Origin: Bacilli bacterium
GTDB taxonomy: Bacteria; Bacillota_I; Bacilli_A; RF39; UBA660
DNA length: 64,000 nt
Direction of reading: 5' to 3'
Assembly (NCBI GenBank): GCA_028691955.1
Contig: JAQUYH010000003.1
Location: 1 to 64,000 of the forward strand
Shown: positions 1 through 64,000 of the stretch, piece after piece
Layout of the letters: each line of letters opens with the position of its first letter
Position numbering within the stretch: the stretch's first letter is position 1
Notes under the pieces: model-generated
Told to the model about the DNA's origin: nothing
Database searches by the model: none
What the model saw: the letters and a program-made list of their open reading frames with translations, nothing else
Program-made: the position numbers and the translations under genes

Positions 1-34
1 AAAATCTAAGTTTTTTTAATGTTAATAAGTTTTT

Positions 35-580
35 TTATATTAACCGGATGCTACCATCAGTTATAAATGGTTTCTTTTTATTAATTCTATCATAAAATAG
101 TATTCCGTTTAAATGATCTATTTCATGTTGGAAGGCGATGGATAATTCTTCTCTGCTTCTAATATGTATTTTATTCCCATCTTCGTCGTATCCTTCAACG
201 GTGACTCTTGCAAATCTTGGAACATGTCCTTCTACATCTCTATTAACACTTAGACATCCTTCGCCTGTGTCAGCTGCTATTAATTCTTCAGAGTGACTAA
301 TTATTTTAGGATTTATAACGACGTAATTATCAAATTTTCCTTCTTCATATTCATAAACTATGATTATGACTCTTTTTGAAATTGCAACTTGTGGAAAAGC
401 CAATCCCATACCGGGTCTTAAATCGTATTTTTCGGCAAGTTTCTCTATTTGACTATAAGTTAAGAATTTTATTATATCTTTAATTAATTGCTTTTCTTCT
501 TTTGAAAGTATTGTTACTTCTTCACTTATTTTTCTTAATCTTTTATCTTTTTCATCTAATATATTGATATTTTTAAACAT
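35..580 (-). CDS. def: peptide deformylase
   Basis: Removes the N-terminal formyl group from nascent proteins; cytoplasmic metalloenzyme. All three family motifs are visible: GMGLAFPQ (motif 1), EGCLS with the metal-binding Cys (motif 2) and HEIDHLNG with the two metal-ligand His and catalytic Glu (motif 3). The length of 181 residues is normal. I chose the ATG at 580 (product begins MFKNIN) because a GGTGA ribosome site lies 5 nt upstream; in-frame TTG, GTG and ATG codons at 592, 589 and 586 overlap that site. Transcribed divergently from rpsP. Confidence 0.96.
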   Translation of the reverse strand: MFKNINILDEKDKRLRKISEEVTILSKEEKQLIKDIIKFLTYSQIEKLAEKYDLRPGMGLAFPQVAISKRVIIIVYEYEEGKFDNYVVINPKIISHSEELIAADTGEGCLSVNRDVEGHVPRFARVTVEGYDEDGNKIHIRSREELSIAFQHEIDHLNGILFYDRINKKKPFITDGSIRLI

Positions 581-642
581 TTTCATCACCAACGACTATA
601 TTTTATCAAAAAAAGTAAAATATTACAAATAAATCATGAACA

Positions 643-670
643 TTTATAATAAAAAAATAATATTTGTCAA
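643..670 (-). promoter_or_regulatory. promoter of def
   Basis: On the minus strand, TTGACA (670-665) and TATAAA (648-643) are separated by 16 nt and point at def. Predicted from consensus only. Confidence 0.5.
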
Positions 671-680
671 CTAAAATATG

Positions 681-709
681 TTGACAGCCGTCTGGCGGTG
701 TGTTAAAAT
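681..709 (+). promoter_or_regulatory. promoter of rpsP-khpA
   Basis: TTGACA (681-686), 17-nt spacer, TAAAAT (704-709) preceded by the TG of an extended -10. The spacer is unusually GC-rich for this genome. Confidence 0.7.
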
Positions 710-731
710 TATTGAAGCAAGGAGGAAGATT

Positions 732-998
732 ATGGCAGTTAAGTTAAGACTAAAAAGAATGGGAGCTAAAAAAAGTCCTTTTTATCGTATAGTTGCCGCT
801 GATTCTAGAAGTCCAAGAGATGGAAAGTTTATTGAATCAGTTGGAACTTATAATCCACTTACTGGAGAATCAAAAATTGATGAAGAAGTTGCTTCAAAAT
901 GGTTAAATAATGGCGCAATACCAACTGATACAGTTAGATCATTATTTAGTAAGGCAAACATTATGAAAAAATTTCATGAACAAAAAGGAGCTAAATAA
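732..998 (+). CDS. rpsP: 30S ribosomal protein S16
   Basis: Small-subunit ribosomal protein, 88 residues, the usual bacterial length. The N-terminus [11 protein letters not shown], then [18 protein letters not shown] and the IESVGTYNP block are diagnostic of S16. The start at 732 is fixed by an AAGGAGG site 7 nt upstream; the reading frame is open upstream (678) but that part lacks a ribosome site and overlaps the promoter. It is followed by khpA with a 1-nt overlap, the conserved rpsP-khpA order of Firmicutes. Confidence 0.98.
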
Positions 999-1240
999 TG
1001 AGTATTTTAGAGCTTACCGAATTTTTGGTAAAAAGTATTGTATCTGATTCTGAATCTGTTTCTATCAAACAATATGATGATGAGGATTATATAACAATAG
1101 AAATACTTGTAAACAGTGATGAAATGGGTAAAGTCATTGGAAAAGGTGGTAATACAATCAATGCTATTAGAACGATTGTACAAGCCTCTGCATATCTAAA
1201 TAAATTAAAAAAAGTTAAAATTAACGTTGAAGCATTTTAA
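998..1240 (+). CDS. khpA: KH-domain RNA-binding protein KhpA
   Basis: 80-residue single KH-domain protein of the YlqC/KhpA family, which binds RNA and in streptococci acts with KhpB in control of cell elongation and division. The KH signature GKVIGKGGNTINAIR with the GxxG loop is at about residues 44-58. The start overlaps the rpsP stop by one base (TAATG), implying translational coupling. The stop codon lies inside the following terminator hairpin. Confidence 0.93.
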   Translation: MSILELTEFLVKSIVSDSESVSIKQYDDEDYITIEILVNSDEMGKVIGKGGNTINAIRTIVQASAYLNKLKKVKINVEAF

Positions 1241-1252
1241 CGCTTTTTTTTT
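1225..1252 (+). terminator. terminator of rpsP-khpA
   Basis: Stem CGTTGAA / TTTAACG with loop GCAT (one G-T pair), then C and nine T. Overlaps the khpA stop codon. Confidence 0.7.
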
Positions 1253-1288
1253 GCTTCAATATATGTTATATGCAAAAAATATTAATTG

Positions 1289-1297
1289 TGCTATAAT
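1289..1297 (+). promoter_or_regulatory. extended -10 promoter of trmB
   Basis: TGcTATAAT with no good -35, just upstream of the trmB ribosome site. The same extended -10 precedes many genes in the window. Confidence 0.55.
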
Positions 1298-1313
1298 TGT
1301 TATAGGTGTTTAT

Positions 1314-1934
1314 ATGAGATTAAAGAAGATTAAAAATGCAGATACTGTTGTTCTAAATTCACCGTTTACTATTAATAATCCTAAAGAATATAAAGGAAAG
1401 TATAAAGAAACTTTTAAAAAAGAAATTTATGTTGAAATAGGATCAGGTAGAGGAAAATTTATTTATGAAATGGCTAAAATAAATCCTAATATTATGTTTA
1501 TAGCTGTTGAAAAGTATGCAAGTGCTTTATATAAACTAGTAAAAAGATTGGAATTAGATCCGGTTGATAATTTAAAACTTGTATGTACTGATGCAAGTGA
1601 AATAGATGATATCTTTGATAAGGATATTTCTATACTTTATCTTAACTTCTCTGATCCATGGCCTAAAAAAAGGCATCATAAAAGGAGACTTACAAGTGAT
1701 ATTTTTTTAGATAAGTATGAAAGTATATTTTTTGATAAAAAAGAAATTGTTATGAAAACAGATAATCAAGACTTATTTGAGTATTCTGTTGTTAGTTTTG
1801 TAAATCATAATTATAAGATTAAAAATATTTATTTGGATTTACATAATGCAGATATTTTTAATATAAAAACAGAGTATGAAGAGAAGTTTAGCAAGAAAGG
1901 TTTTAGAATATATAAAATAGAAGTATATAAATAG
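1314..1934 (+). CDS. trmB: tRNA (guanine-N7)-methyltransferase
   Basis: SAM-dependent enzyme that methylates G46 of tRNA. 206 residues. Visible family landmarks are the SAM-binding EIGSGRGKF near residue 41, the SDPWPKKRHHKRR motif in the middle and the C-terminal TEYEEKF motif. The ATG at 1314 was chosen because it starts the family-like N-terminus MRLKK and follows TATAGGTG; the frame is open back to 1227 but that part covers the upstream terminator and the -10 element. Confidence 0.96.
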   Translation: MRLKKIKNADTVVLNSPFTINNPKEYKGKYKETFKKEIYVEIGSGRGKFIYEMAKINPNIMFIAVEKYASALYKLVKRLELDPVDNLKLVCTDASEIDDIFDKDISILYLNFSDPWPKKRHHKRRLTSDIFLDKYESIFFDKKEIVMKTDNQDLFEYSVVSFVNHNYKIKNIYLDLHNADIFNIKTEYEEKFSKKGFRIYKIEVYK

Positions 1935-1986
1935 ACAAATATTTTACAGAATGTTGATTTAAATGCTTTATATTTAAATATAATTT

Positions 1987-1995
1987 TGCTATAAT
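1987..1995 (+). promoter_or_regulatory. extended -10 promoter of the lipoprotein operon
   Basis: TGcTATAAT about 17 nt before the start of the lipoprotein gene; -35 is poor. Confidence 0.5.
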
Positions 1996-2012
1996 GAGGG
2001 TGATGTGAGTAT

Positions 2013-2615
2013 ATGAAGCGTATATTTATAGTTATACTACTTTTATTAGTGTCAGGCTGCTCAGTGGTTAGGATTGATACTAGTAGTATAAATAATACAA
2101 TTAATGTTGTTTTATCAAAGAATAATCAGTTATTTAACAGAATTGGAAAAGGTTATAAATATTATGTTCCAAGAGATGTTAATTATATTGATAATAATGA
2201 ATTAAATGATAAGTTGTATTCTAATGGGAACTATTATTATTTGTATATTGATGTTATTAGTTATTATTATAAAAAAAGTGTTGATTATGTAGAAAATGAT
2301 AATTCTTATTATTCAAAGAAGATAGATTATAATGATAAAGAGGGATATGTTGAAATTAATCAAATGGATAGTGGACAATTTTTAGTAGAGTTTATGTATA
2401 ATTATGCTAAAATTGAAGCTTTGGTAAATGAAGAAGATATAAATGATGTCATATTAAATGCTTCCTATATTTTATCAACAATCAAATTTAATGATAATAT
2501 AATAAGGTTGATGTTAGATAATGACTATTTAGTAAATCAAGAAGAAAAGTATGATATATTTACTTCGGTAGCAACGACAAATAAATTTTTGGAATATCCT
2601 AGTGAGGAAGAATAG
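2013..2615 (+). CDS. putative lipoprotein, unknown function
   Basis: 200-residue exported protein. A short hydrophobic signal ends in the lipobox LVSGC, so Cys16 should be lipidated and the mature protein anchored to the outer face of the membrane. The mature part is rich in Tyr, Asn and Asp with no domain I recognise. First gene of a four-gene run with the Glu/Lys-rich protein at 2626, the one-TM protein at 3323 and the YtxH protein at 3603; spacing is short throughout. The run resembles small envelope/stress operons of Firmicutes, but no function can be assigned. Confidence 0.7.
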   Translation: MKRIFIVILLLLVSGCSVVRIDTSSINNTINVVLSKNNQLFNRIGKGYKYYVPRDVNYIDNNELNDKLYSNGNYYYLYIDVISYYYKKSVDYVENDNSYYSKKIDYNDKEGYVEINQMDSGQFLVEFMYNYAKIEALVNEEDINDVILNASYILSTIKFNDNIIRLMLDNDYLVNQEEKYDIFTSVATTNKFLEYPSEEE

Positions 2616-2625
2616 GGGTGAGATA

Positions 2626-3336
2626 ATGGGTTTATTTGATAAATTAAAAAATATATTTACAGAAGAAGTGGAAGACGAACCTATTAAAAAAGAAGTTAGA
2701 CAAGTGGAAATTCCAGGCCCAGTGAAAATTGAAGAAAATAAAGATGACGTTGTTGAAAAAAAAGAGGAAAAGAAAGAAGAAAAGTTTGTTTTCCCAGTTT
2801 ATTTTGATGATAAAGATTTTGAAGAATTGAAGCCTAAAGAAGAAAAAAAAGTTGAGCCTAAAAAGGAAGTATATAATGCTAAACAAAGGGAGATAAAAGA
2901 AGTTAAAAAGTTTAGTCTTTCTCCTGTTATTTCGCCAGTCTATGGAGTTTTGGATAAAAATTATAGAGCAGATGTTGCTGATAAACCTTTTGTAAGAGCT
3001 TCTTATAAGTCAACTAAATCTATATCAGTTGAGGATGTTAGAAAAAAGGCTTTTGGAACTTTGGAAGAAGAACTTGAAAATACATTTACTCAAAGTGAGC
3101 CTACATATTTTGAAAAAGAGGAAGTTTATATTGAAACGCCTATAGAGAAGGTTGAAGCACAAATAGTTGATAGCTTTGTTACTAAAGAAGAAGAAAAAGT
3201 AGATGAAAATATGACATTAGAGGAATTAAATAAATTTGATGATGATAAATCTGAAGACTTGAATATAAAAGAGAATGATTTGTTTGACTTAATAGATTCT
3301 ATGTATGAAAAGAGTGATAGTGATGATAGTAAGTGA
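2626..3336 (+). CDS. Glu/Lys-rich cytoplasmic protein, unknown function
   Basis: 236 residues, no signal peptide or membrane segment. It opens MGLFDKLKNIF, an amphipathic start that could touch the membrane, followed by a low-complexity Lys/Glu stretch (about 20-90), a short ordered-looking block SPVISPVYGVLDKNYRAD (about 100-120), and an acidic C-terminus. Only the central block looks conserved-protein-like; the rest is probably disordered. The start at 2626 is preceded by GGGGTGAG. It overlaps the next gene. A scaffold or membrane-linker role is possible but speculative. Confidence 0.6.
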   Translation: MGLFDKLKNIFTEEVEDEPIKKEVRQVEIPGPVKIEENKDDVVEKKEEKKEEKFVFPVYFDDKDFEELKPKEEKKVEPKKEVYNAKQREIKEVKKFSLSPVISPVYGVLDKNYRADVADKPFVRASYKSTKSISVEDVRKKAFGTLEEELENTFTQSEPTYFEKEEVYIETPIEKVEAQIVDSFVTKEEEKVDENMTLEELNKFDDDKSEDLNIKENDLFDLIDSMYEKSDSDDSK

Positions 3337-3610
3337 TGCTTTAGCTATAATATTATATGTTTTGTTATCAATTTTAGTTGTTGTTTTAATTGTATTTGTT
3401 ATAAGACTATTTAAAACAATAAAAAAAGTTGAAAAGGTTGTTGATGATGTAAATAGTAAATCAGAAAAACTTAATGGTGTTTTTAATATTATTGATTCAA
3501 CTACTGATACTTTATCAGTAATAACGGATAAGTTTACTAATCTAGCTGTTAAAGCATTAAGTGCTTTATTTATGAAAAAGAAAGGAAAGGAAGAGAACGA
3601 CGATGAGTAA
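3323..3610 (+). CDS. single-pass membrane protein, DUF948/YtxG-like
   Basis: 95 residues: one strong N-terminal transmembrane helix (about residues 6-28), then a predicted coiled coil with the KKVEKVVDDVNSKSEKL pattern and a basic/acidic tail. This is the layout of DUF948 (YtxG) proteins, which in Bacillus sit next to ytxH, as here. Start 3323 is inside the end of the preceding gene; an in-frame ATG at 3305 is possible. Overlaps the ytxH-like gene by 8 nt, so translational coupling is likely. Confidence 0.6.
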   Translation: MIVSDALAIILYVLLSILVVVLIVFVIRLFKTIKKVEKVVDDVNSKSEKLNGVFNIIDSTTDTLSVITDKFTNLAVKALSALFMKKKGKEENDDE

Positions 3611-3830
3611 AAAGGGAAATGGATTATTTAAATTTGTAACAGGAGCTGCTATTGGAGCTAGTCTTGGATTACTATTTGCTCCTAAAGAGGGTGCTAAAAC
3701 TAGAAAAGAATTAAAGCAAAAAATTGATGAGATTGTTTTAAAGTTAAAAGATGTTGATTCTGAGGAAGTTAAAAAGCAAGTTGCTGCTAAAATTGAAGAA
3801 ATTAAAATTGAACTTGAAGATTTAGATTAA
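3603..3830 (+). CDS. YtxH-domain protein, truncated by an in-frame stop
   Basis: 75 residues of a YtxH family (general stress, gas-vesicle-protein-like) protein. The signature is a glycine-rich membrane helix, FVTGAAIGASLGLLFAPKEG at about residues 11-30, followed by a long amphipathic helix starting TRKELKQK. Translation stops at TAA 3828-3830, but the same frame stays open beyond it and continues the same helical character to 4013 (next entry). Only the interrupting codon separates the two parts; AAA or AAG to TAA would be one substitution. Membrane or envelope stress role is known only at family level. Confidence 0.8.
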   Translation: MSKKGNGLFKFVTGAAIGASLGLLFAPKEGAKTRKELKQKIDEIVLKLKDVDSEEVKKQVAAKIEEIKIELEDLD

Positions 3831-3839
3831 GAAAAGGTA

Positions 3840-4013
3840 ATGAAAATAGCTAAGTCTAAAGCCAAAGAAGTAACTGATTTGGCTGATGAATTAGTAAAAT
3901 ATGTTGTTGAAAAAGGTACTCCAGTTTTAGAAGATGCTGCACAAGCTGTTAGAGAAAAGGCAATTGTTGTTACAAAAGAAGTCCTTAAAAAGCTAGAAAA
4001 AGAGGACAAATAG
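3840..4013 (+). pseudogene. detached C-terminal half of the YtxH-like gene
   Basis: In the same frame as the YtxH gene and 9 nt past its stop, a 57-codon open stretch begins MKIAKSKAKEVTDLADELV and ends REKAIVVTKEVLKKLEKEDK. Its Ala/Lys/Glu amphipathic pattern, including EKGTPVLEDAAQAVREKA, is what I would expect for the second half of an intact YtxH-type protein. The ribosome site is weak (AAAAGG, close to the ATG). Either a nonsense mutation (or sequencing error) split one gene, or the ATG at 3840 is reached by reinitiation. It ends right before a strong terminator. Confidence 0.6.
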
Positions 4014-4017
4014 GAGT

Positions 4018-4046
4018 TTACTCATCGTTGATGAGTAACTTTTTAT
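4018..4046 (+). terminator. terminator of the lipoprotein-ytxH operon
   Basis: Perfect 9-bp stem TTACTCATC / GATGAGTAA, loop GTT, then C and TTTTTA. It ends only a few bases before the start codon at 4051. Confidence 0.85.
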
Positions 4047-4050
4047 TTAT

Positions 4051-4599
4051 ATGCCTAGTATTGCTTCCCATATTGCCTGTGCAACATATATAAAAGATAA
4101 AGCTAATATAAAAAATGAAAATGATTTTTATAAGGGAAATATATATCCTGATTTAGTTTGTCGTGGGCATTTTTACGAAAGATATTTTAGTTATTATATT
4201 CCTGATATTGATAAATTTTTGAAGAAATATAAAAATGAAAATAGAGATTTTTATTTAGGATATTTGTGTCATTTATTATTGGACCGTTATTTTGTAACTC
4301 AATATGTTTCAAAAAAGATAAGACATAAGGATGTAAAGAGAATCTATAATGATTATAGTTTGATAAATAATAATATTTTGAACAAATGGAATTTTGATTT
4401 TAGTTATGTTAATTTGTTTTTTGATTTTGATGATAAAAGGGTTTGTAAAGATGCTGTATTTAAAAATAAAAGATATTTGTATTTAAAATCTAATAAAGAT
4501 CCTAGTGTATTAGATTATTTGGATTTTGAAAAATTTTTGAGCAAAGCTTTTGATCAAATATTTACTGATTTAATTAAATATGGATTTTTAGATAGATAA
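4051..4599 (+). CDS. zinc-dependent phospholipase C-like domain protein
   Basis: 182 residues. The N-terminus MPSIASHIACA, then GNIYPDL (about 30-36) and GYLCHLLLDRYF (about 71-82) follow the spacing of His/Asp metal ligands in the zinc-dependent phospholipase C/S1-P1-like family often seen in Firmicutes. No signal peptide, so a cytoplasmic member of unknown substrate. The start is forced by the N-terminal His motif, yet no ribosome site lies next to it; the nearest AGGAG (4012-4016) is on the far side of the terminator hairpin. Substrate cannot be told from sequence. Confidence 0.6.
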   Translation: MPSIASHIACATYIKDKANIKNENDFYKGNIYPDLVCRGHFYERYFSYYIPDIDKFLKKYKNENRDFYLGYLCHLLLDRYFVTQYVSKKIRHKDVKRIYNDYSLINNNILNKWNFDFSYVNLFFDFDDKRVCKDAVFKNKRYLYLKSNKDPSVLDYLDFEKFLSKAFDQIFTDLIKYGFLDR

Positions 4600-4624
4600 G
4601 TATATTATAAATATACTTTTTATT
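4598..4624 (+). terminator. terminator after the phospholipase-like gene
   Basis: Stem AAGTATATT / AATATACTT with loop ATA, followed by TTTTATTT; begins at the stop codon. Confidence 0.7.
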
Positions 4625-4652
4625 TGACACTATTTATTAGTTAATGTAAAAT
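4624..4652 (+). promoter_or_regulatory. promoter of the DUF1700 membrane protein
   Basis: TTGACA (4624-4629), 17 nt, TAAAAT (4647-4652). Confidence 0.65.
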
Positions 4653-4686
4653 ATAATTAAGAGAGAATGTGTGGGAGGTTTATATA

Positions 4687-5958
4687 ATGACAAAAGAACA
4701 ATTTATTAAATTATTAAGTAAAAAATTGCAGGTTTTAGATGATGAAGAAAGAGAGTCTATATTAAAAAAATATAGTGGTATGATTGATAAGGCTGTAAAA
4801 AAAGGAAAAACAGAAGAAGAAGTTGTTGGTGAATTTGATGTTGAAGATATAGTTTATAAAGTATTATCTGAACATAAAATTAATCCTAATTATAATAATA
4901 CGGAATATAAGGCGAAAGACTTTGTTCAAAATATGGATGATAAATTATCTGATTTTATGTCTTGGTTAAATAAAGGATTTAAAAAAGTAAAGCAAAATTT
5001 TAATGATGAAAAAGGCAATTTTAATACAAATTTCTTTTTTGATTTAGTTGTTAAGGTATTGCTGTTATTATTTCTATTAATTGTACTTGCTTTACCTTTT
5101 AAACTATTTTCTTTGTTTGGAACTGGATTTTTTGGCTTGTTTTTCAATCCGCTAAATTTTATTTTGTCTTTCTCTTGGCAAATACTAGTTGGTATTTCTT
5201 ATTTATTATTGTCAATATATATTGTTGTAAAATTTTTAAAATATTTATTTGAAAAAAATGAAAAAATTAATGTTTCTAAAGTTGAAAATAAAAGTGATGA
5301 TAAGTTTACTAGTGTTATTTTAAAGGTAGTTGTGTCTTTATTAGTGTTATTTCCTCTTTGGTGTTTGAACTTCTCTTTGTTTATTGTATTAGCTGTAATT
5401 ATTTACCTAATTACTAAAGGGATATATTTATGGGGACTTTTGATTTTAATTGCAGGGCTTAGTTTTCTATTTGGTTTTGTTTCAGATTCAATTAGAAGAA
5501 TTGTATTTTATAAGCAAAAGGTATATTTTTATCCATTCTTTATTAGTGCAATATTACTTGTAGTGGGTAGTTTAATGTTTGCTGAAAATATGCTTGGATA
5601 TAATTATAGTAATAATTTAGTAAATAGTTCATTATCTAAGACTGTTACTTATGAGCAAAATATTACTGAGAAAACTTTTGTTAATACCAATGATTATTTT
5701 AAAGATATTGTTATAGATAATACATTAGAAGATGGTGTATTATTGATAAAAGTTGAATATTATGCTATTTATGATGTGGTAAAAATTGATAGTGGAAATA
5801 ATATTGAAATAGAAGTTGACTTTACTGATGACAAGATTAATGCTTTTGATTTGTTTATTGATGACGTTAAAAACAAGGAATTATTTAATTATAGTAAAGT
5901 TAATAATGTTATAATTACATTATATATTAATAGTAATACAAGAAACTTGATATCTTAA
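4687..5958 (+). CDS. HAAS/DUF1700-domain integral membrane protein
   Basis: 423 residues. The first about 70 residues, MTKEQFIKLLSKKLQVLD with EERESILKKY, are a HAAS/DUF1700 cytoplasmic helical domain, typically found in proteins controlled with PadR regulators. A linker is followed by about six hydrophobic segments between residues 115 and 310, then a C-terminal soluble region of about 110 residues that would lie outside. No PadR gene is adjacent. Start 4687 follows GGGAGG by 9 nt; the open frame back to 4669 runs into that site. Function unknown; an envelope or stress role is family-level inference. Confidence 0.7.
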   Translation: MTKEQFIKLLSKKLQVLDDEERESILKKYSGMIDKAVKKGKTEEEVVGEFDVEDIVYKVLSEHKINPNYNNTEYKAKDFVQNMDDKLSDFMSWLNKGFKKVKQNFNDEKGNFNTNFFFDLVVKVLLLLFLLIVLALPFKLFSLFGTGFFGLFFNPLNFILSFSWQILVGISYLLLSIYIVVKFLKYLFEKNEKINVSKVENKSDDKFTSVILKVVVSLLVLFPLWCLNFSLFIVLAVIIYLITKGIYLWGLLILIAGLSFLFGFVSDSIRRIVFYKQKVYFYPFFISAILLVVGSLMFAENMLGYNYSNNLVNSSLSKTVTYEQNITEKTFVNTNDYFKDIVIDNTLEDGVLLIKVEYYAIYDVVKIDSGNNIEIEVDFTDDKINAFDLFIDDVKNKELFNYSKVNNVIITLYINSNTRNLIS

Positions 5959-5971
5959 TTGATTATTTAAT

Positions 5972-5978
5972 GATATAA
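5972..5978 (+). promoter_or_regulatory. -10 element of the HAD gene
   Basis: ATATAAT at 5972-5978 (-10 hexamer 5973-5978), about 17 nt before the start codon and 10 nt before the GGTGAT ribosome site; -35 not clear. Confidence 0.4.
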
Positions 5979-5994
5979 TGTTAATGGTGATTAT

Positions 5995-6498
5995 ATGAAA
6001 AACTTGTATATAGATTTTGATGGAGTATTATTGGATACTATAGATGTTACTTATAAAATTTTAGGTGAATTAAATATTGATACTAAAGATTATGAAGCAG
6101 TTGGAAGGTTTTATGAGACTTTGGATTGGAATCATATACTTGCAATAACTCCTGAAATTAATGATGGAATTAAATTTTTACAAGAAATTATATCTAAAGA
6201 TATTTTTGATGTTTCTATATTAACTCATGTTAATTCTTTAAATGAAACAATAGAAAAGGTAAATTTCATTAGAAAATATTTTGACGGAATTACAGTTATA
6301 CCTGTACCTAAAAAGATTTCTAAAACAAAGATGGTTAATGCTAAAGATTCTATATTAGTAGATGATTATGATAAGAATCTAAAAGAATGGGAAGAGGCTG
6401 GTGGAGTTGGTATATTATTTTCTAAAAGTCTTAAAGATAAAGGATTTAAAGTTATTGACAGATTAGATCAAATAATAGATGTTTTAAGTAATAAATAA
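5995..6498 (+). CDS. HAD-superfamily hydrolase, 5'-nucleotidase-like
   Basis: 167-residue cytoplasmic hydrolase. Motif I is DFDGVLLDT near the N-terminus with both catalytic Asp residues; motif II is the Thr of ILTHVNS (about residue 78); the Lys of KTKMVNAK (motif III) and the DDYDKN block (motif IV, about 122-127) complete the set. The compact size and layout resemble the cytosolic deoxyribonucleotidase (NT5C) branch, but substrate assignment is uncertain. Start 5995 has GGTGAT 5 nt upstream. Stands alone before the clpB control region. Confidence 0.75.
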   Translation: MKNLYIDFDGVLLDTIDVTYKILGELNIDTKDYEAVGRFYETLDWNHILAITPEINDGIKFLQEIISKDIFDVSILTHVNSLNETIEKVNFIRKYFDGITVIPVPKKISKTKMVNAKDSILVDDYDKNLKEWEEAGGVGILFSKSLKDKGFKVIDRLDQIIDVLSNK

Positions 6499-6501
6499 TC
6501 T

Positions 6502-6528
6502 TTAGCACTCACTCTTGACAAGTGCTAA
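6502..6528 (+). promoter_or_regulatory. CIRCE operator (HrcA binding site)
   Basis: TTAGCACTC-N9-AAGTGCTAA, against the consensus TTAGCACTC-N9-GAGTGCTAA: one mismatch, exact 9-nt spacer. It overlaps the -35 of the clpB promoter, so HrcA bound here would block transcription until heat stress. HrcA itself is not in the window. Confidence 0.93.
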
Positions 6529-6542
6529 AATAGTGATATAAT
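6515..6542 (+). promoter_or_regulatory. heat-shock promoter of clpB
   Basis: TTGACA (6515-6520), which runs from the CIRCE spacer into the first base of its right arm, 16-nt spacer, TATAAT (6537-6542). Transcription should start near 6549. Confidence 0.85.
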
Positions 6543-6546
6543 TTAT

Positions 6547-6568
6547 AGTGGATGATTAATCATTCACT
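6547..6568 (+). promoter_or_regulatory. hairpin at the 5' end of the clpB mRNA
   Basis: Self-complementary AGTGGATGATT / AATCATTCACT (one G-T pair) followed by six T-rich bases. It begins at the predicted transcription start, so it would cap the transcript as a 5' stem-loop, ahead of the AAAGGAGGT ribosome site at 6581-6589. Confidence 0.5.
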
Positions 6569-6595
6569 TTTTTGATATAAAAAGGAGGTATATTT

Positions 6596-8695
6596 ATGCA
6601 AATGGAAAATGAAAATATAGATGTTTTAGAAAAATATGGTAGAGATATTACTAAAAGTGTTAGAGATAATAAGATAGATCCTGTAATTGGAAGAGATGAA
6701 GAAGTTAGAAATATTACTAGGATATTATCTCGTAAAACAAAAAATAACCCTGTTTTAATTGGTGAACCTGGTGTTGGAAAAACTGCTATAGTGGAGGGGC
6801 TTGCCCAAAGAATTGTAAAAGGTGATGTTCCAAATTCACTTAAAGATAAAATGGTTTGGGAACTTGATATGACGTCTTTAATAGCAGGCGCTAAATATCG
6901 TGGTGAGTTTGAGGAAAGACTTAAAGCTGTATTAAAAAGAGTAAAGGATTCTGAAGGCAAGATTATTATGTTTATTGATGAAATACATATGATAGTTGGC
7001 AGTGGAGCAGAAGGAGCAGTTGATGCTGGTAATATGCTTAAACCAATGCTTGCTAGAGGTGAGATTAAGTTAATTGGAGCAACTACATTGAACGAATATA
7101 GAAAGTATATTGAAAAGGATGGGGCTTTAGAAAGGCGTCTTCAAAAGGTTTTAGTAAAAGAACCTACTGTAGAAGATACAATAACTATTTTAAGAGGACT
7201 TAAAGAAAGATTTGAAGTTTATCACGGTGTTAATATAAAAGATAGTGCCCTTGTTGCTGCAGCTACTTTATCTGATAAATATATAACTGATAGGTTTTTA
7301 CCTGATAAAGCAATTGATTTAGTTGATGAAGCATGTGCTACTATTAAAGTTCAAATGGATTCTGTTCCGGTTGATTTGGATACTTTAACTAGAAATATTA
7401 TGCGTTTGCAAATAGAAAAAGAAGCTTTGAAAAAAGATAATGATAGTATTTCTAAAAATAGAGTTTTGAAAATTAATGAGGAAATTGATAAACTTAAAAA
7501 AGAAGAAAAAATTCTTAGAGACAAATGGGAAAATGAAAAGAAAATTAATGAAGCAATTAATGAGAAAAAAGCTGAGATTGAATCTTCTAAACATAAATTG
7601 GAACTAGCAGAAAATAATTATGATTTGGAATTAGCTGCTAAGTTAAGACATGGTATTATTCCTGATTTAGAAAAAGAATTGGAAAATTTAAGAAAAAGTG
7701 ATGAATCACAAATTTTAAGCGATACGGTAGATGATGAATCTATTGCTTCTATTATTTCTAAATGGACTAATATTCCTGTTCAAAAATTAGTTAGTGGTGA
7801 AAGAGAAAAACTGATTAATTTGGAAAATAATATGAAAAAAAGAGTAATGGGCCAAGATGAAGCAATTAGCTTAGTAAGTAAGGCTATAATTAGAGCTCGT
7901 GCGGGGATAAAAGATCCTAGAAGGCCAATTGGCTCATTTATATTTTTAGGGCCTACTGGTGTTGGTAAAACAGAGGTTGCGAAGACTTTAGCTTATGAAT
8001 TATTTGATGATGAGCGCCACATGATTAGAATTGATATGAGTGAATATATGGAGAAGTTTTCTACTTCTAGATTAATTGGTGCTCCTCCTGGATATGTTGG
8101 TTATGATGAAGGTGGAGAATTAACTGAAAAGGTAAGAAGAAATCCATATAGTATTGTTTTATTTGATGAAATAGAAAAAGCTCATCCTGAAGTATTTAAT
8201 TTGTTACTTCAGATATTGGACGATGGTCGTATTACGGATTCGCAAGGTAGAACTGTTGACTTTAAAAATACAATTATTATTATGACTTCTAACTTGGGTA
8301 GTGAATATATTTTAGATGGTAAAGAGGACAGCAATAGTTTGGTTATGAATGAACTTAGAAGAACTTTTAAACCTGAGTTTTTAAATAGAATTGATGAAAT
8401 TATTATATTTAATAAACTGTCTAAAGAAAATATGTATAGCATTTTGGATAAAATTGTTTTAGATATTGAATATAGATTGAAAGATAAAAATATTAGATTA
8501 AACTTATCTAAAGAAGCGAAAGATTTTATAATTGATGAGTCATATCATCCTGAGTTTGGAGCTAGACCTATTAAAAGATATGTTAGTCGTAATGTGGAAA
8601 ATTTAATTGCTAATGGTATTTTAAATGATACTATTAAGTATGGCGATAAAATTAATGTTATATTAGATAAAAATGAATTAAAAATAGGAGCATAA
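6596..8695 (+). CDS. clpB: ClpB disaggregase lacking the N-terminal domain
   Basis: 699-residue Hsp100 chaperone that, with DnaK, pulls polypeptides out of aggregates. The protein begins about 15 residues before the KYGRDITK block that opens nucleotide-binding domain 1, so the two-repeat Clp N-domain (about 145 residues in full-length ClpB) is absent. NBD1 has GEPGVGKT (56-63) and FIDEIH (126-131). A complete coiled-coil M-domain (about 265-375) marks it as ClpB rather than ClpC or ClpE. NBD2 has GPTGVGKT near 452 and the FNRIDE block. Start follows AAAGGAGGT. Controlled by CIRCE. The last codons lie in a 32-bp repeat shared with DNA beyond toxN, and no terminator follows before toxI. Confidence 0.95.
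8659..8690 (+). repeat. 32-bp direct repeat, copy 1 (clpB 3' end)
   Basis: Perfect 32-bp match to 9554-9585, starting TATATTAGAT and ending AAAATAGGAG. It encodes the last residues of ClpB (LDKNELKIG). The next base differs (C here, A in copy 2), so ClpB now ends KIGA. The two copies are 895 bp apart and enclose exactly the toxI-toxN cassette. Confidence 0.97.
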
Positions 8696-8716
8696 ATTTA
8701 GAAATTAAATAAATAG

Positions 8717-8745
8717 TTGACTTTATTTGAAAAAAATTGTACAAT
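8717..8745 (+). promoter_or_regulatory. toxI promoter
   Basis: TTGACT (8717-8722), 17 nt, TACAAT (8740-8745). Located 26 bp after direct repeat copy 1. Start of transcription expected near 8752. Confidence 0.8.
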
Positions 8746-8790
8746 GTAAATTACATAAGTGATTATGTTGTGCAAAAGTTGCATGTAATA

Positions 8791-8901
8791 AAAAGCCGGT
8801 GAATCCAGCCGTATAAATTGGAGATTTAAAAAGCGGTGAATCCAGCCATATAAATTGGAGATTTAAAAAGCGGTGAATCCAGCCATATAAATTGGAGATT
8901 T
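8791..8901 (+). repeat. three tandem 37-nt repeats of ToxI
   Basis: Units 8791-8827, 8828-8864 and 8865-8901, exactly 37 nt each with no spacer. Core GGTGAATCCAGCC then TAAATTGGAGATTT and an A-rich junction. Units 2 and 3 are identical; unit 1 differs at the start (AAAAGCC for AAAAAGC) and in one G (GCCGTAT for GCCATAT). TCCA and TGGA within a unit can pair. Confidence 0.95.
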
Positions 8902-8909
8902 AAAAAGTA

Positions 8910-8939
8910 AGATTAGAGAGCTAACTCTAGTCTTTTTTT
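8910..8939 (+). terminator. terminator between toxI and toxN
   Basis: Stem AGATTAGAG / CTCTAGTCT (one T-G pair), loop AGCTAA, then seven T. Standard position for the leaky terminator of type III systems. Confidence 0.9.
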
Positions 8940-8983
8940 ATAAATTAAATTTCATATTTAGAATAAAAAAGCAAATTGAATAA

Positions 8984-9012
8984 TTGACAAACGTTTGTTC
9001 ATAATGTACAAT
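8984..9012 (+). promoter_or_regulatory. second promoter upstream of toxN with palindromes
   Basis: TTGACA (8984-8989), 17 nt, TACAAT (9007-9012), located after the toxI terminator. Palindrome ACAAACGTTTGT (8987-8998) overlaps the -35 and TACAATTGTA (9007-9016) covers the -10, as expected of repressor operators, the first resembling TetR-family sites. No repressor gene is near. Confidence 0.65.
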
Positions 9013-9035
9013 TGTAATGAAATGAGGCTGGTATT

Positions 9036-9548
9036 ATGAAAGAAAAGTTAATAATTGTAAGAGTAAGTTCTGACTACTGTGATTTCTTAAGACAGTTTGA
9101 CAATAAGGTAGCTTTTAATATGAATAAAAAAGAATTGCGTCCTTTTATTGGCATATTATTTATAGTAAATAATTTTGAATATTTTGCTCCTTTATCTAGT
9201 CCTAAGATTAAACATTTAAAAATGAAGAATACAATAGATTTTATAAGAATAAAAGAAGGAAAACTTGGAGCAGTTAATTTTAATAATATGATTCCAGTTA
9301 CATCAAATAACTATACTCTTGTAGAATTATCTCAGAAAAAATCTTTAACATATTCAGAATCAAGATACAGATATATGCTAGAGTATCAACTAAATTGGTT
9401 AAATGAACATATTGACCAGATACATAACAAGTCTTTTAATTTATATAGTAAATATGTAGATGATAAATTGCTACCTGCTATTAGAAATAGATGTTGTAAC
9501 TTTATATTATTAGAAGAAAAATGCAAAGAATATAATCAGCCAAGATGA
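9036..9548 (+). CDS. toxN: type III toxin-antitoxin toxin, ToxN/AbiQ family endoribonuclease
   Basis: 170-residue RNase toxin; family members give abortive-infection phage defence or plasmid maintenance. Family landmarks: N-terminal strand MKEKLIIVRVSSDYCDFLRQFD, RPFIGILF (35-42), and the signature FAPLSSPKIKH (50-60) with the Ser and Lys (K57) at the catalytic positions, followed by NTIDFIRI and GAVNFNNMIPV. Length matches the family (about 165-200). Ribosome site GAGG/GGT before 9036. Preceded by its repeat RNA and terminator, and enclosed by 32-bp direct repeats, so it was probably gained as a unit. No membrane or secretion signal. Confidence 0.92.
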   Translation: MKEKLIIVRVSSDYCDFLRQFDNKVAFNMNKKELRPFIGILFIVNNFEYFAPLSSPKIKHLKMKNTIDFIRIKEGKLGAVNFNNMIPVTSNNYTLVELSQKKSLTYSESRYRYMLEYQLNWLNEHIDQIHNKSFNLYSKYVDDKLLPAIRNRCCNFILLEEKCKEYNQPR

Positions 9549-9553
9549 ATAAT

Positions 9554-9585
9554 ATATTAGATAAAAATGAATTAAAAATAGGAGA
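9554..9585 (+). repeat. 32-bp direct repeat, copy 2 (duplicate of clpB 3' end)
   Basis: Identical to 8659-8690, starting 5 bp after the toxN stop. Read in the clpB frame it continues ...NELKIGE and then TAA inside the next terminator hairpin, so this copy looks like the original clpB end and copy 1 the regenerated one. Confidence 0.95.
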
Positions 9586-9606
9586 GTAATTATTACTCTC
9601 CTTTTA
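9582..9606. terminator. bidirectional terminator between toxN and the FAD gene
   Basis: Perfect stem GGAGAGTAA / TTACTCTCC with loop TTA, followed by TTTT on the plus strand and a T-rich run on the minus strand. It contains the stop codon of the FAD gene and was probably the original clpB terminator. Confidence 0.85.
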
Positions 9607-10969
9607 GTATGTCTCTTGCTGCTATTAAACCAGTTGCGGCCGCTGTTACAATGTTACCTGCTTTACCGGCACCATCACCAACAAAATAAATATCGTCGTT
9701 TTCTAATTTCATGTTATTGTTTGTTATTATTTCATTACTGAAGAATTTTATTTCAGGACCATATAATAGTGTTTCACTATTATTTACTCCTGGAATGATT
9801 TCATCTAGTTTCTCTAATCCTTCTAGTATATTTTTAATTATTCTGTGTGGTAATACTAACGCTAAGTCTCCAGCTACACAATCTTTTAAGGTAGGTTCTA
9901 TAAATCCTTTTTTTAATCTATGCCATTCACTTCTTCTACCTTGTTTTAAGTCTTTTAAGCTTTGAATAATTGGTTTGCCATCTCCTAAAACATTAGCAAT
10001 TCTGGCGATTGATTCACCGTATTGTCTAGTGTTTGTAGTGGGTTGTGTTAAAGTTACTTTTGAAATAAAGGCAAAGTTACTATTATCTGATTTTATATCT
10101 TTTAATGAGTGCCCATTAACACATATATATCCTTCGTAATTTTCTTTTGCAACAAAGCCTCCTGGGTTAGTACAAAATGTTCTTATCTCGTCGTTATAAG
10201 TGTCAGTTTTAATAAATATTGATGGGTCATATATTATATCGGTAATTTCTTTTAAAATGTCTTTTCTAACTTCAACACGAACTCCTATTTCAATACTTTG
10301 TGAAACGTATGGAATATTATATTTATCAGCTAATTCTTGGACCCATTTAGCTCCCGTTCTACCTGGTGCGATAATAACTTTTTTAGTCTTTATATTTTCT
10401 TTGTTGTATTTAACTGTGTAGTGATCTTTTTCTTTATTTACATCTGTTACATTAGCGTTAGCTATTATTTTAACTCCTTGTTTTTCTATGAAGTTAGTAA
10501 AATCTTCTATATATTTAGGCAGTTTATCTGAACCTAAATGTTTTTGTTTAATTATTATTATATTATGTCCTAATTTAGTGATTTTTTCTTTTATTTTGTT
10601 AGCTTCTTCCATATTGGATGGGAATGTTTCACTATCCATTTTGAATTTGGTGAATATTTCTTCGGTGTCATCTATTATTTTATAGGCGTCTGATCTATTC
10701 ATGTATTTAAATAAATCGGATTTTCCTAGCTTAGGTATAAAGTTTAGTTTACCATCAGAGAATGTTCCCGCACCACCAAAACCTGATAGGATATTACAAG
10801 GATTACAATTTATACAGTTTATTCCTTGCTTATTCATAGGACAAACTCTATTTTCTGCTTTGTGTCCTTTATCTAATAAAACTATTTTAAGTGATGGATT
10901 TTTACTTATTAATTCGTAAGCTGCGAATAATCCGGCAGGACCTGCTCCAACTATAGTAACATCATACAT
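9593..10969 (-). CDS. FAD-dependent oxidoreductase (COG2509-type)
   Basis: 458 residues, cytoplasmic flavoprotein of unknown substrate. The N-terminal Rossmann motif is VGAGPAGLFAAYEL (about 7-20). A Cys-rich block CPMNKQGINCINCNPC (about 43-58) precedes GFGGAGTFSDGKLN, which is typical of this uncharacterised family. The C-terminal FAD-binding block YFVGDGAGKAGNIVTAAATG closes the fold. Start at 10969 has a strong AAGGAGGT site. Monocistronic, convergent with toxN. The Cys cluster could be redox-active or bind metal, but I cannot tell which. Confidence 0.85.
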   Translation of the reverse strand: MYDVTIVGAGPAGLFAAYELISKNPSLKIVLLDKGHKAENRVCPMNKQGINCINCNPCNILSGFGGAGTFSDGKLNFIPKLGKSDLFKYMNRSDAYKIIDDTEEIFTKFKMDSETFPSNMEEANKIKEKITKLGHNIIIIKQKHLGSDKLPKYIEDFTNFIEKQGVKIIANANVTDVNKEKDHYTVKYNKENIKTKKVIIAPGRTGAKWVQELADKYNIPYVSQSIEIGVRVEVRKDILKEITDIIYDPSIFIKTDTYNDEIRTFCTNPGGFVAKENYEGYICVNGHSLKDIKSDNSNFAFISKVTLTQPTTNTRQYGESIARIANVLGDGKPIIQSLKDLKQGRRSEWHRLKKGFIEPTLKDCVAGDLALVLPHRIIKNILEGLEKLDEIIPGVNNSETLLYGPEIKFFSNEIITNNNMKLENDDIYFVGDGAGKAGNIVTAAATGLIAARDILKGE

Positions 10970-10987
10970 ATTATTACCTCCTTATTT

Positions 10988-10996
10988 ATTATATCA
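10988..10996 (-). promoter_or_regulatory. extended -10 promoter of the FAD gene
   Basis: TGATATAAT on the minus strand, upstream of the AAGGAGGT ribosome site. Confidence 0.5.
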
Positions 10997-11048
10997 AAAA
11001 AATATGATTATCTAAATATGTTTGGTTGAGTTTTTAAGATTTATCATT

Positions 11049-11054
11049 TATAAT
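11049..11054 (+). promoter_or_regulatory. -10 element of the DD-carboxypeptidase gene
   Basis: TATAAT overlapping an in-frame ATG at 11053, which therefore cannot be the start of a transcript made here; this supports the TTG start at 11071. Confidence 0.5.
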
Positions 11055-11070
11055 GGAAAAGGTGATTATA

Positions 11071-12282
11071 TTGAAGAAAATACTATTTTTATTTGCAACT
11101 TTTTTTATATTAATCAGTAATGTTAATGCGATAGATATATATTCTAGTAATATGGTTTTGTATAATTTGAGTGATGATATTATTGTTGATTCTGTTAACA
11201 AGGATGATATTGTATCAATTGCTAGTATGACTAAAGTAATGACCGCTTTAGTGGCTATAGAAAATATTGATGATATAGAAGATATGGCTGTAATTAGTGA
11301 AGATGCTTTTGATGGACTAGAAGAAGAAAATGCTTCTTTGGCTGGTTTTTATGTTGGTGAAAGTGTTACATATGAGGATTTACTTTATGGTACTCTTTTA
11401 CCAAGTGGGGCAGAGGCTGCTACGGCTTTAGCTCTTAATATATCTGGATCTGTTTATGATTTTGTTACTTTAATGAATAATAAAGCTGATGAATTAGGTC
11501 TTTCTAATACTCATTTTTCTAATGTCACAGGAATAGATGATGATAATAATTATTCTACGGTTAATGATGTAGCAATTATTTTGGAAACAGCTTTTTCAAA
11601 TGAAATTTTTAAAAATATTTTTATGTCTAGTTCTTATTTGACTAGTGATAAGTCTCTTACTTTATATTCAACTTTATATAAAAGTGCACTGTTATATGAT
11701 ATTGATCTACCTTATGTTGTTGGTGGTAAAACGGGTTATACATTAAATGCAGGCAGATGTTTAGCTAGTATTGCGTATGATGAAGTTAATGATATTTATT
11801 ATCTATTAGTTACAGCAGGAGCTCCTACAACTACTAGTTATTATCACTTATTGGATGCACAAAATATATATGAATATTATTTTGAAAATTATGGTTATCA
11901 AAATGTAGTAGATATAGGTGATACTTTAGTTAGTATTAAAACTAAATATACAAAAGAAAAGAGTTTTGATTTAAATTCTTTAAGTGATATTACTATTTAT
12001 GGAAGTAATGATTTTGATAAAAGTAAGGTTACTTTGGAATATGATGGAATTAGTTTTATAAGTGGTAATATGAGTGAAGGTACTAAGTTAGGTGTTGTTA
12101 ATGCATATTATGACGGTGAGATTATTAAAACTTTTGATGTTTTATTAGATAGAGATATTCATTTTTCTATATTTATGTTTATTTTATCTAATATTCATTT
12201 TGTTATTTTATTATTAATTATATTATATTTTATAAGTAAGCTTAAGAAAAAGAAGAAGAAAAAGGTTAGAAGAGTTCGTTAG
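11071..12282 (+). CDS. D-alanyl-D-alanine carboxypeptidase (S11 family)
   Basis: 403-residue penicillin-binding protein that trims the terminal D-Ala of peptidoglycan stem peptides outside the cell. Signal peptide at residues 1-20 ending ISNVNA; active-site SMTK (52-55); second motif reads SGA (112-114) where most family members have SGN; third motif KTG (220-222). A C-terminal membrane helix followed by a Lys/Arg tail anchors it. I take the TTG at 11071 (AAGGTGAT 5 nt upstream) over the ATG at 11053, which lies on the -10. Probably a DacA-type enzyme. Confidence 0.88.
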   Translation: MKKILFLFATFFILISNVNAIDIYSSNMVLYNLSDDIIVDSVNKDDIVSIASMTKVMTALVAIENIDDIEDMAVISEDAFDGLEEENASLAGFYVGESVTYEDLLYGTLLPSGAEAATALALNISGSVYDFVTLMNNKADELGLSNTHFSNVTGIDDDNNYSTVNDVAIILETAFSNEIFKNIFMSSSYLTSDKSLTLYSTLYKSALLYDIDLPYVVGGKTGYTLNAGRCLASIAYDEVNDIYYLLVTAGAPTTTSYYHLLDAQNIYEYYFENYGYQNVVDIGDTLVSIKTKYTKEKSFDLNSLSDITIYGSNDFDKSKVTLEYDGISFISGNMSEGTKLGVVNAYYDGEIIKTFDVLLDRDIHFSIFMFILSNIHFVILLLIILYFISKLKKKKKKKVRRVR

Positions 12283-12303
12283 TTTAACTAATGAATTTTT
12301 TTG
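12275..12303 (+). terminator. terminator of the DD-carboxypeptidase gene
   Basis: Stem TTCGTTAGTT / AACTAATGAA (one G-T pair) around a single T, then a run of T; overlaps the stop codon. Confidence 0.6.
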
Positions 12304-12321
12304 TATATTAAAAATTAACTC

Positions 12322-12350
12322 TTGATTAACTATAAATTAATTGTTATAAT
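12322..12350 (+). promoter_or_regulatory. promoter of prepilin gene 1
   Basis: TTGATT (12322-12327), 17 nt, TATAAT (12345-12350). Confidence 0.7.
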
Positions 12351-12377
12351 TAACTTGTAATTAACTAGGAGGGTACA

Positions 12378-14309
12378 ATGAAAAAGGGTTTTACTTTAAT
12401 TGAACTTTTAGCAGTAATTGTGATATTAGCTATAATAGCTGTTATTACAACTCCAATAATATTAAATGTGATAGAAGATAGTAAGGAGAAAGCTTTTGAT
12501 ATAGAAGCATCTAATATTGAAAAAGCAGCAGAGTATTATTTAACTGATGATTTTAAAATAGCGGATTTAAACGATTATGAAGAATATTATATTAAAGTAA
12601 GTGATTTAGCAGGAGTTCTAGATCCTATAACTGATGATATAAAAGATAATTATGTTGTAGTTAAAAAGTCAGGCAATAGTATAAGTTATTATTATACAGG
12701 AAGAGATGATAATCCTTATACTTATTCTGATAATGAAACATTAAAAGCGATAATAGAAAATAATATTGGTTCGCATATAGCAAACAATGTTGTAGTAAAT
12801 GGATTAACAGTAAATAAAGTAATAGGAACTAAAGCAGATAAAAAGACTATTAAAAACTGGGTATATTATTCCGGACAATTATGGCAAGTATTAGAAACAA
12901 CAGATAATTATGTTAAGTTAATTACAGCTAATTCTGTAACTTCTATAGCATATGGAACAACCTCAGATTGGGATACATCATGGGTAAGAAAATGGTTAAA
13001 TGAGATAGATGATACATCAAATAAAGATGGAATATACTATCATAATTTAAGTAGAGCAGATTTATTATTAGATGGAAGTTTTTGTCTAGATGAGCCAAGT
13101 GGTGTAACAGTAAGTAGTGATGTTGTAACAGCCTTTACTAAAATAAGTACATGTTCTTCTGTATCAACTGATAAAATAGGACTAATGACTTTTGAAGATT
13201 ATGCATATTCATTAGACGGAATAAATGGAGGAACAGGAGCTTTAGGGAATTCATTTATAGATGAAAATGAAAGAGAGTGGACAATATCACCAGCCACAAT
13301 AATAGGTGGAGCAGCAAATAGAATGTGGTCAGTAACATATGATGCACCATCATATTTAGCTTATACGGGTCATACGGCATCAACCAATGGAAGTTATGGA
13401 GAAGGAGTTCGTCCAGTAATATATCTATCAAATGATTTGCTAGTAGAAAATAATAGAGATTTGGATTACGGACAAATAACAAATCCATATAAATTAGTAG
13501 GAGAGCAAACTGCTGAAAATAGTGGCTTACTAAATATGGTTACAATAGGTTCATATGTATATATAAGCGAAGAAAATAACCCTTATACTACAACAACTGA
13601 AAACGTAACTGATAATATAAGCTATACATATGATAAAACAAAAGTAAGATATAGAGTAATTGGAATAAACAATGATGGAAGTACAAAGCTACAAAGAGCA
13701 GATATATTAAGAGGTCTACCTTCCACAATAGCAATAAATAGTGATAAGTATTTAGCATATTATTATAATGAAAGTACATGTGATTATAGTGTAACTATAT
13801 ATACAGGGTGTAGTGGAAACAATTATTTTAGCATATCAGGAAGTGGTTCATATTCATATACAGATAGTGAAAACATTGGATACTTTTTAAACAATACAAT
13901 AAATGGGTATTATACATGGTTAAGTGAAGAAGTACAAAATAATATTATAGAAGAAACTTGGAATTTAGCAGTCAGTTCCTTTGGAATAGATTATACACAA
14001 AGCTTAAATAAAGATACATCTGGAATATATCCAAATACATTAAATGATGGAATGATAGAGGCTAATATAGGATTAATTTCATGGGGAGATATATTTAGTG
14101 GTAATGATTTAAATATCGCTTATTGGTATCTAAATAGGCAATTAAATTCTTCTTCCAGCGTATCTTATATTAGTGCTGCTGGGGACGCCAATACTACCTA
14201 TGCGTCTACTAGTTGGAGTGGTGTGCGCCCAGTCATAAATCTTGTATCAACAGTTAGTATAAATAGTGGAGATGGAACATCTAATAATCCATATATTTTA
14301 CAATTTTAA
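12378..14309 (+). CDS. type IV prepilin-like protein with two DUF6273-like domains
   Basis: 643 residues. The N-terminus MKKGFTLIELLAVIVILAIIA is a class III (type IV pilin) signal with the prepilin peptidase site Gly-Phe and Glu at mature position 5; the hydrophobic helix would be the pilus stalk or membrane anchor. Instead of a small globular head it carries about 600 residues: two DUF6273-like units (about 150-355 and 370-640), each ending in GVRPVI(Y/N)L. Cys pairs (FCLDEP/ISTCSS and STCDY/YTGCSG) suggest disulfides. Strong AGGAGGG site before 12378. Standalone, with no pilus ATPase or platform gene nearby. Likely surface-displayed; a ligand is unknown. Confidence 0.8.
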   Translation: MKKGFTLIELLAVIVILAIIAVITTPIILNVIEDSKEKAFDIEASNIEKAAEYYLTDDFKIADLNDYEEYYIKVSDLAGVLDPITDDIKDNYVVVKKSGNSISYYYTGRDDNPYTYSDNETLKAIIENNIGSHIANNVVVNGLTVNKVIGTKADKKTIKNWVYYSGQLWQVLETTDNYVKLITANSVTSIAYGTTSDWDTSWVRKWLNEIDDTSNKDGIYYHNLSRADLLLDGSFCLDEPSGVTVSSDVVTAFTKISTCSSVSTDKIGLMTFEDYAYSLDGINGGTGALGNSFIDENEREWTISPATIIGGAANRMWSVTYDAPSYLAYTGHTASTNGSYGEGVRPVIYLSNDLLVENNRDLDYGQITNPYKLVGEQTAENSGLLNMVTIGSYVYISEENNPYTTTTENVTDNISYTYDKTKVRYRVIGINNDGSTKLQRADILRGLPSTIAINSDKYLAYYYNESTCDYSVTIYTGCSGNNYFSISGSGSYSYTDSENIGYFLNNTINGYYTWLSEEVQNNIIEETWNLAVSSFGIDYTQSLNKDTSGIYPNTLNDGMIEANIGLISWGDIFSGNDLNIAYWYLNRQLNSSSSVSYISAAGDANTTYASTSWSGVRPVINLVSTVSINSGDGTSNNPYILQF

Positions 14310-14315
14310 CACAAT

Positions 14316-14340
14316 AAAAGCATCTAATAGGATGCTTTTT
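14316..14340. terminator. bidirectional terminator
   Basis: Perfect stem AAAAGCATC / GATGCTTTT, loop TAATAG, T-runs both ways; serves prepilin 1 and the convergent VanY pair. Confidence 0.88.
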
Positions 14341-15400
14341 ATTTAATAAAATATTCATAATATTCATCGAATGTTATATTGTTTTCATGGATATAAGTTG
14401 CAACATCAACACCAACATATCTATAGTGCCAAGGTTCATACATATATCCTGTTATTAAAGTTTTATCTTCAGGATATCTTAATATAAAGCCATACTTATA
14501 AGCATTTTCTTGCATCCAAACAAACTCTTCAGTATATTCAAAATCTCCTAAGCTACTTGTATAAGAATTACCAACATCTATTGCTAAACCTGTTTGATGT
14601 TCAGAATACCCTGGTCTTGCTGAATAAGTATCAGTTAAAGTAGTTCCGTCTGTTGCTACATAATTATTGTATAAAGTTGATTGATAACTGTAACTTCTGT
14701 ATGATGATCTAACTACTAAAGTAAGACCGGCACTAGTTATATCATTGTACAATTTAATGTAATTATCATAAGCTTCTTTTCTAATATATTGACCGTTCCC
14801 ACCATATGTGGAGGTAATATTATATAAGTCACTTGGTTCATAATCACTGGATAAAACATAATATTTATTTGCTAAAACTAAAATATCTTTACTTAAATCA
14901 GCACTATAATCAGTACTATAATAGTCATAATCTAGATTACTATTAATATAACTTATAATAGCATTTGTTGATAGGTTAGGGTAGTTAATTAAGTAATTAT
15001 AGTATCTATCTAAATTAGAACTGATATAATATTTTTCTTTTATTAAATTAACTAAATTTTCATTATATTCTTTATCTATATTATTATTTACTAAATATAC
15101 AGCATCATCAATTGAACAATTATTTTGATTGATATATTCAATATATTTTTCAAAATTATCTTCAATAAAATCTGTGTTTTGAATTAAATCAATATAAAGT
15201 TCATTGTACTGTGAATCTGTAATATATGTTATATTGGTTTCATTTAAATTGTTAATTAGTTCTATTTCTTCACTGTTATATCCTAATTCTTCTAATTTAT
15301 TTGTTTCTTCATTTTTGGGTTTATAAACAATAAGTATTAATAAAATGATAATAGCAGTAATAGTAAGAATTAATTTGTAATTTATTTTTCTTTTTCTCAT
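14339..15400 (-). CDS. VanY-type D,D-carboxypeptidase (M15), copy 2
   Basis: 353 residues: N-terminal signal-anchor helix (about 8-25), a 150-residue helical region, then an M15 zinc peptidase domain. Motifs: SSYRS, RPGYSEHQTGLAIDV with the zinc His and Asp, and EPWHYRYVG with the catalytic Glu and third zinc ligand. Cuts D-Ala or cross-links of peptidoglycan at the outer membrane face. Overlaps the stop of its upstream paralogue by 4 nt (ATGA), so the two are translated together. Confidence 0.9.
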   Translation of the reverse strand: MRKRKINYKLILTITAIIILLILIVYKPKNEETNKLEELGYNSEEIELINNLNETNITYITDSQYNELYIDLIQNTDFIEDNFEKYIEYINQNNCSIDDAVYLVNNNIDKEYNENLVNLIKEKYYISSNLDRYYNYLINYPNLSTNAIISYINSNLDYDYYSTDYSADLSKDILVLANKYYVLSSDYEPSDLYNITSTYGGNGQYIRKEAYDNYIKLYNDITSAGLTLVVRSSYRSYSYQSTLYNNYVATDGTTLTDTYSARPGYSEHQTGLAIDVGNSYTSSLGDFEYTEEFVWMQENAYKYGFILRYPEDKTLITGYMYEPWHYRYVGVDVATYIHENNITFDEYYEYFIK

Positions 15401-16332
15401 TTAATACTCGTTTCTATATAGTAGGCATAGTATTCATCAAAAGTAATGCCTTCATTGTAAATTTGTGTTGCAACGTCAACTCCAACATATCTATAGTGCC
15501 AAGGTTCATATGCATATCCTGTAATATCTTCTTTATCCTCAGGATATCTTAATATAAAACCATATTTATAAGAATTTTCTTTTAACCAAGTAAATTCTTC
15601 AGTATCTACAAATTCTTCATCATCTTCTAATCTAGTAGTTATATCAATAGCTAAACCTGTTTGATGTTCAGAATATCCAGGTCTAGCTGCTGTTTGATCA
15701 GCTACTGTTTTACCTTTTGATGATACTAAACTATTGTATGTTGTCTCTTGTTTTTCATAGCTTCTATATGAAGAGTTAACTATTAGAGTTAAGCCTTCTT
15801 TGGCTGCTGCTCTTGCCATAGATATATAAGCTGTATTTACGGCATCTCTTATTTGATGACCATCATAAGCATATTGAATACTTATATCTACTAAATCACT
15901 TGGAGCAAAGCTAGATTCTAAGGTGTTATATTTATTGACTAAAATTAAATAATCGTCCCCATACACAGTATTAACATCAGTGTAAAAATCTTTATCAGCG
16001 TTAGCGTTTACTATGCTGACAATTCTATTTATTTCTATTGTGGAGTTTTCTTTATAGTATGCAAGATATCGATCAAAATGATTGCGCATAAAGTATTTAC
16101 TATTTAAGAATTTTACAAAACTAGCATTATATTCTTCTAAAGCAACATCTATGTTTATGTCTTTTTCTAAAATAGTTGTAACTTCTTCTTTAGTATAACC
16201 AGTTTGTAATAGTTTATAGTATGTACTATTAATGTAGTTATAATGTTTAACTGATAAAATAATTGTAATAATTATAATTATGATAAGGGCAATAGCAATA
16301 TATGCTTTTTTGTTTAATTTTCGCTTTTTCAT
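15397..16332 (-). CDS. VanY-type D,D-carboxypeptidase (M15), copy 1
   Basis: 311 residues with the same layout as its downstream neighbour: signal-anchor (about 8-27), spacer domain, M15 catalytic domain with NSSYRS, RPGYSEHQTGLAIDI and EPWHYRYVG. The two share the catalytic domain and a common spacer pattern ending in L.NKY..L.S...PSDL, pointing to tandem duplication, with the spacers now well diverged. Start at 16332 has GGTGA upstream. Confidence 0.9.
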   Translation of the reverse strand: MKKRKLNKKAYIAIALIIIIIITIILSVKHYNYINSTYYKLLQTGYTKEEVTTILEKDINIDVALEEYNASFVKFLNSKYFMRNHFDRYLAYYKENSTIEINRIVSIVNANADKDFYTDVNTVYGDDYLILVNKYNTLESSFAPSDLVDISIQYAYDGHQIRDAVNTAYISMARAAAKEGLTLIVNSSYRSYEKQETTYNSLVSSKGKTVADQTAARPGYSEHQTGLAIDITTRLEDDEEFVDTEEFTWLKENSYKYGFILRYPEDKEDITGYAYEPWHYRYVGVDVATQIYNEGITFDEYYAYYIETSIK

Positions 16333-16350
16333 ATTTCACCATCCTATCTT

Positions 16351-16359
16351 ATTATAGCA
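16351..16359 (-). promoter_or_regulatory. extended -10 promoter of the VanY pair
   Basis: TGCTATAAT on the minus strand, about 20 nt before the start codon. Confidence 0.55.
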
Positions 16360-16413
16360 CTTTTAGGTTGACTTTAAAATACATTTAACTTAAAATGGTT
16401 GGTAGGTGATAAT

Positions 16414-18138
16414 ATGGCAAAATTAAAAGGAATAGAAGATTTCATACAAAAAGAGATAGCAAAAATAGGATATGAAATAGATAGTGTGTCATTAGAAGAA
16501 TGCAGCATTAAAGAACTGGGACAGTTTCAGTTGAATTTTGCAATGAAATTATCTAAAATTTATCATAAAAGTCCAAGAGATATAGCTGAAGAAGTAAAAA
16601 GAGTTTTAGATGTTAGATTTAAGAATGTTAATATAGCAGGACCGGGGTTTATTAATCTGTCATTAAAAGATGAAGAACTTTTGGAGTATGCGAATGAATA
16701 TATTAATGATTTTGAAAAATATATTGAGTATGAAAAGCCTAAAACAATAGTAGTTGATTATGGTGGGGCAAATGCTGCTAAAGCTTTGCATGTAGGTCAT
16801 ATGAGAAGTGCTAATATAGGTGAGGCTTTAAAAAGGTTAGCTAAATTATTTGGAAATAAAGTAATAGGTGATGTACATCTAGGAGATCTTGGAAGACAAT
16901 CTGGTATGCTTATATCACAGCTAATGGAAGAGCAACCTGATTTAGTTTTCTTTGATAAAAATTATAAGGGTGAATATCCTAAAATTAATTTAACTATTGA
17001 AGATTTGGGAAGAATGTATAAAATAGCTAATGCAAAAGCTAAAGAAGATGAAACTAGGATGGAGTTAGTAAGAGATATAACTTTAGAAATTGATAAAGGA
17101 AATGTTGCTTATACTAATTTATGGAAACAAATTGTTGAAATTTCAGAGCCTACAATAAAAAAAGTATACAATGAACTTAATTGTACTTTTGATTTGTGGG
17201 AAGGTGAATTATCTTCTATGCAGTATGTTGATGAAACATTAAAAGTTTTGAAAGATTATTTATATGAATCAGAAGGTGCTTTAGTTATTGATGTTACAAA
17301 AGATGATGATAAACTATCAATCCCACCATTAATTGTAATTAAAACAAATGGGGCAACTATATATGCAACAAGGGATTTAGCAACTATTTATAATAGAGTT
17401 AATAAAATTAATCCTGATGAATTTTGGTATGTAGTTGACGATAGACAGTCAATGTATTTTGAACAAGTATTTAGAGCTTCTTATAAAACTAGTTTAGTAA
17501 GAAATGACGTTGCTTTAAAGTTTTTGGGTTTTGGTACAATAAATGGAACTGATGGAAAACCATTTAAAACTAGATCTGGCGAAGTAATGGAATTATCTTC
17601 TTTAATAAGTATGGTAAAAGAAGAAATAACAAAAAAAGTCAAGGATGAAATTAGTGATGATAGGAAAGAAGATATAATTAATAATTTAACTATTGCTACT
17701 TTAAAATATGCTGATTTATTATCTTATAGAAAGACAGATTATGTATTTGATTTGGTTAAATTTTCTTCTTTTGAAGGAAAAACTGGGCCTTATATATTAT
17801 ATGGAATAGTTAGAATAAAATCGTTGTTAAAAAAATTAGATATTGAAAATAGTAGATTTAATAATATACCAAACGATGATGTTAGAGATATTATACTTAG
17901 TTCTATTAAGTTATCTAAAGTATTAAATTTATCATATAGAGAAGCGACATTAAATTATATAACTGATTACTTATTTGAAATAACAAATTTATTTAATAAG
18001 TTTTATAATAACAATAATATTTTAAATGAAAAAGATAAGGATACTCAGGAAACTTACATTGCTTTATTAAAGTTTGTTTATAATATCTGTCATAATTTAT
18101 TAAATATTTTAGCTATTAATGAAGTTGATGAAATGTAG
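16414..18138 (+). CDS. argS: arginyl-tRNA synthetase
   Basis: 574 residues, class I synthetase charging tRNA-Arg. The N-terminal ArgS-specific domain is followed by GGANAAKALHVGHMRSANIG, holding the HIGH-type HVGH motif. The KMSKS-equivalent reads KTRSGEVMEL, as in many ArgS proteins. The C-terminal anticodon-binding DALR domain contains FSSFEGKTGPYILY. Start 16414 follows AGGTGAT; the open frame back to 16399 covers that ribosome site. Confidence 0.97.
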   Translation: MAKLKGIEDFIQKEIAKIGYEIDSVSLEECSIKELGQFQLNFAMKLSKIYHKSPRDIAEEVKRVLDVRFKNVNIAGPGFINLSLKDEELLEYANEYINDFEKYIEYEKPKTIVVDYGGANAAKALHVGHMRSANIGEALKRLAKLFGNKVIGDVHLGDLGRQSGMLISQLMEEQPDLVFFDKNYKGEYPKINLTIEDLGRMYKIANAKAKEDETRMELVRDITLEIDKGNVAYTNLWKQIVEISEPTIKKVYNELNCTFDLWEGELSSMQYVDETLKVLKDYLYESEGALVIDVTKDDDKLSIPPLIVIKTNGATIYATRDLATIYNRVNKINPDEFWYVVDDRQSMYFEQVFRASYKTSLVRNDVALKFLGFGTINGTDGKPFKTRSGEVMELSSLISMVKEEITKKVKDEISDDRKEDIINNLTIATLKYADLLSYRKTDYVFDLVKFSSFEGKTGPYILYGIVRIKSLLKKLDIENSRFNNIPNDDVRDIILSSIKLSKVLNLSYREATLNYITDYLFEITNLFNKFYNNNNILNEKDKDTQETYIALLKFVYNICHNLLNILAINEVDEM

Positions 18139-18142
18139 GTTT

Positions 18143-18173
18143 AAGTCATTATGTAAAGTAATGATTTTTTTCT
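18143..18173 (+). terminator. terminator of argS
   Basis: Stem AAGTCATTA / TAATGATTT (one G-T pair), loop TGTAAAG, T-rich tail. Confidence 0.7.
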
Positions 18174-18232
18174 TTTACTACATTAGACAAATGAGTGTAA
18201 ATAACAAATAAAGAGAAATACTTTAAATTAGG

Positions 18233-18260
18233 TTGACAATTTGAACAAATATGCTAAAAT
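18233..18260 (+). promoter_or_regulatory. surface-locus promoter P1
   Basis: TTGACA (18233-18238), 16 nt, TAAAAT (18255-18260) with extended TG. The spacer ending AAATATG and the downstream ATTGTATAGTAGG match the promoters at 19903 and 23398. A leader of about 105 nt follows before the gene. Confidence 0.8.
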
Positions 18261-18373
18261 ATTAATTGTATAGTAGGTAGAGACATTAGCACCAACTTTA
18301 GTATTACAAATAGAATGCTAGTCTATTTTATATATAAATGTTTTATGGCTTAGGTAAAAGGAGAGATGTATTT

Positions 18374-19828
18374 ATGCCAAGAAGATACCAAAAGTTAAAA
18401 AGAAAAAGAATAAAGAATCTGATTATGATTTGTTCTCTTATTGCAGTTGTTGTTTCTGTTTCAACATTTGCATGGTTTATAGGTATGAGAACAGTTAATG
18501 TATCAAGCTTTGATGTAGAAATCGCATCAACTGATAGTTTGCTGTTATCATTAGATGGATCTAGTTGGGATACTACAGTTAGTATTTCATCTGATACATA
18601 TAATACAGCCTCATATACTGGAAATACGAATAATTGGGCGGGAGCTGGATTGTTCCCAGTATCATCCGTTGGAGCTATGGATACCTTGGTTTCAAGAATG
18701 AAATTGTTCGAAAAAGCTAGTTTAACTACAACACCTGGTGGTTATAGATTAATGGCTAGTCGTGTTAACAATTATGATGGTGGTGATCCTGAACAAGATG
18801 GATATGTTGTATTTGATTTATTTGTTAGAAACTTTTCAGGTACACAATATTTAGAAAATTTAAATGAGTTAGATGAAGAAGCAATTTATTTGACTACTGA
18901 TTCATCTGTTACTGTAGCTGCTGGTGGAGTAGCAAATACTGGTATTGAAAATTCAGTAAGAGTTGCTTTTGCTCAAATAGGACGTGTTAGTGGATTTACT
19001 ACTGATGCTTCTAAAATTACAGGAATTACTTGTGAAGCTGATGGTGAAGGTAATCCTTCAGTAATAAGTGGTGTAACAGGAATTTGTAGAACAGCTCAAA
19101 TTTGGGAGCCAAATGATGTAGATCATGTATCTAATGCAATTAGCTGGTATAATACATCTTGTATAGCAAGAGTTGCCGCTGATGTAACTGATCCAGATTC
19201 ATATACAGGAGCTTGTGGAACAGTTGTTAATGGAACTGCATACCCAACGTATGCTGTAACTAGTGATATAGCTTCAACAAACAATGTTGATATATATGAT
19301 GGTGCAGCTTACAACACATATACTGGTAGTGCATTATTATATTCTTATCCATATTTTACTGATACTATGAAGGATTTAACTGGGACTAATCGTCCTACAT
19401 TTATAACTTTAGCTCCAAATAGTATAACTAAAGTTAGAATATATATTTATATTGAAGGACAAGATGTAGATAATTATGATTATGCTTCAATTGGAAAAGA
19501 AATATCTGTTAAATTTGGTCTTACTAAGGAAAGATTTGAAGAAACTGATATTAATTACGATGGACCAAGTACTGATTTAAGTGCTGATGTTAATGCTCCA
19601 GTTATTACATTATTAGGTAATGCTACTGAAACTGTAGCAGTAGGTGCTAATTATGTTGATGCAGGTGCTACTGCATTAGATACTGAAGATGGTGATATAA
19701 CTACTAAGATTGAAACAGACAGTAATGTAGATACAAGTCAAGCAGGAACTTATTATGTTAGATACACTGTTAGTGACTGGGCTGGAAATTATGCTGTTGT
19801 AGTTTACAGAACTGTAACTGTTGAATAA
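18374..19828 (+). CDS. surface protein with SipW-type signal and C-terminal Ig-like domain, paralogue A
   Basis: 484 residues. Basic N-terminus, hydrophobic helix (about 15-33), then FAWFIGMRTVNVSSFDV: the Ala-Trp-Phe after the helix (33-35) resembles the Ala-Tyr/Trp-Phe context of SipW-processed TasA-type precursors. The 370-residue central domain is shared with paralogues B and C, and four Cys (in GITC, GICRTAQ, TSC and GACGT) are conserved in all three. Residues about 407-484 (APVITLLGN ... GNYAVVVYRTVTV) are a DUF5011/bacterial Ig-like fold. Probably exported and part of a surface fibre or coat. Start at 18374 follows AAAAGGAG; the upstream open frame lacks a ribosome site. Confidence 0.75.
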   Translation: MPRRYQKLKRKRIKNLIMICSLIAVVVSVSTFAWFIGMRTVNVSSFDVEIASTDSLLLSLDGSSWDTTVSISSDTYNTASYTGNTNNWAGAGLFPVSSVGAMDTLVSRMKLFEKASLTTTPGGYRLMASRVNNYDGGDPEQDGYVVFDLFVRNFSGTQYLENLNELDEEAIYLTTDSSVTVAAGGVANTGIENSVRVAFAQIGRVSGFTTDASKITGITCEADGEGNPSVISGVTGICRTAQIWEPNDVDHVSNAISWYNTSCIARVAADVTDPDSYTGACGTVVNGTAYPTYAVTSDIASTNNVDIYDGAAYNTYTGSALLYSYPYFTDTMKDLTGTNRPTFITLAPNSITKVRIYIYIEGQDVDNYDYASIGKEISVKFGLTKERFEETDINYDGPSTDLSADVNAPVITLLGNATETVAVGANYVDAGATALDTEDGDITTKIETDSNVDTSQAGTYYVRYTVSDWAGNYAVVVYRTVTVE

Positions 19829-19837
19829 AATAATTGA

Positions 19838-19870
19838 AAAGAGTTGATTTTATAAAGTCAATTCTTTTTT
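19838..19870 (+). terminator. terminator after paralogue A
   Basis: Long stem AAGAGTTGATTTTA / TAAAGTCAATTCTT with G-T pairs, followed by TTTTTT. Confidence 0.75.
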
Positions 19871-19902
19871 ATTATTCTCTTTTATAAAAAGCGTAAATTA
19901 GG

Positions 19903-19930
19903 TTGACATTTTGTCTAAATATGTTAAAAT
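19903..19930 (+). promoter_or_regulatory. surface-locus promoter P2
   Basis: TTGACA (19903-19908), 16 nt, TAAAAT (19925-19930). Shares AGGTTGACA, CTAAATATG and ATTGTATAGTAG with P1, far more than consensus requires. Confidence 0.8.
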
Positions 19931-20019
19931 AATAATTGTATAGTAGAGCGGTAGATTACTAGGGAACTTTAACGCTTTTTAATACTTATGTTTATTAAGA
20001 AGGAGAGATGTGTTTATTT

Positions 20020-21486
20020 ATGGGTACACAAAATGAAAATACTAATTCAAAACGAATTAGAAGTATGATAATTGTTTGTACGTTAACGGCAATAGTGTTA
20101 TCTGTTTCAACATATGCATGGTTTGTTGGAATGAGAACGGTTAATGTATCAAGTTTCGATGTTCAAATAGCATCAACAGATAGTTTATTATTGTCTTTGG
20201 ATGGATCTAGTTGGGATACAACGGTTAATATTTCATCTGATACGTATAATACTGCTTCATATGTTGGTAATACTAATAATTGGGGGGGAAGAGGATTAAT
20301 TCCAGTTTCTTCTATTGGAGAATTGGATTCTGCAGTTTCAAGAATGAAATTGTTTGAAAAGGCTAGTTTAACTACAACACCTGGTGGCTATAGATTAATG
20401 GCTAGTCGTGTTAATAACTATGCAAATGGTGATCCTGAACAAGATGGATATGTTGTATTTGATTTATTTGTTAGAAACTTCTCAGGTAATCAATATATTC
20501 AAGCTTTAAATGAAGCTGATGAAGAAGCAATTTATCTTACTATTGAGTCTGCAGTTATTGTAGCTGATGGTGGAGTAGCTAATACTGGTATTGAAAATTC
20601 AGTAAGAGTAGCTTTTGCTCAAATAGGACGTGTTAGTGGATTTACTACAGAAGCTGGCACAATTACTGGAATTACTTGTACATCTGATGCAAGTGTAACA
20701 GGAATATGTAGAACAGCTCAAATTTGGGAGCCAAATGATAGAGATCACGTATCTAATGCAATTAGTTGGTATGATACATCATGTTTAGCTAGAACTGGTA
20801 CTGATGTTACATTAGATGCATCATATGCTGGTGATTGTGGAACAGTAATAGATGGTCTAGCATATCCAACATATGCTGTTAAAGAAGATATTGCTTCTTC
20901 TGATAATGTTGATATATATGATGGTGCAGCTTATAATGGATATTTCCCTGAACTTGAAGAAGATCAAATGTTATATGCTTATCCATATTTTACTGATTCA
21001 ATGAAATTACTTACAGGAACAGAGCGTCCTACATTCATGACATTGTCTCCTAATAGTATAACTAAAGTTAGAATATATATTTATATTGAAGGACAAGATG
21101 TAGATAATTACGATTATGCATCTATTGGTAAAAAAATATCTGTTAATTTTGGATTTACTAAAGAAAGATACACAGAAGACGATACAAATTACGATGGACC
21201 TGATTTAAATGAAGGTGACGGACCCGCAGCAGCAGATACAACTGATCCAGTTATAACATTACTTGGTGATAACCCTATGACTGTAGTTGTTGGTAACGAA
21301 TATGTTGAACCTGGGGCAACTGCTACTGATAATGTAGATACTACTGAAGCAATGACATCTGCAATTATAATTTCAGGAACTGTTAATACTTCTGTAGTAG
21401 GAACATACCGTGTTGATTATGAAGTAACTGATACTGCTGGAAACAAGGCTATTAAAACTAGAACTGTAAATGTAGTAGCAAGTTAA
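20020..21486 (+). CDS. surface protein with SipW-type signal and C-terminal Ig-like domain, paralogue B
   Basis: 488 residues, same architecture as paralogue A: basic start, helix, YAWFVGMRTVNVSSFDV (Trp34), central domain with the four conserved Cys, and a C-terminal DUF5011-like Ig fold beginning DPVITLLGD (about residue 410). Long stretches are nearly identical to A at the DNA level, for example the part encoding VRIYIYIEGQDVDNYDYA. The start could be 20020 or 20008; the AAGGAG site at 20000-20005 is too close to 20008 (2 nt) and far from 20020 (14 nt). I chose 20020 by comparison with A. Confidence 0.75.
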   Translation: MGTQNENTNSKRIRSMIIVCTLTAIVLSVSTYAWFVGMRTVNVSSFDVQIASTDSLLLSLDGSSWDTTVNISSDTYNTASYVGNTNNWGGRGLIPVSSIGELDSAVSRMKLFEKASLTTTPGGYRLMASRVNNYANGDPEQDGYVVFDLFVRNFSGNQYIQALNEADEEAIYLTIESAVIVADGGVANTGIENSVRVAFAQIGRVSGFTTEAGTITGITCTSDASVTGICRTAQIWEPNDRDHVSNAISWYDTSCLARTGTDVTLDASYAGDCGTVIDGLAYPTYAVKEDIASSDNVDIYDGAAYNGYFPELEEDQMLYAYPYFTDSMKLLTGTERPTFMTLSPNSITKVRIYIYIEGQDVDNYDYASIGKKISVNFGFTKERYTEDDTNYDGPDLNEGDGPAAADTTDPVITLLGDNPMTVVVGNEYVEPGATATDNVDTTEAMTSAIIISGTVNTSVVGTYRVDYEVTDTAGNKAIKTRTVNVVAS

Positions 21487-21537
21487 TAACTAAATACTAA
21501 AAATATTGTGGTTATGTAGTAATTTATATGAATAATG

Positions 21538-21566
21538 AAGAGTAATCATTGATTACTCTTTATATT
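21538..21566 (+). terminator. terminator after paralogue B
   Basis: Perfect stem AAGAGTAATC / GATTACTCTT, loop ATT; T-tract is interrupted (TATATTTAT). Confidence 0.65.
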
Positions 21567-21595
21567 TATAAATTTTTCGAATAAAAGGTGGTTTT

Positions 21596-21742
21596 ATGAA
21601 TAAAGAGGAAAGTAAGGTTAATTTTGATTTATCAACTTTGAAATTGAGTGAACTAGTTAATGTTTATACAGAGATAAATGAATTTGTTGACTTTTTAAAT
21701 GAAAGTAAGATCGTCCAAGAGGAGGATGATGCTGATGAGTAG
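21596..21742 (+). CDS. small acidic protein, unknown function
   Basis: 48 residues starting MNKEESKVNFDLSTLKLSEL. The start is preceded by AAAGGTGG (5 nt spacing), one of the better ribosome sites here, and the end overlaps the next gene by 8 nt. Acidic, probably helical, no signal or membrane helix. Translational coupling suggests it acts with the 545-residue protein that follows. I do not recognise it. Confidence 0.55.
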   Translation: MNKEESKVNFDLSTLKLSELVNVYTEINEFVDFLNESKIVQEEDDADE

Positions 21743-23372
21743 TTTTTTAAAGTTTATTGAAGAAGACATTTCTGCTAAAAGAGCGCTTCTATCAACACTT
21801 CCTACCACTCATAAAAGAGATATCAAAAAATTTAATGTTAAAATTAATGAAATTGATGAGAAGTATTTATCTTATAAAGAGGCTGTAAAAAAATATTTGA
21901 TTGCTAAAAGTAAGTCTTTTAAGGTCAATAAGGAAGAAAATAAAGAATTAGATAAAGTAACAAAAGAATTAGACAAAATTGAACATATAAAATTTATATT
22001 AAATCCTATGAATACTTATTTAGAGAAGATGGGATTTGATAATTTACTTTATCAAATTAGATATTATTATGATTTTAATCTTGATTCTATTAATGAAATA
22101 ATAGAAGAATTACTTAAAAAGTTTGAACTTGTTAATATCAATTTAAATTCAGATGATTTTAAATATACTTGCTATGTAAATGAATATATGTTTGTTTTTT
22201 TAAATAATAGAAATAAAGATGATTTCTCTGAAGTTAATGATGTTTTTGAAAAAATATACTGGGTTAATCCTGATATAATTCAACATATAGAGCTAAATTT
22301 CAGGAAATTAATTAAAAAACATTCTAAAACTTTTGAAAATTATATACATAAACTACAAAAAAATATCATGAAGGAAAATGATATTAAAGATTATGCTGAT
22401 TGCTTACAGAAATATAAATCAGTTTATAAGAATAAACAGAGTATAGAAAAAGAAACTTTATTTGATATTGTCGAAAAGGCTAAAGAAAATAAATTTGATA
22501 TAAATACTTTCTTTGAGGATAGTAAAGTTAGAATTTCAACTTATAATAATTTTATGATCGAGCCAATAGATACTGATAATAAAGAAATGGTCGAAAAGTT
22601 CTATGATGATTTAAATAAGCTCAAAGCTAATGTTTTAGAATATTACAATTACACACAGTTTTTACCTTTATTTAATAATTTTAAAGAGGAATATGAAAAA
22701 GAAATTCCTTTAACTATTAGAGCAGCTGAAAGAAAAGATGCTAATAAAATGCTTAAAAATATTGAAGGTCAAATTGCTAAAAAAGAAGAAAGCCTTAATA
22801 AAGTAAATAAGCAAATTTTTTCTCATTCAAGCGGTTTATTTAAAAAGTTAAATGAAGCTGATTTAAGATTATTAAAAATAGAATCTGTTAAAATTTCAAA
22901 AGAATTATATGATTTATATAAAGAGTATGATCAAGAATATTTTAAAGAAAAAGTTTTACTTGTTTTGAATGGTTCTTTAACTATATCTGACGTATTAAAT
23001 TTGTATTATAGTTATGATTATTTTAAAAAGAAAGATATTAAAAAAGTTTTAAATATTAATAATTATAAAGAAATATTAAAGTATAGTGAAGAGTTTGATT
23101 TGTTTGCTAATAACCCTTTAAACATTATTACTACTGGATTACCTTTATTTGAAGAGAGTAATATTAAAAGAGTTATTATGAATAAATACCGACTTAATAA
23201 TATTAATATTACAGAAGCTGAAATAGATGAAGATAATCTTATGAATATTATTGATAGAATTAATTTATTATCAAGAATAAAAATTGTTGAAGAGAGTGAT
23301 ATTACAGTTGAAAAAATATGGTTTATTGTTCAAGTAGATAAATTATTAAAGAAAGAAAAGAAGCCGCAATAA
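21735..23372 (+). CDS. large helical cytoplasmic protein, unknown function
   Basis: 545 residues with no signal peptide or membrane helix. Rich in Lys, Glu, Asn and Ile, with long predicted helices and coiled-coil-like stretches (for instance about 45-85 and 350-400). No catalytic motif that I can recognise. Start at 21735 (or 21729) lies 9 nt (or 3 nt) after AGAGGAGG inside the preceding small gene. Placed between paralogues B and C of the surface locus, so it may be an internal component of the same system, like the unknown domain of the 32.9 kb gene; this is positional inference only. Confidence 0.6.
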   Translation: MSSFLKFIEEDISAKRALLSTLPTTHKRDIKKFNVKINEIDEKYLSYKEAVKKYLIAKSKSFKVNKEENKELDKVTKELDKIEHIKFILNPMNTYLEKMGFDNLLYQIRYYYDFNLDSINEIIEELLKKFELVNINLNSDDFKYTCYVNEYMFVFLNNRNKDDFSEVNDVFEKIYWVNPDIIQHIELNFRKLIKKHSKTFENYIHKLQKNIMKENDIKDYADCLQKYKSVYKNKQSIEKETLFDIVEKAKENKFDINTFFEDSKVRISTYNNFMIEPIDTDNKEMVEKFYDDLNKLKANVLEYYNYTQFLPLFNNFKEEYEKEIPLTIRAAERKDANKMLKNIEGQIAKKEESLNKVNKQIFSHSSGLFKKLNEADLRLLKIESVKISKELYDLYKEYDQEYFKEKVLLVLNGSLTISDVLNLYYSYDYFKKKDIKKVLNINNYKEILKYSEEFDLFANNPLNIITTGLPLFEESNIKRVIMNKYRLNNINITEAEIDEDNLMNIIDRINLLSRIKIVEESDITVEKIWFIVQVDKLLKKEKKPQ

Positions 23373-23388
23373 TGTTGTAGCTTTTTTT
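23361..23388 (+). terminator. terminator after the helical protein gene
   Basis: Stem AAGCCGCAA / TTGTAGCTT (one mismatch, one G-T), loop TAATG, seven T. Overlaps the stop codon. Confidence 0.7.
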
Positions 23389-23397
23389 GTAACATGG

Positions 23398-23425
23398 TTG
23401 ACAATTTGTGTAAATATGCTAAAAT
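23398..23425 (+). promoter_or_regulatory. surface-locus promoter P3
   Basis: TTGACA (23398-23403), 16 nt, TAAAAT (23420-23425), with the GGTTGACA, AAATATGCTAAAATA and downstream GTATTGTAGG blocks of P1/P2. Confidence 0.8.
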
Positions 23426-23482
23426 AGAATATGTATTGTAGGATGGTAGATGGTATATTAAGTGTAGGGAGTATTGGTAATA

Positions 23483-24202
23483 ATGAATGATGATTTAATA
23501 CTAAGAGCTGGCAAAGTAAAAAGGAAAAAGAAATTTGTTAGAACTATTAAAATTATACTTACTGTATTGTTATTACTACTACTTTTAATGTATATTGTCG
23601 TAGGAATTGTCTACAATGGCGGAAATTTTAGTATTACACTTGATAAAAATTTATATTTGAAAAACAATATTGTTATTTATGATGATTCCAATTATAAAGT
23701 TTTTAGAACTGAATTGTATGCTAAAACGTTGGATAAGCTTGATAATATTTCTTACAAATGGTTACCGAATGATCTAGATAGTAGTGATGGTGGATCACAT
23801 AACGGTGATAATTATGTGGCGTATACATTTTTTATTGAAAATATGGGAGATATGACTTCTGATTATTGGTCTCAAATTGTTATTGATGATTCAATAAAAA
23901 ATTTAGATGAGGCTATTAGAATTAGGGTTTATAAGAATGGTGAATATGTTACTTATGCTAAACTTGGTATAGATGGTAATCCAGAAAAGGATACAGTAGC
24001 TTTTTTAGATGGTGATGATGCAGTTGCAAGAGATCATGTTGAAAGTTTTATGCCAGGAGATATAAATAAGTATACAATTGTTATTTGGCTTGAGGGTACT
24101 GACCCTGAGTGTACTGATAATATTCTTGGTGGAGAAATTAAAATACATATGGAATTTAATTCAGAGTTTATTGATGAAGAAAGTAATAGTGAGGAGAATT
24201 AG
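23483..24202 (+). CDS. membrane-anchored surface protein, fibre-associated
   Basis: 239 residues. A 25-residue Lys/Arg-rich cytoplasmic start, one long hydrophobic helix (about 26-48), then an exported domain of about 190 residues. The late stretch YTIVIWLEGTDPE resembles the VYIYIEGQDVDN strand of paralogues A-C, suggesting a related beta-sandwich. It lacks the Ala-Trp-Phe processing context, so it may remain membrane-anchored and serve as a base for the neighbouring fibre proteins (inference). ATG at 23483 preferred over TTG at 23474 because GGGAG is 2 nt from the latter. Its stop lies 1 nt before paralogue C. Confidence 0.65.
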   Translation: MNDDLILRAGKVKRKKKFVRTIKIILTVLLLLLLLMYIVVGIVYNGGNFSITLDKNLYLKNNIVIYDDSNYKVFRTELYAKTLDKLDNISYKWLPNDLDSSDGGSHNGDNYVAYTFFIENMGDMTSDYWSQIVIDDSIKNLDEAIRIRVYKNGEYVTYAKLGIDGNPEKDTVAFLDGDDAVARDHVESFMPGDINKYTIVIWLEGTDPECTDNILGGEIKIHMEFNSEFIDEESNSEEN

Positions 24203-24203
24203 T

Positions 24204-25631
24204 ATGAAAAAAAGAAATCGTTCAAGAGTAAAAAAATTAAGAAATATGATATTGGTTTGTACGTTTATCGCACTTGTATTGTCTGTTTCAACATACGCAT
24301 GGTTTATAGGTATGAGAACAGTTAATGTATCAAGCTTTGATGTAGAGATTGCATCAACTGATAGTTTACTATTATCATTAGATGGTGACCATTGGGATAC
24401 AACTGTTGATATCTCATCAACTACTTATAATACTGCATCATATGTTGGAAATACTAACTGGTGGGCTGGAAATGGTTTAATACCGATGTCTACTGTGGGA
24501 GCGATTGATACAGATTATTCGAGACTTATTTTATATGAGAAAGCTAGTTTAACTACTACTGCTGGTGGATATAGATTAATGGCTAGTCGTGTTAATAATT
24601 ATGGTGCTGGCATTTCTGAGCAAAACGGATATGTTGCATTTGATTTGTTTGTTAGAAACTTTTCAGGTAATCAATATATTCAAGCTTTAAATGAACTTGA
24701 CGAAGAAGCTATATATTTAACTACTAATTCTGCTGTAACAGTAGCTGCTGATGGAGTAGCTAATACTGGTATTGAAAATTCAGTGAGAGTAGCTTTTGCT
24801 CAAATTGGACGTGTTAGTGGCTTTACTACAGATGTTCCTACAATTACTGGTATTACTTGTGCTACTGATGCTACAGTAACAGGTATTTGTAGAACAGCTC
24901 AAATTTGGGAACCAAATGATACTGACCATACAACTAATGCTATTAGTTGGTATGATACTTCTTGTGTTGCTAGAACTGGGGCAAATGTTACCTTAGATGC
25001 ATCTTATTCTGGAGATTGTGGTACAGTTGCTAATGGAACTGCATATCCTACATATGCTATCAGTACAGCTATTAGTTCTGCAGACAATGTAGATGTTTAT
25101 GATGGTCTTGAGTATAACACTTATACTTCATCTGCTAAATTATTTGCTTATCCATATTTTACGGATACTATGAAAGATTTAACAGGAACTGATCGTCCTA
25201 CATTTATAACTCTTGCTCCAAATAGTATAACTAAAGTTAGAGTATATATTTATATTGAAGGACAAGACGTAGATAATTATGATTATGCTTCAATTGGTAA
25301 AAAAATTGCTGTTAATTTTGGTCTAACTAAGGAAAGATTTATTGATACAGATATCAACTATACAGGACCTGATTTAGGGCCAATAGAGGATGTTACTAAA
25401 CCAGTCATAACATTACTTGGTGATGAAACCGTTAATGTAACGCTTGGAGAGGCTTATACTGATGCAGGAGCTACAGCATTAGATGATGTTGATGGAGATA
25501 TAACTAGTGATATAGTTGTTGTTAATCCAGTAAATGTTAATGAGGCTGGAACTTATACAGTTACTTATAATGTAACAGATTGGAACAATAATTCTGCTGT
25601 AGAGGTTACTAGAACAGTTATAGTTCAATAA
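24204..25631 (+). CDS. surface protein with SipW-type signal and C-terminal Ig-like domain, paralogue C
   Basis: 475 residues with the architecture of A and B: basic start, helix, YAWFIGMRTVNVSSFDVEIAS (Trp33), central domain with the same four Cys, DUF5011-like Ig domain starting KPVITLLGD. Cotranscribed with the membrane-anchored protein just upstream, stop and start being 1 nt apart. GAGGAG site upstream of 24204; the frame is open back to 24078 inside the upstream gene but that is a shadow. Confidence 0.77.
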   Translation: MKKRNRSRVKKLRNMILVCTFIALVLSVSTYAWFIGMRTVNVSSFDVEIASTDSLLLSLDGDHWDTTVDISSTTYNTASYVGNTNWWAGNGLIPMSTVGAIDTDYSRLILYEKASLTTTAGGYRLMASRVNNYGAGISEQNGYVAFDLFVRNFSGNQYIQALNELDEEAIYLTTNSAVTVAADGVANTGIENSVRVAFAQIGRVSGFTTDVPTITGITCATDATVTGICRTAQIWEPNDTDHTTNAISWYDTSCVARTGANVTLDASYSGDCGTVANGTAYPTYAISTAISSADNVDVYDGLEYNTYTSSAKLFAYPYFTDTMKDLTGTDRPTFITLAPNSITKVRVYIYIEGQDVDNYDYASIGKKIAVNFGLTKERFIDTDINYTGPDLGPIEDVTKPVITLLGDETVNVTLGEAYTDAGATALDDVDGDITSDIVVVNPVNVNEAGTYTVTYNVTDWNNNSAVEVTRTVIVQ

Positions 25632-25640
25632 TGTAATTAT

Positions 25641-25674
25641 AAAGAGTAATCGATAATGGTTACTCTTTGTTCTT
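25641..25674 (+). terminator. terminator after paralogue C
   Basis: Stem AAAGAGTAATC / GGTTACTCTTT (one T-G pair), loop GATAAT, short T-rich tail. Very like the hairpin at 21538. Confidence 0.65.
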
Positions 25675-25689
25675 ATAAGAAGGTGATTT

Positions 25690-26865
25690 ATGGAAAAAAA
25701 GAAGAAAGTAATTAAAAAAAATAGTAACAGCTTAAAGAAAAAAACAGCAGGCAAAAAAAAGACTGTAAAGAAGTCATCTGTTAAAAAGAAAATCCAAAAA
25801 CAAGTTATTCAATTTGTTAGAATCAAAACACCGGAAAATAAATTTAATTTTAAATTTCTTATTTTTCTTATGTTTTTAACTGGTGTCTTGCTTATCTTTT
25901 CTTCATATGCTTGGCTATCAGCTTCTTTAAATGTTAAAGTTAAATTTTTTGATTTAGTTGTTTCAAGTGATAGTGGTTTATTTATTTCTTTAGATGGTAT
26001 AACTTATTCTGATTCTGTGGAACTTAATGCTGATACAGTTGTAAGAGATTTAAAAGCTACTTATCCCAATAATACTAATCAATGGCCTTTAGGTGGCTTA
26101 TGGCCTGTTTCTAGTAATGGTTTATATAGCTCAAATTCAGAAAAGTTTTCTGTATTTATTGGTGAAGTTGTTAAAAAAAGAGGCAGTGTGATAACTTCAA
26201 AGAAATATTTAAATACAGCACTAGGTGATGAAAAGGTTTCTAGTACTACTAATAAGTATATGGCTTTTGATTTGTTCTTAAAGAATGTCAGTGGTTCACC
26301 TTATAGTGACAATTTATATATTGATGATGGAACTGGTGTTGATTTTGCGGAAGATGTTGATGAAGATATTAAAGAAGATTTAAGAGGAGTTCTTAATTCT
26401 ATAAGATTTGGTATTGTTAAAATTTCAAGTACTTCCTCTAAATCTGATATAAATACTATTCAAAACCTTTCATGTAACAACAATTGTCAAATGGTTATTT
26501 ATGAGCCAAATGATAAGGATCATTCAAATATATCAATAGCAAAGGCAAAGGAGCTTGATATTAACTTAGTTGATGGTGAATATTATCCTACTTATGGAGT
26601 TATTAAAGAGGGGACATATCTGGAGATGGCTAATGGTCAAGATGGTTCTGGAATAGCTCTTGATACGGAGCACTTCAGTTTACAAAATACTATAAAATAT
26701 GCTGATTTGGTTAATCCTATCTTTGATATTCCAAGTGGTGTGACAAAGTTTAGAGTTTATGTATGGTTAGAAGGACAGGATGTTGATAGTTTAGCAACAA
26801 CTTCTAAGGGTGCTTCTATTATATTAGCTCTTAACTTCTTAAAAGATTTAGCCGGTTATGAATAA
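25690..26865 (+). CDS. diverged surface paralogue D without Ig-like domain
   Basis: 391 residues. An unusually long Lys-rich cytoplasmic segment of about 50 residues precedes the helix and SYAWLSASLNVKVKFFDLVVSS (Trp75). The remainder aligns with the central domain of A-C through landmarks such as SLDGITYSDSV, YMAFDLFLKNVSG, IYEPNDKDH and VYVWLEGQDVDS, but only two of the four Cys remain (LSCNNNC) and there is no C-terminal Ig domain. Start has AAGGTGAT 5 nt upstream. The positive tail could contact the cytoplasmic parts of the machinery. Confidence 0.7.
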   Translation: MEKKKKVIKKNSNSLKKKTAGKKKTVKKSSVKKKIQKQVIQFVRIKTPENKFNFKFLIFLMFLTGVLLIFSSYAWLSASLNVKVKFFDLVVSSDSGLFISLDGITYSDSVELNADTVVRDLKATYPNNTNQWPLGGLWPVSSNGLYSSNSEKFSVFIGEVVKKRGSVITSKKYLNTALGDEKVSSTTNKYMAFDLFLKNVSGSPYSDNLYIDDGTGVDFAEDVDEDIKEDLRGVLNSIRFGIVKISSTSSKSDINTIQNLSCNNNCQMVIYEPNDKDHSNISIAKAKELDINLVDGEYYPTYGVIKEGTYLEMANGQDGSGIALDTEHFSLQNTIKYADLVNPIFDIPSGVTKFRVYVWLEGQDVDSLATTSKGASIILALNFLKDLAGYE

Positions 26866-26892
26866 AAATCCTATAAGGATTTTTTCTTTTTT
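26864..26892 (+). terminator. terminator after paralogue D
   Basis: Stem AAAATCCT / AGGATTTT, loop ATA, T-rich tail. Confidence 0.8.
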
Positions 26893-26903
26893 TAATCTAT
26901 TTA

Positions 26904-26912
26904 TGATATAAT
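26904..26912 (+). promoter_or_regulatory. extended -10 promoter of the giant surface protein operon
   Basis: TGaTATAAT, 27 nt before the start codon. Confidence 0.55.
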
Positions 26913-26939
26913 AGTTATGATAATAGGAGTAGTGATTCT

Positions 26940-29900
26940 ATGCAGAATATTAACTTAAAAGATAATAAAAAGATAGCATTAATTATTTTAGTTATAGTTT
27001 TTATTTTATTTAATATTGGGACAAATACTTTTGCAAGATTTAAAAATAGAACTTCTATTGTAAGTGTTGTAGAGTGGGATGGAACGGTCGCTACTTCTTA
27101 TAAAGATGGTGATGGTAGTGAAAATGATCCTTATGTTATATCGAATGGTTCTGAATTAGCTTATTTTAGCTTAAATTTAGAGACAAATAACTATAGTAAT
27201 ACGTACTTTGTATTAAGTAGTGATATTGCTTTAAATGAAGGAAGCTTTGTTTATAATGAAGGTTATTTAGAATATATATTAGATGGAACTACATATTATG
27301 TTGATTTATCAAGTAATAATTATTATTTGGAATCTGATTTTTCAGGAAATGTAATTGGCTCTTTAAACATTATTAATCCATTAGATAATTTTGATGGATA
27401 TTTTGATGGTAAATCTTTTTCTGTATATGGCTTTTATTTAAATAACTTAGAATATGCTGGATTATTTACTAATTTGATTGGAAGTGTTAGTAATTTATAT
27501 GTTGAGAATGCTTTTATAAATGGCGGTAGAGTTTCTGGTGGGGTTGTGTCTAATGCTACTGGTGCTTCTATTAGTAACGTTTTATTTAATGGATACGTAG
27601 TTGGTGAAAGCATTCTTAGTAATACTACTTTGAACTTTGATATATCAGTTAGTGATATTAATTTGTCTTCTACTTTGACAGAGACTGTTATTGATTTATC
27701 TAATAATGAGTCATTTTTGAATTCGGAAATTGTATCAACTTCTATATCTGGAGATTATATTATTAATAATTCCACAGAAGAAAATACAACTATTACAATT
27801 AATGGTGAGGCGGTAACAGGAGGAAGTTTTAATATTGATTTGGGTACTAGTATTTTAGATAATGTATCTTGTATAACTATGGGTGAAGAAGGTGCATCTA
27901 TTACATTTTCTAATGTTCAGTATAATGTTGTTTACAAATATTCAGTAGCTGGTGGGATTATTGGTTATAGCGAAGGTAGTATTTTAAATAATGTCGTTAA
28001 TAAAGGTAGTATATATGGATATTCAGTATCGGGTGGCGTTATTGGTGTCGCAACAGATTCTTTAGTTTTAAATCGTAGTTATAATATGGGAGAAGCTGAT
28101 AGTTATTATAGCTCAGGTGGAGTTATTGGTAATGTTGATAAGTTAAATAGTAGTGATTTTTATAATATTTATAATATAGGAAGCGGTTCTTTAGGTAGTA
28201 TTATTGCTAATATAAATGATTCTACCTTGGCAATTAATGATTCGTTTAATCCATTAAATACGTATTCAATTTATTCTATAAACAATTCTAATGTAAGTAT
28301 TAGTAACGTGTATATTTTAACTTCTTCATCTTTTGCTTATAGTGGTAGTGTTACAGGCACACCAATAGAAACAACAATAACCAATTTTTATGATGAAACG
28401 TATATGAATAACAATGTGAACTTTGATTCATTTATTAGTTTTGATGATTTAAGTACTAATAATTCTAATGTTTGGGTTTATGAAGCTGATAGTTTTCCAA
28501 TTCTTTATTTAGATGATATCAATAATCCGATAGCTAATTTGAATGCTAATGTTTATAGTTGGAATAATTTGAGCTTTGATTTAAATCCCATAAAATTAAA
28601 TACGAATATTACTTTTAATATTGAAGGGGTTAGTGAGTTAAAACCAATTAAAGAGTCATATTATTATATAAGTAATTATAGTACTCCTTTAACACAAGTA
28701 GAAATTGATAATATTTCTTGGACTAGTTATAGTGATATTGTTCAAATAACTAGTGAAGGAACGTATGTAATATATGTCAAAATAGTTGATTATGATGATG
28801 AAGTGACTTATATAAATTCAGATTTGTTAATACTAGATTTAACTGGTTCGGTTATTAATATTAGTCTTGATAATGAAGAATGGAATTCTAAAACAGAAGA
28901 TTTATCATATTATTATATTAATCAAAGTAAAGATATTACAGTTAGTGCGATAGATGATTTGTCAGGAGTAGATACTGTAGAGTATTATATTACTGATTCT
29001 ATACTAACTAGTGGAGAGTTAGATTTACTTGATACTGGGCTTTGGAATACTTATGATAATGGTATTTCAATAGATACTGAAGGAAAATATATAGTTTATG
29101 TAAAAGTGATTGATAATGTTGGCTATATAACATACGTTAATAGTGATTTTATAGTATATGATGGTTATTATGAAGATAGTATTATAGTTGGTAAAAATGA
29201 AGATAATTATAGTGGGCATTTACCTATAGTAACAGATAAGTCTAGCCTTACTTTTAATTTTTCTTATAGCGCAGAATCTTATGAAATGGTTAATCCAGTA
29301 CATAAAATTAAATCTAGTATGTTGTTACCTATAGGAACTAAGTTAACCTTAATTGATAATATTAATTCTAAAACTTATATTTATACAATTGGTACAAGTG
29401 AAGATATATATGGTTATGGTACTAGCTGCGCTGGATTAGATAATTGTAGTTTGGAAGCAACTTATTTATTATCTACATTTTATCAGGTAGGAACGAATAG
29501 TAGTGTTAAAAATTATGTTGATGATTCTTATTATTCTTTAGGATCTATTGTTGAAGACTTTACTATTAATGTTGATTTTTCAAATACTTCGATTGACTCA
29601 AATTTGGAAAATGAATATATTTATTTAAGCGTATCGGATGATGAAAGCTTAAATGATAGGAAAACATTATTAAGTAATATAAAATATTATAATGTTTATT
29701 ATTTGGTTAATGAGCTATCTACTAAAGCTACACTTAGTTTATCTAGCGAATATAGTGATACAATTTATTTGAATAATGAAGGCATTGAAAATATTGATAT
29801 AGAGAGTAGCTTGGATTATACTTTAATTGATTATAATGATATTGTTGATACAACATATGAAGATAAATATAATTGTTTGCTTATTAAATTAGTCGATTCA

Positions 29901-30587
29901 GAAGGAACTATAGTAACAAAGGACAATCTTCAAAATGTTAAATTTAAAGTGGGAGAAACTGAATATTATATAAGTGACGATGATATGTTTCATGTTGTTT
30001 TAGATGACTCATTTGAATTAGGGGATTATATTTTATCAATGATTAAATATAACGGTAATGGAACGCTAGAAAATGGTGACTATTATTTAAAAATACAAAA
30101 TTATGCTTCATATGATGGCATTTCTTATGATGATATTGGAAGTGATGTAGTTACTATACCAGTTATTGTATCCAATAATGAGTATTTAACTAATTATGCT
30201 TTTGATGTTATTATGTCTACAAATATTTTATATAAAGAAGATGTTAGTTCAACGATACATTTTGATGTTTTACAAAATGGGGATTTAGAAAGCCCCAGTA
30301 TTAAGGTTTCAATGTACAGGAAAACTAATTTAACTGCTTATAATCAAGATTATTCAGTTGTTAATTTACAAACTTATACTTCAAATGGATTAATTTATTA
30401 CATAGATAACGTTTATACTATATTTGCTTCGCCTATAAGTTATACTGGTTATAATGATTCATATAATTTATTAGATTTAGTAATGCTTAATGATTTATTA
30501 GATAATACAGGGTATAAATTTGTTTTTGACTTATATGATGGGGACGAGAAAGTTGGAACAATTAGTAAATATTTTATAGTTAGGTAG
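26940..30587 (+). CDS. giant surface protein with GLUG/beta-helix-like and Ig-like regions
   Basis: 1215 residues. Signal helix (about 11-30) followed by FARFKN, another aromatic context like the Ala-x-Phe of SipW substrates. The first third has GLUG or right-handed beta-helix character: AGLFTNLIGSVSNLYVENAFINGGRVSGGV, then repeated GGVIG and NNVVNKGSIYG elements (given here only as short motifs). Later come two copies of a ...YY(I).. ISVD..G.Y(I)VYVK(I/V)(I)D unit (about 590-640 and 690-740) typical of bacterial Ig-like folds. Tyr/Ser/Asn-rich. First of three genes with tight spacing. Probably an adhesin or fibre tip; ligand unknown. Confidence 0.7.
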   Translation: MQNINLKDNKKIALIILVIVFILFNIGTNTFARFKNRTSIVSVVEWDGTVATSYKDGDGSENDPYVISNGSELAYFSLNLETNNYSNTYFVLSSDIALNEGSFVYNEGYLEYILDGTTYYVDLSSNNYYLESDFSGNVIGSLNIINPLDNFDGYFDGKSFSVYGFYLNNLEYAGLFTNLIGSVSNLYVENAFINGGRVSGGVVSNATGASISNVLFNGYVVGESILSNTTLNFDISVSDINLSSTLTETVIDLSNNESFLNSEIVSTSISGDYIINNSTEENTTITINGEAVTGGSFNIDLGTSILDNVSCITMGEEGASITFSNVQYNVVYKYSVAGGIIGYSEGSILNNVVNKGSIYGYSVSGGVIGVATDSLVLNRSYNMGEADSYYSSGGVIGNVDKLNSSDFYNIYNIGSGSLGSIIANINDSTLAINDSFNPLNTYSIYSINNSNVSISNVYILTSSSFAYSGSVTGTPIETTITNFYDETYMNNNVNFDSFISFDDLSTNNSNVWVYEADSFPILYLDDINNPIANLNANVYSWNNLSFDLNPIKLNTNITFNIEGVSELKPIKESYYYISNYSTPLTQVEIDNISWTSYSDIVQITSEGTYVIYVKIVDYDDEVTYINSDLLILDLTGSVINISLDNEEWNSKTEDLSYYYINQSKDITVSAIDDLSGVDTVEYYITDSILTSGELDLLDTGLWNTYDNGISIDTEGKYIVYVKVIDNVGYITYVNSDFIVYDGYYEDSIIVGKNEDNYSGHLPIVTDKSSLTFNFSYSAESYEMVNPVHKIKSSMLLPIGTKLTLIDNINSKTYIYTIGTSEDIYGYGTSCAGLDNCSLEATYLLSTFYQVGTNSSVKNYVDDSYYSLGSIVEDFTINVDFSNTSIDSNLENEYIYLSVSDDESLNDRKTLLSNIKYYNVYYLVNELSTKATLSLSSEYSDTIYLNNEGIENIDIESSLDYTLIDYNDIVDTTYEDKYNCLLIKLVDSEGTIVTKDNLQNVKFKVGETEYYISDDDMFHVVLDDSFELGDYILSMIKYNGNGTLENGDYYLKIQNYASYDGISYDDIGSDVVTIPVIVSNNEYLTNYAFDVIMSTNILYKEDVSSTIHFDVLQNGDLESPSIKVSMYRKTNLTAYNQDYSVVNLQTYTSNGLIYYIDNVYTIFASPISYTGYNDSYNLLDLVMLNDLLDNTGYKFVFDLYDGDEKVGTISKYFIVR

Positions 30588-30594
30588 GTATGTT

Positions 30595-31134
30595 ATGAAA
30601 GGAAAAATTTTAATAATTATTGGGATTTCTATGACTTTATTATTTACCGTAGGAATTACTTATTCTTATTTTCAAAGCAATACTGGAATGTTTGCTAACG
30701 AAAATATTGCAAAGTTTATTTTTAATGCTGATAGTTTAGATGAGCTTTGTATTGATTTATCTGATTTAAAACCAGGCGATACTAAATCATATGATTTTTC
30801 TATTACAAATTCAATGGATACAAAAGTAAGTGATGTTAATGTTCAATATCAGTTAATTATAAAAACATATCATTTAATGCCTATAACTATTAAGCTTTAT
30901 AGTGTTGTAACAGAGGAAGAAACTTTGATTATGAATTGTGATGAAACTTATAGTAGAAATGAAAACAATGAGCTTTTATGTTCAACTGATAATTTTGATT
31001 TAACTTACAATAATTCTGCTTTAAATGATTATAGATTAGTTATAGAGTTTCCTTCTACTTATGATGATCCGGTGTATGCTAATTTAACTGATTTTATTGA
31101 TATCGAAGCTAATAGTTGGCAAAAAATAGAATAG
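30595..31134 (+). CDS. TasA/CalY-like fibre protein
   Basis: 179 residues, the size of CalY/camelysin-type proteins. Signal helix then ITYSYFQSNTGMF, matching the processing context of SipW-dependent precursors. The block DLSDLKPGDTKSYDFSITN (54-72) matches the N-terminal beta-strand pattern of TasA (a LKPGD followed by a strand and Asn), which is the most diagnostic piece. In Bacillus such proteins polymerise into biofilm fibres. Second gene of the giant-protein operon, 7 nt after it. Confidence 0.75.
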   Translation: MKGKILIIIGISMTLLFTVGITYSYFQSNTGMFANENIAKFIFNADSLDELCIDLSDLKPGDTKSYDFSITNSMDTKVSDVNVQYQLIIKTYHLMPITIKLYSVVTEEETLIMNCDETYSRNENNELLCSTDNFDLTYNNSALNDYRLVIEFPSTYDDPVYANLTDFIDIEANSWQKIE

Positions 31135-31145
31135 GAGTGATATAG

Positions 31146-32042
31146 TTGAAACTAAGTAAAACTAAAATAAATATATTAATATTATTAATTGTTTCTTTGT
31201 TATTTACGATGACATTTAGTTATGCTAAATACGCTTCTAATTTAGTAAAGGACTATTATTTGAAATCAAAGGGTTTTTATTTTTATAGTGATTATTTAGA
31301 TATTATTCCTGTTAATAATTCTAATAATGCATGGGATTATGAGGCAATAAGTTTTAATATTAGAAATAATTTAAATGATAGTGTAGCAAGTGATTATGAT
31401 ATAAGTTATACGGCGAGTTGTTCTATTGAAGGAGTTTCGGAAACAGACGTGGTTTGTAATATGTATAATTCATCAACAGACATATATAATGGAATTATAA
31501 GTAGTGTGAAAGCTTGTATTAATGAAACTTCTGATTTAGTTGATGTTTCTTCTTATACAGAAGAAGAGTGTAATAATGGCGGTTATCTTTATAAGAGTAT
31601 TAAGAATGAAGTCAATCTTTATTTTGATATAGATTTAGTTAATCAAAGTTATATCATTACTGATTTAATAGTTGATGTTGATGTAGTAAGTACTAGTCCT
31701 TATAGCAAAACAATAAGTGGGAAATTTTATATACATAAAGATAACGATCAATTAATAGTAGTTAATATGAATGATTATAGTAATTATGATAGGTTAAATT
31801 TATATAATTCATCAGATACTTCTAAATGTATTCAAGTTAGTTGGAATACTAGTAAGTTTTTAATAGATAATCCTTATTCTGATTTTCCAAATTATTTAAC
31901 TGATACAAATAACTATATTAATGAGTTTAAAATTATGTTGGAAGCAAATACTAGTATCAGTTATGTTTTTTATAAAAATAGTTTTTCTTCTACTTATACT
32001 ATAGATGATTTCAACATTTTAGAAGATTGTACTATTGAGTGA
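31146..32042 (+). CDS. SipW-type exported surface protein
   Basis: 298 residues. Signal helix followed by TFSYAKYASNLV, a SipW-like context with Tyr for the last aromatic. Exported part is Asn/Ser/Tyr/Asp-rich, with five or more Cys (for example ASCSIEG, VVCNMY, KACINE, EECNNGG), so disulfides are likely. The start is a TTG with AGGAG about 8 nt upstream. Third gene of the giant-protein operon, 11 nt after the TasA-like gene. No further domain recognised. Confidence 0.62.
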   Translation: MKLSKTKINILILLIVSLLFTMTFSYAKYASNLVKDYYLKSKGFYFYSDYLDIIPVNNSNNAWDYEAISFNIRNNLNDSVASDYDISYTASCSIEGVSETDVVCNMYNSSTDIYNGIISSVKACINETSDLVDVSSYTEEECNNGGYLYKSIKNEVNLYFDIDLVNQSYIITDLIVDVDVVSTSPYSKTISGKFYIHKDNDQLIVVNMNDYSNYDRLNLYNSSDTSKCIQVSWNTSKFLIDNPYSDFPNYLTDTNNYINEFKIMLEANTSISYVFYKNSFSSTYTIDDFNILEDCTIE

Positions 32043-32079
32043 TTTTATTGTAAAATATCTATAATTATTGTTATCTTTG

Positions 32080-32108
32080 TTGATATGATTTTCTAAATAT
32101 GTTATTAT
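32080..32108 (+). promoter_or_regulatory. surface-locus promoter P4
   Basis: TTGATA (32080-32085), about 16-17 nt, TATTAT (32103-32108). The block TCTAAATATGTT (32092-32103) matches P2. Confidence 0.5.
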
Positions 32109-32182
32109 AGTATTTAGTAAGATATTAATAATACAACAAAGTATTTAGAAAGGAATCTAATTTTATTAGATTAGGCAAGAAA

Positions 32183-32830
32183 ATGAAAAAGGTATTTAAA
32201 GTTATTAAAAAAATTATATTGGGAATTTTAGGAGTTATATTTTTTGGATTTGCTATTATAATGACTATTTTATTACTTGGCATGAATGATTATGGGGTTT
32301 CACAGTTTGGAAATACTTCTCTTGTAATTATTCCAAGCGATATATCATCTGATAATTATACTAAAGGAGATTTAGTTGTTGTTGAAAGTAAAAAAATTGG
32401 TCAATTAAATGTAGGAGACGAAATTTTTACTTATAAGTTAGATGGAAGCGGAGCTGTTTATATTCAATTAGGTGAAATTGGGGAAGTACATACGGATGAA
32501 GATGCTGTTACTTTTGTAAATGGAGACACATATTCTATGAAATTTGTGGCTGGTATTGCAACTGATAAATATAGTAATTTAGGAACTTATATGTCTATTA
32601 TTGAATCAAAATGGGGATTTTTGTTTATTGTATTAGTACCAAGTTTCTTAATGTTTGTTTGGGAATTCTATGCTTTAGTTATTGAAATTAAATATGGAAA
32701 AGAAGAAGATTATGTTGACGTTCCTGTCGAAGTTGTTAAAGAAAAAATAGCTGAGATTCCTGTAGAAAAGATGGAAGAAGCTTTAAAAGAGGAAGAAGAA
32801 AAGTCTTTGAAAGAAGAAGAAAAAGAGTAA
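32183..32830 (+). CDS. signal peptidase I-like protein, catalytic residues apparently lost
   Basis: 215 residues: N-terminal membrane helix (about 9-32), an outside domain with the signal peptidase (S26) strand pattern (KGDLVVVES, LNVGDEIFTYKL), a second helix (about 146-168) and a Glu/Lys-rich cytoplasmic tail. In active SipW-type enzymes the Ser is in (S)GSMEP and the general base in THxV. Here those places read QFGNTSLVII (41-50) and VYIQLGEI (92-99), without Ser-Met-x-Pro or His. Known precedent: inactive peptidase relatives acting as chaperones or scaffolds; that role is inference here. Confidence 0.65.
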   Translation: MKKVFKVIKKIILGILGVIFFGFAIIMTILLLGMNDYGVSQFGNTSLVIIPSDISSDNYTKGDLVVVESKKIGQLNVGDEIFTYKLDGSGAVYIQLGEIGEVHTDEDAVTFVNGDTYSMKFVAGIATDKYSNLGTYMSIIESKWGFLFIVLVPSFLMFVWEFYALVIEIKYGKEEDYVDVPVEVVKEKIAEIPVEKMEEALKEEEEKSLKEEEKE

Positions 32831-32855
32831 AGATATATTTTATATATCTTTTTTT
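32829..32855 (+). terminator. terminator after the inactive signal peptidase gene
   Basis: Stem AAAGATATA / TATATCTTT with AT-rich loop, then TTTTT. Confidence 0.6.
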
Positions 32856-32929
32856 AATTCTATTGTAAATGAATGTTGGTTGTGGTAAAATTTATATATA
32901 CTAGTGTCTTGTAAGTAAGGATGATATAT

Positions 32930-34948
32930 ATGCATATTAATTTTAAAAATATTTTTGAAAAGATTATGAATACTACATTAAATGTTTTAATTTTTCTTTT
33001 TGCTATTATACTTGTAATTACTATATATACAAGTTTTCAAACCAAGGTATTAAAGAACGATTATAACAATTTTTTTGGTTATTCTCTTTTTGAAGTACAA
33101 ACTGGCAGTATGAGTCCTACTATTGAAGCAGGTGACTGGATAATTGTTAAGATAACTAATAATGTGAAATTAGATGATATTGTTACTTATAAGTTAGGGA
33201 ATGATTTTGTCACTCATAGGGTAATTGAAGGATATAGTGATACTTTTGTTACTAAGGGAGACGCTAATAATGCTAAAGATGATCCTATTACTAAAAGTCA
33301 AATAGTTGGTAGGGTTACTAAGATTTTATCTTCTTTTGGGATATTTAGAAAAACTTTATTTAATCCTGGTGTTTTGATAACGCTTATATTAACTTTATTT
33401 ACTATTAATTTTGTGTTTAAAAAAGATAATGATTTTATGAAAAAGCTTTCTTTAATTAAAAATAAATTATTTAAAGAAAAAAAAGTTGATGAAGAAGTTG
33501 TTAGCAAAAAAGTAGTTGATAATAGTGTTAAAGTAGATGATAAAGTAAAAGTATTAGTTGATGATAAGAGTTTATCTAATGAAGATTTAGAGAAAACTTC
33601 TTTATTTAGAGTTGTTTCAGTTGATGAAAAAGAAGTAGATGTTGATACCTTAAATAACATGAAACAAAGTATAAATGAAAGTAGTGATGACTTAGAGAAA
33701 ACTAGTTTATATAGAATGATTTCTGTTGATTCAGAAGAAGTTAAAGATACTCTTTTAGAGATTGCTAAAAATGAGCTTAAAGAATCAAATGGAGTTGTTG
33801 CTATTGATGAGAAGGAAGAAGACCCTAAAGAAGAAGAAAAAGAAGTTGAACTAAAGCTTGAACTATTTAAAAAGAAAAAGAGTAAAAATGTTATTGATTT
33901 AACAATGATTATAATGAAGAATTATTTAGAGGAAGTAACTAATATTATACTTAAAAATAATAAATCCATTTATAAAGAGTCTGTTGTTAGAAATGCTTTT
34001 ATTGATTTATATATTAATGTTAAATATCGTGATTTACAGTTAAATAGTGAAATATCTGGTAGAATTTTATCAGCAAAAATAGCTAAAAATATCAAATTAT
34101 TATCAATACAATTAGTTGATGATTATGTGGGGAAAAATAAGAATTATGCAGCTATTGTTGATATATATAAAAATACATTTTTACTAATCAATGATTTAGA
34201 AAAAGCAAGTGATTCTATAACTGATTATAAAGTGAAAAAAGAGTTTTATATTAAAGAATTAGCTAAATATTATAATGAAGATCCAAGTAAGGAAATTGAA
34301 TATATTTATGGTGTTTTAATTAAAACAAAAAGAACTTATAATTCTGTAATTGATGAAACACTTAAAAAGTTTGAAACAAATATGTTTAATTTGGTATTTA
34401 ATAGATTGTCTTTAAAGAAAGATATATATTGCTTAAAGCTTGAACATAATATCAATTTTAGTAAAGTATATAGTGATTATGTTATTGATAAAACATATAA
34501 TGAAGGTGTTGTTGCAGAAGATAAGGTGTTAGTTTTATTAAATTTACTTTCTTTGCAATTATTAAAGGATATGAGAGAATCTTATTTTAATAGAAAGTAT
34601 GTTTTCTATCTTCCTGATACGTTATATAAAAAGGCTAAAAAAATTGAAAGTACTCTTAAAATGATTGATGATGCATATGCTAAAGAAAATGTTTTTATTT
34701 TAATTAAAGTTAGTATTTTAAATAAGAATAAAAAGATTATTCAGGCTTTGAAAAAAGAAGGATTTAAGTTTGTTGGAGTAATTGATGTTGATCTTAAAAA
34801 TAAACCTTTTATAAATGTTTTAGATTATATTTTCTGTTCTAAAGATGAAGAAGAAGATATAAGAAATTATGTTCCAGAGGATTTAAGAGAGAACATAATT
34901 TGTGAAGATATTACTGATAAACTAGGAGACTTTGGGGGTGAAGAATAA
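32930..34948 (+). CDS. SipW-type signal peptidase fused to a large unknown cytoplasmic domain
   Basis: 672 residues. Residues 1-165 are a complete SipW/ER-type signal peptidase: helix (about 16-35), catalytic TGSMSPTI with Ser60, GDWIIVK, FVTHRVIEG with His96, the KDDP block (117-119), and a second helix (146-163). Then comes a linker with a repeated motif DLEKTSL(F/Y)R.(V/I)SVD at 219-232 and 254-267, an acidic segment, and about 370 residues of helical cytoplasmic domain of unknown family. SipW proteins are normally about 190 residues, so this is a fusion. Start 32930 chosen because AAGGATGA precedes it; 32921 lies on that site. Overlaps the AAA+ gene by 1 nt. Confidence 0.8.
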   Translation: MHINFKNIFEKIMNTTLNVLIFLFAIILVITIYTSFQTKVLKNDYNNFFGYSLFEVQTGSMSPTIEAGDWIIVKITNNVKLDDIVTYKLGNDFVTHRVIEGYSDTFVTKGDANNAKDDPITKSQIVGRVTKILSSFGIFRKTLFNPGVLITLILTLFTINFVFKKDNDFMKKLSLIKNKLFKEKKVDEEVVSKKVVDNSVKVDDKVKVLVDDKSLSNEDLEKTSLFRVVSVDEKEVDVDTLNNMKQSINESSDDLEKTSLYRMISVDSEEVKDTLLEIAKNELKESNGVVAIDEKEEDPKEEEKEVELKLELFKKKKSKNVIDLTMIIMKNYLEEVTNIILKNNKSIYKESVVRNAFIDLYINVKYRDLQLNSEISGRILSAKIAKNIKLLSIQLVDDYVGKNKNYAAIVDIYKNTFLLINDLEKASDSITDYKVKKEFYIKELAKYYNEDPSKEIEYIYGVLIKTKRTYNSVIDETLKKFETNMFNLVFNRLSLKKDIYCLKLEHNINFSKVYSDYVIDKTYNEGVVAEDKVLVLLNLLSLQLLKDMRESYFNRKYVFYLPDTLYKKAKKIESTLKMIDDAYAKENVFILIKVSILNKNKKIIQALKKEGFKFVGVIDVDLKNKPFINVLDYIFCSKDEEEDIRNYVPEDLRENIICEDITDKLGDFGGEE

Positions 34949-36468
34949 TGGATACATTTTTAAGATTCTTTTATGAATTTATTTCTATCTTTTTTGATGG
35001 ATTGTTTGATATTCTTAATGGCATAGTTGACGGGATTGTTAAAATGTTTAATTATTCTGAGTACGCTAAAATATTAGATAGTTACAAAGATAGTTTTGCA
35101 GGTCCTCAATGGGTATTTGTAGGTATTTCTATTGCTGTATTAGTTATAATTGTTGGTATAGTTGCCTTATTATTATTTTTTGGTATTAGAAAACTTATTA
35201 GATTTAGAAATTCTAAGGTAAACCAAGAGGATTTGTTGGATGAAATAGCAGGACTTAATAGTAAAGTAAAAAATCTTATGAAAGAAAAAGAAGAAATAAT
35301 GGCTATGAAAGTCTCACAATTAGGACTTAAACCGGGAGAAGAAGAAGAACCTCAAAAACCTAAAGAGGATGAAGAAGCGGTAAATACAACAAGTAGATTT
35401 TCTAAGTTAACAAGAATTGATAAGGAGTTTGCTAATTTTAAAGCTAAGAATTATGGTAATAGTTATACTTTAACAGAGCTTATTGATAATTTTAGATGTT
35501 TTGCAGCTTCTTCTTTGCATTTATATTATGATTTTGATTTGTTAAGACCTTTTTTTGCAGGCCTGGCTTGTGGAAAAATATTAATTTTACAAGGTATTTC
35601 TGGAACAGGTAAAACTTCCTTAGCTTATGCTTGGGGTAAGTTTGTTAAGAAAGATTCGTGTGTTGCTTCTGTACAGCCTTCATGGCGTGATAAAACAGAA
35701 TTATTAGGTTATTTTAATGAATTTACAAAGAAGTTTAATGAAAGCCCTGTTCTTGAAGAATTATATGTTGCAGGACTTGATGATGATGTTCATACAATTA
35801 TACTAGATGAAATGAATATAGCTCGTGTTGAATATTATTTTGCTGAGCTACTTTCTATTTTGGAAATGCCATCTAGGGAAGAGTGGATTATTGAACTTGT
35901 TACTAATTCATGGCCAGATGATCCTAAAAGAATCATAAATGGGAAAATAAAATTGCCTGGTAATTTGTGGTATATTGGGACAATCAATAATGATGACTCT
36001 ACTTTTATGGTAACAGATAAAGTTTATGATAGAGCTATGCCAATAGATATCAATACAAAAGTAGATCCATTTAAGTGTAGAGAACAAGAGGCTATGAATA
36101 TTAATGCTAGTTACTTGGAATCTTTGTTTAAGGAAGCCGTTGCTAGTAAGACTGTATCTGCTAAAAATATTGAGCAGGTTAAAAAGATGGATGATTATGT
36201 TATTGAACACTTTAGGATAGCTTTTGGTAATAGAATTATGAAACAATTGAATACTTTTGTACCAGTTTACGTAGCTTGTGGTGGGAAAGAGATAGATGCA
36301 ATTGATTACTTTATTGCGAGAAAAATATTTAGAAAATTTGATCAATTAAATATATCTTTTATTAGAGATGAAATTGATCCATTTATTTCTTACTTAAATA
36401 AAGAGTTTGGTAAAGGAACTATGAAAGAGTGTTTAGCTTTCTTAGAGCGTATTAAAAAATCAATATAG
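34948..36468 (+). CDS. membrane-tethered McrB-like AAA+ protein
   Basis: 506 residues. An amphipathic or hydrophobic start (1-35), one clear membrane helix (about 55-82), a Lys/Glu coiled-coil linker (90-145), then an AAA+ domain: Walker A GISGTGKT (216-223), Walker B TIILDEMNIARVEYYFAELL with D287/E288, and the McrB/MoxR-like sensor region GTINNDDSTFMVTDKVYDRA (344-363). The LDEMN(I/L)A.VE.YF.ELLS signature is that of the McrB branch, whose members hydrolyse GTP or ATP. McrB normally is soluble and DNA-targeted; the membrane anchor and the signal peptidase and fibre neighbours argue for envelope work. Overlaps its upstream gene by 1 nt. Confidence 0.85.
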   Translation: MDTFLRFFYEFISIFFDGLFDILNGIVDGIVKMFNYSEYAKILDSYKDSFAGPQWVFVGISIAVLVIIVGIVALLLFFGIRKLIRFRNSKVNQEDLLDEIAGLNSKVKNLMKEKEEIMAMKVSQLGLKPGEEEEPQKPKEDEEAVNTTSRFSKLTRIDKEFANFKAKNYGNSYTLTELIDNFRCFAASSLHLYYDFDLLRPFFAGLACGKILILQGISGTGKTSLAYAWGKFVKKDSCVASVQPSWRDKTELLGYFNEFTKKFNESPVLEELYVAGLDDDVHTIILDEMNIARVEYYFAELLSILEMPSREEWIIELVTNSWPDDPKRIINGKIKLPGNLWYIGTINNDDSTFMVTDKVYDRAMPIDINTKVDPFKCREQEAMNINASYLESLFKEAVASKTVSAKNIEQVKKMDDYVIEHFRIAFGNRIMKQLNTFVPVYVACGGKEIDAIDYFIARKIFRKFDQLNISFIRDEIDPFISYLNKEFGKGTMKECLAFLERIKKSI

Positions 36469-36482
36469 GAGGTTGAGTTAGA

Positions 36483-37613
36483 ATGGCAAAATCTTTTAGT
36501 AATTTTGTTGATAAAGAAAAAGAAAAAAAAGGAAAAAGTTTTTCTAAAAGAGTTTCTTCTGAAATGCATTATAGAAGTATTTTGTCTGGAGATTTAACAT
36601 CTTTTGAATGGCTTAATGAAATTGAGTTGGCTTGCCCTTATATTGATAATGTTATAAGAAATCCTAAACTTTCTTTGATAAAAGAAGAAGATATTGTTAA
36701 AATAGGTAAAGCTAAAAAAATAACTGTCGATAGTATAAAGGATTTATCAAAACATACACAGTTTATTGATAAAATAGATGAGGTTACTGATGATGTTGAG
36801 CCATCAAAAATTTTAATAGTAAGAAATGAGGAAACTTTTAACACTTATGAGAATAGGTTCTTATATACATTATTGGATTATTTAAATAAGTTTATTGCTA
36901 TTCAGGAAGATTTACTTAAAAAGTTTGAGCTTAAGAATGAAAGAACTATTGAGTATTCTGCTACTTCTAAGGTTGATTCAAAAACGATTAATGTTGATTT
37001 AAAAATTAGTGAAGTAGAAAAACCTAAGGGAAGTAGTAATAAGTCTTTAGAGGATGAAATAGCTAAGGTTAAAAGTAGAGTTAAGGGCGTTAAAGAATAT
37101 CTTAATTATTGGAAGAAAAGTGAAATAATTAAGGCTTTAGATAAGGCACATGTTCCATTAGTAAAAGCGCCTATTAGTATGACTAATATGTTGCTTAAGA
37201 ATCCTAATTTTCAAATTGCCATGAGGCTTTGGACTTTTCTTCAAATGTATGGAACGGTAGAAAATGATGCCCCAAAGGGAACTGATCAAGATGATATTGA
37301 AACTGTAAAAAGTATGATGGATGATACATTTTTAACTAATTATTTTGCATTAGAATTAATGCCTTTGAAAAAAAGAGAACAAAAAAAAGAACTTGTTGAA
37401 TATTCTGTTGTTTTACTTAGAAAACAACTTAAAAAAACAATTCAATTACTTTTAAATAGTGGTTTAGATATAACAGAAAAGGATATTTTAGCTTTAATTT
37501 CTAATGAAATTGAAAGTGGAAAAGATAAAAGGCTAGTAGGTAGTGAGGATGTTAAAAAGAAATTTAAGTCAGCGCTAGATGAGTATTTGGAAAGGACAAA
37601 AGGTATTTTGTAG
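36483..37613 (+). CDS. DUF2357-like (McrC-related) partner without visible nuclease domain
   Basis: 376 residues, soluble. ETFNTYENRFLYTLLDYLNK (117-136) matches the conserved E(T)xENRF helix of DUF2357 proteins, which pair with McrB-type AAA+ proteins. Family members usually end in a PD-(D/E)xK nuclease; I see no Asp...ExK core here, and the C-terminal half is Lys/Leu-rich helix. The gene directly follows the AAA+ gene (14 nt, GGAGG site), so the two likely form a complex. Nucleotide-driven conformational work on a membrane substrate is inferred. Confidence 0.7.
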   Translation: MAKSFSNFVDKEKEKKGKSFSKRVSSEMHYRSILSGDLTSFEWLNEIELACPYIDNVIRNPKLSLIKEEDIVKIGKAKKITVDSIKDLSKHTQFIDKIDEVTDDVEPSKILIVRNEETFNTYENRFLYTLLDYLNKFIAIQEDLLKKFELKNERTIEYSATSKVDSKTINVDLKISEVEKPKGSSNKSLEDEIAKVKSRVKGVKEYLNYWKKSEIIKALDKAHVPLVKAPISMTNMLLKNPNFQIAMRLWTFLQMYGTVENDAPKGTDQDDIETVKSMMDDTFLTNYFALELMPLKKREQKKELVEYSVVLLRKQLKKTIQLLLNSGLDITEKDILALISNEIESGKDKRLVGSEDVKKKFKSALDEYLERTKGIL

Positions 37614-37614
37614 T

Positions 37615-38184
37615 ATGAAAAAATTAAGAGAAAATAAAGCATTTAAAATCATCTCAAAAGTACTTAATGCGATTTTTATTGTTGTATTAGTTGCTTTTAT
37701 TTTAGTTGTTTGTTTGCAAAGGTTTAGTAACAATAAAATTTCTTTTTTTAATTATAGAATGTTTACTGTAATATCAGGCAGTATGGAGCCTAAATATAGT
37801 ATTGGAGATGTTTTGATTTCGAAAGAAATTGCTCCAGAGGATATTAAAGTAGGAGATACTGTTAGTTATTTGGGAACAAAGGGTGATTTTGCTGGTAAGG
37901 TTATTACTCACCAGGTTGTTGAAATATCACAGAATGCTGATGGTGAATATGTATATATAACTAAAGGTTTGGCTAATTTAGTAGCAGATCCTTCTGTAAA
38001 AGAAAGTCAAATATATGGTGTTGTAATATATAGATCATGGTTGTTATCAACTATTTATAATATTGTAGGTAATACTTTAGGTTTTTACTTGTTTATTATT
38101 TTACCTTTACTATTTATAATTGGTTCTGAAATTGTATCAGCATTATTAGATAAAGAAGAAGCAAGGCGTAAATCTATAAAATAA
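37615..38184 (+). CDS. sipW: SipW-type signal peptidase I
   Basis: 189 residues, normal length for SipW. Membrane helix (about 18-35), ISGSMEPKYSIGD with catalytic Ser56, KVGDTVSYL, VITHQVVEI with His99 (His replaces the Lys of standard bacterial enzymes, the ER/SipW type), ADPS with Asp125, and a C-terminal helix (about 150-175). Should cleave the precursors of the Ala-Trp-Phe and TasA-like proteins of this locus. Start 37615, just past the preceding stop; the open frame from 37579 is a shadow inside the DUF2357 gene. Followed by a TasA-like substrate gene after 17 nt. Confidence 0.85.
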   Translation: MKKLRENKAFKIISKVLNAIFIVVLVAFILVVCLQRFSNNKISFFNYRMFTVISGSMEPKYSIGDVLISKEIAPEDIKVGDTVSYLGTKGDFAGKVITHQVVEISQNADGEYVYITKGLANLVADPSVKESQIYGVVIYRSWLLSTIYNIVGNTLGFYLFIILPLLFIIGSEIVSALLDKEEARRKSIK

Positions 38185-38201
38185 ATAAGAAGGTGATATA
38201 A

Positions 38202-39422
38202 ATGAAAAAGAGGCATAAACTATATTTAAAGCTTAATTTAATGTCAGTTGTTTTTATTGTAGTTTCATTTATATCTGTTACGTTAGCTTGGTTTGCTTAT
38301 AGTGGACTTGCAGATGTTGCTACAGAAGTCAATGTTAAAGCTTGGTATATTGAATTATCACAATATGAAGAAGTGGTATCTAATGATATTTCTATAACGT
38401 TTTCTGATATATATCCAGGTATGACTCCTGTCGAAGAAGAGATTAGTATTAAAAATAAAGGAGATTCTGATGCTCAAATTAGTTATGATATTGTTTCAGC
38501 TAGACTTTTAGATGTTGATGAATTTACTGTAGATGATGTTACAACTTCTCCTTATGTGGAAGACTTATTATCTCATGATTATCCATTTCATATTAATATG
38601 ACTTTAAGTAAAGGATATGCTTTAGAAAGTGTTGGCGAAAGTACCTTTAAAGTTTCTATTTCTTGGCCACTTGACTCTGATACTGATGAACTGGATAGTT
38701 ATTGGGGGATGGAGGCTTATAGCTTTGAGCAAGGAGAAATTGAACAGAATACGATAGACCCAGAATATCAAATAAGACCTTCTATTAAAGTTGTTATAAG
38801 AATAAGTGCTGAACAGTATTTAGAAGAAGAGGGAACTAGTGATTATGCTTATAATTTGGGTGATAATATATTATTTGATGTTGTAAGTAATAGTAGGTGC
38901 TATGAAGTAAGTTCTACATGTTTAAGTACTTATGTAATAGATGCTGATAGTAAGTTGTCTGACTCTTATGTTAGTTTATTACCTGATGTTAGTGGTAGTT
39001 ACTCTAGTGGAGTATTTGCTAATTATGACTCTATATTATCTAGTTTGACTAGCACGTGGATGGTAGATTATCAAAGTCTAACTGTGGAAGATGTTTTAAA
39101 TATAATTTCAAATAATATAACTTCTTCTTTATTAGTTAGATCTGGTCTTTCGGATATGATTATTGGTAATTTGAAATATGCTGGTAGAATGACAACAGAG
39201 CTTAATTTAGCTAAATCTTATAGTGGATATTATTTGTTTAGTTTAGAAGATTATAGTTTTTTAAATAGAAGTAGTTGTTATTGGACTAATAGTACTTATG
39301 ATGGAACTTCATCATTTGCTATTATGAACAATACTACTGATTTAAAACTATATAATGAATTAAATACTACCTCTTGTGAAGTAATTCCTGTTATTCATGC
39401 TTTGAAAGCTAATTTGTATTAA
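38202..39422 (+). CDS. TasA-like surface protein
   Basis: 406 residues. Signal helix (about 11-29) then TLAWFAYSGLAD with Ala-Trp-Phe (29-31), the SipW-type context. SDIYPGMTPVEEEISIKNKG (68-87) matches the TasA strand pattern of a PG turn followed by an Asn/Gly-ended strand, consistent with a TasA/CalY fold. The C-terminal 200 residues are unique. Directly after sipW, the arrangement of substrate next to peptidase seen in tapA-sipW-tasA, and last gene of the operon. Two Cys pairs (RCYEVSSTC, SCYW/TSCEV). Confidence 0.72.
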   Translation: MKKRHKLYLKLNLMSVVFIVVSFISVTLAWFAYSGLADVATEVNVKAWYIELSQYEEVVSNDISITFSDIYPGMTPVEEEISIKNKGDSDAQISYDIVSARLLDVDEFTVDDVTTSPYVEDLLSHDYPFHINMTLSKGYALESVGESTFKVSISWPLDSDTDELDSYWGMEAYSFEQGEIEQNTIDPEYQIRPSIKVVIRISAEQYLEEEGTSDYAYNLGDNILFDVVSNSRCYEVSSTCLSTYVIDADSKLSDSYVSLLPDVSGSYSSGVFANYDSILSSLTSTWMVDYQSLTVEDVLNIISNNITSSLLVRSGLSDMIIGNLKYAGRMTTELNLAKSYSGYYLFSLEDYSFLNRSSCYWTNSTYDGTSSFAIMNNTTDLKLYNELNTTSCEVIPVIHALKANLY

Positions 39423-39455
39423 AAAAAGGTAACTCTGGGTTTGAGCTACCTTTTT
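39423..39455. terminator. bidirectional terminator at the end of the fibre locus
   Basis: AAAAAGGTA-A-CTC / GAG-C-TACCTTTTT with one internal mismatch and loop TGGGTTT; T-runs both ways. Confidence 0.75.
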
Positions 39456-40077
39456 ATAATTTCTGTTCAAATTTTATATTAGCACTTAGGTCTAATGTTG
39501 TTCCGTTAATAGTTGCATCATTTCCTACAGCTGTGTCACTTTCATCATCCATTAGTTCTCCGTCTCCTTCAAACCATTCAAAGTAGATTCTAATAGATAT
39601 TTGGTTAAAGCTAAAATCAGGAGTTTCATTATCAAATATTAATTCGTTTGATATTGTGTTTTCTGTTAGTGTTATAAAATCTAATGGATCTCCTTCGATG
39701 TAATCAGTAGGTAATATAGCATATCTTGTAATCATTAAATCTGGTATATTTTCATTTAATACACTTAGTGTAATGGTATAAATGAAGGAAACTTCTACAT
39801 TGTTTGGGTCAATATTTATATCAAAATAACCAGTGGAAGAAGGAGCGACAGTATCATTTTTGACATTAGCATTTTCTTCCATAACTGGGGTAAATTCTAT
39901 ATTTGATGAGCTACTTGTTGTAATATCTGTGTTGTTAACTAAAAGTTGCCATTTAGAAAAAGCAAGGTTTATGTCACCACTAGCATCAGCAACATAACGT
40001 GAATATGTATTGCTCATAAGGCCTAAGCACAAAGAAATAGAAATTAAAGCAAATAGTAATTTAAACTTCTTGGACAT
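39454..40077 (-). CDS. TasA-like surface protein, convergent copy
   Basis: 207 residues. Signal helix (about 6-22) followed by NTYSRYVADASGDINLAFSKW, the SipW-type context. The later region (GYFDINIDPNNVEVSFIYTI) has the beta pattern expected of a TasA-type sandwich. The start at 40077 follows AGGAAGGG by 6 nt; the frame stays open to 40131 without a ribosome site. Transcribed toward the fibre operon and therefore independently regulated. Confidence 0.65.
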   Translation of the reverse strand: MSKKFKLLFALISISLCLGLMSNTYSRYVADASGDINLAFSKWQLLVNNTDITTSSSSNIEFTPVMEENANVKNDTVAPSSTGYFDINIDPNNVEVSFIYTITLSVLNENIPDLMITRYAILPTDYIEGDPLDFITLTENTISNELIFDNETPDFSFNQISIRIYFEWFEGDGELMDDESDTAVGNDATINGTTLDLSANIKFEQKL

Positions 40078-40267
40078 ATTCATCCCTTCCTTTCTATCTT
40101 TATTATATAATCTTTGCAAGTTGTTTGACACTTTTAATGAAAAAAGTTACTAAAAAAGTGTAAATATAAGGTAAATAAAAGCGTAAATATATTTTATTAA
40201 ATAGAATCGTTTTTCCTTTTAAAAAATATATCTTTGTGTTATTATATTATAAGAAAGGATAGATAAA

Positions 40268-41410
40268 ATGTTAAAACAGAATATTAAAAAATTAGATAAG
40301 GTTTTATTGATTATATCTTCTATCCTGATTGTATGGGGACTTTTAAGTATAGTTTCGGCTTCTTCTAGAGTAGCTGTATTAGATCATAATTTACCTGTAT
40401 ATTATTATTTCATAAAGCAATCTGTAATGATTTTAGCAGGCTTGATTATAGCAGCTTTTATTATTAATATTCCAACTTCCAAATATTTAAAATTTGCAAG
40501 AGTTTTGTTTATTGCTATATTAGCTGTTTTACTTGTTTTATCCTTTACGGGAGATGAAACAAGAGGAGCTCAAAACTGGATAACGATATTTGGCTTTACT
40601 TTTCAGCCTAGTGAGTTTGCTAAACCCATTATTATTGTTTATTTGGCTATGATATTTGATAAATATTATAAGCAATTAAAAGCTAAAGAGTTTAATCCTA
40701 ATCTTATTGCTTTAATTATATTAATTGGTTGTTTTATTCCTGTGATTGTTTTTTTTCAAAAAGATTTTGGAACAATGATAATACTAGTTGGCATTTTTAT
40801 GACGTTGTTTTTAGGTAGCCCAATAAAGCGAATTGATAAGTTAAAGACGATAGGGTTATTACTTGTGTTAGTTATATTGGGTGGTTTAATTTTATATTTT
40901 AAGCAAGGAAGCATTTTTACGGAAGCTCAATTAAGTAGATTTGATTTTATAAATCCTTGCAGTAATTATGAAGAGGGAGGCTATCAAATTTGCAATGGGT
41001 TTATTGCTATTAATGACGGTAGTTTATTTGGTTTGGGATTAGGCAAAAGTAAGCAAAAATATTCTTATATCCCAGAACCACATACGGATAGTATATTTGC
41101 AATAATATCTGAAGAAAATGGTTTTATTAGGTCTTCTATTATTTTTGTTTTATATGTTTTGCTTTTATTTAGAATTATTGTAGTTTCTTCTAAAGCCAGC
41201 ACTATTAGGGGAAAGTTTATATGTTTAGGGGTGGCTACTTATATATTTATGCATATATTCATTAATTTAGGCGGGCTTTTTGGTATAATGCCACTTACTG
41301 GTGTGCCACTTCCTTTCTTTAGTTATGGAGGTTCTTTTGTTATATGTTTGATTGCATCTTTAGCTTTAGTGGAAAGAGTTTATATCGAAGATAAATTATT
41401 AAAAAAGTAG
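40268..41410 (+). CDS. ftsW: SEDS peptidoglycan polymerase, FtsW-like
   Basis: 380-residue polytopic membrane protein with about ten helices, the glycosyltransferase partner of a class B PBP in septal (or lateral) wall synthesis. Landmarks: GAQNWITIFGFTFQPSEFAK (first part), KDFGTMIIL, the extracellular YSYIPEPHTDSIFAIISEE loop, and GVPLPFFSYGGS near the end. I favour FtsW over RodA because of the YIPEPHTD-type loop, but the call between the two is not certain. AGAAAGGATAG precedes the start. Confidence 0.88.
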   Translation: MLKQNIKKLDKVLLIISSILIVWGLLSIVSASSRVAVLDHNLPVYYYFIKQSVMILAGLIIAAFIINIPTSKYLKFARVLFIAILAVLLVLSFTGDETRGAQNWITIFGFTFQPSEFAKPIIIVYLAMIFDKYYKQLKAKEFNPNLIALIILIGCFIPVIVFFQKDFGTMIILVGIFMTLFLGSPIKRIDKLKTIGLLLVLVILGGLILYFKQGSIFTEAQLSRFDFINPCSNYEEGGYQICNGFIAINDGSLFGLGLGKSKQKYSYIPEPHTDSIFAIISEENGFIRSSIIFVLYVLLLFRIIVVSSKASTIRGKFICLGVATYIFMHIFINLGGLFGIMPLTGVPLPFFSYGGSFVICLIASLALVERVYIEDKLLKK

Positions 41411-41422
41411 GAGGAATGAGTA

Positions 41423-43426
41423 ATGAATCAAAAGGGAATGACAATGGTTGAATTAATTGTTTCTTTTTCGCTTGCTGCTGTTATTGCTTTATTCTTAACT
41501 GAGGTAATTTTGTTTTTAAAGGATGCTTATGTTAATAACGGAATAAAAACAGAGGTAATTAGTAAGCAAACGCTTATTTCAGAAAGAATAAATACTTTAT
41601 TTAATAGTAAAAGAATTAGTTATGCAGAAAGTTGTGGTGATAGTTGCGTTAACGTAAGTTTTGATGATGGAACAACTTCACAAATTTCTTTTGATAAAGC
41701 ATCTAATTCTGTCGTAGTAGGTAGTTATACTACTAGATTACCTGATTCTTGTATTATAGGTGATGTTACTATTGGAACGGTTTATTTAGGCAATGATACA
41801 GGAAACTTTGATTCTATTTTTCAAATATATGTTCCAATTACTAATTCTATTCTAATCGATAAAACTTTTGATATTGATGTTATATACCAGTATGATTATG
41901 ATGAGGAATTTTGGACCTACAATTCGATTGATGATAATTATCATATAGTTTGTTCAAGTAATATTGCTTATGCATTAGGATCAGATATTAATTTATTGGA
42001 TGGAGTTAGTTTTGTTGATAGTAATAGCAATCCTGTTGATGTTGATATAAAAGTTGTATCTTTGCCAGAAATAAATGTTAATAAGATTGGTGAGTATGAG
42101 GTTTCATATATTGTTATTTATGAAGGTAAAACTTATGTTTCAAAAAGGATTGTTTGTATATATCAATCTGATTATTTTGCGTATATTGAAGGAGCTCAAA
42201 TGTTTACTGTTCCTTTAACTGGTTGGTATAAAGTTGAATTATGGGGAGCTTCTGGTGGTGATGGAAGAGTAGCTAATACATCAACTATTAACGAAGGTAG
42301 TGGTGGAGCTGGTAGTTATACTAGTGGAGAGATATATTTAGAGAAGAATGATAACTTATATTTTTATGTTGGTTCTGAAGGAGAAGATGATTACGACACT
42401 GCTTCTTATACTTATGGCTTAGGAGGTAATAATGGTGGTGGAGATGGCGGCTATGAAAATCGTGTTGAAACTACCCCAGAAAATGGTGCTGGTGGTGGAG
42501 GAGCTACTGATGTTAGATTAGTAAACGGAAATTGGAATGATTCTACTTCACTAGCATCTAGGATAATGGTTGCTGCTGGTGGTGGAGGCGCAGGCTCTTC
42601 TGATGAAGCTCAAGCAAGAGGCGGAATCGGTGGCGGTTTAATTGGTTCAACCAATTCTTCATACACAATAGCAGCTACACAAATTTCAGGTTATCAGTTA
42701 GGAATTGGTAAAACAGGCTATATTAGTGCGGATAATTATGGGGCTTATGGAGGCGGCGGCGGCGGTTATTATGGAGGATCATGGACTTCTACCAATACTG
42801 CTACAACTGTTGCTCAAGGTGGCGCTGGCGGATCATCTTTTATATCAGGCTATGCTGGAGTTAATGCTATAACTTCTGCATCATCTACAACTCCGACTTA
42901 TAATACTATTCATTATTCTGATTATTATTTCATTGATGGAAGTATGTCTGCTGGAGTTAATGTTGGAGATGGAAAAGCAAAAATAACATTTATTTCTCTT
43001 ACTAAGCCTGCTGTTACTAATAATAATTTGAATAATGTACGATATATTAAAGATTGTGCAAGTGATAATAGTGTTAATACAGGTACTCATTGGGTGGAAT
43101 TACAGGCCATTGTAAACGGAACAAATTTGGCTTATGGTGCTACAGTAACTGGCGTAAATACTGGAGATTTAGGATATGTTGTTGATGGAGATATATCATC
43201 ATCAACTTATGGTTCTGGTTGGAATACCCCACAGCAATGTATTACTGTCGATTTAGGAACAAATTATGATTTAGACGAAATTGCTGTATGGCATTATTGG
43301 ACTGATGGTAGAATATATTATGGTAATGTTACTTATACATCTTCAGATAATGTAAATTGGAATATTATAATTAATACTGGAGATCAAGCTGAAACTTCAA
43401 ATGGGAAAAGAGTATCAGCATACTAG
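41423..43426 (+). CDS. prepilin-like protein with glycine-rich and F5/8C-like domains
   Basis: 667 residues. Type IV pilin-class N-terminus MNQKGMTMVELIVSFSLAA (peptidase site Gly5-Met6, Glu at mature position 5). Then a pseudopilin-like segment (about 35-190), a DUF5011-like strand region (about 190-250), a large glycine-rich domain (about 255-520) of the kind starting MFTVPLTGWYKVELWGASGG and containing GGGGATDVRLV and SRIMVAAGGGGAG, and a C-terminal discoidin (F5/8 type C)-like domain (about 530-660) with ITVDLGTNYDLDEIAVWHYW. The end domain suggests carbohydrate binding. Follows ftsW by 12 nt, precedes the SepM-like gene by 10 nt. Confidence 0.8.
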   Translation: MNQKGMTMVELIVSFSLAAVIALFLTEVILFLKDAYVNNGIKTEVISKQTLISERINTLFNSKRISYAESCGDSCVNVSFDDGTTSQISFDKASNSVVVGSYTTRLPDSCIIGDVTIGTVYLGNDTGNFDSIFQIYVPITNSILIDKTFDIDVIYQYDYDEEFWTYNSIDDNYHIVCSSNIAYALGSDINLLDGVSFVDSNSNPVDVDIKVVSLPEINVNKIGEYEVSYIVIYEGKTYVSKRIVCIYQSDYFAYIEGAQMFTVPLTGWYKVELWGASGGDGRVANTSTINEGSGGAGSYTSGEIYLEKNDNLYFYVGSEGEDDYDTASYTYGLGGNNGGGDGGYENRVETTPENGAGGGGATDVRLVNGNWNDSTSLASRIMVAAGGGGAGSSDEAQARGGIGGGLIGSTNSSYTIAATQISGYQLGIGKTGYISADNYGAYGGGGGGYYGGSWTSTNTATTVAQGGAGGSSFISGYAGVNAITSASSTTPTYNTIHYSDYYFIDGSMSAGVNVGDGKAKITFISLTKPAVTNNNLNNVRYIKDCASDNSVNTGTHWVELQAIVNGTNLAYGATVTGVNTGDLGYVVDGDISSSTYGSGWNTPQQCITVDLGTNYDLDEIAVWHYWTDGRIYYGNVTYTSSDNVNWNIIINTGDQAETSNGKRVSAY

Positions 43427-43436
43427 GGGGTAGTAA

Positions 43437-44423
43437 ATGAAAAAAATAGTAAATAAAACTTGTAAGTTTTTAAAACAGAATTTAGTATTCATATTATTTT
43501 TTGTTTTAGTATTCTTAGTTTTAAATTTGAAACTATCATATAATATATATACTCCTGGTGGGTTAATTAATGTAGAAGATAAAGTTAATATAGAAGGTTA
43601 TAAGCAAGAAAATGGATCATTTAATTTAACGTATGTAACAACATATGATGCTAATGTATTAATGTTATTAATGGCTAAATTTAATAATAATTGGTTAGTT
43701 GAAGGTAAGGGGAAGCATTTGTTATCTAATGAAACAGAGGATGATGAAGAAATAAGAAGCAAAATATTATTACAAGAGGGTTCTCAAAATTCCATTATCT
43801 ATGCTTATAAAATGGCTAATAAACCCCTTTCTATTACAGGAAGTAGTATATATGTTATTTGTATATTAGATAGTTCTAATGCTACTTTAAAAATTGGTGA
43901 CAAAATATTAGAAGTTGGTGGAGTTAAAATATCTTCTATAGAGGATATACAAAATATTATAAATAATTATAATATTGGGGATATGGTTACTTTGAAAACG
44001 GATAATGGTATTAGAAGAGCTCAGGTATTAGATATTGATGGTGAGAAAAAAATGGGGATATCTGTCAGCACTATATATGATATAGATGCAGATATTACTT
44101 TTGATTATCAGGATAATGAAAATGGTTCTTCTGGTGGGTTATTGAGCACTTTATATGTTTATAATTATTTGATGGGGGACTCTTTAGCTCGTGGTAAAAA
44201 AATAGCTGGAACGGGAACGATTGATTTAGATGGTAATATTGGAGAAATAAGTGGTGTTAAGTTTAAATTAATTGGAGCTGTTAATAATAATGTAGATGTG
44301 TTTTTTGTTCCTGAAGCTAATTATGAAGAAGCTATGGCTTTAAAATATGAAAAGGGTTATACTATTGATATAGTAAAAGTAAATACCTTTATGGATGCTG
44401 TAGATTATTTGAATAATTTATAA
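43437..44423 (+). CDS. SepM/YlbL-like membrane-anchored PDZ-Lon (S16) protease
   Basis: 328 residues: one N-terminal helix (about 15-33), an extracellular PDZ domain (SLKIGDKILEVGGVKISS, about 150-175), then an S16 Lon-type protease domain with NGSSGGLLSTLYVYN holding the catalytic Ser and GVKFKLIGA holding the Lys. Family members act at the outer membrane face on signalling peptides (SepM) or in competence control (YlbL). Here it sits directly after a prepilin gene. Substrate unknown. Confidence 0.85.
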   Translation: MKKIVNKTCKFLKQNLVFILFFVLVFLVLNLKLSYNIYTPGGLINVEDKVNIEGYKQENGSFNLTYVTTYDANVLMLLMAKFNNNWLVEGKGKHLLSNETEDDEEIRSKILLQEGSQNSIIYAYKMANKPLSITGSSIYVICILDSSNATLKIGDKILEVGGVKISSIEDIQNIINNYNIGDMVTLKTDNGIRRAQVLDIDGEKKMGISVSTIYDIDADITFDYQDNENGSSGGLLSTLYVYNYLMGDSLARGKKIAGTGTIDLDGNIGEISGVKFKLIGAVNNNVDVFFVPEANYEEAMALKYEKGYTIDIVKVNTFMDAVDYLNNL

Positions 44424-44430
44424 ATAGTTG

Positions 44431-44458
44431 TTGACAAATATATTATTGATGGTATAAT
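44431..44458 (+). promoter_or_regulatory. promoter of infC-rpmI-rplT
   Basis: TTGACA (44431-44436), 16 nt, TATAAT (44453-44458). Confidence 0.8.
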
Positions 44459-44464
44459 TATATT

Positions 44465-44603
44465 TAAATTTGAAAAAAGGAAAGAAGAAGTATCCACTTC
44501 TCACCCGATTACTTGTAGTTTTGGGTTTAAAAGCTTTATAAATTTAGCTATTTTAGGTGGATATTTTTATCCACTTTTTATATTCTTTTTTTAAATTAAA
44601 TTT
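44465..44603 (+). promoter_or_regulatory. L20-type leader with attenuator
   Basis: Structured leader of about 140 nt before infC. A hairpin GTGGATA/TATCCAC with loop TTTT and five T (44557-44579) is a terminator. TATCCAC occurs again at 44491-44497, so the GTGGATA arm has two possible partners, the classic attenuator switch. Position and layout fit the ribosomal protein L20 leader of Firmicutes, where L20 favours termination. Confidence 0.7.
44557..44580 (+). terminator. attenuator terminator of the L20 leader
   Basis: 7-bp stem GTGGATA / TATCCAC, loop TTTT, T-tract. Confidence 0.75.
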
Positions 44604-44615
44604 GGAGGTGTCAAT

Positions 44616-45146
44616 ATCGCAAGCAGGGAAAGAGATTTGTTTATTAATGAGCAAATAAGAGCAAGAGAAGTAATGGTTATAGGACCAAATGGGGAACAAC
44701 TTGGCCTAAAACAGATTAAAGATGCTTTAACTTTAGCTAATTATGCAGGCTTTGATTTAGTTTTGATTAATCAAAGCGCCAATCCTCAAGTATGTAAAAT
44801 TATGGATTACAATAAGTTTAAGTATGAAAATAAGAAAAGAAATAAAGAAAACTTAAAAAAGCAACGTGAAAGTAATTTAGAAATGAAAGAGTATAGATTA
44901 TCTGTTACAATTGATGTTCATGATTTTGATACAAGAGTTAGAAATGCTAAAGCTTATTTAGATAAGGGTCATAAAGTTAAAGGCAGTATTCGTTTCAAGG
45001 GAAGAGAAATGGCACATTTAGAACTTGGAAGGGATGTTTTACTTCGTTTTGCAAATGCCTTAGAGGATGTAGCTTCATTGGAACAAAAGCCACTTATGGA
45101 TGGCCGTTTCATGCATGTCATTCTCGCACCAAAAAAAGAAAAATAG
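44616..45146 (+). CDS. infC: translation initiation factor IF-3
   Basis: 176 residues. IF-3 keeps 30S subunits free and checks initiation codons. Family blocks: INEQIRAREVMVIGPNGEQLG, IMDYNKFKYE and the C-terminal IRFKGREMAH. The only start that gives the normal N-terminus (before LFINEQIR) and sits 7 nt behind GGAGGTG is ATC at 44616; the first standard codon, TTG at 44637, would cut the family N-terminus and has no ribosome site. infC commonly starts at a rare codon (AUU in E. coli and many bacteria) for autoregulation. Confidence 0.93.
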   Translation: MASRERDLFINEQIRAREVMVIGPNGEQLGLKQIKDALTLANYAGFDLVLINQSANPQVCKIMDYNKFKYENKKRNKENLKKQRESNLEMKEYRLSVTIDVHDFDTRVRNAKAYLDKGHKVKGSIRFKGREMAHLELGRDVLLRFANALEDVASLEQKPLMDGRFMHVILAPKKEK

Positions 45147-45155
45147 GAGGAATTT

Positions 45156-45353
45156 ATGCCAAAGAAAAATAAAATGAAAACGCATAAGGGAACAAAGAAA
45201 GTTTTGAAAATACATCCAAGTGGAACTATTACTATTGGTAGACCAGGTAGTAGACATAATACTGGAAAAAAGAGTACAAATTCAAATAGAAAAAATAGAG
45301 CTGGATCAGTTTTAAGTAATTCAGACTATAAAAGAATTAAAACAATAATATAA
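45156..45353 (+). CDS. rpmI: 50S ribosomal protein L35
   Basis: 65 residues, [15 protein letters not shown] at the start with the [15 protein letters not shown] block, as in L35. AGGAGG site upstream. Middle gene of the conserved infC-rpmI-rplT operon. Confidence 0.96.
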
Positions 45354-45366
45354 CAAGGAGGAAATT

Positions 45367-45882
45367 ATGCCAAGAGTAAAAGGCGGAACTATTCACCGCG
45401 CAAGAAGAAAAAAAGTATTAGATCAGGCAAAAGGATATTTTGGTTCAAAGCACAGACTTTATAGAACTGCTAAAGAACAAGTTATGCATTCAGGAAAATA
45501 TGCATATAGAGATAGAAGACAAAAGAAAAGAGATTTTAGAAAGCTATGGATTACAAGAATTAATGCTGCTTGTAGATTAAATGATATTAGCTATTCTAAA
45601 TTTATTAATGGTTTAGCTAAAGCAGAAATTGATGTAAATCGTAAGATGTTAAGTGAAATAGCTATTGATAATCCAATTGCTTTTGCAGAATTAGTAAAGG
45701 ATGCTAAGGCTGCATTAGAAGGAAAAGAAGTTAAAAAAGTAGAAACTAAAAAAGCTAGTAAAAAAGATGATAAGGATTTAACAAAGTTAACTGTAACTGA
45801 GTTAAAATCATTAGCAAGAGAAAAAGAAATTAAAGGTTATTCTACAATGAAAAAAACTGAGTTAATTGACGCTTTAAAGTAA
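45367..45882 (+). CDS. rplT: 50S ribosomal protein L20 with C-terminal Rho-N/SAP-like extension
   Basis: 171 residues, while L20 is usually about 118. The first 118 are standard L20: [37 protein letters not shown], the [16 protein letters not shown] block. After a Lys-rich linker (about 120-136) comes [19 protein letters not shown] and [14 protein letters not shown], a 35-residue Rho N-terminal/SAP-like helix-loop-helix motif that binds nucleic acid in other proteins. L20 is also the leader-binding regulator of this operon. Confidence 0.95.
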
Positions 45883-45909
45883 TATTAGAAATAGTATTAC
45901 TTTTTTTTT
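45878..45909 (+). terminator. terminator of infC-rpmI-rplT
   Basis: Stem AGTAATA / TATTACT, then nine T; overlaps the rplT stop. Confidence 0.8.
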
Positions 45910-45962
45910 CTAATAATGGACTTTAAAACAAAATTATAGTACAATAAAACATAGGTGATATT

Positions 45963-46967
45963 ATGAGGGTTTTATTATATACAGAAAACTTGAAAACAGT
46001 TGAGAAAAGCGGGCTTGGGAAAGCAATTAAACATCAAATGAAAGCTTTAGAATATGAAAATATTGAGTATACTTTAAACCCGAAAGATGATTTTGATATT
46101 TTGCACATAAATACTTATTTACTAAAATCATATTTTTTGGTAAAAAAAGCTAAAAGGCTTGGGAAAAAAATTGTTTATCATGCCCATTCTACACAAGAAG
46201 ATTTTATTGGGGGATTCTTTTTTAGTAATTTGTTGGCTCCTTTGTTTAAAAAGTGGTTAATAGCCTGCTATAGTTTAGGCGATGTTATAGTAACGCCTAC
46301 TGAATATTCAAAACGTTTATTGGAGAAATATAAAGGTTTGGAAAAAAAGAAGATATATGCAATTAGTAATGGTATTGAAATTGAATTTTTTAAAAGGGAT
46401 GAAAAATTAGGTAAGAAATTTAGAAAAGATTTTAAAATAAAAGATAGTGAAAAAGTAATTATTGGAATTGGTTTATATATCGAAAGAAAAGGTATTGTTG
46501 ATTTTGTAGAACTTGCTAAAAGATTGCCTGAATATAAGTTTATTTGGTTTGGATATTCTTCTTTAAGTTTAACTACTCAAGAAGTGCGTGATGCGGTTAA
46601 TACTAAACTAGATAATTTATTATTTGCTGGATATGTTGAAAGAGATGTTATTAGGGGAGCTATGAATGGCTGTGACTTATATTTGTTTCCAACATTTGAA
46701 GAAACTGAAGGTATTCCTATAATAGAAGCCTTTGCATGTAAAACTCCGGCTTTAATTAGAGATATTCCAATATTTGTAGACTTTGTTGATGGCAAGACTG
46801 TTTATAAAGCTAAAAATGTTGATGAATTTGAAGTTAAAATAAAAAAAATATTAAATAAAGAACTGCCATATTTAGGTGAAGAAGCTTACTCATTAGCTTT
46901 AGATAGAGACTTGAAATATATTGGCAAAAAATTAAGAAAAGTTTACGAACAAGTATTAGGGAAGTGA
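45963..46967 (+). CDS. GT4 glycosyltransferase, BgsA/LafB-like
   Basis: 334 residues, GT-B fold. N-terminal KSGLGKAIKHQMKALE, DILHINTYLL and VYHAHSTQEDF resemble BgsA/LafB enzymes, which add the second hexose to make diglycosyl-diacylglycerol, the lipoteichoic acid anchor. The C-terminal donor site is FPTFEETEGIPIIEAFACK. No signal peptide; peripheral membrane action expected. GGTGAT site before 45963. The partner first-step enzyme is not next to it. Confidence 0.75.
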   Translation: MRVLLYTENLKTVEKSGLGKAIKHQMKALEYENIEYTLNPKDDFDILHINTYLLKSYFLVKKAKRLGKKIVYHAHSTQEDFIGGFFFSNLLAPLFKKWLIACYSLGDVIVTPTEYSKRLLEKYKGLEKKKIYAISNGIEIEFFKRDEKLGKKFRKDFKIKDSEKVIIGIGLYIERKGIVDFVELAKRLPEYKFIWFGYSSLSLTTQEVRDAVNTKLDNLLFAGYVERDVIRGAMNGCDLYLFPTFEETEGIPIIEAFACKTPALIRDIPIFVDFVDGKTVYKAKNVDEFEVKIKKILNKELPYLGEEAYSLALDRDLKYIGKKLRKVYEQVLGK

Positions 46968-46971
46968 TAAG

Positions 46972-48075
46972 ATGATATATTTAGATTATTCTGCAACGAC
47001 ACCGGTTAATAAAGAAGTTCTTGCTTCTTTTGATAAAGCTTCTTTGGATTTTTTTGCTAATCCTAATTCTCTGCATTATTTAGGTGTAAAAACTAAACAA
47101 TTGATTGAAGCTGCTACTAAGCAAATAGCTGATATTTTGGCTGTTAAGGAAGACGAAATTATATATACTAGTGGTTCATCTGAATCTAATAATTTAGCTA
47201 TTAAAGGTGTTGCAGATAGATATAAAGGGAAGCATATTATAACAACTATGTTAGAACATTCTTCTATATATGGACCTCTTTCTTATTTGCAAAAAAAGGG
47301 TTATGAAATAACTTTTTTAAAACTTAAGAATGGATTGGTAGATTTAGATGATTTAAAAAATAGTTTAAGAGAAGATACTGTTTTAGTTACAATAGCTTCT
47401 GTTAATAGTGAAACAGGTGTGCTTCAGAATATTGAAGAAATATCTAAAGTTATAAAAGAAAACTCTAAAGCTATTTTTCATGTTGATATGACTCAAAGTG
47501 TTGGTAAAGTAAATGTTAGTATGAAAAATGTTGATTTGGCTAGTTTTTCAGCTCATAAATTTTATGGGTTAAAAGGAATTGGTTGTTTAATTAAAAAAGA
47601 AGATATTAAGTTAGAACCAATAATTCATGGTGGGAAAAGTACAACTGTTTATAGGAGTGGAACGCCTGCTACTTCTTTAATTGTATCTTTATCTAAAGCT
47701 TTAAAATTGATTAATCAAAATATAACAAAAAATTATGATTATATTAGCTCTTTATATAGTTATTTGGCTGATAAGTTAAAAGCATATGATGGTGTTTATA
47801 TTAATAGTATTAATAATATTCCTCATATCTTAAATATTAGCTTGAATGGAATAAAACCAGAAACATTTCAACATGCTTTAGAGGAACATGATATTTTAAT
47901 ATCTACTCAAAGTGCATGTTCTACAGGAGAAGTTAGTAAAGCTGTAATGGCTGTTACTAATGATGAAGAGAAAGCTAGAACAAGCGTTAGAATTAGTTTA
48001 TCTTATTTAACTACTAAAGACGAAATTGAAAAGTTTTTAAAAGCTTTTGATGTATGTTATAAAAATTTGAGGTGA
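46972..48075 (+). CDS. cysteine desulfurase (NifS/IscS family)
   Basis: 367 residues, PLP enzyme releasing sulfur from cysteine for Fe-S clusters or tRNA thiolation. YLDYSATTP N-terminus, TSGSSESNNLA, EHSS, HVDMTQSVGK, SAHKFYGLKG with the PLP Lys, and STQSACSTGE with the persulfide Cys on the flexible loop. No iscU or thiI next to it; followed 4 nt later by a thioredoxin-like gene. Confidence 0.92.
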   Translation: MIYLDYSATTPVNKEVLASFDKASLDFFANPNSLHYLGVKTKQLIEAATKQIADILAVKEDEIIYTSGSSESNNLAIKGVADRYKGKHIITTMLEHSSIYGPLSYLQKKGYEITFLKLKNGLVDLDDLKNSLREDTVLVTIASVNSETGVLQNIEEISKVIKENSKAIFHVDMTQSVGKVNVSMKNVDLASFSAHKFYGLKGIGCLIKKEDIKLEPIIHGGKSTTVYRSGTPATSLIVSLSKALKLINQNITKNYDYISSLYSYLADKLKAYDGVYINSINNIPHILNISLNGIKPETFQHALEEHDILISTQSACSTGEVSKAVMAVTNDEEKARTSVRISLSYLTTKDEIEKFLKAFDVCYKNLR

Positions 48076-48079
48076 ATAT

Positions 48080-48340
48080 ATGAAACTTATTAAAATAGGC
48101 GCTTCATGGTGCTCAGCTTGTTTGATTACAAATTCCAGGTTCTATGAAGTAATAAAGAATTTTCCTGATATAGAAGTTATTGAATATGATTATGATTTTG
48201 ATAATTTTGAAATTGAAAAATATAATGTTGGAAAAGTTATACCGGTTTTTATATTGGAAAAAGATGGTGAGGTTATTTCTCGTTTAGTTGGAGAGCGAAG
48301 TAAAAAAGAAATGATTGAATTTATAGAAAGAAGTATTTAA
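48080..48340 (+). CDS. thioredoxin-fold protein
   Basis: 86 residues, cytoplasmic. ASWCSACLITN puts the redox pair at Cys11 and Cys14, and KVIPVFIL carries the cis-Pro. Short thioredoxin fold. Its last base overlaps the start of the Trx-CcdA fusion gene, so both are translated together and may form one electron pathway (inference). Confidence 0.85.
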   Translation: MKLIKIGASWCSACLITNSRFYEVIKNFPDIEVIEYDYDFDNFEIEKYNVGKVIPVFILEKDGEVISRLVGERSKKEMIEFIERSI

Positions 48341-49515
48341 TGAAAAAAGTATGGTTTTTAGTTATATTTTTGTTTTTATTTATTCCTCAAAGAGTAGAAG
48401 CTAAGGAAGAAGTAAGACTTTATTTATTTTATAGTTCAACTTGTCCTCATTGTGCGAGCGAAGAAGTTTTATTAGATGACCTAGAAGATAAATATGATAA
48501 TTTAACGGTTTATAAATACGAAGTAGGATCAGGGAGTTCTGTTGATCTTTTGCAGAAGGTCTTAAAGGCTTTAGATTATTCTACTAATAGTGTTCCATTT
48601 ACTGTTATCGGTTCAGAATATTTTAGTGGTTATAATGATAATGTAGGTTATAAAATAGAGGATGCGATCAAGTATTATTCCGGTTTTTCACACAAGGACG
48701 TTGTTGGAGAAATAATTGGTATTGTTCCAGAGTTTGTTGGTGAAGAAAGCCCCAATCAAGAATTATCGGATAATGTTAGTATTCCAATACTTGGAGAGGT
48801 TAATCCTAAAGATATATCACTTCCTTTGGTGGCTGTGATTCTGGGATTGATTGACGGCTTTAATCCTTGCGCTATGTGGGTTTTAGTGTTTTTAATAACA
48901 GTTTTAATTGGATTAAATGATAGAAAAAAAATGTGGATATTAGGTATTACTTTTTTAGTATCATCAGCTATTGTTTATTTGTTTTTTATGCTAGCTTGGC
49001 TTAATGTAGCTATCAAAATGGAACAAGTAAGATGGCTTCAACTAGTTATTGCTGTTATTGCTTTAACGGCTGGAACAATTAACATTAACAGTTATTTTAA
49101 AACTGCTGATGGATGCAATGTTGTTGATTCTAAAAAAAGGGTAAGAGTAATTAATCAAATTAAGAAATTTACTAGTCAGAAGTCTTTCTTACTAGCTATA
49201 CTTGGAATAATAGGTTTAGCTTTTACTGTCAATTTAATTGAACTTGCTTGTTCAGCTGGCTTACCTTTATTATTTACGCAAATTTTAGCTATTAATAATT
49301 TATCAAAATTAATGTATGCGGTTAATATTTTTATTTATATTTTCTTCTTCCTATTAGATGATTTAGTTGTATTTATCATAGCTATGATTACACTTAAAGT
49401 TACAGGAATATCTACAAAATATACAAAGTACTCTCATTTAATAGGTGGAATTATAATGATTTTAATTGCAGCTTTAATGTTGTTTAAACCAGAATGGTTA
49501 ATGTTTAACTTCTAG
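48340..49515 (+). CDS. exported thioredoxin domain fused to CcdA/DsbD-like membrane domain
   Basis: 391 residues. Signal helix (1-20), thioredoxin-like domain with CPHC (Cys35, Cys38), then about six helices of the CcdA/DsbD transporter with GFNPCAMWVLVF and NLIELACSAGLP, the two membrane Cys that shuttle electrons. It would carry reducing power from cytoplasmic thioredoxin to the outside. In Bacillus CcdA is a separate protein; here the outside domain is fused on. Overlaps the upstream thioredoxin gene by 1 nt. Confidence 0.85.
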   Translation: MKKVWFLVIFLFLFIPQRVEAKEEVRLYLFYSSTCPHCASEEVLLDDLEDKYDNLTVYKYEVGSGSSVDLLQKVLKALDYSTNSVPFTVIGSEYFSGYNDNVGYKIEDAIKYYSGFSHKDVVGEIIGIVPEFVGEESPNQELSDNVSIPILGEVNPKDISLPLVAVILGLIDGFNPCAMWVLVFLITVLIGLNDRKKMWILGITFLVSSAIVYLFFMLAWLNVAIKMEQVRWLQLVIAVIALTAGTININSYFKTADGCNVVDSKKRVRVINQIKKFTSQKSFLLAILGIIGLAFTVNLIELACSAGLPLLFTQILAINNLSKLMYAVNIFIYIFFFLLDDLVVFIIAMITLKVTGISTKYTKYSHLIGGIIMILIAALMLFKPEWLMFNF

Positions 49516-49531
49516 TAATAGAAGTTTTTTA
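49507..49531 (+). terminator. terminator of the desulfurase-CcdA operon
   Basis: Stem AACTTCTA / TAGAAGTT, loop GTAA, then T-run; covers the stop codon. Confidence 0.75.
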
Positions 49532-49632
49532 GTAAATTAAAAGTAAAATAAAAATAATTTTTTAATTGTTTTACAATGTATTTATGATTTATAAATTAAA
49601 AGTAAATTTATTTTGGAAAGAGTTTTAAAATA

Positions 49633-49641
49633 TGTTATAAT
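49633..49641 (+). promoter_or_regulatory. extended -10 promoter of cdaA-cdaR
   Basis: TGtTATAAT 26 nt before the start codon. Confidence 0.55.
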
Positions 49642-49666
49642 TTTAATTGTAGAGAAGAGGTAATTT

Positions 49667-50485
49667 ATGACAGTTGATGGCATAATTGAGTTATTTAAGA
49701 AACTGGCTGATGTTTTATTAGTATGGCTAGTTATATATTATATGTTAAAGAGTTTAAGAAAAAATGTTAAGATGGTTCTTTTATTTAAAGGTATTTTAAT
49801 AATTTTAATTTTAAAAATAGTTAGTGATTTTTTAAATTTATCAACTATTGGATATTTATTAGATTATGTAATAATGTACGGGCCACTTGCTTTAATTATT
49901 GTATTTCAACCTGAAATTAGAAATGTATTGGAACAATTAGGACGTAGCCAATTATTAGGAAGACATAAAGTATTAACAGTTGACGAAAGAGAAAAAGTCG
50001 TTTATGAAATAGTACAAGCTGTTGATTATTTAAAGAAAATGCGTATTGGTGCTTTAATTGTTATTGAGCGCGATACTAGTTTACTTGAGTATATAGAAAA
50101 ATCTAAAAAATTATATGCTGATATATCTAGTGATTTACTTATATCTATATTTTTCCCTAATAATCCACTTCATGATGGTGGGGTAATTATAGAGGGAGAT
50201 AAAATAACTTCTGCTGGAGCAGTTTTTCCAACTAGTGATAATTTGAAAATTAGCAAAAGACTTGGAACTCGTCATAGAGCCGCCTTAGGAATAAGTGAAG
50301 ATACTGATTGCTTATCTTTGATTGTTTCCGAAGAAACTGGTAGAATTTCAATAGCTATTGGTGGAGAACTTCATTACAATTTAACTTTAGATGAATTTAA
50401 ATTAATGTTGTTAGAAGAATTGCGACCAAAGAAGAGTATTTTGATTGAGGAGGATACCGATGAAGAAAATACTGAGAGCAATTAA
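49667..50485 (+). CDS. cdaA: diadenylate cyclase CdaA
   Basis: 272 residues. Makes cyclic di-AMP at the membrane, controlling potassium, osmolytes and wall homeostasis. Three N-terminal helices, then the DAC domain with PLHDGGVII (DGA-type motif) and GTRHRAALGIS (RHR motif). Overlaps cdaR by 26 nt, the usual cdaA-cdaR arrangement; glmM, which often follows, is absent. Confidence 0.96.
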   Translation: MTVDGIIELFKKLADVLLVWLVIYYMLKSLRKNVKMVLLFKGILIILILKIVSDFLNLSTIGYLLDYVIMYGPLALIIVFQPEIRNVLEQLGRSQLLGRHKVLTVDEREKVVYEIVQAVDYLKKMRIGALIVIERDTSLLEYIEKSKKLYADISSDLLISIFFPNNPLHDGGVIIEGDKITSAGAVFPTSDNLKISKRLGTRHRAALGISEDTDCLSLIVSEETGRISIAIGGELHYNLTLDEFKLMLLEELRPKKSILIEEDTDEENTESN

Positions 50486-51818
50486 AAAGTTTTTTATAAA
50501 ATTATATAAACCAATTGACAAATTTCTTATAATGCCCATAACCAAATTGATACTTAAGATTAAGGAAAGTTCTGATGCTTCAGGAAAAAAATTAGAGAAT
50601 TGGCTTTCTAAAAAGAATACTATACTGTTTATCTCTTTGTTTATTTCAATTATTATTTTTGTAGTTGTTGATCAAAAAATAATTGGTTTTTCTCAAACTT
50701 CAGCTGAAGTTCTAAAAAACCAACCAGTGGAAGTAAAATATAATGAAGAAGCTTATGTTGTTGAGGGTGTTCCAGATACTGTTGATATAACTATTATTGG
50801 TAATGAAACAGAAATCTATATTGCAAAACAGTCTCCATCTAATGGAGTTGTACTTGATTTAACAAATTTAAAACCGGGAACTCATAAGGTAACACTAAGT
50901 TATAGTCAAACAATTGGTTCGGTTGATTATACTGTGAATCCGGCTGTAGCTAATATAACAATTTATCAGAAAGTTTCTGAAACAAGGACACTTACAACTG
51001 ATATTTTAAATCAAGAAAAATTAGATAGTAAATTATCTATATCTAATATAGATGTTGGAACTGATCAAGTTGTTATTAAAGGTGCTCAATATCAAGTTGA
51101 TCAAGTAGCTAATGTTAAAGCACTTATTGATATTAATAATTTGGTAAAGCAAGAGGTTGGGACTATTACTCTTAAAGATGTACCTTTAAAAGCCTATGAT
51201 GAAAAGGGTAATGTTGTTGATGTGGAAATTTTGCCTGAAACATTAGATGTTGAAATTACTATTGTTTCTTCTAGTAAAACGGTACCATTTAAGATTATTC
51301 CAAATGGAGATGTTGCTTTTGGTAATGCGATAAGTTCGATTACTTTAAGTGAAAACAATATAACCGTTTATGGTAGTGAAGAAGTACTAGATGCTATCGA
51401 TTATATTCCAGTTGAAATAGATGTTGCTGGTTTATCTGATGATAAAGAGTATAAAGTTGAGTTAACAAAACCAGTTGGTGTTAAATCTATGAGTATAAAT
51501 AATTTAACGATTAATGTTGCTTTAGGGGAATCATCTACTAGGGATATTGCTGATATACCTATTGAATATTTAAACTTTGACGATACTTTATATGATTTAA
51601 GAGCAGCAAGTAATGAAGATAGAACGATTACTGTTAGTTTAACTGGCGTTGAAAGTGTAATTAATGGAATTACAGCTGATGATATAAAAGCTTATATTGA
51701 TTTGGATGGTTATACTGAAGGAACGTATGATGTTGATGTTATTGTTGAAGGAACTGATTTAAAGGCTCAATATGTAGCAAAAACAAAGAAGGTTAAAGTT
51801 ACTATAACAGCTAAATAG
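50460..51818 (+). CDS. cdaR: CdaA regulator CdaR (YbbR-domain protein)
   Basis: 452 residues. An unusually long cytoplasmic start of about 55 residues, one membrane helix (about 58-76, with VVVDQKIIGFSQ beyond it), then four YbbR-type beta repeats outside. In Bacillus and Listeria CdaR binds CdaA and tunes c-di-AMP synthesis. Start 50460 has GGAGG upstream and lies inside the cdaA coding end. Confidence 0.9.
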   Translation: MKKILRAIKKFFIKLYKPIDKFLIMPITKLILKIKESSDASGKKLENWLSKKNTILFISLFISIIIFVVVDQKIIGFSQTSAEVLKNQPVEVKYNEEAYVVEGVPDTVDITIIGNETEIYIAKQSPSNGVVLDLTNLKPGTHKVTLSYSQTIGSVDYTVNPAVANITIYQKVSETRTLTTDILNQEKLDSKLSISNIDVGTDQVVIKGAQYQVDQVANVKALIDINNLVKQEVGTITLKDVPLKAYDEKGNVVDVEILPETLDVEITIVSSSKTVPFKIIPNGDVAFGNAISSITLSENNITVYGSEEVLDAIDYIPVEIDVAGLSDDKEYKVELTKPVGVKSMSINNLTINVALGESSTRDIADIPIEYLNFDDTLYDLRAASNEDRTITVSLTGVESVINGITADDIKAYIDLDGYTEGTYDVDVIVEGTDLKAQYVAKTKKVKVTITAK

Positions 51819-51822
51819 AATT

Positions 51823-51857
51823 AAAAAGTAAACATATAATAATGTTTACTTTTTTTA
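51823..51857 (+). terminator. terminator of cdaA-cdaR
   Basis: 13-bp perfect stem AAAAAGTAAACAT / ATGTTTACTTTTT, loop ATAATA. Confidence 0.88.
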
Positions 51858-51888
51858 ACTGAAATGTTAAAATTAATATGTGATAGAT

Positions 51889-53946
51889 ATGAATATAGTG
51901 AAGAAAAATTTTAAATGGATTATTGTTGGTACAGTAATAATTTTGCTGGCTGTTTTTTCTTATCTTTTCTTTAACAATAAACAGGTTGTTATTAATGAGG
52001 AAGAAGAGGTTACAGAGGGGATAAATTTTATTGATAATGTTGTTAATTTAGATATTGGTGATATTTATCAATTGGAAGTAAATTTTGTACCTGAAACTTA
52101 TACTGAAAATGTTATTTACATTGTAAATGATGAATCTATTGTTAGTATAACAAATGATGGCGAGATTAAGGCTTTAAAATCTGGAAATGCAATTGTAACT
52201 GTAATAACAAAGTCTGGCAAATATACTGCAAATCTTGAAGTTATTGTAAATAGTGAAGATATTGTTTTAGCAACTCCCACTATAGCTGTTAGCAATATAG
52301 AATTAGAAGGCACTAGAGTTAATTTAAATAGTGGTGAAACATATCAATTAAAGTATGATATTTTGCCAGAAAACGCAACTGATAAGACTATTATGTGGGA
52401 AACGAGTGACGCTAGAATAGCAACAGTTACTGATACTGGTTTAGTTAGTGCTAAACAATCAGGAACGGCTGTTCTAACAATTTATTCAATGTCGGGCGTT
52501 CAAAAAAGTATAGCTATTGTTGTTAACGATATGGAAGTGTCTTTAACTGGACTTGAATTAAGTCCATCAAATTTAGTGATGTCTATTAATGATACTTATA
52601 ATATGAAAGTAAGTTATATTCCAATAAATGCAATTAATCAGACTACACAATGGGCTAGTTCTAATAGTTCAGTTGTATCTGTTAATAATGGGTTATTAGT
52701 TGCCAATAAAGTAGGGACGGCTACTATAACAGCTACTTCAAATGGAATTAGTAAGACTGCAACAGTAACTGTTCAAAATGACATTATTGATATTACTTCA
52801 ATTAACTTAGATGTTGCTTCTTTGGAACTTAAAGTAGGTAAATCTTATCAATTATCTGTTAGTTATTTGCCAACAAATGCTTCTAATTCATCTTTTTCTT
52901 GGAGCACATCGGATGGATCTGTAGCAACTGTTAGTAGTAGCGGTTTAATTAAAGCTTTATCAAGTGGAGCTGCAACTATTACTGTAAAATCAACTAATGG
53001 CAAGTTATCAACTGTTAAAGTAACTGTTATAGAAGATGAAAGTAATCAAGATTATTCTATGACAGTTGAAGAAGTTTTATTAAACTTTGAATATTTGTTT
53101 TTATATGTGGGTGATACTAAAAAATTAAGAGCCACCATTTTACCTTTAAATGCTGATCAGTCGGTTACTTGGTATTCTGGAGATAATAGCATATTATCTT
53201 TAGATAGTAATGGCTATATTAAGGCCAAAAAACCAGGTAAAACAACCGTATCAGCTATGACTAAAAATGGATTGGTAGCTAAATGTATTGTTACTGTAAG
53301 ATACCCTGATATTACTATAGAAACAGCTGCAACAAACATGGCTGTTGGGAGTGCTATAACAAGTGAAGAAGTTACTTTAATTAATGATCATTTAGCGAGT
53401 TATATTGATGAAATGGGGACTTTAGCTGAAGCCAGTGGCACAAATGTATTAAGGTCCAAAGTAGTGGCAGCAGGATTTTTCTTGGCATATAACCCATATT
53501 ATAAAGTGGCATATAATTTTAGTGGTAAGGATAGTATTGGAAAAGGTTGGTTTGTAAAGTGGGGAAATGCTACTAATGATGCTACATATCCTGTTAAGGG
53601 AATTGATTGTAATGCTTTTGTTAGATGGTCATTTTATCAAGTTTTTAATAAAGATATAGGTACTATTGGTAGATCTATGCGTACTAGTGATAATTCAGGT
53701 TTAACTGTTGGCGCTATTGCTGCTGTTGCTGAACCAGGGGATGTTTTAAGAAAAAGTCAAGCTTTAATGGGTGGAACTTCAGGGCACGTAGCTATTGTTT
53801 ATAGTGTTGATAGAGCAAATGGAACATTCTCTGTAATTCATGCAGCTGGTAGTAGAGTTGGTGTTACAATAACTAATTATACGCATTCATCTTCTAGAAC
53901 TATATTTAATTATTTGTATGATATGAATTATATTTATGGAAGTTAA
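51889..53946 (+). CDS. Big2-repeat surface protein with NlpC/P60-like cysteine peptidase
   Basis: 685 residues. Signal-anchor helix (about 10-28), then five Big2 Ig-like repeats, recognisable by the recurring pattern ITLSxxxxxLxxGxxYxL, W.SSD..VA.V...G.V.A...G.A.IT (about 40-490). The last 170 residues form a papain-like peptidase: GIDCNAFVRWSF with Cys574 and GHVAIVYSV with His633, typical of NlpC/P60. Likely anchored in the membrane and cutting peptidoglycan across the wall. ATG at 51889 is preferred to GTG 51880, though neither has a good ribosome site. Confidence 0.82.
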   Translation: MNIVKKNFKWIIVGTVIILLAVFSYLFFNNKQVVINEEEEVTEGINFIDNVVNLDIGDIYQLEVNFVPETYTENVIYIVNDESIVSITNDGEIKALKSGNAIVTVITKSGKYTANLEVIVNSEDIVLATPTIAVSNIELEGTRVNLNSGETYQLKYDILPENATDKTIMWETSDARIATVTDTGLVSAKQSGTAVLTIYSMSGVQKSIAIVVNDMEVSLTGLELSPSNLVMSINDTYNMKVSYIPINAINQTTQWASSNSSVVSVNNGLLVANKVGTATITATSNGISKTATVTVQNDIIDITSINLDVASLELKVGKSYQLSVSYLPTNASNSSFSWSTSDGSVATVSSSGLIKALSSGAATITVKSTNGKLSTVKVTVIEDESNQDYSMTVEEVLLNFEYLFLYVGDTKKLRATILPLNADQSVTWYSGDNSILSLDSNGYIKAKKPGKTTVSAMTKNGLVAKCIVTVRYPDITIETAATNMAVGSAITSEEVTLINDHLASYIDEMGTLAEASGTNVLRSKVVAAGFFLAYNPYYKVAYNFSGKDSIGKGWFVKWGNATNDATYPVKGIDCNAFVRWSFYQVFNKDIGTIGRSMRTSDNSGLTVGAIAAVAEPGDVLRKSQALMGGTSGHVAIVYSVDRANGTFSVIHAAGSRVGVTITNYTHSSSRTIFNYLYDMNYIYGS

Positions 53947-53951
53947 TTAAT

Positions 53952-53978
53952 AAAGACTAGCAAAAATAGTCTTTTTTT
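53952..53978 (+). terminator. terminator after the Big2-NlpC gene
   Basis: Stem AAAGACTA / TAGTCTTT, loop GCAAAAA, T-run. Confidence 0.85.
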
Positions 53979-54002
53979 GTTACAATGATATAAGGTGGTT
54001 AT

Positions 54003-56495
54003 ATGCAAGATGTAATGAAAAAGATATATGAATTCTCATTAGAAGAAATAATGGGAGATAGATTTAAAAGATATTCAAAGGCTATTATTCAAGATAGAGC
54101 TTTACCAGATGTTAGAGATGGACTTAAACCTGTTCAAAGAAGAATACTTTATTCTATGTATAGAGCAAAGAATACTTATGATAAACCTACTAGAAAGTCT
54201 GCTAAATCAGTAGGTGAAATAATGGGTAATTATCACCCTCATGGAGACTCTTCTATATACGAAGCTATTGTTAGAATGAGTCAGTGGTGGAAATTAAATA
54301 CACCCTTTATTGATATGCAGGGTAATAATGGTTCAATGGATGGAGATAGTGCAGCTGCAATGCGTTATACTGAAGCTAGACTATCTAAAATAAGTAATGA
54401 GTTTTTAAGAGATATTGATAAAGATACTGTTATATGGACAAGAAACTATGATGATAGTTTATTTGAGCCTACTGTTTTGCCAGTAAGATTTCCTAATTTA
54501 TTAGTAAATGGTTCAACTGGAATTAGTGCAGGATATGCTACTAATATTCCGCCGCATAATTTGTCTGAAATAGTTGATGTTACTGTTAAGATGATTAAAA
54601 AGCCTAGTTTATCTTTAGATGAAGCTATGGAAATAGTAAAAGGGCCTGATTTTCCAACAGGTGGAATAGTAGAAGGTAAGAAAGATATTTATGATGCTTT
54701 TAAAACAGGCAAAGGCAAAGTAGTTTTAAAATCAAAAGTTGAATTTGTAAAGAGTAAAGGAAAAGATCAGATCTTCGTAAGTGAAATACCTTATGAAGTT
54801 AATAAACAAGCTTTAGTTAAAAAAATTAATGATATTAAAATTGATAAAAAAATAGATGGAATATTAGATGTAAGAGATGAGTCTGATAGGAATGGCTTAT
54901 CTATAGTAATTGATTTAAAAAAGGAAGCTAATAAAGAATTAGTGCTAAATTATTTATTAAAAAATACAGAATTACAAATCAATTATAGTTATAATATGGT
55001 GGCTATTGTTAATAGTAGACCAATGACTTTAGGGATATTAGATATAATCAAGGCATTTATTGATCATCAAAAAGAATTTGTAGAAAAAAGAACTAATTTT
55101 GATTTAGCTGTTGCTAGAAAGCAACATCATAAAACGATTGGTTTAATTAAAGCTTTATCAATACTTGATGAAGTAATAGCTACTATTAAGGCTAGTAAAA
55201 ATAAGGCAGATTCTATTGAAAACCTTGTAAAAGAGTATGAATTTAGTTATGAGCAAGCTGACGCTATTGTAACTTTGCAATTATATAGGCTTACTAATTT
55301 TGATGTTTTGGAATTAAAAGAAGAAAATCAAAAATTGGAATTAATAATGCAAGGTTTAGAGAAAATTTTATCTGATCCTGAGGAGCTTAAAAAATTAATG
55401 ATTAAAGAATTGTTGGATATTAAAAAGGAATATGGAGTTGAAAGAAAAACCGAAATAAAAGAAGAAGTTACGGAAATTAAAATCGAAAACACTCAAATTA
55501 TTCCTAAGGAAGATGTAGTAGTGGTAGTAACAAATGAGGGATATATTAAAAGAGTTTCATTAAGAAGTTATAATGCTGAAGAGGAGACTGCCTTAAAAGA
55601 ACTAGACTTTGTTATTGGCAAATATAATATGAATACACAAGATACTTTATTATTATTTACTGATTTAGGTAATTATTTATATGTTCCTGTTTATGAAATC
55701 CCAGATTTAAAATGGAAAGAACTTGGAAAACATATTAGTAATTTAATTAAGATTGAACCAGAAGAAAATATTATTAAAAGTATTCCTGTTTATAATTTTG
55801 AAGATAATAGTTTGGTTACAATGTTTACTAAGGATGGTTTAGTAAAAAGAACTAACATTAGTGAATATAAAGCTGTTAGATATAGTAAACCAATAGCAGC
55901 TATCAAGCTTAAGAAAAATGATTTAGTTGTTGATGTTACTTGTTCAAGTGGAGAATTTGTTTTGGTAACTACGCATTTAGGTTATGGATTAAAATATAAA
56001 GTTGATGAGATTCCAATTACTGGAATTAAAACGGCTGGAGTTAAGGCAATATCTTTAAAAAATGATTTTGTTGTTAGTGGGCATGTTTATTTGGATAGCG
56101 ATGAGTTTTTAGTAGTAACGACTAAGAAAAATACCGCAAAAAGGATTAAATTATCTGAATTTGAAACTATTAGTAGAGCTAGAAAAGGTGTTCAAATTAT
56201 ACGTGATGTTAAAACGAATCCATATTATATTTTAAAAACTTTAATAGCTAGTGGTAAGCAAAAATATGGTTTTAAAACTAAAAGTGATGTTGATTTAATT
56301 AAAATAACAGAAATACCTATATCTGATCGTTATTCTACTGGCACTGCTATTTCTAAAGAAGATATTTTAGATTGCTTTTTGGAAACTAATGTAGAAGAAA
56401 ATAATGTTGAAGTTAAAAAGGTACAAAACTTAGAAGAAATTGATAATAAGATGCTAACGATTGATGACTTTTTAGATGATTTTAAATTAGAGTAG
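54003..56495 (+). CDS. parC: DNA topoisomerase IV subunit A
   Basis: 830 residues. Type IIA cutting/religation subunit for chromosome decatenation. DRFKRYSKAIIQDRALPDVR at the start, AMRYTEARL with catalytic Tyr122, and a C-terminal blade domain. The quinolone-target stretch HPHGDSSIYEAIVRMS keeps Ser83/Ser84 and Glu87. I prefer ParC to GyrA because a canonical GyrA box is not seen and the N-terminus is ParC-like. parE is not in the window. AAGGTGG site before 54003. Confidence 0.9.
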   Translation: MQDVMKKIYEFSLEEIMGDRFKRYSKAIIQDRALPDVRDGLKPVQRRILYSMYRAKNTYDKPTRKSAKSVGEIMGNYHPHGDSSIYEAIVRMSQWWKLNTPFIDMQGNNGSMDGDSAAAMRYTEARLSKISNEFLRDIDKDTVIWTRNYDDSLFEPTVLPVRFPNLLVNGSTGISAGYATNIPPHNLSEIVDVTVKMIKKPSLSLDEAMEIVKGPDFPTGGIVEGKKDIYDAFKTGKGKVVLKSKVEFVKSKGKDQIFVSEIPYEVNKQALVKKINDIKIDKKIDGILDVRDESDRNGLSIVIDLKKEANKELVLNYLLKNTELQINYSYNMVAIVNSRPMTLGILDIIKAFIDHQKEFVEKRTNFDLAVARKQHHKTIGLIKALSILDEVIATIKASKNKADSIENLVKEYEFSYEQADAIVTLQLYRLTNFDVLELKEENQKLELIMQGLEKILSDPEELKKLMIKELLDIKKEYGVERKTEIKEEVTEIKIENTQIIPKEDVVVVVTNEGYIKRVSLRSYNAEEETALKELDFVIGKYNMNTQDTLLLFTDLGNYLYVPVYEIPDLKWKELGKHISNLIKIEPEENIIKSIPVYNFEDNSLVTMFTKDGLVKRTNISEYKAVRYSKPIAAIKLKKNDLVVDVTCSSGEFVLVTTHLGYGLKYKVDEIPITGIKTAGVKAISLKNDFVVSGHVYLDSDEFLVVTTKKNTAKRIKLSEFETISRARKGVQIIRDVKTNPYYILKTLIASGKQKYGFKTKSDVDLIKITEIPISDRYSTGTAISKEDILDCFLETNVEENNVEVKKVQNLEEIDNKMLTIDDFLDDFKLE

Positions 56496-56517
56496 TAATA
56501 CTCTTTTTTTTATCATA

Positions 56518-56548
56518 AAAAAAACAAGTTTTAACTTGTTTTATTTGA
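56518..56548. terminator. bidirectional terminator between parC and the FemX gene
   Basis: Stem AAAACAAGTT / AACTTGTTTT, loop TT, with A/T runs on both sides. Confidence 0.8.
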
Positions 56549-57794
56549 AAATGTTTCTAAACATCATTGTGTTTTCGTACATAAAGTATTGTGTTGAATT
56601 AGTAATTAATTCTAAGTCACCCATATATTCAAATATATTAGCGTTAAAGCTTGTTTTAAATTCATTTAATCCTTCATATTTAGCGTTTTCTACTGAGATA
56701 TCAGTTACTCCACCTAAATTAAATCTTTTAAGTCCTAGTTTGGAATATCGTTCTATTAATTTCCACATTAATAAATGTTTAGCATTAAATGTTTTTAATG
56801 TTTTGTCCATTCCATCCATAATAACAAAGGCCATCTCTCCAGTTTTAACTATTAAAGCACTTGCAGCTATTGCTCCATCTGGATAATCTTTTAAAAGAGT
56901 AGTTGCTTCAATCATCTGTGTTTTGTACACATTAAGCATGTGATCGGCTGCCATTTTTTTGCTTACAACATTAAGCTTTTCTTCAGCTGAACTTTTAAAT
57001 ATATCTTTGCTTAATTGATTACATATAGCATCTTGTTTTGAATAGTTATCCTTTAATTTGTCTAATAGTTTAACAGTGTCAACTTTAGCATAAAAGAAAT
57101 CTATTTTATCAGCTGGCTTTAAGCTCGCATATAAGTGTTGAAAGTAGTCTAAATCTCTTGGATATTTGTTTTTAACTTGTAAATATAAATATCTTAAATT
57201 ATTATAATTACTTTTATGAATTGTAATAAATGATTCTTCCGCACTACGTATTTTAGTTCTAAATTCTTTTTTGATATCTTTAAATAAGTCTGTATATGGT
57301 TTATTTAGAGATATTATAGCTTCGAATCTTGGCTTTTGCGCCTCAAACATTGTATTATATCCCATATGTATATATCCTAGTTTTTTTAAATTATTAAATA
57401 TATTATCATAATATGGATTTTTTTCAATTAACTTTCCTTCAGAATTATATATTTTTCTTATGATTAAGGGATTGATTTTTACTGCAATAACTCCTAAATC
57501 GCTAAGGTATTTTTTAATTAGTCTTGTGAAGTTGGCTAGTATTTCAATGTTATTGTATTCTAATAAAAAACCGCGTGGAGCATAAGCATATTTTATTTTA
57601 TTTCTTGATTCAATTAAAAGTAAAGACGCTGCTGAAATAGAATTTAAGTCATCAATCATGGCAATATATTTTACGTCGTATCCTTCAAGCTTCATGGTTT
57701 TGCCATATTCGTTCATTTGGTAAGGCGTTTCTATCTTTTTCGCGCTAATGTATTCATCAAAAGTTTTCCCATCAATTTCTTTTATTTTCAGCAC
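56541..57794 (-). CDS. FemABX/MurM-family aminoacyltransferase
   Basis: 417 residues, cytoplasmic. Uses aminoacyl-tRNA to add amino acids to lipid II for interpeptide bridges. Two GNAT-like halves with a helical coiled-coil insertion in the middle (about 240-290), TPYQMNEYGK near the start, IKYAYAPRGFLL, DGAIAASALIV and the RFNLGGVTDIS block are family features. I chose GTG at 57794 (GAGGTG 6 nt upstream); the ATG at 57812 sits at or before the predicted transcription start. Confidence 0.88.
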   Translation of the reverse strand: MLKIKEIDGKTFDEYISAKKIETPYQMNEYGKTMKLEGYDVKYIAMIDDLNSISAASLLLIESRNKIKYAYAPRGFLLEYNNIEILANFTRLIKKYLSDLGVIAVKINPLIIRKIYNSEGKLIEKNPYYDNIFNNLKKLGYIHMGYNTMFEAQKPRFEAIISLNKPYTDLFKDIKKEFRTKIRSAEESFITIHKSNYNNLRYLYLQVKNKYPRDLDYFQHLYASLKPADKIDFFYAKVDTVKLLDKLKDNYSKQDAICNQLSKDIFKSSAEEKLNVVSKKMAADHMLNVYKTQMIEATTLLKDYPDGAIAASALIVKTGEMAFVIMDGMDKTLKTFNAKHLLMWKLIERYSKLGLKRFNLGGVTDISVENAKYEGLNEFKTSFNANIFEYMGDLELITNSTQYFMYENTMMFRNIFK

Positions 57795-57813
57795 AACTTT
57801 CACCTCAATCATA

Positions 57814-57822
57814 ATTATATCA
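57814..57822 (-). promoter_or_regulatory. extended -10 promoter of the FemX gene
   Basis: TGATATAAT on the minus strand; places transcription start near 57807, downstream of the in-frame ATG at 57812. Confidence 0.55.
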
Positions 57823-57867
57823 TAATTTATAAATTTACAATATATTTAGTTATTAAGTTTTAGGTAT

Positions 57868-57896
57868 TTGACAACTTTAAAATATTAGTGTATAAA
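57868..57896 (+). promoter_or_regulatory. promoter of topA
   Basis: TTGACA (57868-57873), 17 nt, TATAAA (57891-57896). Confidence 0.7.
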
Positions 57897-57922
57897 TTAT
57901 AAATGAAAAAAGGAAGTGAAAT

Positions 57923-59950
57923 ATGCAGAAGAATCTTGTAATAGTGGAATCTCCTAGTAAATCAAAAACAATTGAAAAATATTTAGGGAAAGACTATAAG
58001 GTTTTATCAAGTAAAGGACATATTAGAGATTTGTCTACAAAGGGTAAATTTGGTCTTGGTGTGGATATTGAGAATAAATTTAAACCTGATTATGTAACAA
58101 TAAAAGGTAAAAAGAAAGTTATAGATGAGCTTAAGAAAGCTTCTAAGGAAGCAGAACATATTTTTCTGGCGACCGATCCCGATCGTGAAGGAGAAGCAAT
58201 AAGTTGGCATTTATTTGATGCATTAAAATTAAAGGAAAAAGACTATGATCGTATTGTTTTTAATGAGGTAACTAAAAAGGCTATTTTGGAATCATTTGAA
58301 AATGCACGAAAAATAGATGATAATTTAGTTAACTCACAAGAAACAAGAAGAATCCTAGACAGAATTATTGGATTTAGATTGAGTAAACTTATGCAGGCTA
58401 AAACAGATGGTAAATCTGCTGGTAGAGTACAAAGTGTAGCTTTAAAATTAATTGTTGATAGAGAAAGAGAAATAGAGAAGTTTGTTTCTTTAGAATATTG
58501 GACAATAAGTGCTTTATTTAATGATTTTAATGCCGATTTATTTAATTATAATAATAAAGATATTAAACTTAATAATGAATTAGATGCAGATGAGGTATTA
58601 GGTAAATTATCTAATGCTTTTAAAATAGTTGATGTTGCTAAAACAGTAAAAAATAAGAAAGCTGTTATGCCATTTACAACAAGTACATTGCAGCAGGATG
58701 CATCAACTAAATTAAATTTTCCAGCTAAAAAGACAATGATGATTGCTCAAAAATTATATGAAGGAATTGATTTAGCCGATGAAACGGTTGGTTTAATTAC
58801 TTATATGAGAACTGATTCAGTAAGACTTTCTAGTGATTTTATTAAAGATGCATTTAAATATATTAATAAAAAGTTTGGTAAAGATTATGTTGGTATAGTT
58901 AGGAAGTCTAAGAAAAAAGTTAAAATTCAAGATGCTCATGAAGGTATTAGACCAACAAGTATCATGAGAGACCCTTTATCTATGAAGGCTTATTTAACAC
59001 CTGATGAATATAAATTATATAAATTGATTTATATAAGAGCTTTAGCCTCACTAATGAAAGATGCTAAAACTAATAATACAACTGTTATATTAGATAATAA
59101 TAATTATCAGTTTAAAGCAACTGGTCAAACGATATTGTTTGATGGATATTTGAAGGTATATTCTGAATATGAAGAGAATAAAGAGAATGAATTACCACCT
59201 TTTGAAAAATATAATTCAAAGGTAATTGTATCTAATGATATAGTTAAAGAACAACACTTTACTAAGCCACCAGCTAGGTATAGTGAAGCAAAACTTATTA
59301 AGGAAATGGAAAGCTTAGGAATAGGAAGACCTTCTACTTATGCTACTATTGTAAGTAATATTAGAGATAGAGGTTATGTTAACCTAGAAGATAAAAGATT
59401 TATACCAACTGATATTGGTTTTGAAGTTACTGACAAGTTACAAGAACACTTTTCACATTTAATTAATGTCAAATATACTGCTAATATGGAACAAAATCTT
59501 GATGAAATTGCAGAAGGATCTTTATCATCAAGTGATACTTTAGAGAATTTTTATAATGATTTTGATAAAGCATTAAAAGAAGCTTTTGATAAAATGCCTA
59601 AAAAAGAGGCTGAAAAAACGGGAGAAAAATGTCCAGAGTGTGGTAGTGATTTAGTAATTAGAAAAGGCAAATATGGTGAATTTGTAGCTTGCAGTAATTA
59701 TCCAAAGTGTAAGTATATAAAACAAGATCTTAAAGTTTTAACAGAATTGATTAAATGCCCTAATTGTGGAGGGATGATTGTAGAAAAAAGAAGTAGAAAA
59801 GGTAAAATCTTCTATGGATGTAATAATTATCCAAAGTGTAAGACAGCTTTTTGGGACAAACCAATAGATGAAAAATGTCCAGAATGTGGAAGCATTCTTA
59901 CAGAAAAAAACGGCAAAATAAAATGCTCAAATTGTGATTATAGTAAATAA
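57923..59950 (+). CDS. topA: DNA topoisomerase I
   Basis: 675 residues, type IA enzyme relaxing negative supercoils. Toprim start VIVESPSKSKTIEKYLG with ATDPDREGEAISW (metal-binding DxD), RTDSVRLS with the catalytic Tyr in TYMRTDS, and three C-terminal zinc-finger-like modules (CPECGSDL...CSNYPKC, CPNCGGMI...CNNYPKC, CPECGSIL...CSNC). AAGGAAG site before 57923. Confidence 0.97.
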   Translation: MQKNLVIVESPSKSKTIEKYLGKDYKVLSSKGHIRDLSTKGKFGLGVDIENKFKPDYVTIKGKKKVIDELKKASKEAEHIFLATDPDREGEAISWHLFDALKLKEKDYDRIVFNEVTKKAILESFENARKIDDNLVNSQETRRILDRIIGFRLSKLMQAKTDGKSAGRVQSVALKLIVDREREIEKFVSLEYWTISALFNDFNADLFNYNNKDIKLNNELDADEVLGKLSNAFKIVDVAKTVKNKKAVMPFTTSTLQQDASTKLNFPAKKTMMIAQKLYEGIDLADETVGLITYMRTDSVRLSSDFIKDAFKYINKKFGKDYVGIVRKSKKKVKIQDAHEGIRPTSIMRDPLSMKAYLTPDEYKLYKLIYIRALASLMKDAKTNNTTVILDNNNYQFKATGQTILFDGYLKVYSEYEENKENELPPFEKYNSKVIVSNDIVKEQHFTKPPARYSEAKLIKEMESLGIGRPSTYATIVSNIRDRGYVNLEDKRFIPTDIGFEVTDKLQEHFSHLINVKYTANMEQNLDEIAEGSLSSSDTLENFYNDFDKALKEAFDKMPKKEAEKTGEKCPECGSDLVIRKGKYGEFVACSNYPKCKYIKQDLKVLTELIKCPNCGGMIVEKRSRKGKIFYGCNNYPKCKTAFWDKPIDEKCPECGSILTEKNGKIKCSNCDYSK

Positions 59951-59976
59951 AAACAGTTTAATAACTGTTTTTTGTT
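59949..59976 (+). terminator. terminator of topA
   Basis: Stem AAACAGTT / AACTGTTT, loop TAAT, T-run. Confidence 0.85.
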
Positions 59977-60026
59977 GTTTACTTTGATTATGAATTAATA
60001 TATAATTACCAAAGGAAGTGATAAAT

Positions 60027-61448
60027 ATGCATTTGCCTGATTTAAAGCAAGCAAGAATTAGAACAAATTATAAACCTTTAATAAAAGAATATAGATTAGA
60101 AGAGAAATATAAAAATATTGGCAATAATAAAAAATACTTTATTAGAACTTATGGATGTCAAATGAACGAACATGATAGTGAAAATATTAAAGCCATGATG
60201 GAAAGCCTGGGATATATCTTAACTGATATTTTAGAAGAAGCTAACGTAGTAATATTAAATACTTGTGCGATCAGAGAGAATGTTCATAATAAAGTGTTTG
60301 GCTATTTAGGAAGAATTAAACATTTAAGAGAAACTAAAGATGATATCATTACTTGTGTTTGCGGTTGTATGGCACAAGAAGAGAATGTAGCTAATGAAAT
60401 TAAGAATAAATATAAATGGGTTGATATTGTTTTTGGAACTCATAATCTAGATAAATTGCCTGAGTTTTTATATGGCGCTATTAATGAGAAAATTCAGCAA
60501 ATTGAAGTATATAGTATTGAAGGAGATATTGTAGAATGTATTCCAGCTAAACGAGATTCAAAATATAAAGCATGGATTAATATAATGTATGGGTGCGATA
60601 AGTTTTGTACATATTGTATTGTTCCTTATACTCGTGGAAAGCAAAGAAGTAGAGAAAAGGAATCAATATTGAAAGAGGTTAATGATTTATTAAGTAATGG
60701 TTATAAGGAAGTTACTTTATTAGGTCAAAATGTAAATGCTTATGGAAAAGATTTGTATGATGATTATGACATGTGTAATTTACTTGAAGATGTTGCTAAA
60801 ACAAATATTGAAAGAATTAGATTTGTTACTAGTCATCCATGGGATTTTACGGATAAAATGATTGAAATTATTGCTAAATATCCTAACATTATGCCTTATA
60901 TTCATTTGCCTTTGCAGTCTGGAAGTAATAGAATTCTTAAATTAATGGGTAGACGTTATACAAAAGAAGACTATTTGACTTTATTCCACAAATTAAAGAG
61001 TAATATTCCTAATGTTAGCATAACAACTGATATTATTGTTGGATTTCCAAATGAAACAGATGAGGACTTTAATGATACTTTAGATATCGTAAATGAATGT
61101 AAGTATGATTCAGCTTTTACTTTTATTTTTTCTCCAAGAGTTGGAACTCCAGCTTCTAGGATGGAAGATAATGTGAGTAAAGAGGCAAAGGAAAAGAGAT
61201 TATACTTGTTAAATAATCTTGTTAATGAATATGCTTTAATGAATAATAAAAAATATGTTAATAGGGTTGTTCCTGTTTTAATTGAAGGAAATAGTGAAAA
61301 GGGTGATAGCTTGTTTGGCTATACAGATACAATGAAATTAGTTAATGTTACAGGTGATTGTAAAATTGGGAACATAGTTGATATTAAAATCACTGATGCT
61401 AAAACATGGAGTTTAGATGGTACTATTGTAGATAAAAATTCTATTTAG
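60027..61448 (+). CDS. miaB: tRNA-2-methylthio-N6-isopentenyladenosine synthase MiaB
   Basis: 473 residues, radical SAM methylthiotransferase acting on A37 of tRNA. N-terminal UPF0004 domain with TYGCQMNEHDSE, NTCAIRENV and CGCMAQ (three Cys for the auxiliary cluster), radical SAM CDKFCTYCIVPYTRG, and a C-terminal TRAM domain. ATG at 60027 follows GGAAGTGAT by 6 nt; GTG at 60018 is on that site. Confidence 0.96.
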   Translation: MHLPDLKQARIRTNYKPLIKEYRLEEKYKNIGNNKKYFIRTYGCQMNEHDSENIKAMMESLGYILTDILEEANVVILNTCAIRENVHNKVFGYLGRIKHLRETKDDIITCVCGCMAQEENVANEIKNKYKWVDIVFGTHNLDKLPEFLYGAINEKIQQIEVYSIEGDIVECIPAKRDSKYKAWINIMYGCDKFCTYCIVPYTRGKQRSREKESILKEVNDLLSNGYKEVTLLGQNVNAYGKDLYDDYDMCNLLEDVAKTNIERIRFVTSHPWDFTDKMIEIIAKYPNIMPYIHLPLQSGSNRILKLMGRRYTKEDYLTLFHKLKSNIPNVSITTDIIVGFPNETDEDFNDTLDIVNECKYDSAFTFIFSPRVGTPASRMEDNVSKEAKEKRLYLLNNLVNEYALMNNKKYVNRVVPVLIEGNSEKGDSLFGYTDTMKLVNVTGDCKIGNIVDIKITDAKTWSLDGTIVDKNSI

Positions 61449-61460
61449 AATTTTTATTTT
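61434..61460 (+). terminator. terminator of miaB
   Basis: Stem AAAAATTCT / AGAATTTTT, loop ATTT, T-rich tail; covers the stop codon. Confidence 0.7.
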
Positions 61461-61491
61461 ACATAAGTATCTTTTTCTTTTATAGAAAATA

Positions 61492-61500
61492 TGTTACAAT
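61492..61500 (+). promoter_or_regulatory. extended -10 promoter of dgkA
   Basis: TGtTACAAT 21 nt before the start codon. Confidence 0.5.
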
Positions 61501-61520
61501 TTATAAAATGGTGATGATAA

Positions 61521-61901
61521 ATGAAGATGCTTAGGAATAAAGATAGTGGTTCTAGTTTTTCTAGATATGTAAAAAGCTTTTGTCACGCTATTGATGGAAT
61601 AGTGGCTTCTATTAAGTATGAACATAATATGATAATTATGCTCATAGCTACTGTTTTAGTAGTTTTTATGGGAATTTACTTTAATATAAAAATTTATGAA
61701 TGGCTTTTTTGTATTTCTATTATTGGAGCTATTTTTGCTTCTGAATTAATTAATACAGCAATAGAAGCTTTAGTTGATTTAGATTCTTTTGAAATTAATC
61801 CTTTAGCTAAATTCGCTAAAGATGCAGCGTCAGGAGCAACTTTAATTTTATGTGTTGTTGCGCTTATAGGCTCTTTAATAATATTCATTCCCTATATTTG
61901 A
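61521..61901 (+). CDS. dgkA: diacylglycerol/undecaprenol kinase
   Basis: 126 residues, small three-helix membrane kinase. Gram-positive members phosphorylate undecaprenol to feed wall lipid carrier. Landmarks are the amphipathic start (FCHAIDGIVASIKYEHNM), ASELINTAIEALVDL with the catalytic Glu, and KFAKDAASGATLI. GGTGATG site upstream. Confidence 0.93.
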   Translation: MKMLRNKDSGSSFSRYVKSFCHAIDGIVASIKYEHNMIIMLIATVLVVFMGIYFNIKIYEWLFCISIIGAIFASELINTAIEALVDLDSFEINPLAKFAKDAASGATLILCVVALIGSLIIFIPYI

Positions 61902-61928
61902 AGTTTTATAAAATAGAAGAGGTAATTT

Positions 61929-62618
61929 ATGCGATTTAGAAAAGCTGTTCTTATTATTCATGGATTTGCTGGTGGGACTTATGATCAGGAGTTTTTAGCT
62001 AATTATTTAGAATTAGATAGATTATTGGATGTTTATACTTTTACTCTTCCGGGACATGATTCATATACTAGAGCAAAGGTTACTAAAGAGGATTGGATAA
62101 ATAGTGCTGAAGACCATTTGAAAATGCTTATTAAAAATGGTTATAATAAAATTTATGTTATAGGCCATTCTATGGGTGGAGTGATTGCTACTTATGTGGC
62201 AAGTAAACATAAGGAAGTAAAAAAATTAGTTTTAGTAGCTCCGGCTTTTAAGTTTTTATCTTTTAGTGATGGAACGGTTAATGTCATAGAAATTATTAAA
62301 CAAGCACCAGAATTAATTAAAACCTATAATAGTGATGAAATTTTATCTAGGATTTTAAAATTACCTATAAGAACGGTATCTGAGTTTATTGAACTGGTTA
62401 AGCAATATCATGATTCAACTAGCGATATAAGAATTCCAACTTTGATTATTCAAGGATTGAATGACTCAATAGTTCCAGTTGATAGTTCAAAATATGTATA
62501 TGATACAATTAAATCAAAAAAAAAGAAAATACTATATTTTGAAAATACAACACATGATGTTTTTAGAGGAAATACAAAAGAAACGATAAGTATGGAAATA
62601 AAAAAATTCTTAAGATAA
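61929..62618 (+). CDS. alpha/beta hydrolase, esterase or monoacylglycerol lipase-like
   Basis: 229 residues, cytoplasmic. LIIHGFAGGTYDQEFL (oxyanion region), GHSMGGVIATYVA with the nucleophile Ser, IIQGLNDSIVPV with the acid Asp, and NTTHDVF with the catalytic His. Compact Firmicutes carboxylesterase type; substrate unknown. Follows dgkA by 27 nt and lies 12 nt before the third prepilin gene. Confidence 0.85.
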   Translation: MRFRKAVLIIHGFAGGTYDQEFLANYLELDRLLDVYTFTLPGHDSYTRAKVTKEDWINSAEDHLKMLIKNGYNKIYVIGHSMGGVIATYVASKHKEVKKLVLVAPAFKFLSFSDGTVNVIEIIKQAPELIKTYNSDEILSRILKLPIRTVSEFIELVKQYHDSTSDIRIPTLIIQGLNDSIVPVDSSKYVYDTIKSKKKKILYFENTTHDVFRGNTKETISMEIKKFLR

Positions 62619-62630
62619 AGGAGTTTGGTT

Positions 62631-64000
62631 ATGAAAAATAAAGGGTATACTTTGATTGAAGTATTAGGTGTAATAATAATTCTATCTTTAATAATAGCAA
62701 TTGTTGTTCCATCTATATCTAGTATTTTAACTAATTCTAAAGATAAGGCGTATAATGTTCAAATTTTAGAAATAGAGTCTGCAGCTAAGTCATGGGGTCT
62801 TTTGAATTCGGAAAATTTGCCAACAGATGATAATGGTACAATTGTTATTAGTCTATTGCAGTTGAAGGTAGCTCATTTATTATCTTCAGATTTTTCAAAT
62901 CCCAAAACGGGTGATTTGTTTCCTGATGATATGCAAATTTTAATAACAAGAAAGGGGCAAAATCTATTTTATGATGTTTTAACTGATACAGGCCTTACAA
63001 ATGAAGAAGTTAATCCAGATGGACCACAAATTATTTTAAAAGGAAGTATTTCTACTAGTGTAGAAATTAATGGTGTTTATACTGAACTTGGTGCTATAGC
63101 AAAAGATAATGATGGTAATGATATACCTATTACTATTATGGTTAGAAATTCAATTGGAGAAGTTGTAGATGCTGTTGATACTTCATCTGTAGCTAGTTAT
63201 GTAATTACTTATTCAGCAACAAGTAATAGTATTATTTCTAGTATAAGAAGGAATGTTAGTATAGTAGATACTGAAGCCCCTGTTATTACTATCTCTGGCT
63301 ATACTGATAATCAATATATTTCTATTGCTGCTATTTCTGGCTATACTTTGCCTATAGCCTCTGTTACGGATAATAGTAATGAGATTTTGACTTATGAAGT
63401 TTTAGGAAATTTCTCATCTATTATTCCAGGAAGTAAGCAAGTTATTTATCAAGCAACTGATAATAGCGGTAATATTGGAAAATTTATTCTTAATTATGTT
63501 GTAACTGATACTGAAGCACCGGTTATAAGTATAGACGATAGTTTAAATACAGAAACAGGAAGAAATCAAATAACAGTTACGGCTTATGATGATGGAGTAG
63601 GATTAGACGAATATGCTTTCTCTTTTGATGGCGGTGTTACATGGAAAAAGGAAAATACTTATGTATATAAATTATCGGAAGCAACTAGTTTAGCTGTAGT
63701 TGTTAGAGATAAAGTAGGTAATAAAACTTATGATGATTCAAGAATTTTAACAGTAAACCCAAATGGGGGTGTTTGGAATTCTTCTTCTAGTACTCAATAT
63801 CTTAGTGTAATTGCTAATGATTCTTTTCCAGTGGAAGATCCAACTAGAGTTGGTTATAGTTTTTCTGGTTGGGTTATAGAAGGTGAAGGAAGTTTTAACG
63901 AAACAACATTTACTATGGGTGAAATTAATACTATGATTACAGCTACTTGGTCAGGAAATTCATATCTGTTAACAGTAAACCCAAATGGAGGTACTTGGAA
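62631..64000 (+). CDS. prepilin-like protein with Ig-like and InlB B-repeat-like domains (partial, runs off the window)
   Basis: At least 456 codons with no stop before the window ends. Type IV pilin start MKNKGYTLIEVLGVIIIL (site Gly5-Tyr6, Glu at mature position 5). Then a pilin-like segment (about 30-120), two DUF5011/Ig-like units (about 130-295, each opened by TEAPVI), a short beta unit, and at about 375-456 two beginnings of LTVNPNGG(V/T)W with GYSFSGW: InlB B-repeat (Flg_new) type repeats. AAAGGAG site upstream. The tail and total length are unknown. Confidence 0.82.
   Translation, partial: MKNKGYTLIEVLGVIIILSLIIAIVVPSISSILTNSKDKAYNVQILEIESAAKSWGLLNSENLPTDDNGTIVISLLQLKVAHLLSSDFSNPKTGDLFPDDMQILITRKGQNLFYDVLTDTGLTNEEVNPDGPQIILKGSISTSVEINGVYTELGAIAKDNDGNDIPITIMVRNSIGEVVDAVDTSSVASYVITYSATSNSIISSIRRNVSIVDTEAPVITISGYTDNQYISIAAISGYTLPIASVTDNSNEILTYEVLGNFSSIIPGSKQVIYQATDNSGNIGKFILNYVVTDTEAPVISIDDSLNTETGRNQITVTAYDDGVGLDEYAFSFDGGVTWKKENTYVYKLSEATSLAVVVRDKVGNKTYDDSRILTVNPNGGVWNSSSSTQYLSVIANDSFPVEDPTRVGYSFSGWVIEGEGSFNETTFTMGEINTMITATWSGNSYLLTVNPNGGTW

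Follow-up and report, generated by a model that had tools for sequence, protein, structure and literature searches.

Related Systems

In the prevailing view, the TasA-type fibres of Gram-positive bacteria form extracellularly and draw on no energy source. In the tapA-sipW-tasA and sipW-tasA-calY operons of Bacillus, a SipW-type peptidase is encoded beside TasA-like subunits, an arrangement shared by the locus described here. To our knowledge, neither operon encodes an AAA+ or DUF2357 protein. A 2026 study of B. cereus fibres describes the chaperone CapP, and its text contains no reference to an AAA protein or ATPase (PMC13082335).

The locus also resembles McrBC, the type IV restriction system of E. 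coli K-12, in which an AAA+ core and a DUF2357 partner are likewise encoded as a pair. It differs from McrBC in that no PD-(D/E)xK nuclease or DNA-binding domain is found, and in having a membrane anchor, an NxD rather than an NxxD motif, and a neighbourhood of fibre genes.

The closest described class is CoCoPALM, a clade named in a single paragraph by Bell et al. 2024 (eLife 13:RP94800, PMC11090510) and deferred there to a later paper. As outlined in the main text of that paper, its members pair an McrB-like GTPase with a McrC homologue that carries DUF2357. The GTPase has an NxD motif, after which D or E is the usual residue, and an N-terminal FtsB-like region made of a transmembrane (TM) helix and a coiled coil, and the genes share operons with members of the signal peptidase family. 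The same main text makes no mention of TasA, EAL, GGDEF or c-di-GMP and gives no mechanism. A literature search returned no account of CoCoPALM later than Bell et al. 2024 and no reported function. The class had already been named when the initial annotation of this DNA stated that it knew of no published account of such a system.

The present system is, as judged from its sequence, of the CoCoPALM type and derived from McrB/McrC. It has the NxD McrB-like NTPase with D or E after the motif and with an N-terminal TM helix and coiled-coil-like stretch, the DUF2357 homologue, and the operonic association with signal peptidases. New in this analysis, and absent from the main text of the CoCoPALM report, are a core component (X), fusions of peptidase with X and of SipW with the TasA-like protein TasL, a pseudo-peptidase (TM215) and a linkage to EAL genes.

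Locus Organization

The window (the whole 64,000-nucleotide stretch of DNA that was analysed) belongs to the small genome, of 1.04 Mb, of a gut-type bacterium. The initial annotation described a compact operon of five genes that overlap or lie within 20 nt of each other. All five are present on the plus strand at the place it gave (Table 1), and the gaps along the series fusion, AAA+, DUF2357, SipW and TasL are -1, 14, -35 and 17 nt. The extent given for the operon was too small, as fibre-type proteins (26940-32042) and a pseudo-peptidase (32183-32830) precede the five genes in a larger unit. The hairpin after TasL was missed by a consensus terminator scan, and promoter and terminator scans of the locus performed no better than on shuffled sequence.

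Table 1. Features of the locus, with positions in the window and the evidence for each.
Feature	Position	Strand	Evidence and remarks
Secreted surface protein of 1215 aa, signal anchor of SipW type	26940..30587	+	TM aa 6-34; upstream gene kept in most close relatives
TasA/camelysin-like fibre subunit T179	30595..31134	+	Peptidase_M73 (camelysin) Pfam match 1e-5, over cut-off; conserved in the neighbourhood
Secreted protein T298	31146..32042	+	Usually directly upstream of X
Pseudo-signal peptidase TM215, S26B-like	32183..32830	+	Catalytic Ser/His motifs missing; two TMs
Fusion gene, whole (S26B peptidase and X)	32921-34948	+	
S26B signal peptidase half of fusion	32921..33445	+	TIGR02228 1e-20; TGSM and THRV motifs
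Component X (helical bundle and probable degenerate EAL-like domain), cytoplasmic, peptidase-fused	33887..34849	+	Gene position, AF2, Foldseek
Membrane-anchored McrB-like AAA+ NTPase, NxD motif	34948..36468	+	TM, invariant motifs, McrB PDB matches
McrC-like DUF2357 partner without nuclease	36483..37613	+	DUF2357 profile, gene position
SipW-type signal peptidase	37579..38184	+	TIGR02228 1e-22; true start probably 37615, one base past the DUF2357 stop
TasA-like secreted fibre subunit TasL	38202..39422	+	Position; SipW fusion in L088 and L149
Hairpin flanked by T/A tails where the convergent genes meet; likely the terminator that closes the operon	39422..39455	.	Sequence read directly
Convergent TasA-like secreted protein TasC	39454..40131	-	Convergent after TasL in most relatives

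Several other genes flank the locus. A row of SipW-type secreted proteins lies at 18338-26865; three end in Bact_surface_Ig-like domains and closely resemble one another, and the row looks like a duplicated subunit family. A soluble, helical-looking protein of 557 aa with no Pfam match (21699-23372) is found among fibre genes in several relatives as well. Downstream, at 41423-43426, lies a fusion protein whose N-terminus weakly resembles type IV pilins (N_methyl) and whose other part is a glycine-rich domain of ALK/LTK type (8e-45).

Conservation and Distribution

A scan of GTDB genomes recovered at least 470 relatives, and the neighbourhoods of the best 80, from Bacilli and Clostridia and mostly metagenome-assembled, were surveyed. 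In these best 80 of at least 470, the DUF2357 gene directly follows the AAA+ gene in 79/79 testable loci, SipW is the second gene downstream in 73/78, a TasA-like gene comes after SipW in 71/76, and X lies directly upstream of the AAA+ gene in 73/76. Such flanking-gene counts place the arrangement far beyond chance. A signal peptidase of any kind occurs in 78/80 of the loci. The initial annotation had made its reading dependent on a neighbourhood conserved in relatives; the order is indeed conserved across both classes, with the export and fibre proteins it had noted adjoining almost every locus.

Within the window's family the AAA+ gene is patchy, being carried by 57/193 genomes. X is found in 50 genomes of this family, all of them among the 57 that are AAA+-positive (Fisher 5e-39). 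A search of 2.9 million viral contigs gave a single weak match.

The AAA+ and DUF2357 Pair

The AAA+ protein consists of one TM segment (aa 49-86), a coiled-coil-like stretch and a McrB-like AAA+ domain that matches E. coli McrB structures in the PDB at E=0.004. The membrane-anchored McrB-type protein of the initial annotation is borne out, with a TM anchor predicted by hydropathy in 79/79 relatives. The Pfam family AAA_5 was matched in 11/15 relatives. In 40/40 relatives the motifs GISGTGKTS, LDEMN and GTINND show no variation, and both Walker motifs, A and B, are intact. Of these relatives, 39 have D directly after NND and one has E, so the motif reads as NxD followed by D/E, the signature of the NxD clade. 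FtsB-type homology of the N-terminus is weak (DivIC 0.018 and FtsL 0.013, in one member each of 15). No Pfam match to a modified-DNA binding domain was obtained for the AAA+ protein, in which the N-terminal region is occupied by the TM segment and coiled coil. The candidate defence model PDC-M26A of PADLOC matches the AAA+ protein at 1e-35.

The partner protein in the window matches DUF2357 in Pfam at 1.3e-10, and the domain (PF09823) is present in 45/45 partner relatives. The initial annotation had described this partner as lacking an evident nuclease, and had counted a functional PD-(D/E)xK nuclease in it, together with phage restriction activity, among the findings that would speak against its reading. 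A family search of the 45 relatives found no nuclease family, PD-(D/E)xK included. The C-terminal region of these proteins is helical and without conserved acidic residues, and hydropathy analysis gave no TM segment in 78 DUF2357 proteins. The structure model is of moderate quality (pLDDT 77) with a helical C-terminus, and a fold search with it returned no significant match, McrC included. PADLOC matched neither the DUF2357 protein nor the peptidase-X fusion.

Component X and the Peptidase Fusion

The N-terminus of the fusion is an S26B peptidase (TIGR02228, 1e-20) that bears the motifs TGSM and THRV, and is followed by a cytoplasmic stretch of about 490 aa. The two TM helices predicted by hydropathy (aa 13-44 and 145-168) place the rest of the fusion in the cytoplasm. 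The initial annotation was right to see a signal peptidase with a large cytoplasmic domain; this domain is a conserved component in its own right, and elsewhere it usually stands free. Across 73 loci with X, it is free-standing in 58 and peptidase-fused in 15, and the catalytic Ser and His motifs are retained in nearly all of the fused members. X is a core component of the system and is newly recognized here.

The AF2 model of X from the window, made with a 39-row alignment, has a pLDDT of 91.7 and a pTM of 0.89, and combines a bundle of six helices with an alpha/beta half. When this model was compared with the PDB by Foldseek, the first 47 matches all contained EAL domains (best E 6e-5; FimX 2e-4), with modest TM-scores of mostly 0.3-0.48. 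A Pfam EAL match was seen in 2/39 members (2.7e-4). The profile of X compared with EAL gave a non-significant 0.084 and a deeper profile gave E=0.024 in matching register; controls with shuffled or unrelated sequences gave 0.14-0.63. As the profile search alone is not significant, the EAL assignment is drawn from the structure model and gene position, by which the C-terminal half of X is probably a degenerate EAL domain.

X may resemble FimX and LapD, degenerate EAL receptors whose non-catalytic EAL-like domain is connected with surface structures; the EAL structures of FimX rank with its best structural matches. It differs from them in that neither an EAL catalytic motif nor a recognizable GGDEF is visible in the X sequence, and binding of c-di-GMP by X is only putative. 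X was also considered as the carrier of the missing nuclease; this idea was rejected, since no nuclease match was found for it by Pfam, PDB sequence or fold.

Peptidases and Fibre Proteins

The standard SipW and TasA-like substrate of the initial annotation were both recovered. The former matches TIGR02228 at 1e-22, with the S26B catalytic Ser and His present. TasL is secreted and has no family match, and its assignment follows from its signal anchor, motif and conserved place. TasL and TasC are called TasA-like by neighbourhood and motif, and T179 by the Peptidase_M73 cut-off. In two Clostridia loci, L088 (12656-13903) and L149, SipW and TasL are fused in ORFs of 415-417 aa with an internal signal anchor (NAYAWF). 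Enzyme and substrate are tied together by this single polypeptide.

TM215 (215 aa) matches the SipW family profile at E=4e-23, and the catalytic Ser and His motifs are missing from it and from 30 homologues. By its sequence it is a peptidase-like protein that has lost its catalytic residues, a component first reported here. T298 is encoded immediately upstream of X in 57/71 loci, and 19/20 T298-bearing genomes of the window's family also carry the AAA+ gene.

Linkage to EAL Genes

EAL is a c-di-GMP phosphodiesterase domain. Its genes first came to notice beside the AAA+ gene in other Bacilli families, and were then counted in 27 further genomes that carry AAA+ and had not been chosen for EAL. 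An EAL gene lies within 8 kb of 17/36 full-length AAA+ genes where 1.75 are expected (P about 1e-13, which is overstated because the genomes are related), and the EAL genes near AAA+ are on the same strand in 26/26 cases. Three layouts occur. In one, tandem EAL genes lie 4-6 kb upstream of AAA+; in another, a single EAL gene lies about 3 kb downstream, past a peptidase gene; in the third, the slot of X, 59-270 nt upstream of AAA+, is taken by a degenerate GGDEF-EAL protein. The last set gives a profile match to EAL of 3e-22. This linkage is new in this analysis, and it is firm for the wider class, beyond the window's own family.

Two genomes of the window's family were searched for canonical EAL and yielded none. 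The window genome contains no canonical EAL and has three GGDEF proteins, one of them intact. Strong GGDEF genes are not enriched with AAA+ in the family (13/57 vs 21/136, Fisher p=0.22), which gives no support to the idea that c-di-GMP genes track the system there; a single conserved protein, about 680 aa long and degenerate in the window genome, accounts for most GGDEF matches in the family. Since canonical EAL was not found and GGDEF is not enriched, c-di-GMP itself may no longer act in this family.

Proposed Function

The system probably serves SipW/TasA-type fibres and not DNA, as an NTPase complex tethered to the membrane that powers or gates their maturation or assembly. This reading is built on the conserved gene order, the co-occurrence of X with the AAA+ gene, the fusions, the TM anchors, the invariant NTPase motifs, the failure to find a nuclease, the single weak match among viral contigs and the published traits of the class. 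Gene content and order, the hydropathy-based TM anchor, the NTPase motifs, the undetected nuclease and both fusions are direct observations. The NTP-driven membrane complex proposed by the initial annotation fits this evidence; we infer that the parts form a physical complex, that it hydrolyses NTP, and all of its proposed actions, including the assembly, feeding or release of fibres.

The AAA+ protein would be held in the membrane by its one helix and, by analogy with McrB, form a ring on the inner face. The DUF2357 protein, as inferred from McrC, may dock on it and stimulate NTP hydrolysis. X would sit beside the AAA+ protein in the cytoplasm as an adaptor or regulator, and the X-fused S26B peptidase, apparently active from its motifs, could bring the motor beside the subunit-maturing enzyme in the window's lineage. 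The motor would then use NTP to remodel its targets, either fibre subunits or a complex of peptidase and pseudo-peptidase, and so load, gate or release them; action on subunits or their peptidases is suggested by gene context. It is possible, and suggested only tentatively, that this forms a signal-gated machine for fibre maturation and assembly, with an EAL-derived control arm that responds to c-di-GMP in many Bacilli and serves as a peptidase-fused structural adaptor in the window's lineage.

Several points count against a motor, namely the patchy AAA+ gene (57/193), the PDC-M26A match (1e-35), the pLDDT of 77 for the DUF2357 model and the fact that the TasA fibres described so far are not known to involve an AAA+ protein in their assembly. 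Gene association alone cannot tell an assembly motor from a regulator or a quality-control device. The complex could instead switch peptidases on and off without building fibres, for instance through remodelling of the pseudo-peptidase or retention of SipW, and X would supply a signal input that descends from c-di-GMP signalling. The EAL-like fold of X, the EAL proteins in its slot or nearby slots in relatives and the pseudo-peptidase encoded beside active peptidases all favour such a switch; the two genomes searched without canonical EAL and the unenriched GGDEF (p=0.22) of the window's family weigh against it, and it is judged rather unlikely.

Anti-phage defence of the CoCoNuT/McrBC kind, with the surface or membrane as effector, would account for the McrB-like AAA+ and McrC-like DUF2357 pair typical of restriction systems, the PDC-M26A match and the patchy distribution. 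It is improbable given that no nuclease or nucleic-acid recognition domain was detected, that all members have the TM anchor, that export and fibre genes adjoin almost every locus, and that PADLOC is silent on the other two proteins. Gene association is the main evidence throughout, which invites the suggestion that a restriction-like pair merely lies beside fibre genes by chance or hitch-hiking. The order seen in 71-79 of 76-79 testable loci in two classes, together with the fusions, refutes this as a general explanation and leaves it scarcely credible.

If the proposal of a fibre-directed NTPase complex is true, an inner-face NTPase adds an energized step to TasA-type fibre assembly, a restriction motor has been recruited to cell-surface biology, and the role of the numerous nuclease-less McrBC relatives in Firmicutes is explained. 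The EAL linkage makes the switching-on of such fibres directly testable.

Variant Loci

A group of loci (L228-L231, L238-L242) has a second layout and encodes, in this order, a giant surface protein of 1300-2200 aa, a degenerate GGDEF-EAL protein, AAA+ and DUF2357. The GGDEF-EAL protein is below detection in some of them and no recognized SipW lies nearby; the surface protein has a C-terminal membrane anchor in the three that were read. At L216 (G198:C24), the AAA+ gene is shortened to its C-terminal part (202 aa), and an intact EAL protein is encoded 23 nt upstream of it. Proteins of 349-399 aa upstream of AAA+ in L221, L227 and L232-L237 are like X in size only and do not match it; at least some look like secreted fibre proteins. 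In L144 and L146 the AAA+ and DUF2357 genes adjoin a secreted protein of 2760 aa, and an unrelated gene replaces X. An in-frame TGA splits the AAA+ gene in one genome (L038, G037:C72), which is probably a broken copy or a sequencing error.
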